Assembly: GCA_015232555.1 (NCBI GenBank)
Contig: JADFZJ010000028.1
Span: 1 to 53,354, forward strand
DNA from: Desulfamplus sp.
Lineage (GTDB): Bacteria > Desulfobacterota > Desulfobacteria > Desulfobacterales > Desulfobacteraceae
Direction: 5' to 3'
DNA: 53,354 nt
The notes beneath the pieces are model-generated. The model had not been told where the DNA came from and did not search any database. It was given only the letters and a program-made list of their open reading frames with translations. Shown here piece after piece: positions 1 through 53,354 of this stretch; position 1 is the stretch's first letter, and every line of letters starts with the position of its first letter. The position numbers and the translations under genes were made by a program.

Positions 1-267
1 GGACAGATTGATATACCTCACAAAAAACCACGTAAAAGCAAGAACAATCCAGAGCCTATACTCACAGATGAACAAAAATCTGACAATCATGCTTTGAGCA
101 GTCTGAGGATTTTAGTTGAAAATGCTATTTCAGGCATCAAAAGATTCAATATTTTAGTACATGCTTTCCGTAATCATAAAGATAACATGGAGGATGATTC
201 TATAGTATTGGCTGCTGGTCTATGGAACTTTTTATTATTCTTAAACTATTTAGGAACAACTCTATAG
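1..267 (+). mobile_element. IS5-type transposase, 3' fragment (cut by window edge)
   Basis: Frame 1 is open from the first base to a TAG at 265-267. It encodes the tail of a DDE transposase of the kind common in IS5-related elements: a basic stretch (HKKPRKSKNN), then a conserved ENAISGIKRFNIL helix and the closing AAGLWNFLL block. The glutamate in VENAISG fits the last acidic residue of the DDE triad. The reading frame runs past the usual family C-terminus (about WNFLL) by roughly ten residues, which suggests the insertion-sequence end lies near 240-265 and the final codons are host sequence. The 5' part of the element is outside the window. The fragment overlaps the reading frame of the recombinase remnant that follows, so it marks an insertion junction. 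Confidence 0.8.
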
Positions 268-803
268 CTGATGATTTAGATTATGATCTGATTCAGACAG
301 CGTATTTTGCCTTAGCTCGTGCGGGTGAGATAAGACACTTATTGATTAGTGATTGCGATTTTGAGAATAACATTATAACTCTATGGACAAGTAAAAGGAG
401 AGGCGGGGCTTTAGAATCAGATAAAATTGAAATGACTGATACTCTAAACGGTATATTAAAAAAACGTGCTGCCACTGCTGCAAAATATGTCTTTGAGAAA
501 GATGGTCAACCAATATCTAAAAGATACATGGATAAAGTTCTGCCCCGCTTATGTGAAAAAGCTGGAGTCAACGTCTTTACCTTCCATTCAATCCGCCATC
601 ATGTTGCTGCCATACTTGCTACCAAATTACCATTGATAGAAGTGCAAAAAATATTGAGGCATAAGAGAGCCACTACAACTGACACCTATTTGAGAAGTCT
701 TGTAAATGTTACAACAAAGGGGATAAAAATACTTGATGACTTGTCAGTAGATTTGCCAGAGAATGTTGTGTCATTTGATAAGGCTGTGAATGGCAAAATG
801 TGA
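222..803 (+). pseudogene. Truncated tyrosine recombinase/integrase (catalytic domain only)
   Basis: This encodes the C-terminal catalytic domain of a phage-type tyrosine recombinase. All expected active-site elements can be placed: Arg in ARAGEIRHL, a beta-hairpin Lys in SKRRGG, HSIRHH (H-x-x-R), LRHKRATTT (His) and the nucleophile Tyr in DTYL. Intact integrases of this family are about 300-400 aa with an N-terminal arm/core-binding domain. Here the first ~10 residues come from transposase DNA read in another frame and the N-terminal half is missing. The ATG at 222 lies inside the transposase fragment and is probably not a native start. The gene ends 80 bp from the 3' end of a tRNA-Ser, the usual position for an integrase of a tRNA-targeted island. 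It is probably non-functional after the IS insertion, although the catalytic domain itself has no internal stop. Confidence 0.8.
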
Positions 804-831
804 AATGGTAGCAAGATTGGTAGCAGTGATA

Positions 832-867
832 AAATAAAAAGGGGTTAATCAGATTTTGATTAACCCC
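832..867 (-). terminator. Rho-independent terminator of the tRNA-Ser transcript
   Basis: There is a perfect 10-bp stem, 841-850 pairing with 858-867 (GGGGTTAATC / GATTAACCCC), with a 7-nt loop. Read on the minus strand it is followed by TTTTTATTTT, and it lies just past the CCA end of the first tRNA. It could also stop plus-strand transcription from the recombinase remnant, but there the T tract is poor. Confidence 0.8.
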
Positions 868-882
868 TTAACTTATTGATAT

Positions 883-974
883 TGGCGGAGAAACAGAGAT
901 TCGAACTCTGGAATCAGTTTTACCCGATTACTCGCTTAGCAGGCGAGTGCCTTCAGCCTCTCGGCCATTTCTCC
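883..974 (-). tRNA. tRNA-Ser (anticodon GCU)
   Basis: The reverse complement folds as a long-variable-arm tRNA. The acceptor stem is GGAGAAA / TTTCTCC with G discriminator and an encoded CCA (complement of 883-885). The anticodon loop reads CTGCTAA, giving GCU for AGC/AGU serine codons. The T-arm contains GTTCGAATC. The 92-nt length with an extended variable arm fits serine tRNA. It is co-transcribed with the neighbouring tRNA-Ser(UGA) from one upstream promoter. Its 3' end faces the recombinase remnant, so it is a likely attachment site for the island to the left. Confidence 0.95.
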
Positions 975-1015
975 TTAGTGTTCTATTATAATTAAAAGAG
1001 CCATTGGTTATGATT

Positions 1016-1103
1016 TGGCGGAGGAGGTAGGATTTGAACCCACGAAGCTGTTACACTTAACGGTTTTCAAGACCGCCGCCTTCAGCCGCTCGGCCACTCC
1101 TCC
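1016..1103 (-). tRNA. tRNA-Ser (anticodon UGA)
   Basis: The reverse complement has acceptor GGAGGAG / CTCCTCC, discriminator G, encoded CCA, anticodon loop CTTGAAA (UGA), a long variable arm and a T-loop GTTCAAATC. The length is 88 nt. It is the first gene of a two-tRNA serine transcript, with the GCU isoacceptor 41 bp downstream. Confidence 0.95.
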
Positions 1104-1118
1104 GAATCAATTTGAAGG

Positions 1119-1147
1119 CTTATAGCACTTTAGATTATTATGGTCAA
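1119..1147 (-). promoter_or_regulatory. Sigma70-type promoter of the tRNA-Ser pair
   Basis: On the minus strand TTGACC (1142-1147) is separated by exactly 17 bp from TATAAG (1119-1124). The implied start point is about 1112, some 9 nt before the 5' end of tRNA-Ser(UGA). The near-consensus boxes fit a strong stable-RNA promoter. Confidence 0.75.
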
Positions 1148-1201
1148 TACCCAATTATTTTTTTTACAATGATTATTTGCTTTTTTACCTTGATCTATTG
1201 A

Positions 1202-1229
1202 TTGACAGAAAAGATAATTAAACTATACT
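1202..1229 (+). promoter_or_regulatory. Probable promoter of the argS-gatA block
   Basis: TTGACA (1202-1207), a 16-bp spacer and TATACT (1224-1229) form a good sigma70 match. The predicted leader to the ATG at 1405 is about 170 nt. A second -10 box, TATAAT at 1357-1362, lies closer to the gene but has no convincing -35. Apart from these two promoters and the oppositely directed tRNA promoter, I see no gene or RNA structure between 1104 and 1404. Confidence 0.6.
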
Positions 1230-1404
1230 TAAAAATTTATTGTTTTAAGGAGTTTGACCATATATAAGATCATAGCTGTATTTAAGATTAAAGAATAATC
1301 TTAAGAGTGCTCCTCAGCAATCATTAAACTATCTACAACTGTTCAAATATTCATGGTATAATTTGATGGTTAAATGGAGTTTTACATAAAATTTGGAGAT
1401 AAGC

Positions 1405-1881
1405 ATGAAGCAGAAGTTTACATTTAAAATTGATAAGTCCCAAGGAATTTTAAAGTTATCAGAGGCTGCAGAGGCAGATCCTGGTACATTTATCACTGTA
1501 CATGAAGAGACCTACGATTTAGAAGAGATGAAAGAGGCAGCCTTGCATGGTCAGTCTAATTTTATTGAAAAGATGAGACGGCGGAATCTTTTTCCTCCGT
1601 TTGATCTTGCTGCCAAATTGTTTGATGCTGCTTTGAATATGTTTGGTGATGATCCCTCAGATGGGACTATTGTTGAATATGAGGATATTGATAGTTTACC
1701 ATTATCTGATCATGAAGCTATCCATTTTGGACATCTAACTGATGATGAGGAGGATGTTGAAATCGAAGATATTCTAAAAGATGATCCTGATGACTTAAGT
1801 GAAGATGATATAAAAGAGATTGACTCTGATGATGATACTCCAAGATTTGAAACAGATGATGACTCTGAACATGAGAATTAA
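1405..1881 (+). CDS. Hypothetical protein with a highly acidic C-terminus
   Basis: A 158-aa soluble protein of no family I can name. I chose ATG 1405 over an in-frame TTG at 1393 because GGAG (about 1396-1399) is correctly spaced for 1405. The N-terminal ~100 residues look like a compact mixed domain (KFTFKIDKSQGIL..., a basic KMRRRN helix, then a helix FDLAAKLFDAALNMF). The last ~60 residues are almost entirely Asp/Glu, with runs such as DDEEDVEIEDILKDDPDD, and are probably disordered. There is no signal peptide or membrane segment. The stop is 6 nt before the argS start, so the two are surely co-transcribed. Such tails often bind basic partners or mimic nucleic acid, but nothing in the sequence identifies a partner here. 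Confidence 0.75.
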   Translation: MKQKFTFKIDKSQGILKLSEAAEADPGTFITVHEETYDLEEMKEAALHGQSNFIEKMRRRNLFPPFDLAAKLFDAALNMFGDDPSDGTIVEYEDIDSLPLSDHEAIHFGHLTDDEEDVEIEDILKDDPDDLSEDDIKEIDSDDDTPRFETDDDSEHEN

Positions 1882-1887
1882 GAAATT

Positions 1888-3648
1888 ATGAAAAATCTAA
1901 TTAAAAACATTGTTCTAAATGCTGCTCAAATAGCATTTCAAAAAGGGCTTTTACCCTCTGATATTATTCCTGATATGGAGATCGAAGCTCCACGTCATGA
2001 GAATCATGGAGATTTTTCAACCAATTTTGCAATGATCTCTGCATCTGTACAGAAGATGCCTCCAAGAAAAATTGCAGAGATTATCTGCTCTTGTATTAAA
2101 GACAACATCAATGAGTATAATACTAATCAGCACAAGCTTGATATTATTGAAAAGATAGAGATTGCTGGTCCTGGTTTTATAAACTTTTTTCTTGGAATAG
2201 GTGCATGGTATCCCTTTATTCAGAAAATTCACGAACAAGGTGAAGATTTTGGAAAGTCTGATATCGGTCATGGTAAAAAGGTTCAGGTTGAATTTGTCAG
2301 TGCTAATCCTACGGGTCCACTTCACATTGGTCATGGAAGGGGTGCAGCAGTAGGCGATGCTGTTGGCAATATTCTTGCTTTTAGTGGTTTTGATGTGCAA
2401 AAAGAGTATTATATCAACGACTCTGGAAGGCAGATAAGAACTCTTGGGCGTTCAGTCTGGTTAAGGCTTTGTCAATTGTCTGGCAGAGAGGTTGACTTTC
2501 CTGACGATTGCTATCAAGGAGATTATATCCGTGATATTGCAACCGATTTAAATAAAACCATGGGAACCGATCTTCTGGTAAAACCAGAGATTGAAGCCAT
2601 TGATATTTGTGCCAAATATGCTGCTGATAAAATTTTGCAGGAGATAAAAGAGGACCTTAAAAACTTTGGTGTTGAGTTTGACATGTGGTTCAGTGAACAG
2701 AGTCTCTATGATTCTGGTAAAGTTCAAGATGCTATCAAAGAATTTAAGGTGCGTGATGTTATCTATGAAAAAGATGGTGCTCTCTGGTTTAAAACTGAAT
2801 CCTTTGGAGATGAAAAAGACAGGGTTGTGGTTAGAAACAACGGACTTACCACCTATTTTGCTTCTGATATTGCCTATCATAAAGAGAAATTTGACAGAGG
2901 ATTTGACAGGGTCATTGATGTGTGGGGAGCAGATCATCATGGTTATATAAACCGCCTAAATGCTGCTATTGAAGCATCTGGCAGAAAACGTGAGCAGTTT
3001 GATGTTATTTTAGTTCAGTTAGTTAATCTGCTCAGAGGGGGACAGCCTGTTGCAATGTCAACCCGTTCGGGTGAGTTTGTAACCCTCAAAGAGATTGTTG
3101 ATGAGGTAGGTAAAGATGCAGCTCGCTTTATTTTCCTGAGCAGAAGCTATGACAGCGGTCTTGATTTTGATCTTGAGGTTGCAAAACAGCAGACCGCCGA
3201 TAATCCTGTCTATTATGTCCAGTATGTCCATGCAAGAATTGCTGGTATTATTGGAAAAGCATCTGAGCAGGGAATTCAATTAGCCTCATCCGCTCATTTG
3301 TCGTCATCAGAAGATGAAAGAATATCATCTTGTAATGTGTTGTCACAATTTGATACATCTTCCTCTTTTCTTAATCTTTTGGTTGAACCAGAGGAGATTA
3401 AGCTGATAAAAATTCTTGCATCATTTCCTGAGATTGTTGAAAAAAGTGCTGCTGCTCTTCATCCTCATTTTATTTTCACATATCTTATGTCGTTGGCTTC
3501 TGCATTTCATGGGTATTATAACCGGCACAAGGTCATTACGGAGCATCAAGAGTTAACTTTGGCACGGCTTTGTCTTGTTTCATCAGTGAAAAAAGTGATA
3601 CATAATGGATTGACACTTCTTGGCGTATCTGCTCCAGAAAGGATGTAG
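1888..3648 (+). CDS. argS: Arginyl-tRNA synthetase
   Basis: This cytoplasmic class I aminoacyl-tRNA synthetase charges tRNA-Arg with arginine using ATP. At 586 aa it is typical bacterial ArgS length. Visible features in order are the N-terminal Add1 tRNA-recognition domain (about 1-110), the signature [14 protein letters not shown] with HIGH at residues 146-149, and the catalytic core containing [14 protein letters not shown]. An MSTRSGEF segment near 390-397 stands where other class I enzymes have KMSKS, a substitution usual for ArgS. The C-terminal helical anticodon-binding (DALR) domain ends in ...[11 protein letters not shown] short low-complexity Ser-rich stretch (about 470-495) lies before the DALR domain. 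It follows the acidic protein by 6 nt, and the SPOR gene starts 2 nt after its stop, so the three form an operon. Confidence 0.97.
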
Positions 3649-3650
3649 TA

Positions 3651-4556
3651 GTGTTATTTCTCAAGGGTCTTTTGAAATATTCTGGTTTGTTTATGTTAAG
3701 CGGCTGGATGTTTTTCATTGGGTTGCTGGTGGGGCGGGGAACTTCTCCTGTTGAGTTTGATACTGGATGGTTCCAGGAGAGACTCGCTGTTATTTTTGAA
3801 GATTATGAAACAGAAGAGACTGTTCTTGAAAAGCCAGAACTTGATTTTTATGCTGCTCTGCAGAAGAGTGAACTTAAAGAGGACTATGATCTTAAAGTAA
3901 ACAAGTCTTCTGCTGATAAAAAGAGTGAAGCAGGAAAATTAACACCACTCTCAGGAGATATTTCTGAGGATTTAGCTTTTAATGATCTCAAGGAACCTCT
4001 GCAAAAAAACAAAAAACCCATGACATCCAAACTGTCTCGAAAACAGACGGCGAGCCTAAGCGGAGAAATGAATGATAATGCTCAACAGAGAATCAAGCCT
4101 ATTAGCTCTTTAGTTAAAACAGATAAAATAAAGAGTTCTGGCCAGTTAGCAAGTCAATCAGAGTTAGAGCAGACAAAAAGAGCTATTTCGTCTGCAAAGA
4201 TAAAAATTGCTTCTCAACCTGTGGAGATAAAATCTTCTTCAGAAACAAAAGAACCGTTGAGTAAGCCGCTTTATAAAAAAAGTGAACAGTCTGTAGAGTC
4301 AAAAGATTATGCTGGTGGAGGAGGCTATTCTTATACCATTCAGATCGCCTCATTCAACACCGAGGCAGACGCCATGAGCCATATTGCAAAACTTGGTGCT
4401 CAAGGCTACTCAGCTTATAAGAGCAGCGGAATGGTAGGTGATAAGACATGGTACAGGATTAGAATAGGAAACTTCAATAACATAACAGAGGCAAAAGAGA
4501 GTCTTAAAAAACTTGAGAGCAGCGGAATAAAAGGGTTGATTATACAAAAGGAGTGA
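3651..4556 (+). CDS. SPOR-domain membrane protein
   Basis: A 301-aa bitopic inner-membrane protein. A hydrophobic segment at about residues 10-27 (SGLFMLSGWMFFIGLLVG) anchors it. A long hydrophilic, Lys/Ser-rich, probably unstructured periplasmic linker (about 50-220) follows, and the C-terminus (about 225-300) is a SPOR domain: YTIQIASFNTEADA...YRIRIGNFNNITEAKESL. SPOR domains bind denuded septal peptidoglycan glycan strands (FtsN, DedD, DamX, RlpA), so a role at the division site or in wall remodelling is likely. The start is GTG at 3651, 2 nt after the argS stop, implying translational coupling. The argS-SPOR pairing recalls gamma-proteobacterial argS-ftsN, but the protein is not recognisably FtsN beyond its architecture. 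Confidence 0.85.
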   Translation: MLFLKGLLKYSGLFMLSGWMFFIGLLVGRGTSPVEFDTGWFQERLAVIFEDYETEETVLEKPELDFYAALQKSELKEDYDLKVNKSSADKKSEAGKLTPLSGDISEDLAFNDLKEPLQKNKKPMTSKLSRKQTASLSGEMNDNAQQRIKPISSLVKTDKIKSSGQLASQSELEQTKRAISSAKIKIASQPVEIKSSSETKEPLSKPLYKKSEQSVESKDYAGGGGYSYTIQIASFNTEADAMSHIAKLGAQGYSAYKSSGMVGDKTWYRIRIGNFNNITEAKESLKKLESSGIKGLIIQKE

Positions 4557-4597
4557 TAACTCAAAACGAGTGATCATGCAAAAGGGTAAACAATAGC

Positions 4598-4885
4598 ATG
4601 AAAATTACACAAAAAGATGTAGAATACATTGCACACCTTGCACGTCTTGAGGTGGATGAAACTCTGGTTGATAAGTTTGCAGAGCAGATAAGCAATATTC
4701 TTCAATATATTGACAAGCTAAAAGATGCAGATGTTTCAAGTGCGGGTCTTATGGCTGGTGCTGCATTGCAGAGTAATGTTTTTAGAGAAGATATGGTCAA
4801 GCACTCTCCAGGACCGGAGATCACACTTGCAAATGCACCTGAACGACATGAAGATTTTTATACAGTTCCAAGCGTTGTAGGATAG
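4598..4885 (+). CDS. gatC: Asp-tRNA(Asn)/Glu-tRNA(Gln) amidotransferase subunit C
   Basis: A 95-aa protein of the usual GatC length. It opens with the family pattern (ITQKDVEYIAHLARLEVDE...FAEQISNILQYIDKL) and ends with the conserved ...FREDMVKHSPGPEITLANAPERHEDFYTVPSVVG. GatC clamps GatA to GatB in the heterotrimer that converts misacylated Glu-tRNA(Gln) or Asp-tRNA(Asn) to the amide form in the cytoplasm. It lies 23 bp before gatA and 41 bp after the SPOR gene, in the same transcription unit. Confidence 0.95.
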   Translation: MKITQKDVEYIAHLARLEVDETLVDKFAEQISNILQYIDKLKDADVSSAGLMAGAALQSNVFREDMVKHSPGPEITLANAPERHEDFYTVPSVVG

Positions 4886-4908
4886 ATAATAATAAGGCGG
4901 ATTATAAA

Positions 4909-6447
4909 ATGTATCTACATGAACTAACCATACAGCAGGCAAAAAAAGGTCTTGAAATAAAGGATTTCTCCTCAGTTGATCTGGTCAATGCCATGCTTGA
5001 TAGAATCGAGAAACTTGATGGAGATATAGGAGCATATATCTCTGTTGATGCAGATGGAGCAAGAAAGGCAGCGTTAGAAGCTGATCAGCGTATTTCAAAC
5101 AAAGAGCATCTTCTACTAAAAGATGAATGTAGTTCAAATAATAATAAAACTGATAGAAAGATTAATGCTCTTTGCTATCCACTGCTTGGTATTCCTGTTG
5201 CTCTCAAGGATCTGCTTTGCACAAGAGGTCTTAAAACTACCTGTGCGTCAAAAATTTTAGAGAATTTTGTACCTCAATATGATGCTACAGTTGTATCTAT
5301 GCTGAAGAATGCAGGAGCAGTTATCATCGGGAAAACCAATTTAGATGAGTTTGCCATGGGTTCATCAACAGAGAACTCAGGATTTCATATCACCAGAAAT
5401 CCCTGGAATAGAGATTATGTTCCAGGAGGTTCAAGCGGTGGTTCTGCTGCTGCGGTATCTGCCCAAATGTGTACTGCTGCACTTGGAACTGATACAGGCG
5501 GTTCAATTCGCCAGCCAGCCTCCCACTGTGGTGTTGTGGGAATAAAACCTACGTATGGACGAGTTTCAAGATATGGTCTTGTATCTTATGCTTCCTCTTT
5601 GGATCAGATTGGACCTATAACAAGAGACGTGACAGATGCTGCTATTATGCTCAATGTGATCTGCGGACACGATCCTTTAGATTCAACATCTGCAAATGTA
5701 GAGGTTCCAGACTTTACTGCTGCTTTAACTCAATTTGAGACAGATAGTCTCAAGGGAATGAGAGCAGGTATTCCCAAAGAGTTTTTATCTTTAAAGGGGC
5801 TTGATCCTGACGTTGAGCAAGCCTTTAATAACGCAAAAAAGACTTTAGAGAAACTTGGAGTTGAGATGGTTGAGGTCTCTTTGCCTCAGACAGATTATGC
5901 AGTAGCTGCCTATTATGTTATTGCACCTTCAGAGGCAAGTTCAAATCTCGCACGGTTTGACGGGGTAAGATATGGATTACGCGATACTGAAGCTAATGAT
6001 CTTATTGATATGTATAAAAAAACAAAGTCAAAAGGTTTTGGAGCAGAGGTTCAACGCCGTATTATAACAGGTACTTATGCTCTTTCTGCTGGATACTATG
6101 ATGCTTACTATGGGCGGGCAACAAAGGTTCGTGCCATGATACGTGATGATTTTACAAGGGCATTTGAAAGCTGCGATATCATTATTTCACCTGTTGCACC
6201 AACACCAGCATTTAAAATTGGTGAGAATATAGATGATCCGCTCACCATGTATCTGACAGATATTTTTACACTATCTACAAACATGGCGGGACTACCCGGC
6301 ATCTCTGTGCCTTGTGGTTTCTCATCTAAAGAGCTGCCTATTGGGTTGCAGATTATGGCAAATCGATTTGATGAGATGGCAATTATCAGAGCAGGATATG
6401 GATTGGAACATACTCTTGGTATCAAACAAAAATTCCCGGATATTTAG
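4909..6447 (+). CDS. gatA: Asp-tRNA(Asn)/Glu-tRNA(Gln) amidotransferase subunit A
   Basis: This amidase-signature glutaminase subunit releases ammonia from glutamine for transamidation of Glu-tRNA(Gln)/Asp-tRNA(Asn) by GatB. At 512 aa it is slightly long because of a Ser/Asn/Lys-rich insertion near residues 65-88. The catalytic Ser-cisSer-Lys triad is visible: Lys100 in PVALKDLLC, Ser175 in GGSSGGSAAA and Ser199 in DTGGSIRQPAS. The 75- and 24-residue spacings match those of characterised GatA enzymes. The upstream AAGGCGG is a good ribosome-binding site. A strong terminator follows. gatB is not adjacent and must be elsewhere if the complex is complete. Confidence 0.97.
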   Translation: MYLHELTIQQAKKGLEIKDFSSVDLVNAMLDRIEKLDGDIGAYISVDADGARKAALEADQRISNKEHLLLKDECSSNNNKTDRKINALCYPLLGIPVALKDLLCTRGLKTTCASKILENFVPQYDATVVSMLKNAGAVIIGKTNLDEFAMGSSTENSGFHITRNPWNRDYVPGGSSGGSAAAVSAQMCTAALGTDTGGSIRQPASHCGVVGIKPTYGRVSRYGLVSYASSLDQIGPITRDVTDAAIMLNVICGHDPLDSTSANVEVPDFTAALTQFETDSLKGMRAGIPKEFLSLKGLDPDVEQAFNNAKKTLEKLGVEMVEVSLPQTDYAVAAYYVIAPSEASSNLARFDGVRYGLRDTEANDLIDMYKKTKSKGFGAEVQRRIITGTYALSAGYYDAYYGRATKVRAMIRDDFTRAFESCDIIISPVAPTPAFKIGENIDDPLTMYLTDIFTLSTNMAGLPGISVPCGFSSKELPIGLQIMANRFDEMAIIRAGYGLEHTLGIKQKFPDI

Positions 6448-6496
6448 TCCTAATATCAACCGCAATATAATTACTATGCATAACTGATAATCGAAT

Positions 6497-6540
6497 TGTA
6501 TGGGGGAGGGACGCTACTTCCTCTCCCATACAGTTTTATA
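6497..6540 (+). terminator. Terminator after gatA
   Basis: A 13-bp stem, 6497-6509 with 6520-6532 (TGTATGGG...CCCATACA, one G.U pair), is followed by GTTTTATA. It ends the argS-gatA transcription unit about 50 nt after the gatA stop. Confidence 0.85.
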
Positions 6541-6548
6541 TTAGAAGA

Positions 6549-6594
6549 TAAGCATAACCGCTGCAATTATTTTTAAATTGAAATTCTTGAATAA
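6549..6594 (-). repeat. Dispersed ~45-bp intergenic repeat, copy A
   Basis: On the plus strand this reads ...CCGCTGCAATTATTTT...AATTGAAATTCTTGAATAA. It matches copies at 30091, 32726, 36236, 48376 and 50262-50360 (core TTCGCTGCAATNATTG, then TTTGATTGAAAT). I list the strand as the one showing the AGGAATTTCAAT...GCAGCGAA orientation. This copy precedes the ribosome-binding site of the 60-aa gene at 6622 by about 15 bp. Confidence 0.65.
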
Positions 6595-6621
6595 ATAAAT
6601 ATAATAAAAGAGGGACATAAA

Positions 6622-6804
6622 ATGAGCACTATTCAACCCCATGGAGAGAACCTTCGTAAAGCTGTTCAGTGGCTTTCAGAAGAGAAACAGTCAAAACCTG
6701 ACCAGAATTTGGTGATGCTTGCAGAAAAAGCAGCCATCAAATTTGATTTAAATCCAGATGATTCCGAATTTCTTCTAAGATTTATCAAAGAACCTCTTAA
6801 ATAG
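6622..6804 (+). CDS. Small conserved-looking hypothetical protein
   Basis: A 60-aa, soluble, mainly helical protein with no cysteine and no membrane segment. The start is well supported by AGAGGGA 7-8 nt upstream. Its sequence (NLRKAVQWLSEE..., LAEKAAIKFDLNPDDSEFLLRF) looks like a two- or three-helix module. It lies between the gatA terminator and mutL, 62 bp before mutL on the same strand, so it may be co-transcribed with mutL. I cannot assign a function. Codon use and the ribosome-binding site argue that it is real rather than a chance frame. Confidence 0.7.
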   Translation: MSTIQPHGENLRKAVQWLSEEKQSKPDQNLVMLAEKAAIKFDLNPDDSEFLLRFIKEPLK

Positions 6805-6866
6805 TTCAATATTTTAAATAGTTATAAAAAATGTTATAATGTATTCTGAAGGACAGAGGCTTTGCT

Positions 6867-8837
6867 ATGACAGAAGTAAGGATACTGCCTGAGATTATAG
6901 CCAACAAAATCGCAGCCGGTGAAGTAGTAGAACGTCCCGCCTCTGTAGTAAAAGAGCTTGTGGAAAATTCTCTTGATGCAGAAGCAAAGAGAATATCAAT
7001 TGAGATTCAGAAAGGGGGAAGTGATCTTATAAGAATATCTGATGATGGTCATGGAATGTCCCGCGAAAATGCCCTTATGTCAATTCAGAGACATGCCACA
7101 AGCAAGATTGTCAACGATGATGATCTATTTTCAATCAAAACATTTGGATTTAGGGGGGAAGCTCTACCATCTATAGCATCTGTATCTCAGTTTTCCTTGA
7201 TCACAAGAGATGCTCAATCAGAGTCTGGTACAAGAATTGATATCAGTGGTGGAAAATTGATGGATGTTTCTGAAATAGGAGCACCTATCGGTACCATGAT
7301 TGAAGTTAAAAACCTCTATTTTAATACACCTGCCCGCAGAAAATTCCTTAAAACAGTCAATACAGAGATGGGACATATTGCAGATTCTGTTGCTGCATTT
7401 GCTCTTTCTTCCTCGCATGTTCAATTGCGACTTATTCACAATGGTCGTAATGTAAAACATTTTTCCGAATCTGATGATCTTCTCTCAAGAGTTGGGATGG
7501 TTCTAAATACAGATACTATTAATGAACTCTACTCAATTGATTCGGCAGAAAATGAATACTCTAAAAATAAAGGGGTTTGTATAACAGGATATATTACAAA
7601 ACCTTCAGTATCAAGAAACTCTTCTAACAATATTCTTCTGTTTGTAAATAAACGTATGATATCCGATAGAGCCTTAGTCTCTGCAATACTAAATGGGTAC
7701 AAGGGCAGGCTAATGAAGGGGCAGTTTCCAATGGCTGTCCTCTTTATTTATATCCCTTTTGATCAGGTGGATGTTAATGTTCATCCTGCAAAACTTCAGG
7801 TGAGGTTTGCCAATCAGAGCTTAGTATTCGGGGCAGTTGTAAATGCTGTTCACAATGCACTATATCATGGCGAAATAAACTACCATAGTAATGAAATAAA
7901 AGAGAATGATGTAAAAGAGGATGTAGCCAATACTTTAATCAATGATAATCCTTATTTCTCAAGCCCATTAATCATCAATAGAGAGGCGAAGCAGTTAAGC
8001 ACTAAACATAGTGAAGATATCTTTGAAGTTCATGAATATTTACTAAAACCTGCGGAACCTGAGTATATTGATAAATTAAAACCCGAATATTTTCCACAAT
8101 TAGAACTTCAACAAAAGAATATAAAATTAGATGAGATACAAGCAACTAACTATAACGATAGAACAGAAATTGAATACAAGACAAAATTACAACCAGAATA
8201 CTCTAAGACGACGGTCAAAATCAGCGAGTTTAGCATAATCGGTCAGTTTGCAAATACCTATATTATAGCTGAATCAAAAGATGAAATGGTGTTAATAGAT
8301 CAACATGCGGCACATGAGAGGGTGGTTTATGAGAGGCTCAAAAAAAGATCAGAGGGATTTAAATCACCTTCACAGGATTTGATTGTGCCTGAAATTGTTG
8401 AATTTAACTATAGAGAGGCTGCTCTGTTAGAAAGGTTAATACCTCAGCTTGCCAGTGTAGGAATTGCGATTGAACCATTTGGAGGTAGAAGTTTTGTCGT
8501 TAAATCTGTGCCTTCAATAATAGATGGCAAATCGATAAATACTATACTCAAAGATATTGTTGATTTGGGAGAAGATAGTATATGTTCAGAAAATAATAAA
8601 AGTATAAATAATAATATTTTACATAATGGCATAAGCCTATGGCTTGATAATATATTAATACTTATGGCTTGCCACAGTGCTATAAGGGCAAATCATCAAC
8701 TTAATTCAATGGAGATGTCTCAACTACTTGCTGACCTTGAAAGGTGTGATAACCCATACCATTGCCCACATGGGAGACCTACCATTATATCTTTTAGTAA
8801 GAAAGAGCTGGAGAAGCGGTTTAAAAGGATTGGATAA
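6867..8837 (+). CDS. mutL: DNA mismatch repair endonuclease MutL
   Basis: A 656-aa GHKL ATPase that links MutS mismatch recognition to strand incision. N-terminal motifs are intact: NKIAAGEVVERPASVVKELVENSLDA (residues about 11-36, motif I), SDDGHGM (motif II) and GFRGEALPSI (motif III). A variable, Glu/Asn/Lys-rich linker spans about 340-455. The C-terminal dimerisation domain carries DQHAAHERVVYE starting at residue 478, which fits the DQHA(X)2E(X)4E metal-dependent nicking motif of MutL from bacteria lacking MutH. The accessory motifs ACHSAIRA and CPHGRP are also present. This should therefore be an endonuclease-type MutL. An AAGGAC-like ribosome-binding site precedes the ATG. mutS is not in the window. 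Confidence 0.96.
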   Translation: MTEVRILPEIIANKIAAGEVVERPASVVKELVENSLDAEAKRISIEIQKGGSDLIRISDDGHGMSRENALMSIQRHATSKIVNDDDLFSIKTFGFRGEALPSIASVSQFSLITRDAQSESGTRIDISGGKLMDVSEIGAPIGTMIEVKNLYFNTPARRKFLKTVNTEMGHIADSVAAFALSSSHVQLRLIHNGRNVKHFSESDDLLSRVGMVLNTDTINELYSIDSAENEYSKNKGVCITGYITKPSVSRNSSNNILLFVNKRMISDRALVSAILNGYKGRLMKGQFPMAVLFIYIPFDQVDVNVHPAKLQVRFANQSLVFGAVVNAVHNALYHGEINYHSNEIKENDVKEDVANTLINDNPYFSSPLIINREAKQLSTKHSEDIFEVHEYLLKPAEPEYIDKLKPEYFPQLELQQKNIKLDEIQATNYNDRTEIEYKTKLQPEYSKTTVKISEFSIIGQFANTYIIAESKDEMVLIDQHAAHERVVYERLKKRSEGFKSPSQDLIVPEIVEFNYREAALLERLIPQLASVGIAIEPFGGRSFVVKSVPSIIDGKSINTILKDIVDLGEDSICSENNKSINNNILHNGISLWLDNILILMACHSAIRANHQLNSMEMSQLLADLERCDNPYHCPHGRPTIISFSKKELEKRFKRIG

Positions 8838-8904
8838 TATCTTGTGCAATTATGAAATTTGCATTTTCAAGACAAAAATAAATCCATTACACGCTAAAAA
8901 ACAT

Positions 8905-8940
8905 TAAAAAAAAAAGGGACTGATTTCTCAGCCCCCTTTC
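8905..8940 (-). terminator. Terminator between mutL and porin (convergent)
   Basis: An interrupted hairpin (GGGACTGA / TCAGCCCC, with one A-C mismatch) has an A-rich left flank at 8905-8915, giving a run of Ts on the minus strand. It lies 40 bp past the end of the minus-strand porin gene and can terminate that transcript. The plus-strand T tract is short. Confidence 0.6.
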
Positions 8941-8980
8941 TACTAGCTTATTACTTTATATTTGCTACAGTTGGTTCAGA

Positions 8981-10270
8981 TTAGAATTTAATAGCAAGCT
9001 GGCTAACAAGAACTTTCTGTGCTTCGAGTTGAAGATCTAAAGAGTCATCAACATCTATATCTGTATAAAGATAGGTAAGCCACAACTCTGTATTAGTAGC
9101 AATTGTGTACTTCATCCATACGTTACAAGATATTGCTGAAGCATCAGCATCTATAGTGTTTACTACAATATCTTCCTCTGGCTGCAAATAGGCGAACTTT
9201 GCACCAAGTGAGAAAATATCCATTGGGCTATATTTTGCCTGGAATAAAATACCCTGCACTCCGCTGCTGTCCTGTAAAATTTCAAAAGGATCAAATACGT
9301 CAACAAAACAATATCCATTCAATTCACCAGCAAAAGGAGTATTCATATCCATAGGACCAAATGTGTCTCCCCATTTGTTGAAGTAAGAATATTGCATCTC
9401 ATTATCATCTGGATCAGCACCTAAAGCATAAACAAGCTCTGCACCAATGTTTACACCAGCAGCAACATCAGCATATCCACCAAGAAAGAACTGTGTACCC
9501 ATATAGTCTGTATCACCATCATTGGTATCACCAGTTGCAAAATCAAGCTCACTTAACAGAGTTATAGCTCCAAGTTTAGCAGAACCCTGAATACCGGCCA
9601 TAATCGGAGAGTTGTCTGTATCTGTACCATCATTAAGCCCAGCAACAAAAACATTACCTGTGAAAGCATCACAAGTATAGTTCACGTTAAGAGCATAAAA
9701 ATCTTGATCTTCTGAGTCAACTTTTACATCATTATCATCTATAAGACCTGTATCTTCGCTAATTTTTGCGTAGAGAACACTTGTTACAACTGGTGCAAAA
9801 TTAAGATCAAACTTAAAACCAGTAGCATTGGCATCAAGAACCTGATTCACACCTAAACCCATATACTGCTGTCCAGCTCTCAAACTCCACCACTCCTGTT
9901 TGATATCAACAAATGCTCTGTCAACATCAATCGTGTTTGTAAAGGCTTTTCTTGGACGGGCTGCACTACCTGCAACAATTGCACCATCATTCACGAATCC
10001 ACCACCAGTATAATCTGAACCCCAAACACCTTCACCCCAGTCTGCTCTAAGTTGAATGCTGACATTATCAGCTACATTGATTTTTGTACCCATTCTAAGT
10101 CTTTGATCAAAATAACTGGAATCTGCATTATTAGTGTAATTCTGGCTGCTTATATCCCAACCACGAACACGAAACTCACCAGACAGATTAACTCTATCAT
10201 CTGCATACACAGGTGCAATAAACATTACTGCACATACAACCGCTATAAAAAGTATTGTAAATCTCTTCAT
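8981..10270 (-). CDS. Outer-membrane beta-barrel porin
   Basis: A 429-aa exported protein. I placed the start at the ATG complementary to 10268-10270 because it is preceded by AGGAGG and opens a clean signal peptide (MKRFTILFIAVVCAVMFIAPVYA, cleavage after AYA). The frame is open for another 19 codons upstream. The mature protein has alternating-residue strands typical of a 16-18-stranded barrel (SGEFRVRGW, QRLRMGTKINV, VSIQLRADWGEG, VDIKQEWWSLRAG) with acidic loops rich in Asp/Asn, and ends in ...LAIKF with the terminal Phe recognised by BamA. It resembles general or alginate-export-type porins of Desulfobacterota. Its N-terminal strands resemble those of the porin at 14561, with which it brackets two FG-GAP proteins. 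Confidence 0.85.
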   Translation of the reverse strand: MKRFTILFIAVVCAVMFIAPVYADDRVNLSGEFRVRGWDISSQNYTNNADSSYFDQRLRMGTKINVADNVSIQLRADWGEGVWGSDYTGGGFVNDGAIVAGSAARPRKAFTNTIDVDRAFVDIKQEWWSLRAGQQYMGLGVNQVLDANATGFKFDLNFAPVVTSVLYAKISEDTGLIDDNDVKVDSEDQDFYALNVNYTCDAFTGNVFVAGLNDGTDTDNSPIMAGIQGSAKLGAITLLSELDFATGDTNDGDTDYMGTQFFLGGYADVAAGVNIGAELVYALGADPDDNEMQYSYFNKWGDTFGPMDMNTPFAGELNGYCFVDVFDPFEILQDSSGVQGILFQAKYSPMDIFSLGAKFAYLQPEEDIVVNTIDADASAISCNVWMKYTIATNTELWLTYLYTDIDVDDSLDLQLEAQKVLVSQLAIKF

Positions 10271-10455
10271 CTCTTTTGTTTTCCTCCTACAAAAAACAAA
10301 TAATATTGTTTTAATTTTAATTAACAAACCCTTAACACAATTTCAAATTACATCTCTTTATCTCTTTAAAGTTATATTTTTTGGCTGCACCTCCTTTCTT
10401 TTTTTATTGTATTTTTAACAAAAAAACTCTTTCTTCTTTTAACAATTTCCGTGTA

Positions 10456-10484
10456 GCGATATCAACATTAAAAGTCCATGTCAA
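10456..10484 (-). promoter_or_regulatory. Possible promoter of the 8981-10270 porin
   Basis: Minus-strand TTGACA (10479-10484), 17 bp, then TATCGC (10456-10461). The -35 is consensus and the -10 is weak. The leader to the porin ATG would be about 180 nt. The rest of 10271-10573 is AT-rich without a visible gene. Confidence 0.45.
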
Positions 10485-10573
10485 GCATTAATAAAAATTT
10501 AATATTAATAAAATTCATTTTATAAAAAAAACGGTTTTCACCATAAAGTCTGTCATTTAGGCAATAGTAAATG

Positions 10574-12340
10574 TTACTGCATCAATTCATAAGCGGTTAT
10601 TACACTTTCAGAATCTGAAAATGTTGATATAGAGTCTTTTATAACATTAGCAATAACAAGTTCTTTAGAACCGTCATTATCAAAATCGCTAATTATAAAG
10701 TCACTCACTCTGCCAGTTTGTTCTGGAGTTGACCACTGCAATGTTAATCCTGTGTTGTTCCAAAAACTACAATTTATAACTCCTTTGCTGTATCTTTTAA
10801 ATTTGCTTAAATATCCGCCTGTAATATCACTGTTTGATGCGTAAAGAATCTCTATATTTCCATCTCCATTTATATCAGCAGACCTTACAGAGCAGGGAAA
10901 GTATTCAAACTCATCATCGTCTTTAGGAGTCTCTTTAGGTAGTTTAAAATAGTTCATATTACCGCCTGTTCTGTTCAGGTCTCTCCAAATTGAACCTCCA
11001 TTATTGCTAAAAACAGTCAGGTGTTCAGCATCATCATAAGCTACGACCATAGGATTGCTATCTCCTGAGATATCTTCAAACATAGCACCAAGAACATTTG
11101 CCTTGCCAGCTTCAAGAATCTGCTCTGACTGAACATATCTTTCACCATCCCAAACCATTTTATATATTGGAGAGTCGTAAATATTATATTTTCCTGATCT
11201 CTGTTTCTGCCCTAAAAGTATTTTACCTTCACTTTTTGTATCAATAATAGAGAAATACCAAGGATTGTTTTTAACAATCTCAACATATTGAGAACCATTA
11301 TATTCAATCACAAAAGAGCTTGGCATATTTTTATCAGCGTTTAAGGTGGAAACAAAAATCTCTTCTACGCCATTATTGTTGATATCGCCCACCCCAACTG
11401 CGATATATGTCAAAAGTCTGTTTTTTGGAGTTTCTGTTACTTTTACAAATTGGTTGCCTGAAAATCTATAAATATAAACTGAGCTATCAGATATAAAAAC
11501 TGTTTCCATAATGTTATCTTTGTCAGTATCTCCCACAGCTATTCCAGTAATAAGATGTTTAAATATAGGGCTTTGCCATGTACCTGTGCCGCCCCTCACG
11601 CTGTTGGTTACAGAAAACTCTGGATTTGGGCTTTTTGCTGAATCTGTATTTTGTAGCTGTCCATTTGACTGAGAAGCAGATGGTCTGATAACAAAGTTAG
11701 AATTAAGCTTTTGTTGTCCTGCATGAGCTGGTGATGCTGGTTGTGAAAGGGAGGAAGACGGGGCAGTGGCAACAATATTTACATTAGACTGTATTGACTG
11801 TTGTGGCTCTGTGGCTGCTGTAGCTCCAAATTTGTTAAAAACTGTTTCATTAATAGTTGTAGCAAACTGATTGATAGCAGGAATAACACCGCCTAACTCA
11901 TTAATTTGTTTAAAAAAAGATATTGGTGCACTCTTCCCTGAAATATCAACGAGTTTTGAATCAATACTTGTACCGTTGCCTATAACAGTTACACTGCCGT
12001 AAATTACAAAATCTGCTTTAAGCTCTCCCCCGACAAGCAGAGCAAAACTCTCTCCAGTAAACCCTTTAATACCTTCTACTGCTTTCTGGACACTCTCTTT
12101 GTCAATTACCCTTACCTGATCTTTGAACGAGAGGCGTGAAGCGAGCATGTCTTGAATACCCTTTTTCAAAAAATCAAGATTCTGTTCAGCGTTGATATCA
12201 AAAGGTAATACAGCAATCTGTAGTGTTTCTGAGTATGCTAAAGGTGATTGGTAAAAATATGAAATAGAGAAGATAACTACTGTAATTAAAATAAAGGAAA
12301 ATTTGGATAGCATGCTAATTATTTGAGTTAGTTTTTTCAA
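10574..12340 (-). CDS. Exported TolB-N/FlgO-like plus FG-GAP (VCBS-type) repeat protein
   Basis: A 588-aa secreted protein. The start is taken as the TTG complementary to 12338-12340 because CAGGAG lies 6 nt upstream; the ATG 36 nt further upstream has no ribosome-binding site. A signal/anchor segment (about 9-37) precedes an alpha/beta domain (about 40-175) resembling the TolB N-terminal/FlgO/CsgG fold: IAVLPFDINAEQNL...LASRLS...ADFVIYGSVTV. A Ser/Gln-rich linker (about 185-245) leads to a C-terminal beta-propeller made of FG-GAP repeats with calcium-type loops: GDTDKDNIMETVFI, GDINNNGVEEIFVS, ADINGDGNIEILYAS, DFDNDGSKELVIAN. The paralogue is divergently encoded at 12599. Function unknown; a periplasmic or outer-membrane-associated binding scaffold is likely. 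Confidence 0.75.
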   Translation of the reverse strand: MKKLTQIISMLSKFSFILITVVIFSISYFYQSPLAYSETLQIAVLPFDINAEQNLDFLKKGIQDMLASRLSFKDQVRVIDKESVQKAVEGIKGFTGESFALLVGGELKADFVIYGSVTVIGNGTSIDSKLVDISGKSAPISFFKQINELGGVIPAINQFATTINETVFNKFGATAATEPQQSIQSNVNIVATAPSSSLSQPASPAHAGQQKLNSNFVIRPSASQSNGQLQNTDSAKSPNPEFSVTNSVRGGTGTWQSPIFKHLITGIAVGDTDKDNIMETVFISDSSVYIYRFSGNQFVKVTETPKNRLLTYIAVGVGDINNNGVEEIFVSTLNADKNMPSSFVIEYNGSQYVEIVKNNPWYFSIIDTKSEGKILLGQKQRSGKYNIYDSPIYKMVWDGERYVQSEQILEAGKANVLGAMFEDISGDSNPMVVAYDDAEHLTVFSNNGGSIWRDLNRTGGNMNYFKLPKETPKDDDEFEYFPCSVRSADINGDGNIEILYASNSDITGGYLSKFKRYSKGVINCSFWNNTGLTLQWSTPEQTGRVSDFIISDFDNDGSKELVIANVIKDSISTFSDSESVITAYELMQ

Positions 12341-12598
12341 CGCTTTCTCCTGATTGATTCTACTATTGCACAACATTGTCTTATTTTATAAAATTCAAAA
12401 GGGGCTACAAACAATAAAATGACATTCTAATGATAGATAGATAATTTGGCAAGGGATAATTTGGACAAAAATATTTTTGATTATCTATTTCATTTATAGT
12501 TTATTGACTTTTACTATTCTATTATATAGTGTCGAACTTCATTTATTTATGGTTTGAATAATAACAACTTTGATCAAAATTTTTTGAGAGACAAATCA

Positions 12599-14353
12599 AT
12601 GCAAAAATACCGTTTTAAACCTTATCATTCATATATCCTTAATAGTTTATATTGTTTTATAACTCTATTCCTTATAAACATGCCGCTAACTTCTAATACT
12701 CTTGCAGATACCTCAAACATCCAGATAGATTCAACAGTGAAAACAGTTGCTGTATTTGCGTTTGAAGTTATTTCCAAGGAAGATAACAGTTTTATCGGAA
12801 AAGGAATGGGTAAGATGCTTTGCAGCAGGATAGGTTCTGATAACACCATTCAGGTAAAATGTATGGATGGTCTGCCGTCAGCCTATGGTCTTGATCTGAG
12901 CGGTTCATCAATGGCTGGAAAAACAGCAGGCATCGCTCAACTCAATGGTGTGGATTATATTCTTGCAGGCACAGTAACCATTGCAGGAGATAGTGTAAGC
13001 AGTGATGCAAGGCTTATTGAAGTGCTACGCCCTGAACAGGTGAAATTTATAAATGCTTCAGGCACAGGGGTAGATGATATTATGAACCACGCTTCTGCTA
13101 TATCAGAAAAGGTTCAATTTGCCATTACAGGCAACACCACTCAAACACAAATGGACAGTCAAGCCATTCAGAGCACTTCTCCTATTCATCCAATGGCAGG
13201 AGCATTTAAAAAGAGCAGCGAACAGCCAACAACATTACAAAATAAGGGAGTTATCTCACCATTAAACGTGAGTAAGAAAGAAATAGAGAGAACTTCTGCT
13301 ATATCCTCTTTCCACTCGTCAATTTTACTCAATCGTAAATTTGATATGGAGATAAGAGGAATTGCAACATCAGATATTGATGGAGATGCACGATTGGATA
13401 TGGTTGTTATGGATGACCACGCAATTTCGTTTTTCAGTTTTGAGAACAATAACCTTGTGAAAAAAAGCGAGTATAGCTCTCCTTATTATAACAAAAATAT
13501 CTCTATTGATGCTCTTGATCTAAATGGCAATGGGAGAAGCGAACTATTTATCACCTCACTTGGTAAAAATAACTATCTTAAATCATATATTATAGAATGG
13601 AACGGAAGAGAATTTGAGACGATTATAAAAAATGTTGAATGGTATTTCAGGGTTGTTGCTTTTAATGGAAAATATAGTTTAGCAGGACAACAGCGGGGAC
13701 ATGACGAAATCTTTTTAGGTTCTATTTATGCTCTTGATTTGAGTGGCAACAAAATTATCAAAAATGGGCAGATAGGTGTTGAAAAAGGTAACTTTGATAT
13801 ATTTAGTTTTGCTCCTATATCCGCTTCTGCATTTATGACAAATAAAGTGGGCAGCACCATTGCTAATCATCCTTATATTATATGGTTCGACAGATCAGGC
13901 TTTCTTAACCTTGGAGACGAGTGGGGGGCAAGAGAGTGGAAAAGCCCGCAATCCTTTGGCTCAACTGCTATGTTTATTGAGCAAGATAAAGGCAGGGATA
14001 ATTTAAAAGAGAGAGTTTATATAAATAGTCGGATATTTACAGGAGATATTGATAATGATGGTATTGCTGAGATTATAACTGCCAGCAATTCTGATATGGC
14101 AAAAGGATATTTGTCAGGATACAGAAAATTCAACCAGGGCAATATTCAGGTTATGGCATGGAAAGACGGTTCAATGGTAGATATCTGGAAAGGGAATCCT
14201 GCTACAGGTTATATTTCTGACTTTAATATTATGGATATGGATGGAGACTCTTATCCAGAGCTTATATATTCAGTTGTCACCGATACAGGAATAGTTATGA
14301 ATAGCTCACACAGCACAATTTTTATTGAAAAGATTGTTGACTTGCATAAATAA
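12599..14353 (+). CDS. Exported TolB-N/FlgO-like plus FG-GAP repeat protein (paralogue)
   Basis: A 584-aa paralogue of the preceding gene, divergently transcribed across 258 bp. I prefer ATG 12599 (weak GAGAG upstream) to a TTG at 12554, because it starts close to the hydrophobic export segment (about 13-36, ending TSNTLADTS). The order is the same: TolB-N-like domain (VKTVAVFAFEVIS...LNGVDYILAGTVTIAG, about 48-170), Ser/Gln-rich linker, then FG-GAP repeats with SDIDGDARLDMVV, LDLNGNGRSELFIT, GDIDNDGIAEIITAS and MDMDGDSYPELIYS. Shared phrases such as KSYIIEWNG / SFVIEYNG and ITASNSDMAKGYLSGYRK / LYASNSDITGGYLSKFKR show common ancestry. A weak promoter-like pair (TTGACT 12504, TATAGT 12525, 15-bp spacer) lies upstream. 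Confidence 0.75.
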   Translation: MQKYRFKPYHSYILNSLYCFITLFLINMPLTSNTLADTSNIQIDSTVKTVAVFAFEVISKEDNSFIGKGMGKMLCSRIGSDNTIQVKCMDGLPSAYGLDLSGSSMAGKTAGIAQLNGVDYILAGTVTIAGDSVSSDARLIEVLRPEQVKFINASGTGVDDIMNHASAISEKVQFAITGNTTQTQMDSQAIQSTSPIHPMAGAFKKSSEQPTTLQNKGVISPLNVSKKEIERTSAISSFHSSILLNRKFDMEIRGIATSDIDGDARLDMVVMDDHAISFFSFENNNLVKKSEYSSPYYNKNISIDALDLNGNGRSELFITSLGKNNYLKSYIIEWNGREFETIIKNVEWYFRVVAFNGKYSLAGQQRGHDEIFLGSIYALDLSGNKIIKNGQIGVEKGNFDIFSFAPISASAFMTNKVGSTIANHPYIIWFDRSGFLNLGDEWGAREWKSPQSFGSTAMFIEQDKGRDNLKERVYINSRIFTGDIDNDGIAEIITASNSDMAKGYLSGYRKFNQGNIQVMAWKDGSMVDIWKGNPATGYISDFNIMDMDGDSYPELIYSVVTDTGIVMNSSHSTIFIEKIVDLHK

Positions 14354-14489
14354 CATAGTTTACCTGTAAAAACGCTTGACAACCTTAGTATCCTATGTGT
14401 AAGAGAAAATACTTAATCCTTTTATTATTATAAATTTTCATTCAAGCAGTTCATATCTTTTTGTAATCATATATGTATAGAGGTTATTG

Positions 14490-14495
14490 TATAAT
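14490..14495 (+). promoter_or_regulatory. Possible -10 box for the 14561 porin
   Basis: A perfect TATAAT lies 65 nt before the porin start codon, implying a ~60-nt leader. No clear -35 is present at 16-18 bp, so an activator may be needed, or the match may be chance in AT-rich DNA. Confidence 0.35.
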
Positions 14496-14560
14496 TTGGA
14501 GGCTTTAACCTTTATATTTGTTTTTTAATCTATATTAACCGGGAGAAAAAGGAGAAAAAG

Positions 14561-16180
14561 ATGAAAAAAGTTGTAATGTTTGCTCTATTGAGCGTTTTTG
14601 TTGTGGGTATGTCCATACCCGCATCTGCCCTGGAAACAGATTTCAGCGGCGAATTTTATGTTGAAGGAATTCTCAATTCTGCACCAAACATGCTTGATAG
14701 TGACAACACAAGCGATTACAGACAGATGAGACTGCGTGTTCAGACTGATTTTAAGGTGAGTGACCATTTAAAGCTTACCACACGATTTGATGCTTTAGAA
14801 AAGGTGTTAAGTTCCAAAGATTCTGCTTTTGACAACAATTTAGATGAAGAAAATATCGATTTTGACAGAGCGTATCTCACATACATAAGCCCAATTGGTA
14901 TGTTTGAGGTTGGAAGAATGAAAGGTGTTGTATGGGGCACTACATTCTGTGATGATGAATCTGATACAGACAGAATTAAATACACTGTACCAATTGAGAT
15001 GGGAGAGGGTAAGCTCTATTTGGCAGCAGTGGCTGAAAAAGTAACCGAAAATGACACAATGATAGATGATGATAATGACAAGTATTATTTAGGTGCGGTT
15101 TATAAGACTCAGGAATATTCAACGGGTCTGTTGTCTGCAATGTACAGTTTTAACAAATTTCAGGATCCAGGACAGAAATTTGCTTATGATGCTTTGACAG
15201 ATTCTTATGAAAACAATAAAAACTTATCTTCTTATAGAAATTATCTTGGAACCAACGTTGCACAAGACGAACTACCATCTTATATAGGATGGTATGGAGC
15301 TAATGCAAAGAGTGCTATGACAGCCAAAGCATACGCAGAGGCTGCTGCAAAATATCAGGCTGCTGGTAAACTTCCTGAGGCTCAGGCTGCTGCTCAGGCT
15401 GCTCAAGCTGCTAAAGCAAATATTGCTGCTGATTGGCCCACTAAAGAATTTGCTGCTCAATCAGCTTTGAGCACATTTGCTACAAGAGGCTCAACAAATG
15501 ACGCTAAAGTTTATCTGCTTTCACCATATTTTCAAGGAAAGTTTGGGAATTTGAGCCTTGAGGGCGAGCTTGACTATGTGTTTGGAACTTTAGAGTATGC
15601 TTCATACGAGGATGTTGATGTAGAAGGTTTTGCATATTTTGTTCAGGCTGGTTATGATTTCTCTCCTATTGCTGTTCAAGCTGGTTTTGCACACGCTTCA
15701 GGTGATTCAAACTATTCTGATGATAAAGTAGAGAGCATTGGTTTTGTTTCTCCTGGAGTAGATTGGGAAAAACTCTTTATTCTTAACTCAGATTATCACG
15801 GACTGGAAAGTTCTCTTGGAAATGGAGTGGGTAACCATGTTGGTGCTGGTTTTGCAACTTCTTCAACTGCCATGCTTGACGGTTATCAGATGTTCTATGC
15901 TGGTCTTGACTATTCTATCACAGATGCTATTACTCTCGGTCTAATAGCTGGACTTTCCAAAGCAGATGACGTTCCAGCAGGTGGATATGATGATGATCAG
16001 GGTATTGAGTATGATTTCACATTTACATGGGCTATTACTGACAACCTAACATATAAAGCCATTGCAGCATATCTTGACGGTGGTGACTACTGGACAACCC
16101 GTGCAAGCGGTGGTGTTGTTGATCCTACAGTTGATCCTGAAATTTATGCACTGTTCCATAGATTGACACTTACTTTCTAA
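14561..16180 (+). CDS. Outer-membrane porin with an Ala-rich helical insertion
   Basis: A 539-aa exported barrel protein. The signal peptide MKKVVMFALLSVFVVGMSIPASA is cleaved before LETDFSGEF, with AGGAGA ahead of the start. Barrel strands such as YRQMRLRVQTDFKV, HLKLTTRFDAL and MFEVGRMKGVVWG, and a closing ...FHRLTLTF with terminal Phe, indicate an outer-membrane porin. Residues about 248-305 form an Ala/Gln/Lys-rich amphipathic stretch (AKAYAEAAAKYQAAGKLPEA, then AQAAAQAAQAAKAN) that is unlike barrel sequence and looks like a long helical hairpin inserted in a loop. N-terminal strands resemble the porin at 8981 (SGEF, RLR..., D-FDRAY/VDRAF). It follows the FG-GAP gene by 207 bp and ends in a strong terminator. 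Confidence 0.85.
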   Translation: MKKVVMFALLSVFVVGMSIPASALETDFSGEFYVEGILNSAPNMLDSDNTSDYRQMRLRVQTDFKVSDHLKLTTRFDALEKVLSSKDSAFDNNLDEENIDFDRAYLTYISPIGMFEVGRMKGVVWGTTFCDDESDTDRIKYTVPIEMGEGKLYLAAVAEKVTENDTMIDDDNDKYYLGAVYKTQEYSTGLLSAMYSFNKFQDPGQKFAYDALTDSYENNKNLSSYRNYLGTNVAQDELPSYIGWYGANAKSAMTAKAYAEAAAKYQAAGKLPEAQAAAQAAQAAKANIAADWPTKEFAAQSALSTFATRGSTNDAKVYLLSPYFQGKFGNLSLEGELDYVFGTLEYASYEDVDVEGFAYFVQAGYDFSPIAVQAGFAHASGDSNYSDDKVESIGFVSPGVDWEKLFILNSDYHGLESSLGNGVGNHVGAGFATSSTAMLDGYQMFYAGLDYSITDAITLGLIAGLSKADDVPAGGYDDDQGIEYDFTFTWAITDNLTYKAIAAYLDGGDYWTTRASGGVVDPTVDPEIYALFHRLTLTF

Positions 16181-16239
16181 ACAATCCAATTGAAGATAAT
16201 TTAAGTAATTTTTATAATTGCAAAGAGATATAAAATTTA

Positions 16240-16276
16240 AAGCCTGAGACAGATAATTTCTGTTTCAGGCTTTTTT
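16240..16276 (+). terminator. Terminator after porin
   Basis: A 14-bp stem, 16240-16253 with 16259-16272 (AAGCCTGAGACAGA / TCTGTTTCAGGCTT, one G.U), a 5-nt loop and a T tract. It is placed 60 bp after the porin stop and 15 bp before the end of the convergent stress-protein gene. Flanking A/T runs allow it to work in both directions. Confidence 0.9.
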
Positions 16277-16290
16277 ACCTTTTCACTCCG

Positions 16291-17244
16291 TTATATAACC
16301 CAGACTGTAAATTTTTTGCCTCCATAAACAACCTCATGTCCAACTCGACCCATAAAAAAAGCCTCAACTTTTGAAATTCCCCTTCGCCCAACAACAATTG
16401 TGCTGTAATCACCCTCTTCTGCCTCATTAACAATCGCATCAGAGCGGCTAAGAACTCCTGAAAGTATCTTTTCAGATATTTTATCCGATTGAAATCCTGA
16501 TGCTATAAGGCGATTTTTAACATCTTGAAAGAGTCGTGCAACATTTAATTTAAAAGATTCAATGCAAGACTCAGACATGCTGATTTCAGGAAGTGCAAGC
16601 ATATTGAGTTCAGGAAGATCAAAATTTATAGCCCCTAAACCGGGTATTGCATGTAGAATTGTGACCTCATAATCAGCTCCTCCCAAGAATGAGCAGACAA
16701 ATTCGGCAGCTTTCATGGAATCAGGTGAAGAGTCCACTGCCAATAAAATTTTCTTGACAGGGGGTATCTGCCCTACAATTATAATTGGAATAAATGTCAA
16801 GGATTGCAAAAGCTTTACAGCAACACTTCCAAGTATGATATTTCTGATTACGCCCATTCCTCGCCTTCTCATAACAACTGCCGTGTAACCATTTTTAGCC
16901 TCTTCAATTATGTCGCGGGCTACACCTTTTTTTAAACAATGGAATTTGACTTCAATCGATTTTGCTGGAAATCCTCCAGAAATTAGAATTTTTTTAGCAT
17001 CTTCTAAATATGTTGTTATCTTTTGTTTCTCTTCAATTTCCTGATTTTTCAACTGCTCTTCGGTATTTATGCAGTTTAAATATGCCTCAAGCTCTCTATA
17101 CTCTTCAGGTACGCCGCTGGACACATGAAACAGGACAATATGAGTATTATTGTCAACAGGCATAAAATCTTTGACATAGTTGACTGTCTGTATAGTGCGT
17201 TCTGAGCCGTCAACCAATACTAATATTTTTTTTTCCATTATCAT
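16291..17244 (-). CDS. Tandem-domain universal stress protein
   Basis: A 317-aa cytoplasmic protein with two UspA domains. Domain 1 (about 4-155) starts KKILVLVDGSERT and carries RRRGMGVIRNIILGSVA. Domain 2 (about 162-317) starts KKILLAVDSSPDSMKAAEF and carries GRRGISKVEAFFMGRVGHEV. Both fit the G-x2-G-x9-G(S/T)-type nucleotide-binding loop, with domain 2 ending GR instead of GS. USP pairs of this kind bind ATP and modulate stress survival. CGGAGG precedes the start; either of two closely spaced ATGs (17244 or 17238) could be used. It is the last gene of a minus-strand run, 41 bp downstream of the efflux outer-membrane gene, so read-through from the pump operon is possible. Confidence 0.9.
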   Translation of the reverse strand: MIMEKKILVLVDGSERTIQTVNYVKDFMPVDNNTHIVLFHVSSGVPEEYRELEAYLNCINTEEQLKNQEIEEKQKITTYLEDAKKILISGGFPAKSIEVKFHCLKKGVARDIIEEAKNGYTAVVMRRRGMGVIRNIILGSVAVKLLQSLTFIPIIIVGQIPPVKKILLAVDSSPDSMKAAEFVCSFLGGADYEVTILHAIPGLGAINFDLPELNMLALPEISMSESCIESFKLNVARLFQDVKNRLIASGFQSDKISEKILSGVLSRSDAIVNEAEEGDYSTIVVGRRGISKVEAFFMGRVGHEVVYGGKKFTVWVI

Positions 17245-17285
17245 AAATCCTCCGTTATTTTTTTATGCTTCAGCATTGGTTAAAC

Positions 17286-18707
17286 TCAGATGCTTCCGCC
17301 GCCAAGTACAGCATAAAGATTTATTTGATTAACTGCCTTTATAAGCCTTAAGGAGACAAGCCCCTGTTTTGCTGAATATAGAGAACGATGTGCGTCCAAT
17401 ACGCTCAAATAGCTGTCAATACCTTTGTTGTAACGCTCTTCTGAAAGCCTGTATGTTTCGGATGTCGCCTCTACTAAAGAGAGATGTGCTGATATTTGCT
17501 CATCTACAGTACCTTTTACGGCAAGAGTATCGGCAACCTCCCTGAATGCTGTCTGAATTGTCTTTTCATATTGAGTCAATATAATCTTACGTTCAGCCTT
17601 GCTTACTCTGAACGCTGCCCATGTACGTGCATCAAAGATTGGAACAGAGATTTTAGGTACAAATGCCCATGTGTCTGAACCAGAAGCGAAAAGCCCTGAC
17701 AAATCATCACTTGCAGTGCCAAATGATGTGGTCAGAAAGATGCGTGGAAAAAATGCAGCTCTTGCGGCACCGATATAGGCATAAGCACCTTTGAGACGAT
17801 GCTCTGCACCCATAATATCAGGGCGATTAAAAAGTGCGGTAGAGGACAGACCTGGAAGAATCTCTTTTGGAGGGGTAATACTGCTAAGTCCAACTGGAAG
17901 AAGAGATTCTTCCACTGGAGCACCTGCAAGAAGATTCAGGGCATTTTGATCCTGAGCTACCAACTGTTTAAATCGGGCAACATCTTCACGAGCAGTATAT
18001 ACAGGTATCTGTGCACGACGAAGATCTAATTTAGTGATAATTCCAACCTCATGCTGCTTCTCAATCAGCTTGTATGCAGTTTGCTGGTTATCAAGAGTTG
18101 ATTTTGAAATCTCAAGATTTTCTCTATCCGCAGCAAGGGTAAGATATGCTCTGCTGATTCCAGCTATTAAAGCTATCTGTGCACCTTTTCGAGCCTCATC
18201 AGTTGTCAAATACTCCTCAAGTGCCTGATCTTTAAGGCTTCTGACTCTTCCGAACAGATCAAGCTCCCACGAGGCTATTCCAACACTTAAGCCATATTTT
18301 TCTGTTGTTCTTGGATAACCTGGATTGGTAAGATCAGATGCTGTCTTCTGTTTAGCCCAATCTCCTGCTGCGTTTATCACTGGAAAAAGCTCTGCACGCT
18401 GAATCCCATAAATTGCACGAACCTTTTCTGCATTCAATGTTGCAAGTCTAAGATCACGGTTATTTTCAAGAGCGATTTTGATAATAGTTTCCAAATTCCT
18501 GTCAGTGAAAAACTCCTGCCAGCTTAGATTTTTGATATCTGATGGTTCTCTGCCTATTTCTTCTGTTACCTTATCTTTCCTGTTTTTGTAGGCATCACCC
18601 TGTGGGAAGTGCTCAGGAATGGGTGCTTTAGGTTTTATATATTCTGGTATCAAAGAGCAGCCGCACAGAGAGATTGCTATTACCATAACCAGCAATATTT
18701 TATTCAT
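17286..18707 (-). CDS. RND efflux outer-membrane channel (NodT/OprM-type lipoprotein)
   Basis: A 473-aa TolC-superfamily outer-membrane factor. It starts with a lipoprotein signal (ILLVMVIAISLCGC, acylated Cys17) followed by SLIPEYIKPKAPIPEHFP, the usual opening for the OprM/NodT group. It carries two OEP repeats with the characteristic long helices (SWEFFTDRNLETIIKIALENN-like start, ASWELDLFGRVRSLKDQ, FNRPDIMGAEHRLKGAYAYIGAARAAFFPRI). It exports substrates delivered by the RND pump and adaptor encoded upstream. It is separated from the pump gene by 130 bp containing a 10-bp-stem hairpin, which may reduce or process downstream message. Confidence 0.93.
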   Translation of the reverse strand: MNKILLVMVIAISLCGCSLIPEYIKPKAPIPEHFPQGDAYKNRKDKVTEEIGREPSDIKNLSWQEFFTDRNLETIIKIALENNRDLRLATLNAEKVRAIYGIQRAELFPVINAAGDWAKQKTASDLTNPGYPRTTEKYGLSVGIASWELDLFGRVRSLKDQALEEYLTTDEARKGAQIALIAGISRAYLTLAADRENLEISKSTLDNQQTAYKLIEKQHEVGIITKLDLRRAQIPVYTAREDVARFKQLVAQDQNALNLLAGAPVEESLLPVGLSSITPPKEILPGLSSTALFNRPDIMGAEHRLKGAYAYIGAARAAFFPRIFLTTSFGTASDDLSGLFASGSDTWAFVPKISVPIFDARTWAAFRVSKAERKIILTQYEKTIQTAFREVADTLAVKGTVDEQISAHLSLVEATSETYRLSEERYNKGIDSYLSVLDAHRSLYSAKQGLVSLRLIKAVNQINLYAVLGGGSI

Positions 18708-18767
18708 AATTGTAGTCCTCCTGTAAATTTAAAACTTAAAATATCAAATAAATATAGGCTTTTTGAG

Positions 18768-18793
18768 TAGAGACGCACGGTCATGCGTCTCTA
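18768..18793. repeat. Perfect 10-bp inverted repeat (REP-like) in the efflux operon
   Basis: TAGAGACGCA (18768-18777) and TGCGTCTCTA (18784-18793) flank a CGGTCA loop in the gap between the RND pump stop and the outer-membrane factor start. There is no T tract on either strand, so it is not a classical terminator. An AGAGACGCA...TGCGTCTCT hairpin of this type is reminiscent of repetitive palindromic elements seen in diverse bacteria. I find no second copy in this window. Confidence 0.6.
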
Positions 18794-18837
18794 TAGTGTA
18801 ATATTTAGTATAAAAAATTATGGCAAAAATGTGTTAT

Positions 18838-21800
18838 TTATGCTGATTTTTGTTTGCCAAACATCTTTGTTACTATAACAAAAAAGAGCGGTATAAAAAT
18901 AAGGTCAATAAATGTTGCAGATAACATTCCGCCTGCAACAGCAGTTCCGATTGCATTTTGAGCACCCGCTCCCGCACCAGTTGCAATTGCAAGCGGCAGA
19001 ACACCAAAGAAAAATGCCAAAGATGTCATAATAACTGGTCTAAACCTTGTTTTTACAGCATCAAGAGTAGCATCAACAAGACCCATGCCATGATTCATCC
19101 TCTCTTTGATAAACTGAATAATCAAAATGGCATTTTTGGTTGACAGTCCAAGTGTTGTAAGAAAACCTATCTGAAAATAGACATCGTTTGGAAATCCCCG
19201 CAAATGTGTAGCAAGAACTGCACCAAATACACCTAATGGCAGCATCATCATATTTACAACAGGTATTGTCCAGCTCTCGTAGAGTGCAGCAACACAGAGA
19301 AATATTACAAGTATTGAAAACGCATATAAAAGAGGTGCCTGAGAGCCAGCCATTCTCTCTTGATAAGAGAGTCCTGTCCAGTCAAACCCGATTCCCTGCG
19401 GCAGCTTTGCAGCAAGTTCTTCCATAGCCTGCATAGCTTCACCAGAACTTCTTCCCGGTGCTGGCTCACCCCATATATTTACAGAAGGGAATGCGTTGAA
19501 CCGCTCCAATTTTGGAGAGCCGTAACTCCAATGTCCGCTTGCAAAAGAGGAGAATGGTACCATTTTACCCACAGTATTGCGTACATAGAGTCTGTTTAAA
19601 TCTTCTGGTGCCATTCTGTATGGTGCATCTGCCTGTACAAAGACTCTTTTTACACGACCAGCCTGAATAAAGTCGTTTACGTATGCACTTCCAAATGCTG
19701 CTGATATGGTGTTGTGGATTGAAGAGATAGGTACGCCAAGAGCACCAGCTTTTTCCCAATCCACATCAATCATGTATTGGGGCACAGCCTCCATTCCGTT
19801 TGGTCTTACCCTGACAAGTCTTGGATCCTGTGATACCATGCCAAGAAGCTGGTTGCGTGCATTTATAAGTTCAGCATGTCCAAGACCTCCGCGATCCAGC
19901 AACTGAAAATCAAAACCTGTGGCATTACCAAGTTCTATAACAGGTGGTGGTGGAAATGCAAATGCCATTGCATTACGAATCTGAGATAACACTCCCATTG
20001 CTCTTCCAGCTACTGCCTTTACTTTAAGATCACCTCTTTGACGCAAGTCCCAATCTTTAAGTTTGACAAATCCCAACCCCATATTTTGACCTTGACCACT
20101 AAAACTTATACCTGAGATAGCCATCATAGACTCTACAGCCTCTTTCTCGTTTGTCATAAAATGGTCTTTTATCTGATTCATTACATCTTTGGTCTGCTCT
20201 AATGTTGAACCTGACGGAAGCATAGCCTGAACCAACAAAAACCCCTGATCCTCGTCAGGCAGATATGAAGTAGGCATACGTTGAAACAGATAACCCACTG
20301 ACGCTACAATAATAACAAACAGAAAGATATATCTTAGTCTTTTTGCAATGGCGTGACCAATAAGCCCTACATACATATCTCTGATACGAAAAAAAACACG
20401 GTCAAACAGTCTGAAAAATGGTCTTAAGAAAAATATTGCATTGTCTGATGGTTCATGCCCTTTAGCTACAGGCTTTAAGAATGAGACACAAAGCACAGGA
20501 GTCAAAATAAGGGCAACAACCACAGACAGAAGCATTGAAGCGGCAATGGTTATGGAAAACTGACGGTAGATTACACCAGTAGAACCCGGGAAAAATGCCA
20601 TTGGAGCAAATACTGCCGCAAGAACAACTCCAATACCTATCAGGGCACTTGTGATCTCATCCATTGATTTTTCTGCTGCCGCATAAGGTCCAAGCCCCTC
20701 TTCCATCATAAGCCTCTCAACGTTCTCAACAACTACAATAGCATCATCAACCAAAAGACCGATTGAGAGAACCATGGCAAACATTGTCAACATGTTTATA
20801 GAGAAACCAAACAGCCCCAAAGCAGCGAATGTTCCTAAAAGTACAACAGGGACAGCTATGGTCGGAATCAAGGTTGCCCTGATATTACCCATAAACAGAT
20901 ACATGATAACAAATACCAAGAAAATAGCCTCAAAAAGAGTTTTAACAACCTCCTCAATTGCTACTTTGGTAAAAGGTGTGGTTTCATAAGGATAGATAAC
21001 CTTCATACCGGGAGGAAAATATCGGCTCATCTCTTCTAATCTTGTCTTGACTGCATCTGCTGTATCTAAGGCATTTGCACCAGCAGCATTTCTAATTGCC
21101 ATTGCAGCAGCAGGCTTATCAATATAGTAAGCTTCAACATCATAACGTTCTGTCCCAAGTTCTGTGCGTCCGATATCCTTGACTCGAACAACTGAGCCGT
21201 CAGTGTTGGTTCTAAGAGGGATAGCTGCAAACTCCTCAGGAGTTTGAAGAAGATGCTGTATAACAATCGATGTATTTAATCTCTGCCCCTTTGGTGCTGG
21301 TGATGCACCAAATTGACCGGCTGAAACCTCAACATTATAGTTTCTAAGTGCAACAATAACATCTTCAATGGTCAAGTGGTAGTTGGTCAGCTTGTCAGGG
21401 TCAAGCCAGATACGCATGGCATATTGTGTTCCAAAACTTTCGACCTCACCAACACCAGGCACGCGAGAGAGTATCTTTTCAAGATTTGATTGGGCATAAT
21501 TTCTAAGATCATTTCCATCCATACTCCCATCTTCTGAAATAAGACCCACAATAATCAGGTAGTTTCTCGTAGATTTACTAACCTTTACACCTTGACGCTG
21601 AACAACATCTGGAAGATTTGCCATTGCAAGCTGGAGTTTATTTTGTACCTTTGACCACGCAATATCAGGATCAGTACCCGGGGCAAATGTAAGTTCAAGA
21701 CGCACCGAGCCAGACGAAGAGCTGTTGGCAGACAGATAGAGCATATTATCAAGACCTGTCATCTTCTGCTCAATGATCTGGGTTACTGTATTTTCAACAG

Positions 21801-21969
21801 TCTCGGCAGATGCTCCAGGATAAAATGCTTCAATTGAGATTGAAGGGGGAGCAATCGGAGGATATTGAGATACTGGCAGATTATAGATTGCAAGTCCTCC
21901 AGCAAACATCAAAATTATGGCAATAACCCATGCAAAGACAGGTCGTTTCAGGAAAAATTTTGATAGCAT
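18838..21969 (-). CDS. RND efflux transporter, HAE1 (AcrB/MexB-like)
   Basis: A 1,043-aa inner-membrane, proton-driven hydrophobe/amphiphile exporter, the standard AcrB length. The N-terminus MLSKFFLKRPVFAWVIAIILMFAGGLAI is the typical first helix. The relay aspartates are in SIGLLVDDAIVVVENVERLM and the relay lysine in TLGLSTKNAILIIQFIKE. Porter-domain landmarks include YLSANSSSSG, PGVGEVESFG and NAAGANALDTADAVK. Two duplicated halves are clear, joined near residue 500-540. The start codon overlaps the adaptor stop (TAATG), indicating coupled translation. It acts with the adaptor and outer-membrane factor as a tripartite drug or toxic-compound pump under the upstream TetR gene. Confidence 0.96.
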   Translation of the reverse strand: MLSKFFLKRPVFAWVIAIILMFAGGLAIYNLPVSQYPPIAPPSISIEAFYPGASAETVENTVTQIIEQKMTGLDNMLYLSANSSSSGSVRLELTFAPGTDPDIAWSKVQNKLQLAMANLPDVVQRQGVKVSKSTRNYLIIVGLISEDGSMDGNDLRNYAQSNLEKILSRVPGVGEVESFGTQYAMRIWLDPDKLTNYHLTIEDVIVALRNYNVEVSAGQFGASPAPKGQRLNTSIVIQHLLQTPEEFAAIPLRTNTDGSVVRVKDIGRTELGTERYDVEAYYIDKPAAAMAIRNAAGANALDTADAVKTRLEEMSRYFPPGMKVIYPYETTPFTKVAIEEVVKTLFEAIFLVFVIMYLFMGNIRATLIPTIAVPVVLLGTFAALGLFGFSINMLTMFAMVLSIGLLVDDAIVVVENVERLMMEEGLGPYAAAEKSMDEITSALIGIGVVLAAVFAPMAFFPGSTGVIYRQFSITIAASMLLSVVVALILTPVLCVSFLKPVAKGHEPSDNAIFFLRPFFRLFDRVFFRIRDMYVGLIGHAIAKRLRYIFLFVIIVASVGYLFQRMPTSYLPDEDQGFLLVQAMLPSGSTLEQTKDVMNQIKDHFMTNEKEAVESMMAISGISFSGQGQNMGLGFVKLKDWDLRQRGDLKVKAVAGRAMGVLSQIRNAMAFAFPPPPVIELGNATGFDFQLLDRGGLGHAELINARNQLLGMVSQDPRLVRVRPNGMEAVPQYMIDVDWEKAGALGVPISSIHNTISAAFGSAYVNDFIQAGRVKRVFVQADAPYRMAPEDLNRLYVRNTVGKMVPFSSFASGHWSYGSPKLERFNAFPSVNIWGEPAPGRSSGEAMQAMEELAAKLPQGIGFDWTGLSYQERMAGSQAPLLYAFSILVIFLCVAALYESWTIPVVNMMMLPLGVFGAVLATHLRGFPNDVYFQIGFLTTLGLSTKNAILIIQFIKERMNHGMGLVDATLDAVKTRFRPVIMTSLAFFFGVLPLAIATGAGAGAQNAIGTAVAGGMLSATFIDLIFIPLFFVIVTKMFGKQKSA

Positions 21970-23405
21970 TATTTAGCCTCCTTGCTCTTATCTGCACCAC
22001 TTGACAGAGCATTGACTGATCTATCCGCCTCATTTAATTTTGCACTATTTGAAGGTAATGCCGATTTTGTTTTATCTTCTTGAAACGGTAAAGCCTTTAC
22101 ATCTGCTCCTGGTCTTACCCTGTGCATACCTTCAACGATCAACTTGTCGCCCTGTGCAAGACCAGATTCTACCAACCACTGATTGCCTACAGCTCTCTCA
22201 AGGGTAAGCATTCTCTGCTCAACTTTGCCTTTTGCATCAACTATCAGTGCAACTGGATTGCCCTTAAAATCACGAGATACCCCTTGCTGCGGAATCAAAA
22301 TAGCCTGTTTGTTAATCCCCTCTTTAATGATCGTCTGTACAAACATTCCGGGCAGCAGAAGAGCGTCAGGATTTGGAAAGATAATCCTCAAAGTAACAGA
22401 GCCAGTTGTCGGATCCACCGTAACATCACTGAACTGCAATCTGCCTTCATGCTGATAAGACATATTTTCTCCAAATTTAAGTCCAACCTTGTCATGATTA
22501 TTTTTATCTCTGTTAAGGCGACCATCTGCAAGCCGAGATTTTAAATTGAGCAGCTCATTTGTTGATTGAGGCACATCAACATAAATAGGATCAATCTGTT
22601 GAATGGTTGTCAAGGCAAGCGGTTGATATCCTGTCACTATAGCCCCTTCAGTTACATTGGATATGCCGATACGACCAGAGATTGGTGCATTTATTCGAGT
22701 GTAAGCCAAATTGATGCGTGCAGTCTCCAATGCAGCTTCTGCCTGTTCAATTGCAGCTTCTGCAACCGCAACTGTCTGACGATCGCTGTTCAACTGAGCT
22801 TCAGCAGCTTGTAGCATTGCCTCTGCAACTTTCACCTCTGTAGCTGCCTGATCCCGCTGGCTTGTAGATACTGCTCTCTCCTTAAAAGCCTCTTTAAACC
22901 TCTCAGAGTTAGTTCGTGCAAGCTGGAGAGTAGCTCTTTGCCGTGCAATACCAGCGTTACTTGCCCCTATTGCTGCCCGTGCTCTGTCAGCAGCTTTTTT
23001 TGCCGAAGAGAGGTTGGCTTTGGCATTGTTTAATGCTGCCTCAAAAGGAGTTGGGTCTATTCTGTAAAGCTCCTGACCAGCCTTGACATTTGAACCCTCA
23101 GTGAACAGACGTTTCAAAATTAATCCGCTCACCTGAGGACGAATTTCAGCCATACGAAAAGCTGATGTTCTGCCAGGAAGCTCTGTTGTTAATGTTATCT
23201 CTTGTGGTTTAACTGTTACTACCGAAACTTCTGGAATCATAGCAGACTGCTGTTGAGACTGTTGAGAAGATTTTTTCTTATCTTCACATCCTGTCAATAG
23301 AATAAAACTTGCCAGCACAATAAAACTTGTCAGCAAAAAACTCATCATGCCATTTTTTACAAAACCTTGTTTAAGGTATTTAAAAACATTAAAATTACGT
23401 TGCAT
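21969..23405 (-). CDS. RND efflux periplasmic adaptor (membrane fusion lipoprotein)
   Basis: A 478-aa HlyD/AcrA-family adaptor. The start is supported by CGGAGG 7 nt upstream. The N-terminus carries a lipoprotein signal ending FILLTGCEDKKK. Then come a short Ser/Gln-rich tether, beta-barrel/lipoyl halves (EVSVVTVKPQEITLTTELPGRTSAFRMAEIRPQVSGLI ... INLAYTRINAPISGRIGISNVTEGAIV) separated by a long alpha-hairpin rich in Ala/Gln (about 125-240), and the membrane-proximal domain (...LTLERAVGNQWLVESGLAQGDKLIVEG). The Lys/Ser/Asp-rich tail after about residue 440 is longer than usual. It bridges the RND pump with the outer-membrane channel. Its gene lies 93 bp downstream of the TetR gene. Confidence 0.95.
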   Translation of the reverse strand: MQRNFNVFKYLKQGFVKNGMMSFLLTSFIVLASFILLTGCEDKKKSSQQSQQQSAMIPEVSVVTVKPQEITLTTELPGRTSAFRMAEIRPQVSGLILKRLFTEGSNVKAGQELYRIDPTPFEAALNNAKANLSSAKKAADRARAAIGASNAGIARQRATLQLARTNSERFKEAFKERAVSTSQRDQAATEVKVAEAMLQAAEAQLNSDRQTVAVAEAAIEQAEAALETARINLAYTRINAPISGRIGISNVTEGAIVTGYQPLALTTIQQIDPIYVDVPQSTNELLNLKSRLADGRLNRDKNNHDKVGLKFGENMSYQHEGRLQFSDVTVDPTTGSVTLRIIFPNPDALLLPGMFVQTIIKEGINKQAILIPQQGVSRDFKGNPVALIVDAKGKVEQRMLTLERAVGNQWLVESGLAQGDKLIVEGMHRVRPGADVKALPFQEDKTKSALPSNSAKLNEADRSVNALSSGADKSKEAK

Positions 23406-23498
23406 CAGAAAACCTCCGAATATCAGTTAAATAACTTATTTGTATTTTTACTTTATTAATTTTTGTTTGTTAAATTCAGTTTGCTAAATAGTCCATTT

Positions 23499-24137
23499 TT
23501 ATGCTCTAAACCCTGCTGCTGCAAACCTTACCATCTCTTCAAGCAGCACTTGTCTGTTCCCATCAAGGGCAAGTACAGCAAGGCTCTCTTCCATGATGCG
23601 GTCGCCATACATGATTCCAGTTGCGGTATTTTTGAATACGGCAAGTCGTCTCAGAACTGTTTCCTCAGGAATGTGCGGAAGGACTTTGATTAAGCACTCT
23701 CCATAATATTTTGTAGTTTTTTCTGTGATCTGTCTAATCTGATTCCTGAAAATATTTTCATCATCATAGGATACGTGCAGCCGTGAAAACATACTCTCAT
23801 AATCAGGATGATAAAAGGAGAAATCGAGCATGGGAACTAGGTGGCACCTGATAATAGCCTCAAGTGGCGGAAGATCCGGAGCAGCATCGGCCATAAGTCG
23901 CTCCAGTCCATGCAGAAGTTCATCGACCGTGGGATTGAGCAATCTTGCCATAATTGCTGATAACATATTGTTTTTTGAACCAAAATGATAGTTGATAGCA
24001 GCAACGTTGACTCCAGCCTCTTCGGTAATCTTACGCAAAGATGCCTTTTCAGGACCAAGCTGTATAATAAGTCGCTCCGCTGCATCAAGGATTTTCGTTT
24101 TGGTATCTAACGGGTTATCTTCTGACAAGACTTTCAC
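23499..24137 (-). CDS. TetR/AcrR-family repressor of the efflux operon
   Basis: A 212-aa one-domain regulator. The N-terminal helix-turn-helix is canonical: KTKILDAAERLIIQLGPEKASLRKITEEAGVNVAAINYHFGSKNNML. The C-terminal ligand-binding helical domain carries AIIRCHLVPMLDFSFYHPDYESMFSRL and shows the CerR/YbiH-like layout (a late VRFAAAGF region). The start is GTG at 24137 with AAAAAAG upstream. It is the first gene of the minus-strand TetR-adaptor-RND-OMF run. An 18/19-bp-arm palindrome overlaps its promoter, so autorepression with derepression by a pump substrate is the simplest model. Confidence 0.92.
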   Translation of the reverse strand: MKVLSEDNPLDTKTKILDAAERLIIQLGPEKASLRKITEEAGVNVAAINYHFGSKNNMLSAIMARLLNPTVDELLHGLERLMADAAPDLPPLEAIIRCHLVPMLDFSFYHPDYESMFSRLHVSYDDENIFRNQIRQITEKTTKYYGECLIKVLPHIPEETVLRRLAVFKNTATGIMYGDRIMEESLAVLALDGNRQVLLEEMVRFAAAGFRA

Positions 24138-24199
24138 CTTTTTTCGTGGATGGGGCTGTATAGGACAGATTTATTAAAACTATTAATTCAAACACTTTT

Positions 24200-24250
24200 T
24201 TCAAACGCTCTTTTAAATGGATATTTAAAACAGCGTTTGAATATTGTCAA
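24200..24250 (-). promoter_or_regulatory. Efflux-operon promoter with overlapping palindromic operator
   Basis: On the minus strand TTGACA (24245-24250), 17 bp, TAAATA (24222-24227). A near-perfect inverted repeat covers the spacer and the -10: arms 24201-24218 and 24223-24240 (TCAAACGCTCTTTTAAAT versus complement TCAAACGCTGTTTTAAAT) with a 4-nt centre, extendable by one more pair. A further TTCAAAC half-site occurs at about 24187. A repressor bound there would block RNA polymerase. The assigned ligand is the adjacent TetR protein, by inference. Confidence 0.75.
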
Positions 24251-24282
24251 CAACATTTTAAGGCAGAGCAAAAAAATCTGGC

Positions 24283-24312
24283 TTGACAGTATAAGTTAGA
24301 TAACCCTAATGT
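24283..24312 (+). promoter_or_regulatory. Possible promoter for the giant sensor kinase
   Basis: TTGACA (24283-24288), 18 bp, TAATGT (24307-24312), about 55 nt before the kinase ATG. The -35 is perfect and the -10 moderate. Confidence 0.4.
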
Positions 24313-24367
24313 TATAAAATTACATTAAAAATTAACCTGACAAATCATCGGCAGAGAATAAGAAATA

Positions 24368-27300
24368 ATGATAAAAATTGAAAAATCTACAGAGTATATA
24401 AAAAAACGAGTTAGTAAAAAAAATGGCAGAGAGGATATAGGTAGATTCAAAAAATCATTTCAACTTCATCAACGCCTTAAGAGCGAATATCTTCTATCGC
24501 CTGTAGATATATATGAAGAGAAAAATGAGCTTATAATGGAATTTTTACCATTTGGTTCAGCTTCTCTTGATGATCTCAATTTTATTAAATCTCTAACTAT
24601 TGAGGAAAAACTTGATATTGCAATAAACGCCACAACTGCTCTTGCATTTCTTCACCATAATAAAATTGTATATAACGAAATCTCTCCAAAGGCTTTTCTG
24701 TATGACAAAAAAAGTGGCAGTATAAAATTTGCAGGTCTTGAGCGTGCTGTTCCATTTGGTGAAAAGCAAAAAACATGGGACTATTCCCGACTTGAAACAG
24801 AAAGGGCATGCTGTATTGCTCCAGAACAGAGCGGCAGGGTGGAAGAGTGGATCGATTTCCGCTCTGATATCTACTCTCTTGGCATTACCCTATACTTTCT
24901 TTTTAGCAGCGGCAGATATCCATTTGAAAATGAAGATGTAATGGCTTTGATACATGCTCATATTGCCCAAATTCCTGAGCCTCTCCATGAGCTTATTAAT
25001 GGTTTATCCCATTGTAACACACCTTCCTCTATCTCTTCTGACAAATCAGATGTCTCTTATGATTCAGCAAGTTTTCCAATCATGTTGAGCAAAATTGTGG
25101 AAAAGCTCTTGCAGAAAAACAAGGCGGAGCGGTACCAAAGCTGTGAAGGTGTTCTTGCTGATTTAAAGCAGTGTCGTCACACACTTAGAGATAGAGGAGA
25201 TATTCCTCATTTTCCTGTTGGCATGTATGATTACACAGCTCAGTTGAGTCTATCTAAAGTTTTCTTAGGCAGAGAAAAAGAGCGAGAACAGCTTATTGAG
25301 ATATTTTCTGCCTTAAAAGAACACGGAAAACAGGAGCTTGTTTTTATTACTGGATATGCAGGTATTGGGAAATCTGTATTGGTTCAGAACTTTAAAGAGC
25401 ATATAGAGAGAGAGGAGGCATTTTTTATCAGAGGAAAGTTTGAGATGTTAAAAACATCTGTTCCTTATTATGGATTTATGCAGGCTTTAGAGCAGATAGT
25501 TGAACAGATACTCTGCAAAGATGATGCTTATGTTAAGTGGGTTAAAATGAGGCTTTTTCAAAATGTTGGTGCTAATATTGCTATTATCTGTGAGTTTATT
25601 CCAAAACTGTCTATAATTGTTGGAGAACTCTCTTCGCTTCCTTCACTGCCTCCAACTGAGACCAAAAACCGTTTTAACTTAACTTTTTTATCTTTTGTAA
25701 AAACAATCTGTTCACTTGGGCATCAGATTGTGCTTTTTTTAGATGATCTACAATGGGCAGATACGGCGGCTATAAATCTTATTAAAAACATTGTAGAAGA
25801 TACCCAAATTCGCCATCTGATGATGATTCTCGTATATCGTGACAACGAGATCGGCATGGCACATCCCCTTGCTATGATGATAAAAGAGCTGGCATCCTTT
25901 CATAGCATTGCTCTTAAATCGCTCTCTTTACAGCATGTCAACTCTCTGATTGCTGCAACTCTTAATTTATCGTTTGAGACAGCGTATCCCCTTGCACGGG
26001 CAGTTATGGCAAAAACTCTTGGCAATCCTTTTTTTACCCGTGAATTTCTAAAGAACCTGCACCATCAGAAACTGCTTATTTTTGACCATGATCAAGGTAA
26101 ATGGATATGGAATCTTGATGAGATAAGAGCACAAAATATAAGTGAGAATGTAGTTGATCTTGTGCTTGACAGGCTCAAGCACCTTCCTCAGGAGTGTGCC
26201 CGTCTATTATGTTTTGCATCATGCATTGGAAACGTGTTTGGAGATATGGAGATGCACGGAATTTTTAATGAACCACGTGAAACTTTCCATGACCGACTCT
26301 ATCCTGCAATTGAGGCAGAACTTATTATTGTAACATCTCCAAGAAGCGGAGAAGAGACAAGCTGCTACTGCTTTTCTCACGATAGAATCCAGCAAGCAGC
26401 ATCAATGCTCTTTACTGGCGATGAGATTGCTAAGGTGCATCTCAGAATCGGAAGGTGGTATGCAAAGATGTCCAAGCATGACACCATGCTTGAACATACA
26501 TTTAAAATTGTTGATCATCTTAACAGGGCAACTAACCTTATTAATGATGATGAAACAATTATGATGCTTGCACAAGATAATTACAAGGCAGCTATTCAGG
26601 CAAAATCTTCCACAGCATACAACATTGCTATTTTATATTTGGAAAAGACCTTATACCTTCTTGAAAAAAAAGTTTTTTCTATAGTGCAAGACCCATTGCT
26701 CTATATTGAGAGCATGATTGAACTTACAGAGCTGAAATATCTCACTTTTGATTTTGCAGGCGGAGATGAATGCTATGGAAAAACAATGGAATTTATTAAT
26801 GCCCGATGCCACAGAACTGAATCTCTTATACACAGACAGATGCCCTTTAAGATAAAACTTTATCAAATTCTTATACATTCATGGATCGCACTTAACAGAA
26901 TGGATGATGCTCTGTTAAAAGGTGTTGAGGTATTAAGAGAGCTTGGCATAGAACTTCCTTCAGAAGATAACCCTTTTGTATATTATCCTGCCCTTGAAAA
27001 GATGTATGATATATCAAAAGTATCTGATCTTCTTGAGCTGCCTATTATGACAGATGAGATATCTCTGCTTGCACTTGATATTATCAATGCTGTCATGTCT
27101 CCTGCATATATGGTCTCGCCTAAATATTATCCTAAAATCTGCTATGTTGCAGTAAAGCTTTGCATTGAAAAAGGGAATTGTGCCGCAGCTACACATGTAT
27201 ATGCGTTTCACAGTCTGCTTCTGTGCGGTGTAATGTCACGATACAGGGAAGGAATTGATTTTGCACGGCTTGCCCAGACTCTTACTGGAAAGTTTGATGC

Positions 27301-30052
27301 CAAGTCATATATGGCAAGAGTAGAGATGATAGCCAACGCCTGCGTTGCTCACTGGAATGCACCAGTTGAAGAGACTCTCATTCCTCTTAAGAATGCAGTA
27401 ACAACGGGTTTAGAATATGGAGATATTGAACACGCATGTTATTCTGCCATGTATTACTGTATCTACTCGTTTCTAAGAGGCACCCCTTTAGATGAGGTTA
27501 AACAGGAGTGTGCCTACTATTATGACATGACCCATGAATTAAGGCAGCAGTTTCAGACCGTCTATATTGATATATGGCAGCAATGTATCAACAATCTTAT
27601 AGTTGTCTCTGATGATCCTCTGCTTTTTTATGGAGATGCTGCCCGTGAAAAGGCTCTCTTAAATACCCTTACTGAAGCTAACAATGTATCATCTCTCTAC
27701 TCATTTTTTCTTACAAAAGCAATTCTTGCAACTCTATTTAATATACCTCAGCAGGCACTTGAGATGATTCAAGAGGCAGGAAATTATAAAATGGGAGTTG
27801 CAAGCCTCTACCATGAACGGGAATACCATATTTATGAATCTGTAATTTTTTATCTTAACCTGCAAGCTATAAATAAGCCTGACAGCCAGCAGTTTGATGG
27901 ATTGATAGATGGTCAGATTGTTCTTGATCTTCTTGAAAACAACTACCAGTATTTTGAGAAACTCTCTCATACAGCATTAGACAACAATCTTTGCTGTATG
28001 CACCTTATTGATGCACTGATAAAGAGTGTTAATGATGATCCTGAAACATGGAACGCTTTTAAACGTGCAATGGCAAGTGCACAAGATTCAGGCTTTACCC
28101 ATATTGCTGTAATTGCCTTTGATCTTGGGGTTAGGTATTTATATAAACTTGAGCAGAAAGATTTTGCCTTATTTTATGCAAGAAAAGCTATTGAGACTCT
28201 ACAGGCATGGGGAGCAGCAGCAGTTGTATATTCATTTGTAAGCCGTTATCCTGAATGCTTTAATTTAGACTTTAAAACACCTGATATTATTGATAAGACA
28301 AGCAGTATTAGCACTGTAGAGCCTTTTCTAACGTCAGAAGACAAATCTAAAGTTTATCCTTACAGACTTGACAATTTAACGCATCCCGATGGAGGCGTTA
28401 GATACTCTTTTGCAAGTGCTGGTTACAGTTTTGATTTGGCGTCTGTTCTAAAAGCCTCTCATGCAATTGCAGAAGAGCGTAGACTTGAGACTCTGCTTGG
28501 CAAGATAATGGATATCATCAACCAGAATTCAGGTTCTCAGCGAGGTATTCTTCTTTTGAAAAAAGGCAGTGAGCTGACCATTGAAGCTCAAAGTGGTGTG
28601 ATAGAACATACTGGAGTTGGAGTTAAAAAAAATCAGAAGGACTCGGAATCGATCTTAGATTATCAAGACTCTATCGGTAGAACGGTAAAAATGAGCTATC
28701 CAGAATCTGTTGTAAATTATGTCCAGCATACACTTTCTCCCCTTATGCTGAATATGCCGTCTGCTCAAAAAGAGTTCGCCCGCGATCCATATATTGCGAG
28801 GGTCAACCCGCAATCCTTGCTCTCTCTACCGATTGTTTACAAGGGTGGGCTTCTTGGCATTTTATATTTAGAAAACCGCAATATCCAGAATGTATATTCA
28901 GATGAACGTATTGAAATTTTAAAACTTCTCTCAAATCAAGCTGCTATCTCAATTGTCCATGCCCGACTTTATCAGCAGGTAGTTGATCATGCTGCACTTT
29001 TAGAAAAAAGGGTGGAGGAGCGGACATCAGAACTTAATCGCTCCAATGAAACTCTTAAACAGACGCTTGATGATCTTCATGCGGCTCAGGCACATTTAAT
29101 TCAGCAAGAAAAAATGGCTGCATTAGGTCAGCTTGTTGCAGGCGTTGCCCATGAGATTAACACTCCACTTGGTGCTATAAATACCAGTGCTGGCAATATC
29201 GGTCGAGCTATTGTTGATTGTTTAGCACGCCTTCCATCGTTGTATCGTATTTTATCTCCCGCACAGGAGGAGATTTTTAATGAGCTTATTGATAAAATTG
29301 AAAAAAACAATCAGCTTCTTACAAGTCGTGAAGAGAGGCAGGCAGCACGTAAAGTTGCACAAGAGTTAAGCAAAGCAGGTATTGAAGATAGCAAAGAGAT
29401 GGCATCTTTGTTTGTTCAGTTGAGGATTTATGACAATCCATTAAGGCTCAAACCTCTTTTGGAGCATCAGCAGAAGAGCTTTATTTTTAATATGGCTTAC
29501 CAGATTGCAACCATTATCTCTAACAGCAGAAATATCCATACAGCCGTAGAGAGAGCCTCTAAAATTGTCTTTGCACTCAAGTCGTTTGCCCATTTTGATC
29601 GTCATGGAGTAAAGATTGAGGCAGATATTAAAGATGGATTAGAATCGGTGTTGACAATTTATCACAATCAAATTAAGCAGGGAATTGAGTTAATTAGAGA
29701 CTATGGAGAGATTCCGAAAATATTATGTTATCCAGACGAACTAAATCAGGTATGGATAAACCTGATTCATAACGCACTTCAGGCAATGCAATATAAAGGA
29801 ACTTTAACAGCAGGTCTTGAACAAATAGATAACTCTGTGCTGGTAACCATTAAAGACTCTGGCTGCGGGATTCCAGTTGCGATTCAGCACAGAATTTTTG
29901 AGCCTTTTTTCACCACAAAACCTGCTGGTGAAGGAAGCGGACTTGGACTTGATATTGTCAGAAGAATTATTGAAAAACATGAAGGGTCTATCACTATAGA
30001 TTCAAAAGAAAATGAAGGCACTGTTTGTAAAGTATTAATTCCAATCGCTTGA
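24368..30052 (+). CDS. Giant hybrid sensor: pseudo-Ser/Thr kinase, AAA ATPase, TPR-like, GAF, histidine kinase
   Basis: A 1,894-aa cytoplasmic protein of the trifunctional PknB-like/AAA/histidine-kinase family. (1) A protein-kinase fold occupies about 1-280, but the catalytic loop reads IVYNEISPKAFLY (HRD replaced by Y102-N103-E104), there is no DFG (IKFAGLERA), and no glycine loop precedes it: a probable pseudokinase. (2) A STAND-type ATPase follows from about 298, with Walker A GYAGIGKS (about 331-338) and Walker B VLFLDDLQWAD (about 455-465). (3) A long helical-repeat region follows (about 680-1330). (4) A GAF domain lies at about 1375-1525 (GILLLKKGSELTIEAQSG...LLSLPIVYKGGLLGILYLEN). (5) A coiled coil leads to an H-box VAHEINTPLG with His1595. 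(6) The HATPase has N1802 in NLIHNALQAM, DSGCGIP, and GEGSGLGLDIV. The histidine kinase looks active. The likely partner is the receiver-GGDEF gene 145 bp downstream. Confidence 0.93.
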   Translation: MIKIEKSTEYIKKRVSKKNGREDIGRFKKSFQLHQRLKSEYLLSPVDIYEEKNELIMEFLPFGSASLDDLNFIKSLTIEEKLDIAINATTALAFLHHNKIVYNEISPKAFLYDKKSGSIKFAGLERAVPFGEKQKTWDYSRLETERACCIAPEQSGRVEEWIDFRSDIYSLGITLYFLFSSGRYPFENEDVMALIHAHIAQIPEPLHELINGLSHCNTPSSISSDKSDVSYDSASFPIMLSKIVEKLLQKNKAERYQSCEGVLADLKQCRHTLRDRGDIPHFPVGMYDYTAQLSLSKVFLGREKEREQLIEIFSALKEHGKQELVFITGYAGIGKSVLVQNFKEHIEREEAFFIRGKFEMLKTSVPYYGFMQALEQIVEQILCKDDAYVKWVKMRLFQNVGANIAIICEFIPKLSIIVGELSSLPSLPPTETKNRFNLTFLSFVKTICSLGHQIVLFLDDLQWADTAAINLIKNIVEDTQIRHLMMILVYRDNEIGMAHPLAMMIKELASFHSIALKSLSLQHVNSLIAATLNLSFETAYPLARAVMAKTLGNPFFTREFLKNLHHQKLLIFDHDQGKWIWNLDEIRAQNISENVVDLVLDRLKHLPQECARLLCFASCIGNVFGDMEMHGIFNEPRETFHDRLYPAIEAELIIVTSPRSGEETSCYCFSHDRIQQAASMLFTGDEIAKVHLRIGRWYAKMSKHDTMLEHTFKIVDHLNRATNLINDDETIMMLAQDNYKAAIQAKSSTAYNIAILYLEKTLYLLEKKVFSIVQDPLLYIESMIELTELKYLTFDFAGGDECYGKTMEFINARCHRTESLIHRQMPFKIKLYQILIHSWIALNRMDDALLKGVEVLRELGIELPSEDNPFVYYPALEKMYDISKVSDLLELPIMTDEISLLALDIINAVMSPAYMVSPKYYPKICYVAVKLCIEKGNCAAATHVYAFHSLLLCGVMSRYREGIDFARLAQTLTGKFDAKSYMARVEMIANACVAHWNAPVEETLIPLKNAVTTGLEYGDIEHACYSAMYYCIYSFLRGTPLDEVKQECAYYYDMTHELRQQFQTVYIDIWQQCINNLIVVSDDPLLFYGDAAREKALLNTLTEANNVSSLYSFFLTKAILATLFNIPQQALEMIQEAGNYKMGVASLYHEREYHIYESVIFYLNLQAINKPDSQQFDGLIDGQIVLDLLENNYQYFEKLSHTALDNNLCCMHLIDALIKSVNDDPETWNAFKRAMASAQDSGFTHIAVIAFDLGVRYLYKLEQKDFALFYARKAIETLQAWGAAAVVYSFVSRYPECFNLDFKTPDIIDKTSSISTVEPFLTSEDKSKVYPYRLDNLTHPDGGVRYSFASAGYSFDLASVLKASHAIAEERRLETLLGKIMDIINQNSGSQRGILLLKKGSELTIEAQSGVIEHTGVGVKKNQKDSESILDYQDSIGRTVKMSYPESVVNYVQHTLSPLMLNMPSAQKEFARDPYIARVNPQSLLSLPIVYKGGLLGILYLENRNIQNVYSDERIEILKLLSNQAAISIVHARLYQQVVDHAALLEKRVEERTSELNRSNETLKQTLDDLHAAQAHLIQQEKMAALGQLVAGVAHEINTPLGAINTSAGNIGRAIVDCLARLPSLYRILSPAQEEIFNELIDKIEKNNQLLTSREERQAARKVAQELSKAGIEDSKEMASLFVQLRIYDNPLRLKPLLEHQQKSFIFNMAYQIATIISNSRNIHTAVERASKIVFALKSFAHFDRHGVKIEADIKDGLESVLTIYHNQIKQGIELIRDYGEIPKILCYPDELNQVWINLIHNALQAMQYKGTLTAGLEQIDNSVLVTIKDSGCGIPVAIQHRIFEPFFTTKPAGEGSGLGLDIVRRIIEKHEGSITIDSKENEGTVCKVLIPIA

Positions 30053-30090
30053 CCGTTAGTTTCTCATCGAACAATCTCTTATATTTTTTG

Positions 30091-30135
30091 TTTTAAGGAA
30101 TTTCAATCAACAACCATTGCAGCGAAACTGCTTAT
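30091..30135 (+). repeat. Dispersed ~45-bp intergenic repeat, copy B
   Basis: AAGGAATTTCAATC...CATTGCAGCGAAACTGCTTAT, lying between the sensor kinase and its receiver-GGDEF partner. The GCAG-CGAAA-CTGC part can form a 4-bp hairpin. It has the same sequence family as the copies at 6549, 32726, 36236, 48376 and 50262. Confidence 0.65.
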
Positions 30136-30197
30136 ATTACAAAACAATACGTTTATAGATGTGATTTTAAGATGAGGTGGTAACTTAGGAGAAAATA

Positions 30198-31235
30198 ATG
30201 AGTAAGAAAGGTGTGATTCTCTTTGTTGATGATGAAAATGTTGTTTTAAATTCACTTAGAACTCTTCTGAACCAGAGATTTGACGGTAAAGTGATGATTG
30301 AAATTGCTGAAAGCGGTGAAGAAGCTCTTGAGATTATTGATGAGATAATTGAAGAAGGCTTAGAACTTCAGGCACTGGTTGCAGATTACATAATGCCAGG
30401 TATGAAGGGTGATGAGCTTTTAGCCAATGTCCATGAGAGGCTGCCTAATGTGCGTAAAATACTCCTTACTGGACAGAGCGATTTGGCAGGGGTTAAGCGG
30501 GCAATTAACGATGCAGCTCTTTATCGTTTTATAGAAAAACCGTGGAGTGATGAAGATTTGCTTCTTACGCTCCAAAACGCTCTTCACGCATACGATCAGG
30601 ATAAAGAGATAGCCAGACAGAATGAAGAGCTAAAACTTGTAAATGAAGAACTCAAGCGTGTTAATGAAGAGCTTATGACCATGAATGAAGAGCTTGAGAA
30701 TATTGTAAACCAGAGAACTCAAGAGCTTAGGGATAAAAATAGGGAACTTGGAATCCTTGCTGTTACAGATCGTTTAACAGGAATATGTAATCGTCTAAAA
30801 CTTGATGAGGTGTTTGAGCATGAGCTTGATAGAACAGTGCGGTATGAGCTTGATTTTGCAGTGATAATTTTGGATATTGACCACTTTAAGAGGGTTAATG
30901 ATAGTTACGGGCATCAGGTTGGCGATGCAGTTCTTGTAGAGATATCCCATATTCTGATGAAGCATCTAAGAAAAGTGGATGTACCTGGAAGGTGGGGGGG
31001 AGAGGAGTTTTTAATTATCTGCCCCGAAACCAATGGAGAGAGTGCTTTTTTGATAGCAGAAAAACTTCGTACAGCTATTGACTCATTCTCTTTTACTGTC
31101 GTAGGGCATACAACTGCAAGTTTTGGTGTTACATCATATCGCAAAGGCGATGATGTAAAAGATATGATGTCCCGTGCAGATGCAGCTCTTTATAAAGCAA
31201 AAGAGAGGGGGCGTAACAGCGTTATAAAGTTCTGA
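30198..31235 (+). CDS. Response regulator with diguanylate cyclase (GGDEF) output
   Basis: A 345-aa cytoplasmic protein that makes cyclic di-GMP from two GTP when its receiver is activated. The receiver (about 5-125) keeps all key residues: D11-D12 in FVDDEN, acceptor D63 in VADYIMPGMKG, Thr in LLTGQSD, Lys in FIEKPW. A Glu/Asn-rich coiled coil (about 135-180, repeats of NEEL) transmits the signal to the GGDEF domain (about 185-345). The active site is GGEEF, with an upstream RKVD at RxxD spacing consistent with a c-di-GMP inhibitory I-site, and the domain closes with ADAALYKAKERGRN. The ribosome-binding site is AGGAG. Adjacent to the giant histidine kinase and in the same direction, it is very likely its cognate output. 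Confidence 0.95.
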   Translation: MSKKGVILFVDDENVVLNSLRTLLNQRFDGKVMIEIAESGEEALEIIDEIIEEGLELQALVADYIMPGMKGDELLANVHERLPNVRKILLTGQSDLAGVKRAINDAALYRFIEKPWSDEDLLLTLQNALHAYDQDKEIARQNEELKLVNEELKRVNEELMTMNEELENIVNQRTQELRDKNRELGILAVTDRLTGICNRLKLDEVFEHELDRTVRYELDFAVIILDIDHFKRVNDSYGHQVGDAVLVEISHILMKHLRKVDVPGRWGGEEFLIICPETNGESAFLIAEKLRTAIDSFSFTVVGHTTASFGVTSYRKGDDVKDMMSRADAALYKAKERGRNSVIKF

Positions 31236-31324
31236 CGGTGACTTGCTCTCGGCAATAAATGTCCGAGCATCTATACGGTTTTAATCTTAATATAATGAGT
31301 TATTACAGGAGGATTTAATCAATT

Positions 31325-31987
31325 ATGCCACTTATTGATCTATTAAAAAAACGCACCTCTATTCGTGCCTTTTCGGATAAACCAGTTCCCCAAGAAACCA
31401 TGAATCAAATATTTAGAGATGCCCAATTGTCTCCGTCAAACTGTAATGTGCAGCCATGGCAGATATATGTTGTGTCAGGAGCAGAAAAAGATGTTTTAAA
31501 AGAGAAGCTGGTTAAAGCTGTAATGAGCGGTAAAGAACCTAATCCTGATTTTGACTGGAAGATAAGCTATAAGGGAGTTCATCGTGAGCGTCAGTTTGGC
31601 TCTGCAAATGCTCTTTATAGCTCAATGGGTATTGAAAGAGGTGATAAACTTGCAAGAATGGCTGCTATGCTTAGGAACTGGGCATTTTTTGATGCTCCTC
31701 ACGCTCTTTTTTTTACAATGGAAAAATATTTGAACATCATGGGGGCTGTTGATATTGGTATTTATTCCCAAACCCTGACTTTATTGATGACTGAGCATGG
31801 TATTTCAAGCTGTCTTCAAGGTGCTTTGGGGCAATTTCCTGATCCTGTGAGGGAGTTTTTCAATATTCCAGAAGAACGCGGTATTCTCTTTGGCATGTCA
31901 TTTGGGTATGCAGATGAAACAGCATCAGTAAATACAACACGAACTGAAAGAGAGCTTGTAGAAAATTCAGTGTTATTCAGAGGATAA
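31325..31987 (+). CDS. Nitroreductase-family FMN oxidoreductase
   Basis: A 220-aa flavoprotein of the nitroreductase superfamily. FMN-binding landmarks are RTSIRAFSDKPVP near the N-terminus, LSPSNCNVQPWQIYVV (about 36-52), and the C-terminal ISSCLQGALGQFPDPVREFFNIPEERGILFGMSFGYADE. It transfers electrons from NAD(P)H to a nitro-, quinone- or similar acceptor; the natural substrate cannot be read from sequence. A strong AGGAGG precedes the start. Its stop codon directly abuts the stop of the convergent Cys-cluster gene, with no base between. Confidence 0.9.
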   Translation: MPLIDLLKKRTSIRAFSDKPVPQETMNQIFRDAQLSPSNCNVQPWQIYVVSGAEKDVLKEKLVKAVMSGKEPNPDFDWKISYKGVHRERQFGSANALYSSMGIERGDKLARMAAMLRNWAFFDAPHALFFTMEKYLNIMGAVDIGIYSQTLTLLMTEHGISSCLQGALGQFPDPVREFFNIPEERGILFGMSFGYADETASVNTTRTERELVENSVLFRG

Positions 31988-32362
31988 TTAAAAATCAATG
32001 AGCTTCTGAACGCCTGGACACTCATTAATTAACTGCTCTGTATGTCTCTTAAAGTGCTCCCAGAATGGAAAAGTACGGCATTGAAGAGGTCTTACCGAAT
32101 AGATCGAACATCTATTGGCACTGTTAAGAAAAATACAGCGGTAGTCTTTGTCGTCAACACATTCACGGATGGAATATCGGTTGCCTCTTTTCTCAAAAAA
32201 CTTGTTGATTCCGTCAATCTGATTTATCTCCAAGATATGGCATATATTGCGTATGTCAGCAGAATTAACCCATATATTGCCAGAGCTTCCTTTGCAACAT
32301 GCAGCTAAACATGAAATGCAAGCTGCATGATTAAACTCAAAGGGAAAGTTATCTTTTATCAT
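31988..32362 (-). CDS. YkgJ-family cysteine cluster protein
   Basis: A 124-aa protein with the zinc- or iron-binding cysteine pattern of the YkgJ/CxxCxxxCC family: CISCLAACC at about residues 16-24, then a spaced Cys in YRCIFLNSANRCSIYSVRPLQCRTFPFWE, the family's second signature (C-x-Y-x-x-R-P-x-x-C-R-x-F-P). These proteins probably bind an Fe-S cluster or zinc; some neighbour methyltransferases or oxidoreductases. No signal peptide. The ribosome-binding site is weak. The gene is convergent with the nitroreductase with zero intergenic bases. Confidence 0.88.
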   Translation of the reverse strand: MIKDNFPFEFNHAACISCLAACCKGSSGNIWVNSADIRNICHILEINQIDGINKFFEKRGNRYSIRECVDDKDYRCIFLNSANRCSIYSVRPLQCRTFPFWEHFKRHTEQLINECPGVQKLIDF

Positions 32363-32390
32363 TATAAGCAGAGCCTCTTAGTGACTATTC

Positions 32391-32582
32391 TTAACCAGCA
32401 TTCAATATATATGAAGTTTCATGAGCAATAGCGTTTTTATGCCCGCTCTCTCCATAAAAGTCTAAAGAGTTGTAATCAGAATTATATTTTACAGTGCAGT
32501 TATATTTAGTTGCATAGCTGTTCATAATTTTTGCCAATACTTCTAATGTTGTGTTATTATGACTAATTATTAATTTGTCCAT
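32391..32582 (-). CDS. Small hypothetical protein
   Basis: A 63-aa protein with a very good ribosome-binding site (AGGAGG, 7 nt before the ATG), which is the main reason to call it. It is soluble, with a beta-alpha pattern (KLIISHNNTTLEVLAKIMNSYA, then KYNCTVKYNSDYNSLDFYG). It contains one cysteine and several His/Asn/Tyr residues. No family is recognised. It is 28 bp upstream of the YkgJ-family gene on the same strand and probably co-transcribed with it. Confidence 0.65.
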   Translation of the reverse strand: MDKLIISHNNTTLEVLAKIMNSYATKYNCTVKYNSDYNSLDFYGESGHKNAIAHETSYILNAG

Positions 32583-32725
32583 AATTAAGCCTCCTATCTC
32601 TTTATTTATATAGTTACAAAGATTTTATGTGTATGGTTACAAAAAATAAAATCTACTTTATGATAAAATTAAATGCAGTATATGTGCCACATAATTATAT
32701 TATCGGAAAAAATAACAATATATAA

Positions 32726-32776
32726 AGTAGGCTAATTGTGCCGTAACTATTTTTAGATTGAATTCCTGAATAATAA
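32726..32776 (-). repeat. Dispersed ~45-bp intergenic repeat, copy F (diverged)
   Basis: The plus strand reads GCCGTAACTATTTTTAGATTGAATTCCTGAATAATAA, aligning with copy A over about 35 positions. It ends 3 nt before the adenylate cyclase start codon, in the same orientation relative to the gene as copies A and E. Confidence 0.5.
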
Positions 32777-32779
32777 AAA

Positions 32780-35167
32780 ATGAAATCAGCGATTGAAAAT
32801 AACAAAAAAAATTTTATCCTTCACAATATTGTAAGGCTCAGAGAGATGATTCGCTATCTGCCGCCTGAAAAGCTCACGCTGTTTAAAATGATTCCATTTT
32901 TGATACATGTCAATTCGCCCGCTTTTCCTGGATATGTCAAGGCGATGGATAGCAAAGCAGCAATCACAAGTAGAGCTGTTAGAGGAGATAACTCCACAGA
33001 TCAAAATAGAGATTCTGATAGTATTTTTGGAGTATGGAATTTTGAGAATTCAGGCTTTGCAAAAGATATTGCAGAAAATAGCCATGAAGCTAAAGAACTT
33101 TTAAGCATAAAATGCCATAATCCAGCAGTTCAGGCTATCTATCATATTGGGAGTCTTGGGACATTTACCCAATCTGCAAAGTCTGATTTTGACTTCTGGG
33201 TGGTCATCGAAAAGCCATATTTTCAGGAATCAGGCAATGATTTACTCCATAAGAACACGATCAATAACGTTCAGCTTGACAGCTATCTTATGAATAATGA
33301 CATGGAGAACAGCAATTTTATCAATATGCTCCATGAAAAATTGAGCCTTATCACAACTTACAGCAGAAAAGAGTTCTCTCAAGAGGTGACCTTTTTTGTC
33401 CACTATGCCCACAATCTAAGAGAAAATATTTTTGACAATCCAGATGATGAAGATTCTGTTGCTGTTCCTGAGCTTCTCCTGAAAGAGGAATTTTATCGAA
33501 CATTCATAATGGTTGCAGGTAAAATTCCTCTTTGGGCTGTACAGCCTTTTGGTCTTTCTGATGCAGAACTTGCTCAATGGAAACAAGAAGCTATTGCTTA
33601 TGGAGGATTTATTGATCTTGGCACTTTTGACTCAATGCCGATTGAAGAGGTTCAGCGTGGGCTTTTGTGGCAGATATGCAAAGCACCGTATGATCCTGTA
33701 AAGTCTGTTATTAAGGCTTCAATAACAGCAAGTTACAATGTGAATAAATACAATCTAAACAGGGCAGAAAGTATTAAAAATTCAGATCATAAACGGGTAA
33801 ATCCAATACTTTTATGTGACATGGTAAAACAGCGTTTTGGAGAGTCTATAATTGATGATTATGCAGCAGACCCTTATATTATAGCATTTGAGAGAATTAT
33901 TAAGTTTTATACAGAGCTTGGAGATCAAAGGGCACTCTCCCAGATTAAAGCAGCCATATTTTTTAGACTGTGCGGATTTCCATTAGTCACCCTTCCCCCA
34001 AAAGATTCTCCAAAACGGAAGGTTTTAGACCGTTATGTCAGACAATGGCAGTTAAGCCGAACACGTTTAAAAAAACTCCTTGAATATCAAATCTGGCCAG
34101 AACCTGAAAAGACTCTGTTTGATCATACCATGATTGAGAGGCTCTCTTCGCTGTACAAGGAATCTCTTGAACAAAAAACATTCCAGGAAAATGAAAAGAC
34201 AAGCCATGAAAAAAGCAGACAAATCATTCACGAAAAATCTGAAATAACCACATCCACTTCTATCTTGAATAAGAGAGAGGCTGATTTAACTATCCTCAAA
34301 AACAAAGTTAATAAAATCACCCTGAAAAAAAAAGATATACTGCCTAAATGTTCTACATATCTTCGGTTAAAACCCCAAACGAACATGACTCTTATTGCAA
34401 AAGCGTTTAATGAAAAAGGTAGATATTCAAGTGAATTTTTATTATTCTCTACTGTTCAGAATAGCCAATCTCAAACTACTCAGTCTCGGAGCAGCCAAAT
34501 TCAGACAAGTCAGCCCCAGAGCGATACCACAAAAAAAAGATATAACCTCCTCTACTCTGCCCGATATTTTATGGAAGTTATCGGCTGGAGCATGTACAAT
34601 CATCTTTATATCAGGGGAACAACTAATCTTGAGATGAGAGTGCCGTTCAAGTTGTATGGCAGTCTTGAAAAAATTTCAGACTGCGATGAAATCTACCTTG
34701 CACTGCAACCATGGATGCCGCTTTCTGATGAACCGTTTTTGTCCAAACCAGTCTGGGAAAAAGTTGTAGTGCTGCTGTTTGTTGATAACTCCAAAGAGAT
34801 GACCCAAGATAAAAATATGGAGTCAATAGATATACTTGAACAATCAATCAACTACAACATGTTCCAACAATTCCAGAAAGCTGAATTTCTTATCAGAAAC
34901 TCATGGGGAGAGATCTTTTTTCAAGTTCTAAACCTTGAGCAGGTTGAGAATCCAGAAGAAAGATGTTATCAGACCGCAATGAAAATTCTTGAATACCATG
35001 AAAAAGAGTCCAATTACTCAATTTTTCTTATGGCATCAAAGCCTGTTGTCAAATTGATTCAAAAAATCAAAACCATTGTTGAAGATACCAAAATTCTTCA
35101 ATATAGTTCTGAAAAAAATTCTGATATAAAAACAACCCAGAGGAGGCCATATCTCGATGTCATCTGA
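32780..35167 (+). CDS. Class I adenylate cyclase-type protein
   Basis: A 795-aa protein resembling the enterobacterial CyaA (class I) adenylate cyclases, which have about 850 aa. The nucleotidyltransferase signature is visible at about residues 120-145: IYHIGSLGTFTQSAKSDFDFWVVIE, i.e. GSxG[S/T] followed by SDxDxW with the two metal-binding Asp. Further matches to class I cyclases are LYYTTFIMVAGK-like (FYRTFIMVAGKIPLWAV) and IEEVQRGLLWQICKAPYDPVKSVIKASI. The C-terminal half (about 445-795) is more divergent, with a Ser/Gln/Lys-rich linker (about 455-585) in place of a recognisable regulatory domain. Product would be cyclic AMP from ATP. The last 11 nt overlap the downstream TPR gene. A diverged repeat sits directly before the ATG, and no clear ribosome-binding site is seen. 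Confidence 0.8.
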   Translation: MKSAIENNKKNFILHNIVRLREMIRYLPPEKLTLFKMIPFLIHVNSPAFPGYVKAMDSKAAITSRAVRGDNSTDQNRDSDSIFGVWNFENSGFAKDIAENSHEAKELLSIKCHNPAVQAIYHIGSLGTFTQSAKSDFDFWVVIEKPYFQESGNDLLHKNTINNVQLDSYLMNNDMENSNFINMLHEKLSLITTYSRKEFSQEVTFFVHYAHNLRENIFDNPDDEDSVAVPELLLKEEFYRTFIMVAGKIPLWAVQPFGLSDAELAQWKQEAIAYGGFIDLGTFDSMPIEEVQRGLLWQICKAPYDPVKSVIKASITASYNVNKYNLNRAESIKNSDHKRVNPILLCDMVKQRFGESIIDDYAADPYIIAFERIIKFYTELGDQRALSQIKAAIFFRLCGFPLVTLPPKDSPKRKVLDRYVRQWQLSRTRLKKLLEYQIWPEPEKTLFDHTMIERLSSLYKESLEQKTFQENEKTSHEKSRQIIHEKSEITTSTSILNKREADLTILKNKVNKITLKKKDILPKCSTYLRLKPQTNMTLIAKAFNEKGRYSSEFLLFSTVQNSQSQTTQSRSSQIQTSQPQSDTTKKRYNLLYSARYFMEVIGWSMYNHLYIRGTTNLEMRVPFKLYGSLEKISDCDEIYLALQPWMPLSDEPFLSKPVWEKVVVLLFVDNSKEMTQDKNMESIDILEQSINYNMFQQFQKAEFLIRNSWGEIFFQVLNLEQVENPEERCYQTAMKILEYHEKESNYSIFLMASKPVVKLIQKIKTIVEDTKILQYSSEKNSDIKTTQRRPYLDVI

Positions 35168-36233
35168 ATTGTATGCTGCAATAGGATCTGATTCTTTAAA
35201 AGAAGAGCTTGGGAAAAATACGACATCAAAATCTCAAATACTCATTGTCAACGAAGAACCAAAAACATTGGCTGGATTGACAAAAGGTATCCAGAAACTT
35301 GGATTTTTAAATACAATATCTGTTCAGACAGATGAAAAAGCAGTTCTTGTTACAGGAAAAAAAGATATTGGCTGCATTATATGTTCCTATGAAACAAAAC
35401 ATATCAATGGTCTTAGCTTTTTGAGAATGATGCGGAAAAAAGATAAATATGCTGATACTCCATTTTTCCTCACTGATCCTGCGTTTACAGCCTTTAAAGT
35501 TTTAAAAGCTGGACATGCAGGTGTTACTGGACTTCTTGTAATGCCATGTACACTAAAAACTTTGGAAGAAAAGATAACAGCCAATATTGATAAACCAAAA
35601 GAGATAGTTGTAGGCAATGCAGAAAAACAGGTTGCCAAAGGGTCAAACCTTATTAATGACGGAAAGTATGATGAAGCCATAAATGAGTTCAAGTTTATGG
35701 TAAACCAGAAGGAGAATCCAGAATACTATTACAACATAGGTTATATAAAAAGTATTCAGGGAAAACACTCAGAAGCCATTGCAGCATTCAGAAAAGCTAC
35801 TCAGCTTGACCGCCTTTTTGCCAAAGCCTATGAAGAGATGGGCAGAGCATATCGAGCCTTGGGTCAGCATGATAAAGCTGATGAGTGTTTGGGGTATGCA
35901 GCCCAGATACACCTTGAAAGGGATAATGACGGTCATGCTGAGGAGATTTTAAACGAGATACTTCAGCTCGGGTCAGAGTCTCTTAACGTCTTCAATTCAC
36001 TTGGAGTTATCTACAGAAAACGGGGAGACCACCAGACAGCATTGACCCATTATAAAAAAGCATTAAAGATTCATCCTGATGAGCCAAATATCTACTACAA
36101 CATGGGAAGAATCCATTTGGACATGAAAGATACAGACAAGGCAAGAGAATTTTTTCAAAAAGCTGTGGAGGTAGACAGCAGCTTTAAAGAGGCTCGACAG
36201 GTTATAAAAGCCATTGATTTAGGTTTTATTTAA
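35157..36233 (+). CDS. Degenerate receiver plus TPR protein
   Basis: A 358-aa cytoplasmic protein overlapping the cyclase gene by 11 nt, with GAGGAGG as ribosome-binding site, so translation is coupled. Residues about 28-145 look like a CheY-type receiver fold (QILIVNEEPKTLAGL...IGCIICSYETKHINGLSFLRMMR) but the phospho-acceptor Asp position is Ser77, the acidic pair is NEE, and the Lys of the KP motif is missing (LLVMPCT). Residues about 155-350 are tetratricopeptide repeats: YYYNIGYIKSIQGKHSEAIAAFRKATQLD, AKAYEEMGRAYRALGQ, VFNSLGVIYRKRGDHQTALTHYKKALKIHP, IYYNMGRIHLDMKDTDKA. It is likely a phosphorylation-independent adaptor, perhaps controlling or scaffolding the cyclase. Confidence 0.82.
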   Translation: MSSELYAAIGSDSLKEELGKNTTSKSQILIVNEEPKTLAGLTKGIQKLGFLNTISVQTDEKAVLVTGKKDIGCIICSYETKHINGLSFLRMMRKKDKYADTPFFLTDPAFTAFKVLKAGHAGVTGLLVMPCTLKTLEEKITANIDKPKEIVVGNAEKQVAKGSNLINDGKYDEAINEFKFMVNQKENPEYYYNIGYIKSIQGKHSEAIAAFRKATQLDRLFAKAYEEMGRAYRALGQHDKADECLGYAAQIHLERDNDGHAEEILNEILQLGSESLNVFNSLGVIYRKRGDHQTALTHYKKALKIHPDEPNIYYNMGRIHLDMKDTDKAREFFQKAVEVDSSFKEARQVIKAIDLGFI

Positions 36234-36235
36234 TT

Positions 36236-36284
36236 CATTAAGGAAGTTCAATCCAACAATAATTGCAGTGAAGTTGCTTATGTT
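36236..36284 (+). repeat. Dispersed ~45-bp intergenic repeat, copy C
   Basis: TTAAGGAAGTTCAATCC...AATTGCAGTGAAGTTGCTTATGTTC, between two convergent genes. It starts 3 nt after the TPR gene stop and ends 3 nt before the end of the methyltransferase gene. Confidence 0.65.
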
Positions 36285-36287
36285 CTT

Positions 36288-36905
36288 TTAGATTTTGTAA
36301 AGCACACCAAGAGTATCTGTCATTTCAAGCGGTTTATAGAGTCCTGATTCAAGAGCCGTTTCATAGACCTGACGAGGAGCTTGGCCTCCTTTTGAGGGAT
36401 CCATAAAAATATCGTGAATAACAAGAAACCCGCTTTTTATAATGTGTTTTGACCATATAGTGTAGTCGTTCATGGCAGCAGCAAACGAATGACCACCGTC
36501 AATAAAGAGCATGGCAACTGGAGTTGACCACATTTTGCCTGCAACTTCCGAAGAAGCCACAATCGGCACCACATTCTCAATAAGCCCTGTTCTTTCAAGA
36601 GTATTCCAGAAAAATCTGAATGTGTTTATACGTTTAAGTTTAAGGTCGTAAAGCTCGGGATCAAAATACTCTTCTCCTGGCTGCTGCTCTTCTGAACCTG
36701 TGTGGTGATCTACAGAATAGAGTATGCTGTTATTCTGTTTGCACGCAGTTCCTATAAAATAGGCAGATTTTCCGCAATAACTGCCAATCTCTACACATGG
36801 TCCAAGTTTTGAGGCTTCAAGTGCAACATTGTGAAGACGAATAGCCTCATTATCTGCCATAAAACCCTTAATGGTATTGCTCAATGCAAAATCAATATTT
36901 GTCAT
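36288..36905 (-). CDS. Class I SAM-dependent methyltransferase
   Basis: A 205-aa Rossmann-fold methyltransferase of the Methyltransf_24 type found with glycan and natural-product genes. The SAM-binding motif I is GPCVEIGSYCGKSAYFIG (about 32-49), the acidic residue ending strand 2 is in LYSVDHHTG, and VAMLFIDGGHSFAAAMNDY (about 130-148) is the family hallmark with D and H that may bind a metal. The rest (IIKSGFLVIHDIFMDPSKGG) fits strand 5 and the following helix. Substrate unknown. It is the first of several minus-strand modification genes, separated by a plus-strand HAD phosphatase. Confidence 0.88.
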   Translation of the reverse strand: MTNIDFALSNTIKGFMADNEAIRLHNVALEASKLGPCVEIGSYCGKSAYFIGTACKQNNSILYSVDHHTGSEEQQPGEEYFDPELYDLKLKRINTFRFFWNTLERTGLIENVVPIVASSEVAGKMWSTPVAMLFIDGGHSFAAAMNDYTIWSKHIIKSGFLVIHDIFMDPSKGGQAPRQVYETALESGLYKPLEMTDTLGVLYKI

Positions 36906-37058
36906 TTTTTATTAAGTACTCCAACTGTTCTAACAGCTTAAAAATTTATAAGTTTTAGCAGACTGATTTAAAAAAACATTCATATAACTCTGTTTATCAA
37001 AATCTCAATTAATAATAAACTATTAAAGACAGGATGTAAGTTAAGAAAGGCAAGATTA

Positions 37059-37901
37059 ATGGAACTCTTAAATATCAGAGCAGTTGTATGCGATCTTGAT
37101 GGGACACTACTTCATAGTCCGCAAGAAGCAATTAAAGTGCCGGGCAGAACCCGTGCAAGTTTTTTTTCAGCAGATGCTTCTATACTTCTTGAAAAGATAA
37201 GCAAGATATTTCCTGTAGTTATTGCAACCGGCAGAAATTCAAATAGTGTTTATAAACTTGTAAGCCAGCTTCCTGATGTTAGATTCATCGGTTTTGTTCT
37301 TGAGAACGGTTTTGTGGTTAAACATGCAATTGATAATATCCTAACCGCTGAAAGCAAAACTGCAAACCATAATGATAATATTCATTTGCATTACAAGACT
37401 ATCAATAATCCTGAGCGTGAAATAAAGGAGGATTGGAATAAGATTGCAGCACTTTTTCCAGATTGGGAGAGACTGCTGTTTTATGAAAACTGTGCGGGGT
37501 TTATTTTTGATCTTAGTCAGAATGAGATTTATAAAATGGCAATTGATGCAAGGCTTAAACATGCTCAGAGGGTCTTAGCTGAGAATGGATACAGCTATCC
37601 TGTTTATAAAGAAAAAAGGAAGATTTTTATCTATCCTGGTCATGTTGATAAGATGAGAGGTCTTGAGCTTCTTGGTGTTCATCCATATATAGCAATAGGG
37701 GACGGAGAAAATGATCTCCAGATGATGCAGCAAAGCACTATAGCTGTGAGCTTGGATTCAGGTGCATCTGAATTAAAAGAGATTGTGATGCAGAAAAATG
37801 GATTTTGGTCTATGAAAAGAGAGCATGAAGCAGCTTGTGAAATGCTTGAGTTTGCATACAATTTAGTTTTAAAAACCTCAGCTTCGAGGCAATCTCTGTA
37901 A
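37059..37901 (+). CDS. HAD-superfamily (IIB/Cof-type) sugar-phosphatase-like hydrolase
   Basis: A 280-aa cytoplasmic HAD hydrolase. Motif I is VVCDLDGTLLHSP (nucleophile Asp12, acid Asp14), motif II is VVIATGRNSNS, motif III Lys is probably in KMRGLELLGV, and motif IV is IAIGDGENDLQMMQQSTIAVSLDSG. The cap insertion between motifs II and III (about 85-195) is of the C2B type, as in sucrose-phosphate and mannosyl-3-phosphoglycerate phosphatases. The order and length suit dephosphorylation of a phosphosugar, consistent with neighbouring acyl- and methyl-transferase genes. The exact substrate cannot be read. Confidence 0.85.
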   Translation: MELLNIRAVVCDLDGTLLHSPQEAIKVPGRTRASFFSADASILLEKISKIFPVVIATGRNSNSVYKLVSQLPDVRFIGFVLENGFVVKHAIDNILTAESKTANHNDNIHLHYKTINNPEREIKEDWNKIAALFPDWERLLFYENCAGFIFDLSQNEIYKMAIDARLKHAQRVLAENGYSYPVYKEKRKIFIYPGHVDKMRGLELLGVHPYIAIGDGENDLQMMQQSTIAVSLDSGASELKEIVMQKNGFWSMKREHEAACEMLEFAYNLVLKTSASRQSL

Positions 37902-37995
37902 ATCGGGATTCGCCTGATAAATCAATTGAAATCCTGCAAAACTTAGGATTCATCCCTTGATTTTATTGAATGGAAATTGAGTTTTATAGGGAGTT

Positions 37996-38718
37996 CTAAT
38001 CTTTATTCATGGGCATTACAAGATTACGAATCCACCCGATTAAAGTATTATCTTTTAGCAGCTCACGCTCATGAATATCAAGGTTTGTGTTGATAAGATC
38101 GATATCTCCGAATCTGTCCTTACGGGTAGTTATTTTTCGGGCAGGATCAAGATTTTTTACCACTCGTGCAGGGTTGCCCACTGCAATTGAGTTGGCAGGA
38201 ATATCATTTGACACTACTGCCCCTGCTCCAACAATGCTGTTCTCTCCAATTGTAACCCCTTTGCATATAATAGCACTGTCGCCTATCCAGACATTGTTTT
38301 CAAGTTTTACAGGGTATGCTGTATCAGGAGGCAGGCTTCTGTCATAAATTCCGTGCCAGTCTGAGTCTGTGATATAGGCACTGCTTGCAATCATGCAGTT
38401 ATCACCAATTGTTATATCCTGTGCAGCACTGATTCTCACACCAGGAGAGATAAGCACATGATCTCCAATATGTATACCCGGAATATCTTTTTTAGATGAC
38501 CAGACTGTAAGGCGGGTACGTTTATCAGACGATGCAAGAAGAGTTATGTTCTCTCCAATGGTAACTGGACCTCCAAAGACCTCAATATACCAAGGTTTTA
38601 CTATATATGAATTCTTTCCAAGCCCATCAAGTTGAGGTTTTAGAAAATGGTCAACATAGAGCTTCAGAAGTTTAAACCAGATTTTTTTGATAAAGTATGG
38701 GCGGTGGTCTCTTCTCAT
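37996..38718 (-). CDS. Hexapeptide-repeat (left-handed beta-helix) acyltransferase
   Basis: A 240-aa soluble transferase with LbH repeats from about 60 to 195: PVTIGENITLLASS, GIHIGDHVLISPGVRISAAQDITIGDNCMIASSAYITDSDWHG, NNVWIGDSAIICKGVTIGENSIVGAGAVVSNDIPANSIAVGNPARVVK. The DSDWHG and final AVGNPARV blocks are typical of acetyltransferases of the LacA/NodL/WbbJ group that use acetyl-CoA. The probable acceptor is a sugar or lipid-linked glycan. The ribosome-binding site is GGAGAG. It lies 95 bp downstream of the alpha/alpha-toroid gene on the same strand, and both are likely in one transcript. Confidence 0.9.
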   Translation of the reverse strand: MRRDHRPYFIKKIWFKLLKLYVDHFLKPQLDGLGKNSYIVKPWYIEVFGGPVTIGENITLLASSDKRTRLTVWSSKKDIPGIHIGDHVLISPGVRISAAQDITIGDNCMIASSAYITDSDWHGIYDRSLPPDTAYPVKLENNVWIGDSAIICKGVTIGENSIVGAGAVVSNDIPANSIAVGNPARVVKNLDPARKITTRKDRFGDIDLINTNLDIHERELLKDNTLIGWIRNLVMPMNKD

Positions 38719-38813
38719 TTTTTTTTACTCTCCGTGATTACGATATTTTTCATAACGTCCATGTCCTGACATGCACAATGAAAAATGAAATTCAGTAATA
38801 TTAAAGCATCGTT

Positions 38814-39917
38814 CTACTTTGTAAAACCCTTGAACCTGAATCCATCCCATGAGTCGTGGCTGAAAAGAGTTGATGCAAATGTCAGTCCATAAAGTGCATC
38901 TGCTGCCATTAAAACCACAGCATTAGTCCATGAAATTTTCTCTTCTGGCCAGATGACCATATCAGGGAATGTGTAACCACACCAGAATGTTCCGTCCTCG
39001 TAGGTTCTCTCTTGTATCCATGAAAAGACAATTCGTGCAAGCTTGGTGTTGCCCATAGCAGCTAACGCAATTACAAATTCTGATGTCTCTGCCATTGTTA
39101 CCCATGGGCGGTCAGATACGCAGCGGACACCTTGCCCTTCAACAACATATTTTTTCCAATATTTTTCAACTCTTTTAAGGGCTGCATCTCCTGTTAAGGC
39201 TCCCGAAAGAACAGGATAGAACCAATACATGGAATATCTTGATTTGCTTATATTGTATATATGGATGTTATCCCTTATCGTGCTGCCAAGTTTTTCAAAT
39301 GCTGTTTCCCAGTGAGGCATTTTTATGTCAAGAAGGTGAGCTATGGAGAGTGCACATTTAAGACTCATATAGATTGAGCTTGAACCAGTAAGAAGTGCCA
39401 TAGGATCAGTATTGCCTTCAGGGCTTTTTGCCCAGTAAATCTCTCCCCGCTCTGTCTGAAGGCTTAACGCAAAATCAATGCCTCTATGAACAGATGTCCA
39501 CATTTTTCTTAAAAAAGCCTCTGATTCTTCATTTAGCTTATTGTGTTTGCTGTCTTTGTTTTTTAAATCTTGACTGCTCCACCTGACAAGCCATGTATGA
39601 AATACGCCGACAGCAATATAGGCAGACATGTTTGTCTCCATAGTTCTATCTTGAGGCTCACCATTTATATAAGATGAGAACCATGAGCCATTCGGATTTT
39701 GATTATCTATAAGCCACTCAAACGTTTGTTCAGACTCTTTGAAAAAGCCTCCGATGTTTAAACCCATTGCAGATTCAACTAAATCCCATGGGTCAGTCTT
39801 TCCGCCTTCATGCCATGGGATATCTCCTGACGGTTTTTGAAGGTCAGCGATCATGCCTGCTAACGAATCAATATTCAGTGCAGGGGAATGTTTAAGCTCA
39901 AGGTTTTTCATCTCCAT
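38814..39917 (-). CDS. Alpha/alpha-toroid protein (prenyltransferase/terpene-cyclase-like fold)
   Basis: A 367-aa soluble protein whose repeats have the look of the (alpha/alpha)6 toroid shared by prenyltransferase/squalene-oxidase repeats and some glycosidases: GDIPWHEGGKTDPWDLVESAMGL, FEWLIDNQNPNGSWFSSY, GIDFALSLQTERGEIYWA, SWIQERTYEDGTFWCGY. Each has the QxxxGxW-type turn (QNPNGSW, QTERGEIYW, YEDGTFW). Proteins like this in Desulfobacterota are annotated as phenyl-/prenyl-transferase-domain proteins; the catalytic activity is not established. The start is an ATG with AAGGAGAG 8 nt upstream. It lies in a cluster with acyl- and methyl-transferases and a HAD phosphatase, suggesting glycan or lipid tailoring. 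Confidence 0.7.
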   Translation of the reverse strand: MEMKNLELKHSPALNIDSLAGMIADLQKPSGDIPWHEGGKTDPWDLVESAMGLNIGGFFKESEQTFEWLIDNQNPNGSWFSSYINGEPQDRTMETNMSAYIAVGVFHTWLVRWSSQDLKNKDSKHNKLNEESEAFLRKMWTSVHRGIDFALSLQTERGEIYWAKSPEGNTDPMALLTGSSSIYMSLKCALSIAHLLDIKMPHWETAFEKLGSTIRDNIHIYNISKSRYSMYWFYPVLSGALTGDAALKRVEKYWKKYVVEGQGVRCVSDRPWVTMAETSEFVIALAAMGNTKLARIVFSWIQERTYEDGTFWCGYTFPDMVIWPEEKISWTNAVVLMAADALYGLTFASTLFSHDSWDGFRFKGFTK

Positions 39918-40216
39918 TAAAATACTCTCCTTGTTATTGATCTCTTTGTTAAATGGTGTAATTTAGCTTTTTATCAGAAGAGAAGGGCAATGGCAAGGTG
40001 GCTATTCATAAAAAGACCAATATTATGAATATTAATTCATTAGTAATAGCATTTTTAAAAGATGGAAATATATAAATTATAGATAAATTAAAACTCAATT
40101 TATTAGAATCAAAAAATACTAATAGAATAATAATTCTATTTTAAAAGTTTGAAATCAATAAAAATTCTAATTTTAAAATGGTGATAAAATCTTTTAAGAA
40201 ATACTTTAAAAAATAC
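39918..40216. other. AT-rich divergent intergenic region
   Basis: About 300 bp without a gene. Very AT-rich between 40010 and 40200, with a small palindrome AATAGAAT-AATA-ATTCTATT at 40121-40140. The right end leads into the fadN promoter and operator. The promoter for the minus-strand toroid gene should also lie here, but I see no convincing boxes. Confidence 0.5.
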
Positions 40217-40264
40217 TTGACATACCTCCATCTATTCTGTTATTCAGAAATGAATACTCATTCA
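40217..40264 (+). promoter_or_regulatory. fadN promoter with FadR-like operator
   Basis: TTGACA (40217-40222), then at 17-18 bp TTATTC/TATTCA as a -10. Overlapping the expected start point is GAAATGAATACTCATTCA (40247-40264), an AATGA...TCATT dyad. It fits the Bacillus FadR (TetR-family) consensus TGAATGANTANTCATTCA at all but two of the specified positions. The genes controlled, fadN and fadA, correspond to the FadR-regulated fadNA genes of Bacillus. A repressor released by long-chain acyl-CoA is inferred. Confidence 0.6.
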
Positions 40265-40307
40265 CAGTTAATGAAAGGTATTATTAATTTATATACAGGA
40301 GGTCGTC

Positions 40308-42716
40308 ATGAGTAGAAAGATCAGAAAGGCTGCGGTAATCGGTTCTGGAATAATGGGCGGAGGTATTGCTGCTCTTCTTGCCGGTGCTGGAGTAAACGTG
40401 CTGCTTTTGGACATCGTTCCCTTTGATTTAAAGGAAGAGGAGAAAAATGATCCAGCAGCAAGAAACAGAATTGTTAAGGCAGGCATGGATGCAGCACTTG
40501 CATCTGCCCCATCTCTTTTTATGAACAAAAAAGATGCTACTTTAATCCAGATAGGAAATCTTGAGGATGATTTTAACAAACTTGCAGATTGTGACTGGAT
40601 CTGTGAGGTGGTTGTTGAGAATCTAAAAATCAAGCAGAACCTTTTTAAACGGATTGAAGGTATCAAAAAACAGGGTGCTATTATTAGTTCCAACACTTCA
40701 GGTATTCCATTAAAGGATATGTCTGCTGGATTGAGCTTGGAGTTCAGACAGCATTTTATGGGAACCCATTTTTTTAACCCTGTCCGTTATATGCACCTTC
40801 TTGAGCTTATCCCCGGTGCTGAGACTCTTCCAGAAGTTCTTGAATTTATTGCAGCATTTGGTGAAAAGAATCTTGGTAAAGGTATTGTTTGGGCAAAAGA
40901 TACTCCAAATTTTGTGGGTAACAGAATTGGTGTTCATGGCATTGGTGCTGTTATGGGTGCAATGCTTGAAGATGGTCTTACTATTCCTGAAGTTGATGCT
41001 CTGTTCGGTTCTGCCCTTGGTCGCCCTAAAACAGCAATATTTAAAACTTCTGACCTTGTTGGTCTTGATACAATGTCTCATGTTGCTGCCAACTCCTACA
41101 ATCTCTGCCCTGATGATGAACAGCGTAACGCATTTATAGTGCCAGATTTTGTAAAGCAGATGGTTGAGAAGAAACTTCTTGGCAACAAGACAAAAGCTGG
41201 TTTCTATAAAACAGATTTGACCCCTGAATGGAAAAAAATCAAAAAAGTTATAAATCCTGCAACCCTTGAGTATGAAGAACTTACAAAGCCCTCTTTCCCA
41301 TGTTTGGATGAGGCAAAGAAAAAGGCAACTCTGACTGAAAAGATTAAATGTGTTCTCACAGGAGACGACAAAGGGGCAAAATTTGCGTGGAAGATCGCTG
41401 CCATAAGTTTCCAGTATGCTGCAAATCGTATTCCTGAGATTTCTGACACCATCATTGAAATAGATAACTCCATGAAATGGGGCTATAACTTTGAAATGGG
41501 TCCGTTTGAAATGTGGGATACATACGGAGTTTCCGAGGCTGTAGAGAGAATGAAAGCAGAAGGTTTTGCTGTTCCTTCAAATGTTATGGCAATGATTAAC
41601 GCGGGTAATAAATCTTTCTACAAACTTGAGAAAGGCGTTAAATATTTCTATGATTTTGCATCTTCTGCATATAAACCAGTGCCAGTGAGCAAAACAGCGG
41701 TATCTCTTGCTGCTGCTCGCGGCAACAACAAACTTGTTCTTGGCAACGCATCTGCAAGCCTTATTGATATTGAAGATGGCGTCTTCTGTTTAGAGTTCCA
41801 TACAAAGATGAACGCTCTTAATGCAGAAATAATTGAGACAATTGACGCTGCTATCAATTATGTTGATGCAAACGGTGTTGGTCTTGTTATTGGAAATCAG
41901 GCGGGCGGAATGCCAGGTGCATTCTCTGCTGGTGCTGATCTTTCTCAGATTTCAAAAATGTGCCATGAGAAAAAATTTGCTGAAATTGATGCCTTCCTTG
42001 CAAGAGCACAGGCTGGAATCCAGAAAGCAAAATATGCTCCATTTCCTGTAGTTGCAGCACCTTACGGCATGACTCTTGGTGGTGGCTGTGAAACCTGCTT
42101 AGGTGCTGATAGAATTGTTGCACATGCAGAACTTTATATGGGGCTTGTTGAGATTGGTGTAGGTCTTCTTCCAGCAGGCGGCGGATGTCTAAATATCTGG
42201 AGACGATTTATTGATGCTGTTCCAGGCGGTGCTCATAAAGATATTGATCTTGCAAAACTTTTTGTTCCTGCATTTATGAATGTTGCTATGGCAAAAGTAT
42301 CTATGTCCGCAGCTCAGGCTCGTTCCAACGGTTTTCTTGCGGCTACTGACCGAATTGTCTTTAACCGTGATAATTTAGTTGGTGAAGCAAAAAAAGAGGT
42401 TCTGAAAATGGTTGATGATGCTTATGCTCCTCCAATGAAGAAACCTGTCCGTGTAATGGGAAATGCTGCTCAAGGTATGATCAATGCCGAGCTGTTTAAC
42501 ATGCTCAATGGAAAATTCATGAGCGAATATGATGCATTCCTTGCCAAACGCATTGCATTCGTAATGAGTGGCGGTGATGTCAATAAGGACACTGAAGTTT
42601 CTGAAGAGACTATCCTGAAACTTGAAAGAGATGCCTTTGTTGATTTTGCAAGAGAAGAGAAGACAGTTGCAAGAATTGATCACATGCTTAAAACCGGCAA
42701 GCCGCTCAGAAACTAA
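40308..42716 (+). CDS. fadN: 3-hydroxyacyl-CoA dehydrogenase / enoyl-CoA hydratase (FadN-type)
   Basis: An 802-aa bifunctional beta-oxidation enzyme with dehydrogenase first and hydratase second, the order of Bacillus FadN rather than FadB/FadJ. The NAD-binding motif is AAVIGSGIMGGGIAALLAGAG (about 8-28). The dehydrogenase core carries VVENLKIKQ, SSNTSGIPL and THFFNPVRYMHLLELIPG with the catalytic His in GTHFFNP. KDTPNFVGNRIG leads to the C-terminal HCDH helical domain. The hydratase (about 480-700) has oxyanion-hole segments GAFSAGADLSQI and GMTLGGGCETCLGADRIV, and a GLVEIGVGLLPAGGG loop with the catalytic Glu. It oxidises 2-enoyl-CoA to 3-ketoacyl-CoA. The ribosome-binding site AGGAGG is strong. 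The thiolase follows after 17 bp. Confidence 0.95.
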   Translation: MSRKIRKAAVIGSGIMGGGIAALLAGAGVNVLLLDIVPFDLKEEEKNDPAARNRIVKAGMDAALASAPSLFMNKKDATLIQIGNLEDDFNKLADCDWICEVVVENLKIKQNLFKRIEGIKKQGAIISSNTSGIPLKDMSAGLSLEFRQHFMGTHFFNPVRYMHLLELIPGAETLPEVLEFIAAFGEKNLGKGIVWAKDTPNFVGNRIGVHGIGAVMGAMLEDGLTIPEVDALFGSALGRPKTAIFKTSDLVGLDTMSHVAANSYNLCPDDEQRNAFIVPDFVKQMVEKKLLGNKTKAGFYKTDLTPEWKKIKKVINPATLEYEELTKPSFPCLDEAKKKATLTEKIKCVLTGDDKGAKFAWKIAAISFQYAANRIPEISDTIIEIDNSMKWGYNFEMGPFEMWDTYGVSEAVERMKAEGFAVPSNVMAMINAGNKSFYKLEKGVKYFYDFASSAYKPVPVSKTAVSLAAARGNNKLVLGNASASLIDIEDGVFCLEFHTKMNALNAEIIETIDAAINYVDANGVGLVIGNQAGGMPGAFSAGADLSQISKMCHEKKFAEIDAFLARAQAGIQKAKYAPFPVVAAPYGMTLGGGCETCLGADRIVAHAELYMGLVEIGVGLLPAGGGCLNIWRRFIDAVPGGAHKDIDLAKLFVPAFMNVAMAKVSMSAAQARSNGFLAATDRIVFNRDNLVGEAKKEVLKMVDDAYAPPMKKPVRVMGNAAQGMINAELFNMLNGKFMSEYDAFLAKRIAFVMSGGDVNKDTEVSEETILKLERDAFVDFAREEKTVARIDHMLKTGKPLRN

Positions 42717-42733
42717 TTTAAGGAGGATTTCAA

Positions 42734-43915
42734 ATGAGAGATGCATATATTGTACAGTCAGTAAGAACCCCTGGCTGCAAGCAGAAAAGGGGTCAGTTTA
42801 AAGAGACAAGACCCGAAGAACTCCTTTCATTTATTATGAAAGCAGCGGTGGACAGAACGCCTGGTCTCAAATCAAGTGATATTGAAGATGTAATGTGTGG
42901 CTGTGCATTTCCAGAAGCAGAGCAGGGTCTTAATATTGGAAGAATTGCCGCTAAAATGGCAGGCTTTCCAGACAGTGTATCAGGTGCTACAGTAAACCGT
43001 TTCTGTGCATCAGGGCTTGAGGCAATTGCACTTGCATCTGCAAGAGTTCAGATGGGCTGGTCAGAGATCACAATGGGTGCTGGTGTTGAGTCCATGACTT
43101 TTGTGCCAATGGGCGGAAATGTTCCAAGGCCACATCCTACATATTCTATTGAAGACCCTTCAATGTATATTTCAATGGGTATCACAGCAGAGAATGTAGC
43201 TAACCGTTATAACGTATCAAGAGCGGATCAGGATAAGTTTGCGGCAGATTCTCAGGCAAAAGCTGCACGGGCTGCAAAAGAGGGACTCTTTACCGAGATC
43301 GTCCCGACTCCTGCGTTTAAGTATGTGAAACAGGCTGACGGAACCTATAAAAAAGAGCAGTTTATCGTATCTATTGATGACGGTATCAGAGCAGAAACAA
43401 CTGCTGAAGGTCTTGCTAAAGTTCGTCCTGCTTTTGCTGTGAACGGTAGTGTTACTGCGGGTAACTCCTCTCAGACAACAGACGGTGCTGCTGCAACCAT
43501 CATTGCATCTAAAGCAAAATGTGATGAGCTTGGACTCAAACCTATTGCAAAAGTTATTGCATACACAAGTGTTGGCTGTAAATCTGACGAAATGGGCGTA
43601 GGTCCTCGTTATGCAATTCCTAAGGCTCTTGAGATTGCTGGGCTTAAGATTGAAGATATTGATATTTTTGAGATTAACGAGGCGTTTGCATCTCAGGCAC
43701 TTTACTCAATCCGTGAACTTGGTCTTCAAGACTCAATGCAAAAGATAAATATTCATGGCGGTGCTATTGCTCTTGGTCATCCATTGGGATGCACAGGTGC
43801 AAAACTTACCGCGACATGTATTGCAAACCTCAAAGAGGTTAAAGGCAAATACGGTGTTGTCTCAATGTGCATTGGCGGCGGAATGGGTGCTGCGGCTATT
43901 TTTGAGATGGTGTAA
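42734..43915 (+). CDS. fadA: Acetyl-CoA acyltransferase (3-ketoacyl-CoA thiolase)
   Basis: A 393-aa degradative thiolase, the standard length. The acyl-accepting Cys91 lies in VNRFCASGLEAIALA. The C-terminal catalytic His is in INEAFASQALYS/NIHGGAIALGHPLGCTGAKL and the general-base Cys in VVSMCIGGGMGAAAIFE. It cleaves 3-ketoacyl-CoA with CoA to acetyl-CoA and a shortened acyl-CoA, completing the spiral begun by the FadN-type enzyme encoded 17 bp upstream with strong coupling (AAGGAGG). An acyl-CoA dehydrogenase (fadE), which completes the equivalent Bacillus operon, does not follow. A perfect-stem terminator ends the operon. Confidence 0.96.
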   Translation: MRDAYIVQSVRTPGCKQKRGQFKETRPEELLSFIMKAAVDRTPGLKSSDIEDVMCGCAFPEAEQGLNIGRIAAKMAGFPDSVSGATVNRFCASGLEAIALASARVQMGWSEITMGAGVESMTFVPMGGNVPRPHPTYSIEDPSMYISMGITAENVANRYNVSRADQDKFAADSQAKAARAAKEGLFTEIVPTPAFKYVKQADGTYKKEQFIVSIDDGIRAETTAEGLAKVRPAFAVNGSVTAGNSSQTTDGAAATIIASKAKCDELGLKPIAKVIAYTSVGCKSDEMGVGPRYAIPKALEIAGLKIEDIDIFEINEAFASQALYSIRELGLQDSMQKINIHGGAIALGHPLGCTGAKLTATCIANLKEVKGKYGVVSMCIGGGMGAAAIFEMV

Positions 43916-43990
43916 TTGTATTTGATATAAAATGAGTTGTAGATTAAATTTCGAGTTTTAAAATAGTTGTTAACTTGATCTTGTTTAAAA

Positions 43991-44033
43991 AATAAGGGCA
44001 ACAGTGGATATACGCTGTTGCCCTTATTTTTTT
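43991..44033. terminator. Bidirectional terminator between fadA and pyrD
   Basis: A perfect 14-bp stem, 43991-44004 with 44015-44028 (AATAAGGGCAACAG / CTGTTGCCCTTATT), with As on the left and Ts on the right. It serves both convergent genes and lies 3 nt from the pyrD stop codon. Confidence 0.92.
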
Positions 44034-44035
44034 CA

Positions 44036-44944
44036 TCAAATTTGGAGTTTCCCTCTTATCTCGTCCAAAGATGAAAAGCCCTTTCTTTTTAGGAACAAAC
44101 CTATTCCTTTTATAATCCGTTCAAGGCAGTCTGGATCAACTAAAACTGCTGTGCCGACCTGAACCGCAGATGCACCAGCAATGATAAATTCCAAAGCATC
44201 AGTTGCTGTGGAAATTCCCCCTATTCCTACAACTGGAATTTTGACACTTTTTGCCACCTGCCAAACCATTCTTAGGGCAATAGGTTTTATTGCAGCTCCT
44301 GATAGTCCTCCTGTTACGTTTGCAAGCAGAGGTTTAAATGTTTCGCTGTCAATTGCAAGACCAGTCAATGTATTGATAAGAGATATTGAATCTGCTCCCG
44401 CATCTTCTACAGCTTTTGCAATCTGAACAATATCAGTAACATTAGGTGATAATTTGACCATAACATGTTTTGATGTGCATTGACGCACTTGCTCAACAAC
44501 CTTTGCTGCTGATGCTGGATCAACTCCAAAGGCTGCCCCTCCTGCTGTAACATTCGGGCATGAGATATTGACCTCAATGCCTGCAATTTCATCTAACGTA
44601 TTAATTATAGATGCAAGCTCTCCATACTCTTCAATCTTTTTGCCATAAATATTTACAAAAACAGGCGGAATAAGAGTTCTCAAAAATGGCAGTTTATCTC
44701 GAATAAATACCTTTACGCCGACATTTTCAAGCCCAACAGCATTAAGAAGTCCGCAGGCAGTCTCAACTACTCGTGGGGAGGGGTTGCCAGTTGAAGGTTC
44801 AAGAGAAAGACCTTTAACAACAATAGCTCCAAGTCCATTAAGGTTCACTAAATTTTTATATTCAGCAGCATACCCAAATGTGCCTGACGCTGTCATCACT
44901 GGGTTTGCCAATTTAACTCCATTAATATTGACACTTAAATCCAT
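44036..44944 (-). CDS. pyrD: Dihydroorotate dehydrogenase, class 1B catalytic subunit
   Basis: A 302-aa FMN enzyme of pyrimidine synthesis that oxidises dihydroorotate to orotate. The start is the ATG complementary to 44942-44944, with AAGGA 6 nt upstream; the frame is open 7 codons further to a TTG without a ribosome-binding site. Family marks are ANPVMTASGTFGYAAEY, VVKGLSLEPSTGNPSPRVVET with the flavin Lys, GLENVGV, VNISCPNVTAGG with the catalytic-base Cys129, VKLSPNVTDI, and the phosphate-binding VVGIGGISTATDALEFIIAGASAVQVGTA. Cys (not Ser) as base, and the sequence type, point to class 1B (PyrDB), which normally pairs with the Fe-S/FAD subunit PyrK to use NAD+. pyrK is not adjacent, unusual for this class. 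Confidence 0.95.
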   Translation of the reverse strand: MDLSVNINGVKLANPVMTASGTFGYAAEYKNLVNLNGLGAIVVKGLSLEPSTGNPSPRVVETACGLLNAVGLENVGVKVFIRDKLPFLRTLIPPVFVNIYGKKIEEYGELASIINTLDEIAGIEVNISCPNVTAGGAAFGVDPASAAKVVEQVRQCTSKHVMVKLSPNVTDIVQIAKAVEDAGADSISLINTLTGLAIDSETFKPLLANVTGGLSGAAIKPIALRMVWQVAKSVKIPVVGIGGISTATDALEFIIAGASAVQVGTAVLVDPDCLERIIKGIGLFLKRKGFSSLDEIRGKLQI

Positions 44945-45053
44945 ACTTTTCCTTAATAATTTCAAAAAGTTAAAATTTAGATTTAGATTACTATAGCTCT
45001 ACCTATTTGTTTCCACTTTAAGATAAGATAGTTTCAAAATAAAGCTCTGGTAT

Positions 45054-45683
45054 TCAAAAAAATGATTTAAAATCATTCAATAACATTTTTATTTTATGTT
45101 TAAAACGCATATCTTCCCACTTATCTGGAAATGCAAGCGGTGCAAATTCTAACTGTATCGTTACAGAATAGATACCAATTTCCTTATTAAATGAACTGCT
45201 TAAAATCTTATACGGCAGTTTGACAGCACCTTCAAAACTTACCACAGTCTGATCGTTTACAAGTGTCTGACCATGAAAATCAGTTCTGTCTTGTGCCAAA
45301 CCCCTAACAGTGGTTGACTGACTTTTGACAGATTCAAGCCCATGTTCTTCAAGAAAATTTTTTATTGCATTGTGTATTGCTCTTGTCTGCATATCTAAAC
45401 CCTTTTCCCCTGCGGCTGAATAATCTGAACTGCCAGAGATGATAAATGGGGTAAATTTTTCCTGCCTGAATTCATCTTCTGCTGGTACCATTAGAAGGTT
45501 TGATCGCTCAACTCGGTTATCTACAGACTTTACATCAAATCTTACGTAATAGATTGATATACTATTTTGGCTGTAAATAGAGGCTGTTTTACAGCAAAGG
45601 AAAAGCAGGAAAAGTGTAATTAAAATTTTTTTAACAGAGTATAAACCAAGGCTAATCATAAGATGAGAAACAAGTTTTTTCAT
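45054..45683 (-). CDS. Hypothetical exported protein
   Basis: A 209-aa protein with a hydrophobic export or anchor segment at about 18-33 (KKILITLFLLFLCC) and a predicted periplasmic body. The body has a repetitive beta/alpha look (NSISIYYVRFDVKSVDNRVERSN, AIHNAIKNFLEEHGLESVKSQSTTVRGLAQD, IGIYSVTIQLEFAPLAF). The last part resembles the end of LPP20-type domains (YSVTIQLEF compared with NAKLQLRIYF in the divergent neighbour), but I cannot claim homology. No good ribosome-binding site precedes either in-frame ATG (45683 or 45659). It is divergent from the LPP20-like lipoprotein gene across 209 bp with no obvious promoter. Confidence 0.6.
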   Translation of the reverse strand: MKKLVSHLMISLGLYSVKKILITLFLLFLCCKTASIYSQNSISIYYVRFDVKSVDNRVERSNLLMVPAEDEFRQEKFTPFIISGSSDYSAAGEKGLDMQTRAIHNAIKNFLEEHGLESVKSQSTTVRGLAQDRTDFHGQTLVNDQTVVSFEGAVKLPYKILSSSFNKEIGIYSVTIQLEFAPLAFPDKWEDMRFKHKIKMLLNDFKSFF

Positions 45684-45892
45684 ATAATAGATGAAACATG
45701 GTATTTTTATTGCAATGTATTGTTATCAAGTTTTTAAACCTTAGAGCATCATACAATAATGGAAAATATCAATTAATCGGCTTAATTGATAACTATAAAT
45801 TAAACCATTATAAATGTTCTATGTTTTTTGGCAACATTGAATTGAGTTTTCATAAATTGAATCTAACTATTTGATTTAAAAGGATGGGCAAG

Positions 45893-46507
45893 ATGAAAAA
45901 AAAGATAGGCATTATTTTACTTATTACTATTGTAATGGTCTGCTTTTCACTATTCAGTTGTGTTTATGTAGAAAAGAGAGCTAAAACCTCTAACGTAAGT
46001 TCAACAGGCGGTACTGTTGAGTATTCTGATACCGATAGCACTGCTCTACAGAGGGTAGTTGCGTTTGAGGTCGTAGGTAAAGGATTGATCCCTGAGACAG
46101 CTATAAATACAGGGCAGGGAAGGCTTATGGCAGAAAGAGCTGCTATAAGTGACGGATACAGGCAGCTTGTTGAAAAGGTAAGAGGTGTCTATGTTGATGC
46201 CTATTCTCAGACCACAAATGGAATGATTGATTATGATGTTATCCGTACCAAAACCCAATCTTGGCTGAGAGGAGTAGAGATTCTTGAGGTTAAAGAGGCT
46301 GGTTACGGTATTTTTAATGCAAAACTGCAATTGAGAATATATTTTACAGAGAGCGATATGATCTGGTGGCCATCTGGAATTGGAAGCGGCGTTATACCAG
46401 CTTCACCTCCCAAACGAAGTTATATAGCAAGAATGTTTACAAACAATGATGTCAGGTGTGACTCTTATCCATGGTGTGGAAACTCCTATTATTATAATCA
46501 AAAGTAA
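45893..46507 (+). CDS. LPP20-family-like lipoprotein
   Basis: A 204-aa envelope protein. I chose ATG 45893 because AAAAGG is 9 nt upstream; the ATG at 45884 directly abuts that site. A signal (KKKIGIILLITIVMVCFSLFSC) ends in a probable lipobox, LFSC, so Cys23 would be acylated. The mature part carries the LPP20/FlgP-type pattern: RVVAFEVVGKGLIPETAINTGQGRLMAERAAISDGYRQLVEKVRGVYVDAYSQT...TKTQSWLRGVEILEVKEAGYGIFNAKLQLRIYF. Members of this family are outer-membrane lipoproteins of flagellar basal rings (FlgP) or surface lipoproteins (Helicobacter Lpp20). No flagellar genes lie nearby. Its tail contains two Cys in the segment DVRCDSYPWCG. Confidence 0.78.
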   Translation: MKKKIGIILLITIVMVCFSLFSCVYVEKRAKTSNVSSTGGTVEYSDTDSTALQRVVAFEVVGKGLIPETAINTGQGRLMAERAAISDGYRQLVEKVRGVYVDAYSQTTNGMIDYDVIRTKTQSWLRGVEILEVKEAGYGIFNAKLQLRIYFTESDMIWWPSGIGSGVIPASPPKRSYIARMFTNNDVRCDSYPWCGNSYYYNQK

Positions 46508-46548
46508 TATTATAGAATCTCTGCTAACTCCCACAAAAGGAGATAATA

Positions 46549-47562
46549 ATGAATGCAATATCCAGATGCCCTGCTGTAGTAATTACTTTAATATTAAATC
46601 TGTTTCTTGTTTTAATATGGTATAATAATTCGTTTGCTGAAATTAAAGAGTTTTCTATGCCTGAATCGTCAGAACCTCGATTTTCAGAAAATAGGCAAGA
46701 AAAAAGAGAAACTGCTATAAATAGCGATCAACATTCACAATACATTGCAAATCAGACACAACAGACACAATACCTTGTACGTCAATTTCAAGATCGTATC
46801 CGTGAAAATGAAGAAGAGATAAGATTTCTCATTAATGAAAAAGATTGGCTACAAAACAGAATCTATCGTCTCCAAGATTTAAATGAGCCAGTTCCTTGGG
46901 AGATGCATAACTCTATTGCTATCAAAGAGAAAAAGATTCGTGCAGCATTCAGGGAGAACAACCGATTGAACGAACTGCTTCGGCAGGAAAGATACAAACT
47001 CCATGATGAATACCAGAATATTGATAATCGAAGCATGGATTACAACAACCGTCTCTCATACCCTCCAACATCTTCCTATCCTTCAGGTAATTCAGGTGCA
47101 TGCTCGGAAGCATTAAAACGGAGACTATCGCAAGATATAAGCAGTGCTGGATTAGATGATTGGCTGCACTTCACGGATAATGTTAAGGATTTTTGCAAAG
47201 GAGGAGATTGCTGCGTTTTAGAAAATACCCTGCCGATTCTCTACTCATCTGGCAGTGCAAGGCTTGCAAATGAATATAAACTCTTTCTGAAAAAACTTGC
47301 GGGAATTATTAAAAATCATGATGTCAGAATCCGTATTGACGGTTTTGCTGATGTGAATAATATCCACACCAAGCAATACCCGTCAAACTTTGAACTTGGT
47401 GCAAATCGTGCATCAAATATTGTACATGAGCTTGTGAAAAATGGAGTCAGCCCGTCTCTATTTAGAATCGCAACAACGGGAAAACACAGACCTGACGGTA
47501 AACCTATGTCTGACAATAAATCGCTTGAACGAAGGTCTGAAATATCAATAGTGTTTTTATAA
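46549..47562 (+). CDS. OmpA-family C-terminal domain protein with coiled coil
   Basis: A 337-aa exported protein with ribosome-binding site AAAGGAG. A signal segment (about 9-29, ending NNSFAE) is followed by a Gln/Arg/Glu-rich coiled coil (about 60-155: QFQDRIRENEEEIRFLINEKDWLQNRIYRLQ), a Ser/Tyr/Pro linker, a Cys-bearing patch (DFCKGGDCCVLENTLP) and a C-terminal OmpA/MotB peptidoglycan-binding domain (about 225-335: PILYSSGSARL...IRIDGFADVNN...SNFELGANRASNIVHELVKNG...IATTGKHRPDGKP...LERRSEISIVF). It probably tethers the envelope to the wall. It lies 41 bp after the LPP20-like gene in the same direction. Confidence 0.88.
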   Translation: MNAISRCPAVVITLILNLFLVLIWYNNSFAEIKEFSMPESSEPRFSENRQEKRETAINSDQHSQYIANQTQQTQYLVRQFQDRIRENEEEIRFLINEKDWLQNRIYRLQDLNEPVPWEMHNSIAIKEKKIRAAFRENNRLNELLRQERYKLHDEYQNIDNRSMDYNNRLSYPPTSSYPSGNSGACSEALKRRLSQDISSAGLDDWLHFTDNVKDFCKGGDCCVLENTLPILYSSGSARLANEYKLFLKKLAGIIKNHDVRIRIDGFADVNNIHTKQYPSNFELGANRASNIVHELVKNGVSPSLFRIATTGKHRPDGKPMSDNKSLERRSEISIVFL

Positions 47563-47572
47563 TTCAGCCGTT

Positions 47573-47656
47573 GGGCTAAAGCCCTCGGCTAACCATAAAA
47601 AAAGCCCGCTTAAGCGGGCTTGGTTAAAAATCAGCCCAGAGCTTCAGCTCGGGGCT
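47573..47656. repeat. REP-like cluster of three hairpins
   Basis: Three adjacent imperfect or perfect hairpins: 47573-47589 (AGCCG-tt-GGGC-TAAA-GCCC-t-CGGCT), 47602-47621 (a perfect palindrome AAGCCCGCTTAAGCGGGCTT), and 47633-47656 (AGCCC-a-GAGCT-tc-AGCTC-g-GGGCT). On the minus strand the first reads GTTAGCCGAGGGCTTTAGCCC, resembling REP sequences (GTAG-like tetranucleotide plus GC-rich hairpin). The block is much more GC-rich than its surroundings. No second copy occurs in the window. Confidence 0.65.
47591..47625 (-). terminator. Terminator for the YnbE-YdbL transcript
   Basis: The central palindrome 47602-47621, extended by AACC/GGTT, is followed on the minus strand by a run of seven Ts. 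It lies 40 bp past the ydbL stop and would also slow plus-strand read-through from the OmpA gene. Confidence 0.75.
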
Positions 47657-47665
47657 ATAAGGGAA

Positions 47666-48052
47666 CTACTTCTGATACCATGACCCATCTTCTTTTTTGA
47701 GATACTCGCCAGATATAGCCTTCTGGACAATCTGAGCTGCTCTTAACTTTTCAACCTTATCAATAGAAACGCCTTGCTCTTTTGCAATAGCAGAATAGAC
47801 CTCTTTTCTGTCTCTGTTTTCACTGTCAACCACATCTTGATTGATTTTGTTTCCAAAGACATATTCAAGGTATCCTTTGGCATTCTCTCCTATAATTCCC
47901 TTCTGTTTCATCTGTACAATGGTTGGCAGACGACTCTTCATTCTATCCTTTATCTCGTCTGCCATGCCATTGTTGGCAGCAGTGAAACAAAAGAACAACG
48001 TAATGCAAAATAGTGCTGATGAAACCTTTCTTAAACTATAAGTTGAAATCAT
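47666..48052 (-). CDS. ydbL: YdbL family (DUF1318) periplasmic protein
   Basis: A 128-aa exported protein with a signal peptide ending NNGMADE (cleavage near residue 31) and ribosome-binding site AAGGAG. The mature part matches the DUF1318 pattern: IKDRMKSRLPTIVQMKQKGIIGENAKGYLEYV, then VVDSENRDRKEVYSAIAKEQGVSIDKVEKLRAAQIVQKAISGEYLKKEDGSWYQK. In E. coli ydbH-ynbE-ydbL form an operon; YdbH and the lipoprotein YnbE act in lipid transport between membranes and YdbL modulates them. Here it lies 99 bp after a YnbE-like lipoprotein gene, but no AsmA/YdbH-like gene is adjacent. Confidence 0.9.
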   Translation of the reverse strand: MISTYSLRKVSSALFCITLFFCFTAANNGMADEIKDRMKSRLPTIVQMKQKGIIGENAKGYLEYVFGNKINQDVVDSENRDRKEVYSAIAKEQGVSIDKVEKLRAAQIVQKAISGEYLKKEDGSWYQK

Positions 48053-48151
48053 ATAATCTCCTTACTTCATTTAACATGATAAAAGTTTTTATTTAACGTG
48101 AAAGCCCAAACTATATTTTTGACGTGAAAATATAACTTGTTTCTTAAAAAT

Positions 48152-48355
48152 TTACTTCTTTATAATCTTCTCTTCAGTCTTGTCAATATCATCAAAATAG
48201 TTATCTAATGCTTTGTCAACCTTGACATTAACGTCAATGGTAATGTGTATGGGCTTTACTTCAAGCGGAGCCACTTGAACCTCATGGTATGTATTACACC
48301 CTGCTGCCATCAAAATTATAGTGCCTATTAAAAGAGCACATTTTTTTTTCTTCAT
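48152..48355 (-). CDS. ynbE: YnbE-like small outer-membrane lipoprotein
   Basis: A 67-aa lipoprotein with a signal ending ILMAAGC (Cys20 acylated) and an excellent ribosome-binding site (AAAGGAG, 7 nt). The mature part is short and beta-prone, with the family pattern EVKPIHITIDVNVKVDKALDNYFDDID. In E. coli YnbE multimers are thought to complete the YdbH bridge at the outer membrane through beta-strand augmentation. It is the first gene of a two-gene operon with ydbL. A copy of the dispersed repeat lies 20 bp upstream. Confidence 0.82.
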   Translation of the reverse strand: MKKKKCALLIGTIILMAAGCNTYHEVQVAPLEVKPIHITIDVNVKVDKALDNYFDDIDKTEEKIIKK

Positions 48356-48375
48356 TTTATAACTCCTTTGTTCTT

Positions 48376-48424
48376 GTCCAGGAATTTTAATCCAAACAAT
48401 AATTGTAGCTAAATTTTTTATGTT
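48376..48424 (+). repeat. Dispersed ~45-bp intergenic repeat, copy D
   Basis: CCAGGAATTTTAATCC, then CAATAATTGTAGCTAAATTTTTTATG. Read on the minus strand it lies immediately before the ribosome-binding site of the YnbE-like gene, in the same orientation to its gene as copies A, E and F. Confidence 0.55.
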
Positions 48425-48480
48425 ATATTAGTTAATTAAGTATTAAAAAAATAGATATTTTGATAACTAAAGTTGATTTC

Positions 48481-48509
48481 TTGACAAATGGACTCAAATT
48501 AACTACATA
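48481..48509 (+). promoter_or_regulatory. Promoter of the PilJ-HAMP gene
   Basis: TTGACA (48481-48486), 17 bp, TACATA (48504-48509). The leader to the ATG at 48611 is about 95 nt. The ribosome-binding site is GAAGGA. Confidence 0.6.
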
Positions 48510-48610
48510 TTCCGTCAATATGCAACATAAGAATTTATTATCAAAGATTGAGATCAATATCAAATAATATACTGTAAAGTTTATTTATAATTTATAGAAG
48601 GAAATTTAAA

Positions 48611-49402
48611 ATGAGAACCATTCTTGGATATACCATGAGGAGTTTCATTGCATTTTTATCTCTGTTGACAGCTATTCTTATATCTACAAACATGATCACC
48701 AGACAACAGAAAGATGATGGACTAATTCTTAATATATCAGGTATTCAGAGAATGCTTACCCAAAAGATGGTCAAAGAGGCTCTTATCTGTTTTAATTTAG
48801 CAGCAAGAAACAGACAAAATGATCTTAAAGACTGGAAAGAACAGTTATTGTTAACAATGAAATTATTTGAATCTATATTGTATGCACTTAAAGACGGTGG
48901 GAAAGTTCCTCTAAATTACGAGATGACTCAATTCCGACAGTGCCCGCCTGCTCCGACAAAGGAGATTGACATTCAACTTGAAAAGGTTTTTTTAGTTTGG
49001 GTCTCAATTAAGAACAACATTGATAAATCAATCTATTCAGAATTTACTGATATTGATGCAATGAATTATGTGATTAACAACAACATTGAACTGCTTGAAG
49101 AGATGGATAGAGGGGTTTTGCTGATGCAGTATAACGCAGAGCGAAATGTAAAACTGATGGCTCAGATTCAGTCTGTTGCTATTGGTGCAGGTGTTGTGAT
49201 CGTAATATTTAGCATGTTTATGATAAAGACCAATATTGTTGATCCCATTAATTATTTTATTAAAACTGCTGAATCAATGAGCATGGGCAAACTTAACTCT
49301 GAGCTTAAAACATCAGGACTCAAAGAGATTGCGGCTCTATCCCAATCAATGAACAGATTGCGTATAAGTACTATAAAAATGATGGAGATGCTTAACAGGT
49401 AA
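48611..49402 (+). CDS. PilJ-type sensor with HAMP domain, no output domain
   Basis: A 263-aa inner-membrane protein. TM1 is at about 8-27, and the periplasmic domain (about 28-183) opens with the PilJ/NarX-type signature LNISGIQRMLTQKMVKEAL. TM2 is at about 190-208 (VAIGAGVVIVIFSMFMI). A HAMP-like segment (about 208-262: NIVDPINYFIKTAESMSMGKLNSELKTSGLKEIAALSQSMNRLRIS) ends the protein. Methyl-accepting, kinase or cyclase output is lacking, so it must signal through a partner. A stop only five residues after HAMP is not an obvious frameshift: the downstream 25 bp lead straight to the next gene's ribosome-binding site. Confidence 0.82.
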   Translation: MRTILGYTMRSFIAFLSLLTAILISTNMITRQQKDDGLILNISGIQRMLTQKMVKEALICFNLAARNRQNDLKDWKEQLLLTMKLFESILYALKDGGKVPLNYEMTQFRQCPPAPTKEIDIQLEKVFLVWVSIKNNIDKSIYSEFTDIDAMNYVINNNIELLEEMDRGVLLMQYNAERNVKLMAQIQSVAIGAGVVIVIFSMFMIKTNIVDPINYFIKTAESMSMGKLNSELKTSGLKEIAALSQSMNRLRISTIKMMEMLNR

Positions 49403-49427
49403 GAAAATTGTAGAAGAGGGAATTGTT

Positions 49428-50270
49428 ATGAATTCAGAACTTATTTATTATGATAAAGCTCACCTAAAAAAACAGTTAGAGCTTATTTATACAGCTTACA
49501 ATAAAAAAGAGTATATCCATCCTGACCCGCTTGAGTTTCTTGATAACTATCCTGACCCAAAAGATCGAGAGATTGCAGCACTTATTGCGGCATCATTAGC
49601 CTATGGCAGGGTGGATCAAATTTTAAAACATGTAGGAGCTGTTTTTCAAATAATAAAAGAATCGGATTCTCTTGATACATCTTTAAATGGGTATCTGATT
49701 CAAAGCAGTGATTCTGACATTGCTCAGGATTTCCAAAATTTTAAATACAGGTTTACCAAATCTGAACATATCGCCTCTTTTCTTGTTGGTATCAAGTCCA
49801 TGATTAAAGAGCATGGTTCATTGAAAAACTTCTTTTTAAATGCGATAAACAGCCAAGATACGACCATAATTCCTGCTTTGACTCACTTGGTTGAACGAAT
49901 CAAAGAAAAGGGCAACTGTGGCAATCTTGCTCCAAATCCTGAAAAGGGGAGTGCCTGTAAAAGGAACTGTCTCTTTTTAAGATGGCTGATAAGAAAAGAT
50001 GAGGTTGATCCTGGAGGCTGGGACGAAATTCCATCATCAATGCTTGTTGTCCCTTTAGATACACACATGCACCACGCAGGAAGGCTTCTTGGATTCACGC
50101 AACGGAAACAGGCAGACATGAGAACAGCACTTGAGATCACAGACGGTTTTAGGCAAATCTGCCCTGATGACCCTGTAAAGTACGATTTTTGTCTGACACG
50201 ATTTGGGATTCATCCTGATATGAATTTCAATGAACTGGAAGAGATTATAAAAATGAAAATAGAAACATAA
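49428..50270 (+). CDS. TIGR02757 (DUF2400) family protein
   Basis: A 280-aa soluble helical protein of a conserved but uncharacterised family. Typical blocks are YIHPDPLEFLDNYPDPKDREIAALIAASLAYGRVDQIL (about 25-62), a middle FLRWLIRKDEVDPGGWDEI (about 185-203) and LVVPLDTHMHHAGRLLGFTQRKQADMRTALEITDGFR with conserved D-T-H (about 208-245), ending DPVKYDFCLTRFGIHP. The helix pattern recalls HhH-GPD DNA glycosylases, a relation I cannot verify by eye. No biochemical role is established to my knowledge. The start has an AGAGGGA ribosome-binding site. The stop codon is inside the following dispersed repeat. Confidence 0.9.
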   Translation: MNSELIYYDKAHLKKQLELIYTAYNKKEYIHPDPLEFLDNYPDPKDREIAALIAASLAYGRVDQILKHVGAVFQIIKESDSLDTSLNGYLIQSSDSDIAQDFQNFKYRFTKSEHIASFLVGIKSMIKEHGSLKNFFLNAINSQDTTIIPALTHLVERIKEKGNCGNLAPNPEKGSACKRNCLFLRWLIRKDEVDPGGWDEIPSSMLVVPLDTHMHHAGRLLGFTQRKQADMRTALEITDGFRQICPDDPVKYDFCLTRFGIHPDMNFNELEEIIKMKIET

Positions 50271-50312
50271 TCAACTTCGCTGCAATGATTGTTTGATTGA
50301 AATGCTTTAATG
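50262..50312 (-). repeat. Dispersed ~45-bp intergenic repeat, copy E1
   Basis: ACATAATCAACTTCGCTGCAAT then GATTGTTTGATTGAAATGCTTTAA. It is tandem with E2 and together they fill the 111-bp gap. The TIGR02757 stop codon (50268-50270) is part of the repeat. Confidence 0.7.
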
Positions 50313-50360
50313 AAAACATAAAACTTCGCTGCAAGATTCTTTGATTGAAAATCTTGAACA
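50313..50360 (-). repeat. Dispersed ~45-bp intergenic repeat, copy E2
   Basis: AAACATAAAACTTCGCTGCAA then GATTCTTTGATTGAAAATCTTGAA, directly following E1. It ends about 20 bp before the start of the APH-like/P-loop kinase gene. Confidence 0.7.
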
Positions 50361-50381
50361 ACAAAAGACGGAATCGTAATC

Positions 50382-52163
50382 ATGGATAGAGATCACCATA
50401 AAAATCTGTTTAAGGCAATGGCAGACCCTGCTTTCTATCCTCATGCTACAGATCGTATGGAAGAGCGGGAGACTCACATCTCAAAGATATTTCTTGTGGG
50501 AGATTATGTTTACAAAGTAAAAAAGCCGTTTAACCTTAGCTTTCTTGACTTTACAACCCTTGAGAAGAGAGAACATTTTTGCAGACAGGAGATTTTGCTT
50601 AATCGCAGATTGACCAGCGATGTTTATATTGACGTTATTCCAATCACCTTTGAGAATGGTAAATACACACTTGACGGTATTGGTGAACCTGTTGAATACG
50701 CTGTCAAGATGAGAAGATTATCTGATGATAGTTCAATGATAAGCATGTTACGGGCTAAAAAGGTTAAAACCGCTGATTTAGAAACTCTTGCACGATTACT
50801 TGCATCATTTTACAATAAAACTGCCAAATGCGAACAGATGAACTGTATTGAGGTTTGGGAGAGCGTTAAAAAAAATTGTGAGGAAAATTTCAGCCAGACA
50901 GAAGCGTTTACATCTGAACTGCCTGATGAGCAGGAAATATTAAAAAATCAAATAGTTGATGATGCTATATGCCAAAGCCAAGCATTTACAAATCAAATAG
51001 TTGATGCTGCATACCAAAGCCAAGCCTTTACAAACAAAATACTTGATAGCCGAATATTTCAGATCATAAGGTCTGCTGTCAGCTCTTTTGTTTTCAGAAA
51101 ACAGCCTCTTTTTTATAACAGGGTTACAGGCGGGAAAATACGAGATTGCCACGGTGATCTTAGAACCGACCATATCTATTTTATCTCTGATAAATTACCA
51201 TCTAATAGTAATTACGGTAATAATTCCAGTAAAAATGATGCTGTTTTAAATCATTGTATTTCAGACTATAAAGAGATTCAGATAATCGACTGCATAGAGT
51301 TCAATGAGCGGTTTAGGCTGCAAGATATTGCCTCTGATTTGGCTTTTCTTGCCATGGATATGGATTCTGAAGGCTTTGCTGATCAGGCATCACTACTTTT
51401 AAACTATTATGTTAAATATGCAGATGATCCCGGAATCTTTATTCTCCTTGATTTTTACAAGTGTTATCGGGCAATGGTCAGATGCAAGGTCAACTGCCTT
51501 CGTCTAAATTCTGACGATATTGATAAGCAAGAGAGAGACAATATTGTTGAAACAGCGAGAAAATATCTTGAGCTTGCATACGGTTATACGTTGAAGTTTG
51601 CACGACCTAAACTATTTATTTTATGCGGTATGCAGGCATCAGGTAAAAGCACAATTGCAAAAGAGCTTTCAGAATTTATGGGGATAGAGCTTTTAAGGTC
51701 TGATATCATAAGAAAAGAGCTGTTCAAAATAGCCCCGCATAAATCTTCAGTAAGCCAATTTGAGCAGGGAATCTACTCAAAAAGCACTACGAATCTTACA
51801 TACGGCAGAATGTTTTTACAGGCACAGGAGACGCTTAAAGCGGGACGTTCTGTTATTCTTGATGCAACATTTTCAAAAAAACATTTGCGTGATGAGGCAA
51901 GAACCCTTGCACAAGATATGAATACAGAGATTCTATTTGTAGAGTGTTATGCAGATGAGGCGATTCTCAAAAAAAGGCTTATTCAAAGGGAGAGTGCTCC
52001 ATCTGTTTCAGATGCCCGTATTACCCATTTTGAGCAGTTTAAAAGCAAAGCTGAACCTCTTGAGGAACTTGACGAGAGCAACCATATAAGAATTGATACT
52101 TCAAACAGCCTGAAAGATTGTGTAAAACAGATTTTATCACAAACATATTATTCTATAATTTAA
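50382..52163 (+). CDS. APH-like domain fused to P-loop kinase
   Basis: A 593-aa two-domain cytoplasmic protein. Residues about 1-390 are an aminoglycoside-phosphotransferase-like domain (ISKIFLVGDYVYKVKKPFNLSFLDFTTLEKREHFCRQEILLNRRL, with catalytic-type CHGDLRTDHIYF and IQIIDCIEFNERFRLQDIASDLAFLAMDMD). Residues about 405-590 are a zeta-toxin/gluconate-kinase-like P-loop domain with Walker A LCGMQASGKSTIAKEL (about 412-427) and VILDATFSKKHLRDEA. The fusion is widespread and uncharacterised; a small-molecule kinase role is likely. Two low-complexity insertions sit in the first domain: tandem repeats (about 189-222) and a Ser/Asn-rich loop (about 275-290). The start is ATG 50382 with a weak ribosome-binding site (GACGGA). 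Confidence 0.85.
   Translation: MDRDHHKNLFKAMADPAFYPHATDRMEERETHISKIFLVGDYVYKVKKPFNLSFLDFTTLEKREHFCRQEILLNRRLTSDVYIDVIPITFENGKYTLDGIGEPVEYAVKMRRLSDDSSMISMLRAKKVKTADLETLARLLASFYNKTAKCEQMNCIEVWESVKKNCEENFSQTEAFTSELPDEQEILKNQIVDDAICQSQAFTNQIVDAAYQSQAFTNKILDSRIFQIIRSAVSSFVFRKQPLFYNRVTGGKIRDCHGDLRTDHIYFISDKLPSNSNYGNNSSKNDAVLNHCISDYKEIQIIDCIEFNERFRLQDIASDLAFLAMDMDSEGFADQASLLLNYYVKYADDPGIFILLDFYKCYRAMVRCKVNCLRLNSDDIDKQERDNIVETARKYLELAYGYTLKFARPKLFILCGMQASGKSTIAKELSEFMGIELLRSDIIRKELFKIAPHKSSVSQFEQGIYSKSTTNLTYGRMFLQAQETLKAGRSVILDATFSKKHLRDEARTLAQDMNTEILFVECYADEAILKKRLIQRESAPSVSDARITHFEQFKSKAEPLEELDESNHIRIDTSNSLKDCVKQILSQTYYSII
50946..51050 (+). repeat. In-frame tandem repeat within the APH-like domain
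   Basis: Unit 1 (50946-50990, 45 nt) and unit 2 (50991-51032, 42 nt) differ by a single-codon deletion and a few substitutions. A third partial unit (51033-51050) follows. Encoded repeats are NQIVDDAICQSQAFT, NQIVDAAYQSQAFT, NKILDS. Confidence 0.8.
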
Positions 52164-52194
52164 TTGAGTCGTTATTATACCAAAGGGGGATGCG

Positions 52195-53196
52195 ATGTTT
52201 AAAAAGATATTGGCAGCAACAGATATTTTGACGGTTAGAGATGCTCCTGTTCTATCTGCTGCTAAAATTGCGTCAGAGAACGGTGCACAGCTTCTGATTC
52301 TTCACACACTTGAATCTGCCCATTCTGACAATCGTAATATTGTAAAGGATTTTAGAACATGGGAAGATATTGAAAACAGCCCTGAGTATGAGCAGATTGT
52401 TAAAGAGACCATTGAAAAACTCTATTCAGATGTACTTTTATCTGAATTTTATAAAATAGCGTTGAATATAAAGGTTGTCACTGGTTTTCCGTGGGAGGCG
52501 ATTCTAAAATGTGCAAGAGAGTCTAAGCCTGATCTGATTGTGCTTGGTCCGCACTCTAAGAGAGCAGAGGAGCAAGGAGTTGTTCGGGTTGCAGGAAAGA
52601 TAGGCAGCACTGTTCAAAAGGTAATATCAAGAGAGAACTGTCCTGTTATGATTATTAACAGCGAAATCTCTTCCGAAATGGTTAGATTTAAAAAGATACT
52701 TGTTGGCATAGACTACTCTGTTTCATGCGAGTCTGCTCTCTCTTTTGCAGCAAAGATTTCAAAAGAATATGGTTCAAAAATATTAATATTTCACATGATA
52801 CCTGTTCTTCCATATCCTAAATATACCAAAGAGAATTACGAGTCAGACCTTCAAAATTCAAATAAGAGACTTAGAGAGTTCTGTGGCAGACACCTTGTAG
52901 GAGTTGACCACGATTATCAAATCTGGGGAGGCGGGGCTGCCCATGTAGAGATATTGAAATGTGCCGAACAAAACTCAATTGATCTGATTGTTATGGGTTC
53001 ACATACAAAGTCGGAATCTGGCAAGTGGTATGCGGGAAGTGCTGTAGAGCGGGTAAGTTACCGCTCTAAATGCGGGATAATGGTAGTAACTGACCCTGAG
53101 GTTATCGAGCCTTGGGAAGAGGCTATGGATAGAAACCTTGAAGCTGAGACAAAAACAGACAGGCTGATTCATGTTTTTACAACAAACAAAGAGTAG
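52195..53196 (+). CDS. Tandem-domain universal stress protein
   Basis: A 333-aa cytoplasmic protein with two UspA domains. Domain 1 (about 1-155) is KKILAATDILTVRDAPVLSAAKIASENGAQLLILHTLES...DLIVLGPHSKRAEEQ..GKIGSTVQKVISRENCPVMII. Domain 2 (about 162-310) is KKILVGIDYSVSCESALSFAAKISKEYGSKILIFHMIP...DLIVMGSHTKSESGKWYAGSAVERVSYRSKCGIMVV. Only domain 2 shows a clear GSHTKS...GSAVERV nucleotide loop. The ribosome-binding site AAAGGGGG is strong. It differs from the USP at 16291 in length and loop composition, so they are not recent duplicates. It is 31 bp after the kinase gene and probably in its transcript. Confidence 0.92.
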   Translation: MFKKILAATDILTVRDAPVLSAAKIASENGAQLLILHTLESAHSDNRNIVKDFRTWEDIENSPEYEQIVKETIEKLYSDVLLSEFYKIALNIKVVTGFPWEAILKCARESKPDLIVLGPHSKRAEEQGVVRVAGKIGSTVQKVISRENCPVMIINSEISSEMVRFKKILVGIDYSVSCESALSFAAKISKEYGSKILIFHMIPVLPYPKYTKENYESDLQNSNKRLREFCGRHLVGVDHDYQIWGGGAAHVEILKCAEQNSIDLIVMGSHTKSESGKWYAGSAVERVSYRSKCGIMVVTDPEVIEPWEEAMDRNLEAETKTDRLIHVFTTNKE

Positions 53197-53256
53197 TCTT
53201 TATAACCATGTAACTATCATGCCTTAGTACAGCTCCAGATAAATAGGTGAACAAAA

Positions 53257-53354
53257 TCATGCTGCAATCTTTAAGTGTTCAGGAGCATGAGCCATAACTT
53301 TTACTACTGACTTTGTTGACCAGTTGAAGGGATGTGCATGAGCGTTCCACTCAT
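53257..53354 (-). mobile_element. IS630-type transposase, 3' fragment (cut by window edge)
   Basis: On the minus strand the last 31 codons of a frame entering from the window edge read EWNAHAHPFNWSTKSV...VMA...KIAA and stop at 53257-53259. The W-N-x-x-x-H-P-F-N-W motif is characteristic of IS630-family transposase C-termini. The rest of the element lies beyond the window. The stretch 53197-53256 holds nothing I can identify; the inverted repeat of the element should lie in it. Confidence 0.75.

Follow-up and report, generated by a model that had tools for sequence, protein, structure and literature searches.

The window, a 53,354-nucleotide stretch of a Desulfamplus-like genome, contains two divergent gene pairs, each composed of a porin and an FG-GAP propeller protein, and this pairing is conserved in related genomes. 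The FG-GAP protein is predicted to fold into an alpha/beta domain and a beta-propeller, and its N-terminal domain is shared with BamA of the same genome. It could be a soluble periplasmic factor, built like TolB, that assists the assembly or escort of the adjoining porin. This functional reading is tentative and somewhat short of an even chance; a BAM-linked, BamB-like role in porin assembly is favoured over substrate binding, gating or surface attachment. The open reading frames confirmed the predicted order of the four genes, with porin and FG-GAP gene facing FG-GAP gene and porin (Table 1).

Table 1. Coordinates of the features described in the text
Feature	Position	Strand	Description
Porin A (subfamily S)	8981-10327; likelier start ATG at 10270 (8981..10270, 429 aa)	-	ORF; beta-barrel outer membrane protein, signal peptide, C-terminal Phe
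FG-GAP protein A	10574-12376	-	600 aa; signal peptide, TolB-N-like domain, disordered linker, beta-propeller
N-terminal alpha/beta domain of FG-GAP A (residues 48-184)	11825..12235	-	N-domain profile 163 bits
Propeller of FG-GAP A (residues 265-600)	10577..11584	-	calcium-type loops at residues 283, 331, 501, 564
Intergenic region common to both divergent FG-GAP genes	12377..12553	.	ORF coordinates
FG-GAP protein B	12554..14353	+	599 aa from TTG; 584 aa from ATG at 12599; paralogue of A
N-terminal domain of FG-GAP B (residues 61-195)	12734..13138	+	N-domain profile 134 bits
Porin B (subfamily F, 539 aa)	14561..16180	+	ORF; ends in Phe; Ala-rich insertion at about residues 255-300
Terminator-like hairpin after porin B	16239..16273	+	pattern scan, weak evidence
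Terminator-like hairpin after porin A	8910..8941	-	pattern scan, weak evidence
BamA with N-terminal TolB-N-like domain	L204:2791-5445 (this genome)		N-domain, five POTRA domains, Omp85 barrel

The pattern scan detected no terminator-like hairpin between FG-GAP B and porin B or between FG-GAP A and porin A; as it yielded seven hairpins against 4.0 +/- 2.0 in shuffled sequences, this evidence is weak. The promoter scan was uninformative (29 sites, against 29.3 in shuffles). None of the four proteins matched PADLOC at E 0.01, which argues against a defence system. Three more genomes of the genus (L040, L043 and L045) contain a similar mirrored quartet, and in L038 and L044 the A-type porin was not found adjoining its FG-GAP gene. 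In L042 the A gene runs off the contig end.

The locus had been described in the original prediction as a mirror-image duplication of paralogous pairs. The order and orientation are as described, and the phrases quoted in its favour are present in the translations of the FG-GAP proteins (ASNSDITGGYLSKFKR / ASNSDMAKGYLSGYRK) and of the porins (SGEF, RLR, DVDRAF / DFDRAY). FG-GAP A and B are paralogues that align almost from end to end (26% identity, 164 bits, E 1e-47 in a single comparison), while the porins are only remotely alike (27% identity by BLAST over 122 N-terminal residues, signal peptide included, E 3e-5) and belong to different subfamilies by score clustering, suggesting that the pairing is an old association and not a recent duplication. 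A recent local duplication of the pair was ruled out by these subfamilies and by the FG-GAP tree, which places A and B in separate, supported clades that contain other genera too.

Both FG-GAP proteins exceeded the gathering cut-off of the Pfam FG-GAP_3 model (PF13517; 55.1 bits for A and 55.6 for B, cut-off 26.9), which was matched at E 0.01 or better by 63/63 family members. A putative calcium-type loop (motif D.[DN].[DN]G) is present in two to four copies in 62 of these members and once in the remaining one. The AlphaFold2 model of FG-GAP A (mean pLDDT 84.8) predicts an alpha/beta domain, a long disordered linker and a propeller. TolB ranked second and third in the Foldseek search with this model, in alignments of 559 and 544 columns that include both domains; for 7mx5 the E-value was 4.4e-9 over 559 columns, with TM scores of 0.25/0.34. 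In a second structure search the listed matches covered the propeller, and the top rows mixed sialidases with integrins, so that the number of blades could not be fixed at six or seven. The N-terminal domain matched CsgG in 21/63 members and LpoB in 6/63 (E 0.01 or better), and FG-GAP A and B themselves gave no match to models of the CsgG/LpoB/FlgO class in the Pfam search. A lipobox-like motif was found with a simple pattern in 2/63 members. These results agree with the predicted plan, in which an FG-GAP propeller with calcium-type loops follows an alpha/beta domain resembling those of the TolB-N/CsgG/LpoB class.

Both porins start with a signal-like sequence and end in Phe, and a barrel is predicted for porin A, as expected for outer membrane beta-barrel porins. 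The porin A model (pLDDT 75) has about 18 predicted strands by our own count, and its best Foldseek matches were MOMP of Campylobacter and AlgE (E ~1e-14), with OmpM1 also among the matches. The DESULF_POR1 model (NF033939) matched porin A (E 9e-10, 37.9 bits) and porin B (E 5.7e-14, 52.5 bits), indicating that they are related; the scores are far below the cut-off of 250, which makes both of them relatives and not members of DESULF_POR1. Porin B also scored 24.7 bits with Pfam Alginate_exp, just below its cut-off of 25.2. Both porins are rows of our A2 porin profile, and the match of porin A to it is by construction.

The conservation of the pairing was analysed in 58 related genomes, 53 of which contributed a total of 72 propeller-bearing FG-GAP places, chosen by hand among the matches listed. 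A porin was found within 2 kb of 53/72 places (among the matches listed), showing that the proposed genetic pairing is conserved in relatives. From the porin side, an FG-GAP gene lies within 2 kb of 36/50 strong A2 porins and of 23/48 strong A3 barrels. For these counts and for the 53/72, the crude expectation under random placement is 0.2 FG-GAP places. Since porins of FG-GAP loci had served to build the A2 and A3 profiles, DESULF_POR1, an NCBI model not built from such loci, was added: 32 of its 47 matches (all those down to E 1e-7) have an FG-GAP gene at 2 kb or less, and none of the three over the model cut-off adjoins one. A profile-matched porin is within 700 bp of 57/84 FG-GAP rows of full length (at least 430 aa; among the matches listed, omitting L097, a second copy of L043). 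G036, negative in the initial FG-GAP search, has a divergent family match (E 8.5e-14) about 1.3 kb from a DESULF_POR1 match on the same contig. No matched porin was found within 2 kb at 19/72 places, some of them at contig ends, and G054 contains two strong porins with no FG-GAP match in the surrounding 12 kb (L202), its sole family member being on another contig. The original prediction would have been contradicted by a lack of adjacency in other genomes or by porins of unrelated families; adjacency is kept, and both porins match one model, if remotely.

The FG-GAP family was matched in 313/395 genomes of the phylum. Among 51 further phylum loci, hand-picked from the matches listed (48 families, three of them represented twice; six loci in the window's order), 17 porin matches were found; 9 of them were scored as immediate neighbours, a low figure owing to spurious small ORFs in between, and distances were used instead. 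By distance, 14 of the 17 matches lie within 700 bp, which gives a profile-matched porin in 14/51 loci (three of the matches are weak), and none was matched within that distance in the other 37. One of these 37, L193, adjoins a gene whose product is barrel-like but matches none of the profiles.

The FG-GAP tree was built with 80/86 rows, after short, masked and duplicate rows were dropped. The partner porin type changes 10 times on this tree over 58 labelled rows, against a mean of 32.4 and a minimum of 26 in 2000 shuffles. In the FG-B clade, every one of the 11 rows is followed on its own strand by an F porin. Four of these rows have an additional G porin upstream, and labels were given preferentially by the downstream gene. 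Among the 58 labelled porins, 33 are downstream on the same strand, 12 upstream and divergent, 10 downstream and convergent, and 3 upstream on the same strand.

A pair lies close to mutL in each of the 24 mutL-linked loci whose FG-GAP gene is full-length (porins: 11 N, 6 G, 3 S, 1 F and 3 unclassified), and many of the adjacencies are therefore not independent. This would be expected if both genes were only neighbours in an ancestral gatCAB-mutL region, kept by descent without direct interaction, as would the nearly equal number of porin type changes at this locus on the MutL tree (9) and on the FG-GAP tree (8). However, the placement of the porin varies across the four arrangements (33/12/10/3), pairs also turn up in further families of the phylum, and some loci carry pairs at odds with their MutL grouping: L053 groups by MutL with the N-type genomes, yet combines a G-type FG-GAP gene with a G porin, and the MutL tree makes sisters of the window and L037, whose pairs differ. 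Mere neighbourhood is the least probable of the readings considered. The label-change count (9 vs 8) gives no support to concerted replacement of the pair at mutL; such replacement rests on the two well-supported single cases just described, and these are explained equally if older paired paralogues were lost differentially.

BamA is the machine that inserts porins in the outer membrane. The N-domain profile scored 79 bits on residues 33-163 of the BamA of this genome (28% identity over 137 aa), and a genome-wide search with FG-GAP A matched BamA at E 6.7e-15; the two N-terminal domains are homologous, judging by these comparisons. When the BamA N-domain plus the first POTRA domain was used as the query, BamA-sized frames spanning both were present in many families of the phylum among the best rows listed. 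Only these frames were used, since FG-GAP and single-domain proteins may match this query too, and its total of 303/395 genomes is not a count of BamA alone. Strict co-occurrence of the FG-GAP family with the N-domain BamA was discarded: 14 of the 20 listed FG-GAP-negative genomes of the phylum still match the BamA query. Domains of the CsgG/LpoB/TolB_N type are found in several unrelated envelope systems, hence a domain in common with BamA need not mean a BAM function.

BamB is a lipoprotein whose propeller serves high-volume porins in E. coli. The BamB model (TIGR03300) gave no match over the cut-off in the 58 relatives (0/58), matches below the cut-off in 14/58, and no match at all in the genome of the window; FG-GAP A and B did not match it among NCBIfam matches up to E 0.1. 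For delta-proteobacteria, the available text of Anwari et al. 2012 (PMC3359395) reports no evidence for BamB, BamC and BamE and expects other proteins in those roles, leaving the stand-ins open. Cells lacking BamB are described, in the portion available of PMC6529638, as severely defective in the assembly of generalized porins and LamB.

In a BAM-linked assembly role, the N-terminal domain would dock on the BAM complex, either on the equivalent domain of BamA or on the binding partner of that domain, and the calcium-loop propeller would handle the nascent porin chain or trimer. The FG-GAP propeller may take the job that the BamB propeller has in E. coli for high-volume porins, this being a lineage in which no BamB was found. 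Porin subfamilies could differ in the FG-GAP paralogue that serves them, and this would account for the mutual tracking of the partner types. A broader and rather doubtful proposal is that Desulfobacterota have their own BAM branch, in which BamA has an extra TolB-N-like domain and BamB is replaced by soluble propellers with the same domain, acting as porin-specific adaptors that dock via the common domain, with one paralogue per porin subfamily, often encoded beside its client. Counted against an assembly role were the unpaired porins, the unpaired FG-GAP genes and the lack of strict co-occurrence with the BamA domain, as well as the few lipoboxes (BamB being a lipoprotein), the sub-cut-off BamB matches and the mutL tree counts.

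The architecture and the porin pairing were part of an earlier reading, in which the pair was a substrate-binding, gating or surface-attachment module acting on the finished channel; these two parts stand, and nothing found points to any of the three functions. Partner types do track porin subfamilies, as channel specificity would predict, and the propeller resembles those of integrins and sialidases, but this likeness is generic and lipoboxes are few. An assembly or envelope-scaffold role fits better because the N-domain is common with BamA and because much of the phylum has the protein, in many cases with no porin next to its gene; a module of the finished channel is quite unlikely.

A canonical tolQ-tolR-tolA-tolB-pal run is located elsewhere in the genome (L203; genes named by reading the translations), and the N-domain profile scored 4 bits on its TolB, against 79 on BamA, which ruled out TolB orthology. 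TolB_N (PF04052) had no match in FG-GAP A or B up to E 0.1; 1/63 family members matched it at E 0.01 or better, and one FG-GAP gene in the relative G044 passed the cut-off. The FG-GAP protein could nevertheless be a scaffold or tether resembling TolB, which would bind assembled porin trimers, link them to peptidoglycan or Tol-Pal and stabilise the outer membrane with no role in assembly, as the Foldseek ranks over both domains suggest. E. coli TolB reportedly binds porins, a result attributed to Rigal in 1997. In diderm Firmicutes, OmpM porins act as membrane tethers, according to the available part of PMC10628300, and OmpM1 is among the matches of the porin model. This tether is unlikely in view of the separate Tol-Pal genes, the 4 against 79 bits and the low whole-model TM scores to TolB (0.21-0.34).

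With a domain in common with BamA and a repeated pairing with porins, the FG-GAP family is a concrete and testable candidate for a stand-in of BamB, BamC or BamE in delta-proteobacteria. If the assembly role is true, client-specific assembly factors would be encoded beside the outer membrane protein that they serve. A literature search for FG-GAP proteins and porins in Desulfo- organisms found nothing, a statement limited to that search, and the matches for FG-GAP adjacent to outer membrane porins were unrelated by title.

Compared with known systems, the window porins match the homotrimeric DESULF_POR1 porins remotely, and differ in belonging to other subfamilies (37.9 and 52.5 bits against 250). 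BamB (YfgL) is likewise a periplasmic beta-propeller, with the role in abundant-porin assembly that is proposed for the FG-GAP protein; the FG-GAP proteins differ in their FG-GAP repeats, the extra N-terminal alpha/beta domain and the absence of a lipobox-like motif in 61/63. The Desulfobacterota BamA has the homologous TolB-N-like domain, there preceding five POTRA domains and the Omp85 barrel, whereas in the FG-GAP protein it precedes the propeller. TolB of Tol-Pal has the same plan of an alpha/beta domain and a propeller (Foldseek rank 2-3 over both domains), but the FG-GAP proteins have a propeller of another family and a long disordered linker, those of the window do not match PF04052, and their genes adjoin porins, not tolQRA-pal. 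WD40-Omp85 proteins, in which the authors see a reminder of a BamA-BamB fusion in the available text of Heinz and Lithgow 2014 (PMC4104836), also tie a propeller to the outer membrane protein assembly machinery; there, as that text has it, the propeller is fused to Omp85, whereas the FG-GAP propeller belongs to a protein of its own, with one domain in common with BamA.

The window contains a mirror-image locus of four ORFs, porin A, FG-GAP A, FG-GAP B and porin B, in the order that the original prediction described. Both FG-GAP proteins, composed of a TolB-N-like N-terminal domain, a linker and a propeller, exceeded the Pfam FG-GAP_3 cut-off, in agreement with the predicted architecture. They are paralogues, with 26% identity in a near full-length alignment (E 1e-47), and the two porins show a weak BLAST likeness (27% over 122 residues, E 3e-5) and remote matches to the NCBI porin model NF033939, here DESULF_POR1 (E 9e-10 for porin A and 5.7e-14 for porin B). 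An Ala-rich, probably helical insertion is present at about residues 255-300 of porin B; none was seen in porin A. No terminator-like site was found between FG-GAP gene and porin in either window pair, and one was found 3' of each porin, positions that allow co-transcription of each FG-GAP gene with its porin. The organism is Desulfamplus-like. Among named sequences a Desulfamplus MAG matched FG-GAP A best, and where the C-terminal 300 residues encoded by each of the two FG-GAP genes were compared, it was identical to G007, a related genome of this genus.

Open reading frames of the mirror-image porin/FG-GAP locus
Feature	Position	Strand	Type
porin A	8981-10270	minus	ORF
FG-GAP A	10574-12376	minus	ORF
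FG-GAP B	12554-14353	plus	ORF
porin B	14561-16180	plus	ORF

The FG-GAP A query matched 57 of 58 related genomes, own genome included; some matches were BamA or single-domain proteins, and 72 propeller-bearing places (53 genomes) were picked by hand. The proposed pairing with porins is kept in these relatives, a porin matching A2 or A3, profiles built here, lying within 2 kb of 53 of the 72 places (random placement would give ~0.2 by a crude estimate). From the porin side, an FG-GAP gene was found within 2 kb of 36/50 strong A2 porins and 23/48 strong A3 barrels. Since both profiles were derived from porins in FG-GAP loci, the count was repeated with DESULF_POR1, which was not: 32 of its 47 matches had an FG-GAP gene no more than 2 kb away, including none of the three above the model's cut-off. 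G036, scored negative with the FG-GAP A query, contains a divergent family match (G036:C175:42-3036, E 8.5e-14) ~1.3 kb from its DESULF_POR1 match. Unpartnered genes occur on both sides; in G054 no FG-GAP-family match was found in the 12 kb around its two strong porins, and its sole family member maps to another contig. At the phylum level, the family profile matched 313 of 395 genomes (E 1e-10 or better), and a profile-matched porin was within 700 bp in 14 of 51 sampled loci from 48 families, three of them weak; at another, L193, a barrel-like gene without profile match adjoins the FG-GAP gene. These counts indicate that the pairing is strong in the window's family and order, and recurrent rather than general in the phylum.

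The porin locus is preceded (window 1888-8837) by a run conserved in many relatives, comprising a presumed argS, a SPOR protein gene, a presumed gatC (argS and gatC named from length), gatA and mutL. Of the mutL-linked loci, 24 have a full-length FG-GAP gene in the set (three more have none), and in every one of the 24 a pair lies near mutL, the porins belonging to score-clustering types N (11), G (6), S (3, the type of porin A) and F (1, the type of porin B), with 3 unclassified. The FG-GAP tree (58 labelled rows, downstream porins preferred over upstream ones as labels) required 10 porin-type changes, whereas 2000 shuffles needed 32.4 on average and never fewer than 26. In the FG-B clade an F-type porin was downstream on the same strand in 11/11 rows, with an additional G-type porin upstream in 4/11; window FG-GAP A falls in another clade, where S-type porins occur in the genus and G010. 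On the MutL tree the window adjoins locus L037, although their pairs differ, and L053 has N-type company, yet its own FG-GAP protein and porin are both G type. Overall, type changes were nearly equal on the MutL (9) and FG-GAP (8) trees, so that much of the type pattern is explained by descent. This agrees with a plain gene neighbourhood kept by descent, an improbable account of the pairing that we rank third of three rivals.

Beyond the locus, window 17286-24137 holds one run encoding an outer membrane efflux protein of the OEP family, the product of a 1043-aa ORF (RND-pump-sized by length), an HlyD/CusB-type fusion protein and a TetR regulator; genes of the same clusters adjoin an F porin at L044 and L045 in relatives. 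The protein encoded at 24368-30052 is 1894 aa long and carries a histidine kinase at its C-terminal end.

The FG-GAP N-terminal domain is also found in BamA. In the own genome the FG-GAP query matched (E 6.7e-15) an 884-aa frame (L204:2791-5445, contig C14) identified as BamA from its five POTRAs and Omp85 barrel, followed by a gene named Skp-like from its sequence. Ahead of the POTRAs, residues 33-163 correspond to the FG-GAP N-domain: the profile of that domain gives them 79 bits, and 28% of residues are identical across 137 aa. With this profile canonical TolB scored 4 bits, and a canonical tolQRAB-pal run is located elsewhere in this genome. A query of N-domain plus first POTRA matched 303 of 395 phylum genomes (E 1e-8 or better), where a match may equally be an FG-GAP or single-domain gene; among the best matches listed, most cover both parts in frames of ~880-950 aa from many families, and ten start only at query residue 26-70. 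Strict co-occurrence of FG-GAP proteins with N-domain BamA is contradicted by 14 of the 20 listed FG-GAP-negative genomes, which match the BamA query. A third protein of the own genome with this domain, a 283-aa single-domain relative (L201:4360-5211, contig C29; 102 bits), overlaps the gatB stop; it has two KPFWKFW motifs, and its relatives of 180-270 aa adjoin gatB in many related genomes. This domain class is employed by several envelope systems.

The originally suggested functions, substrate binding, gating or surface attachment, found no support, and the domain in common with BamA points elsewhere, offering a better and testable lead. A gating or binding FG-GAP protein is ranked second among the rivals and considered unlikely; a tether or scaffold, ranked first, seems only slightly less doubtful. 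We tentatively favour FG-GAP proteins as BAM-linked, porin-directed assembly factors, in which the domain common with BamA would provide docking and the propeller could recognise the client. Weighing against this role are the unpartnered porins and FG-GAP genes, the lack of strict co-occurrence with N-domain BamA, and the presence of the domain class in several envelope systems. In E. coli, BamB is the propeller partner of BamA. The BamB model had no match in the own genome, and no relative (0/58) exceeded the NCBI cut-off, with weaker matches in 14. In the relevant portion of PMC3359395, delta-proteobacteria are described as lacking evidence of BamB, BamC and BamE, other proteins being expected instead, and an extract of PMC6529638 reports a severe defect in assembling generalized porins and LamB in cells without BamB. 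Together with the lack of a BamB score above the cut-off, these accounts suggest a BAM-linked role in porin assembly, as does a passage of PMC4104836 in which propeller-Omp85 proteins are termed reminiscent of BamA-BamB fusions.
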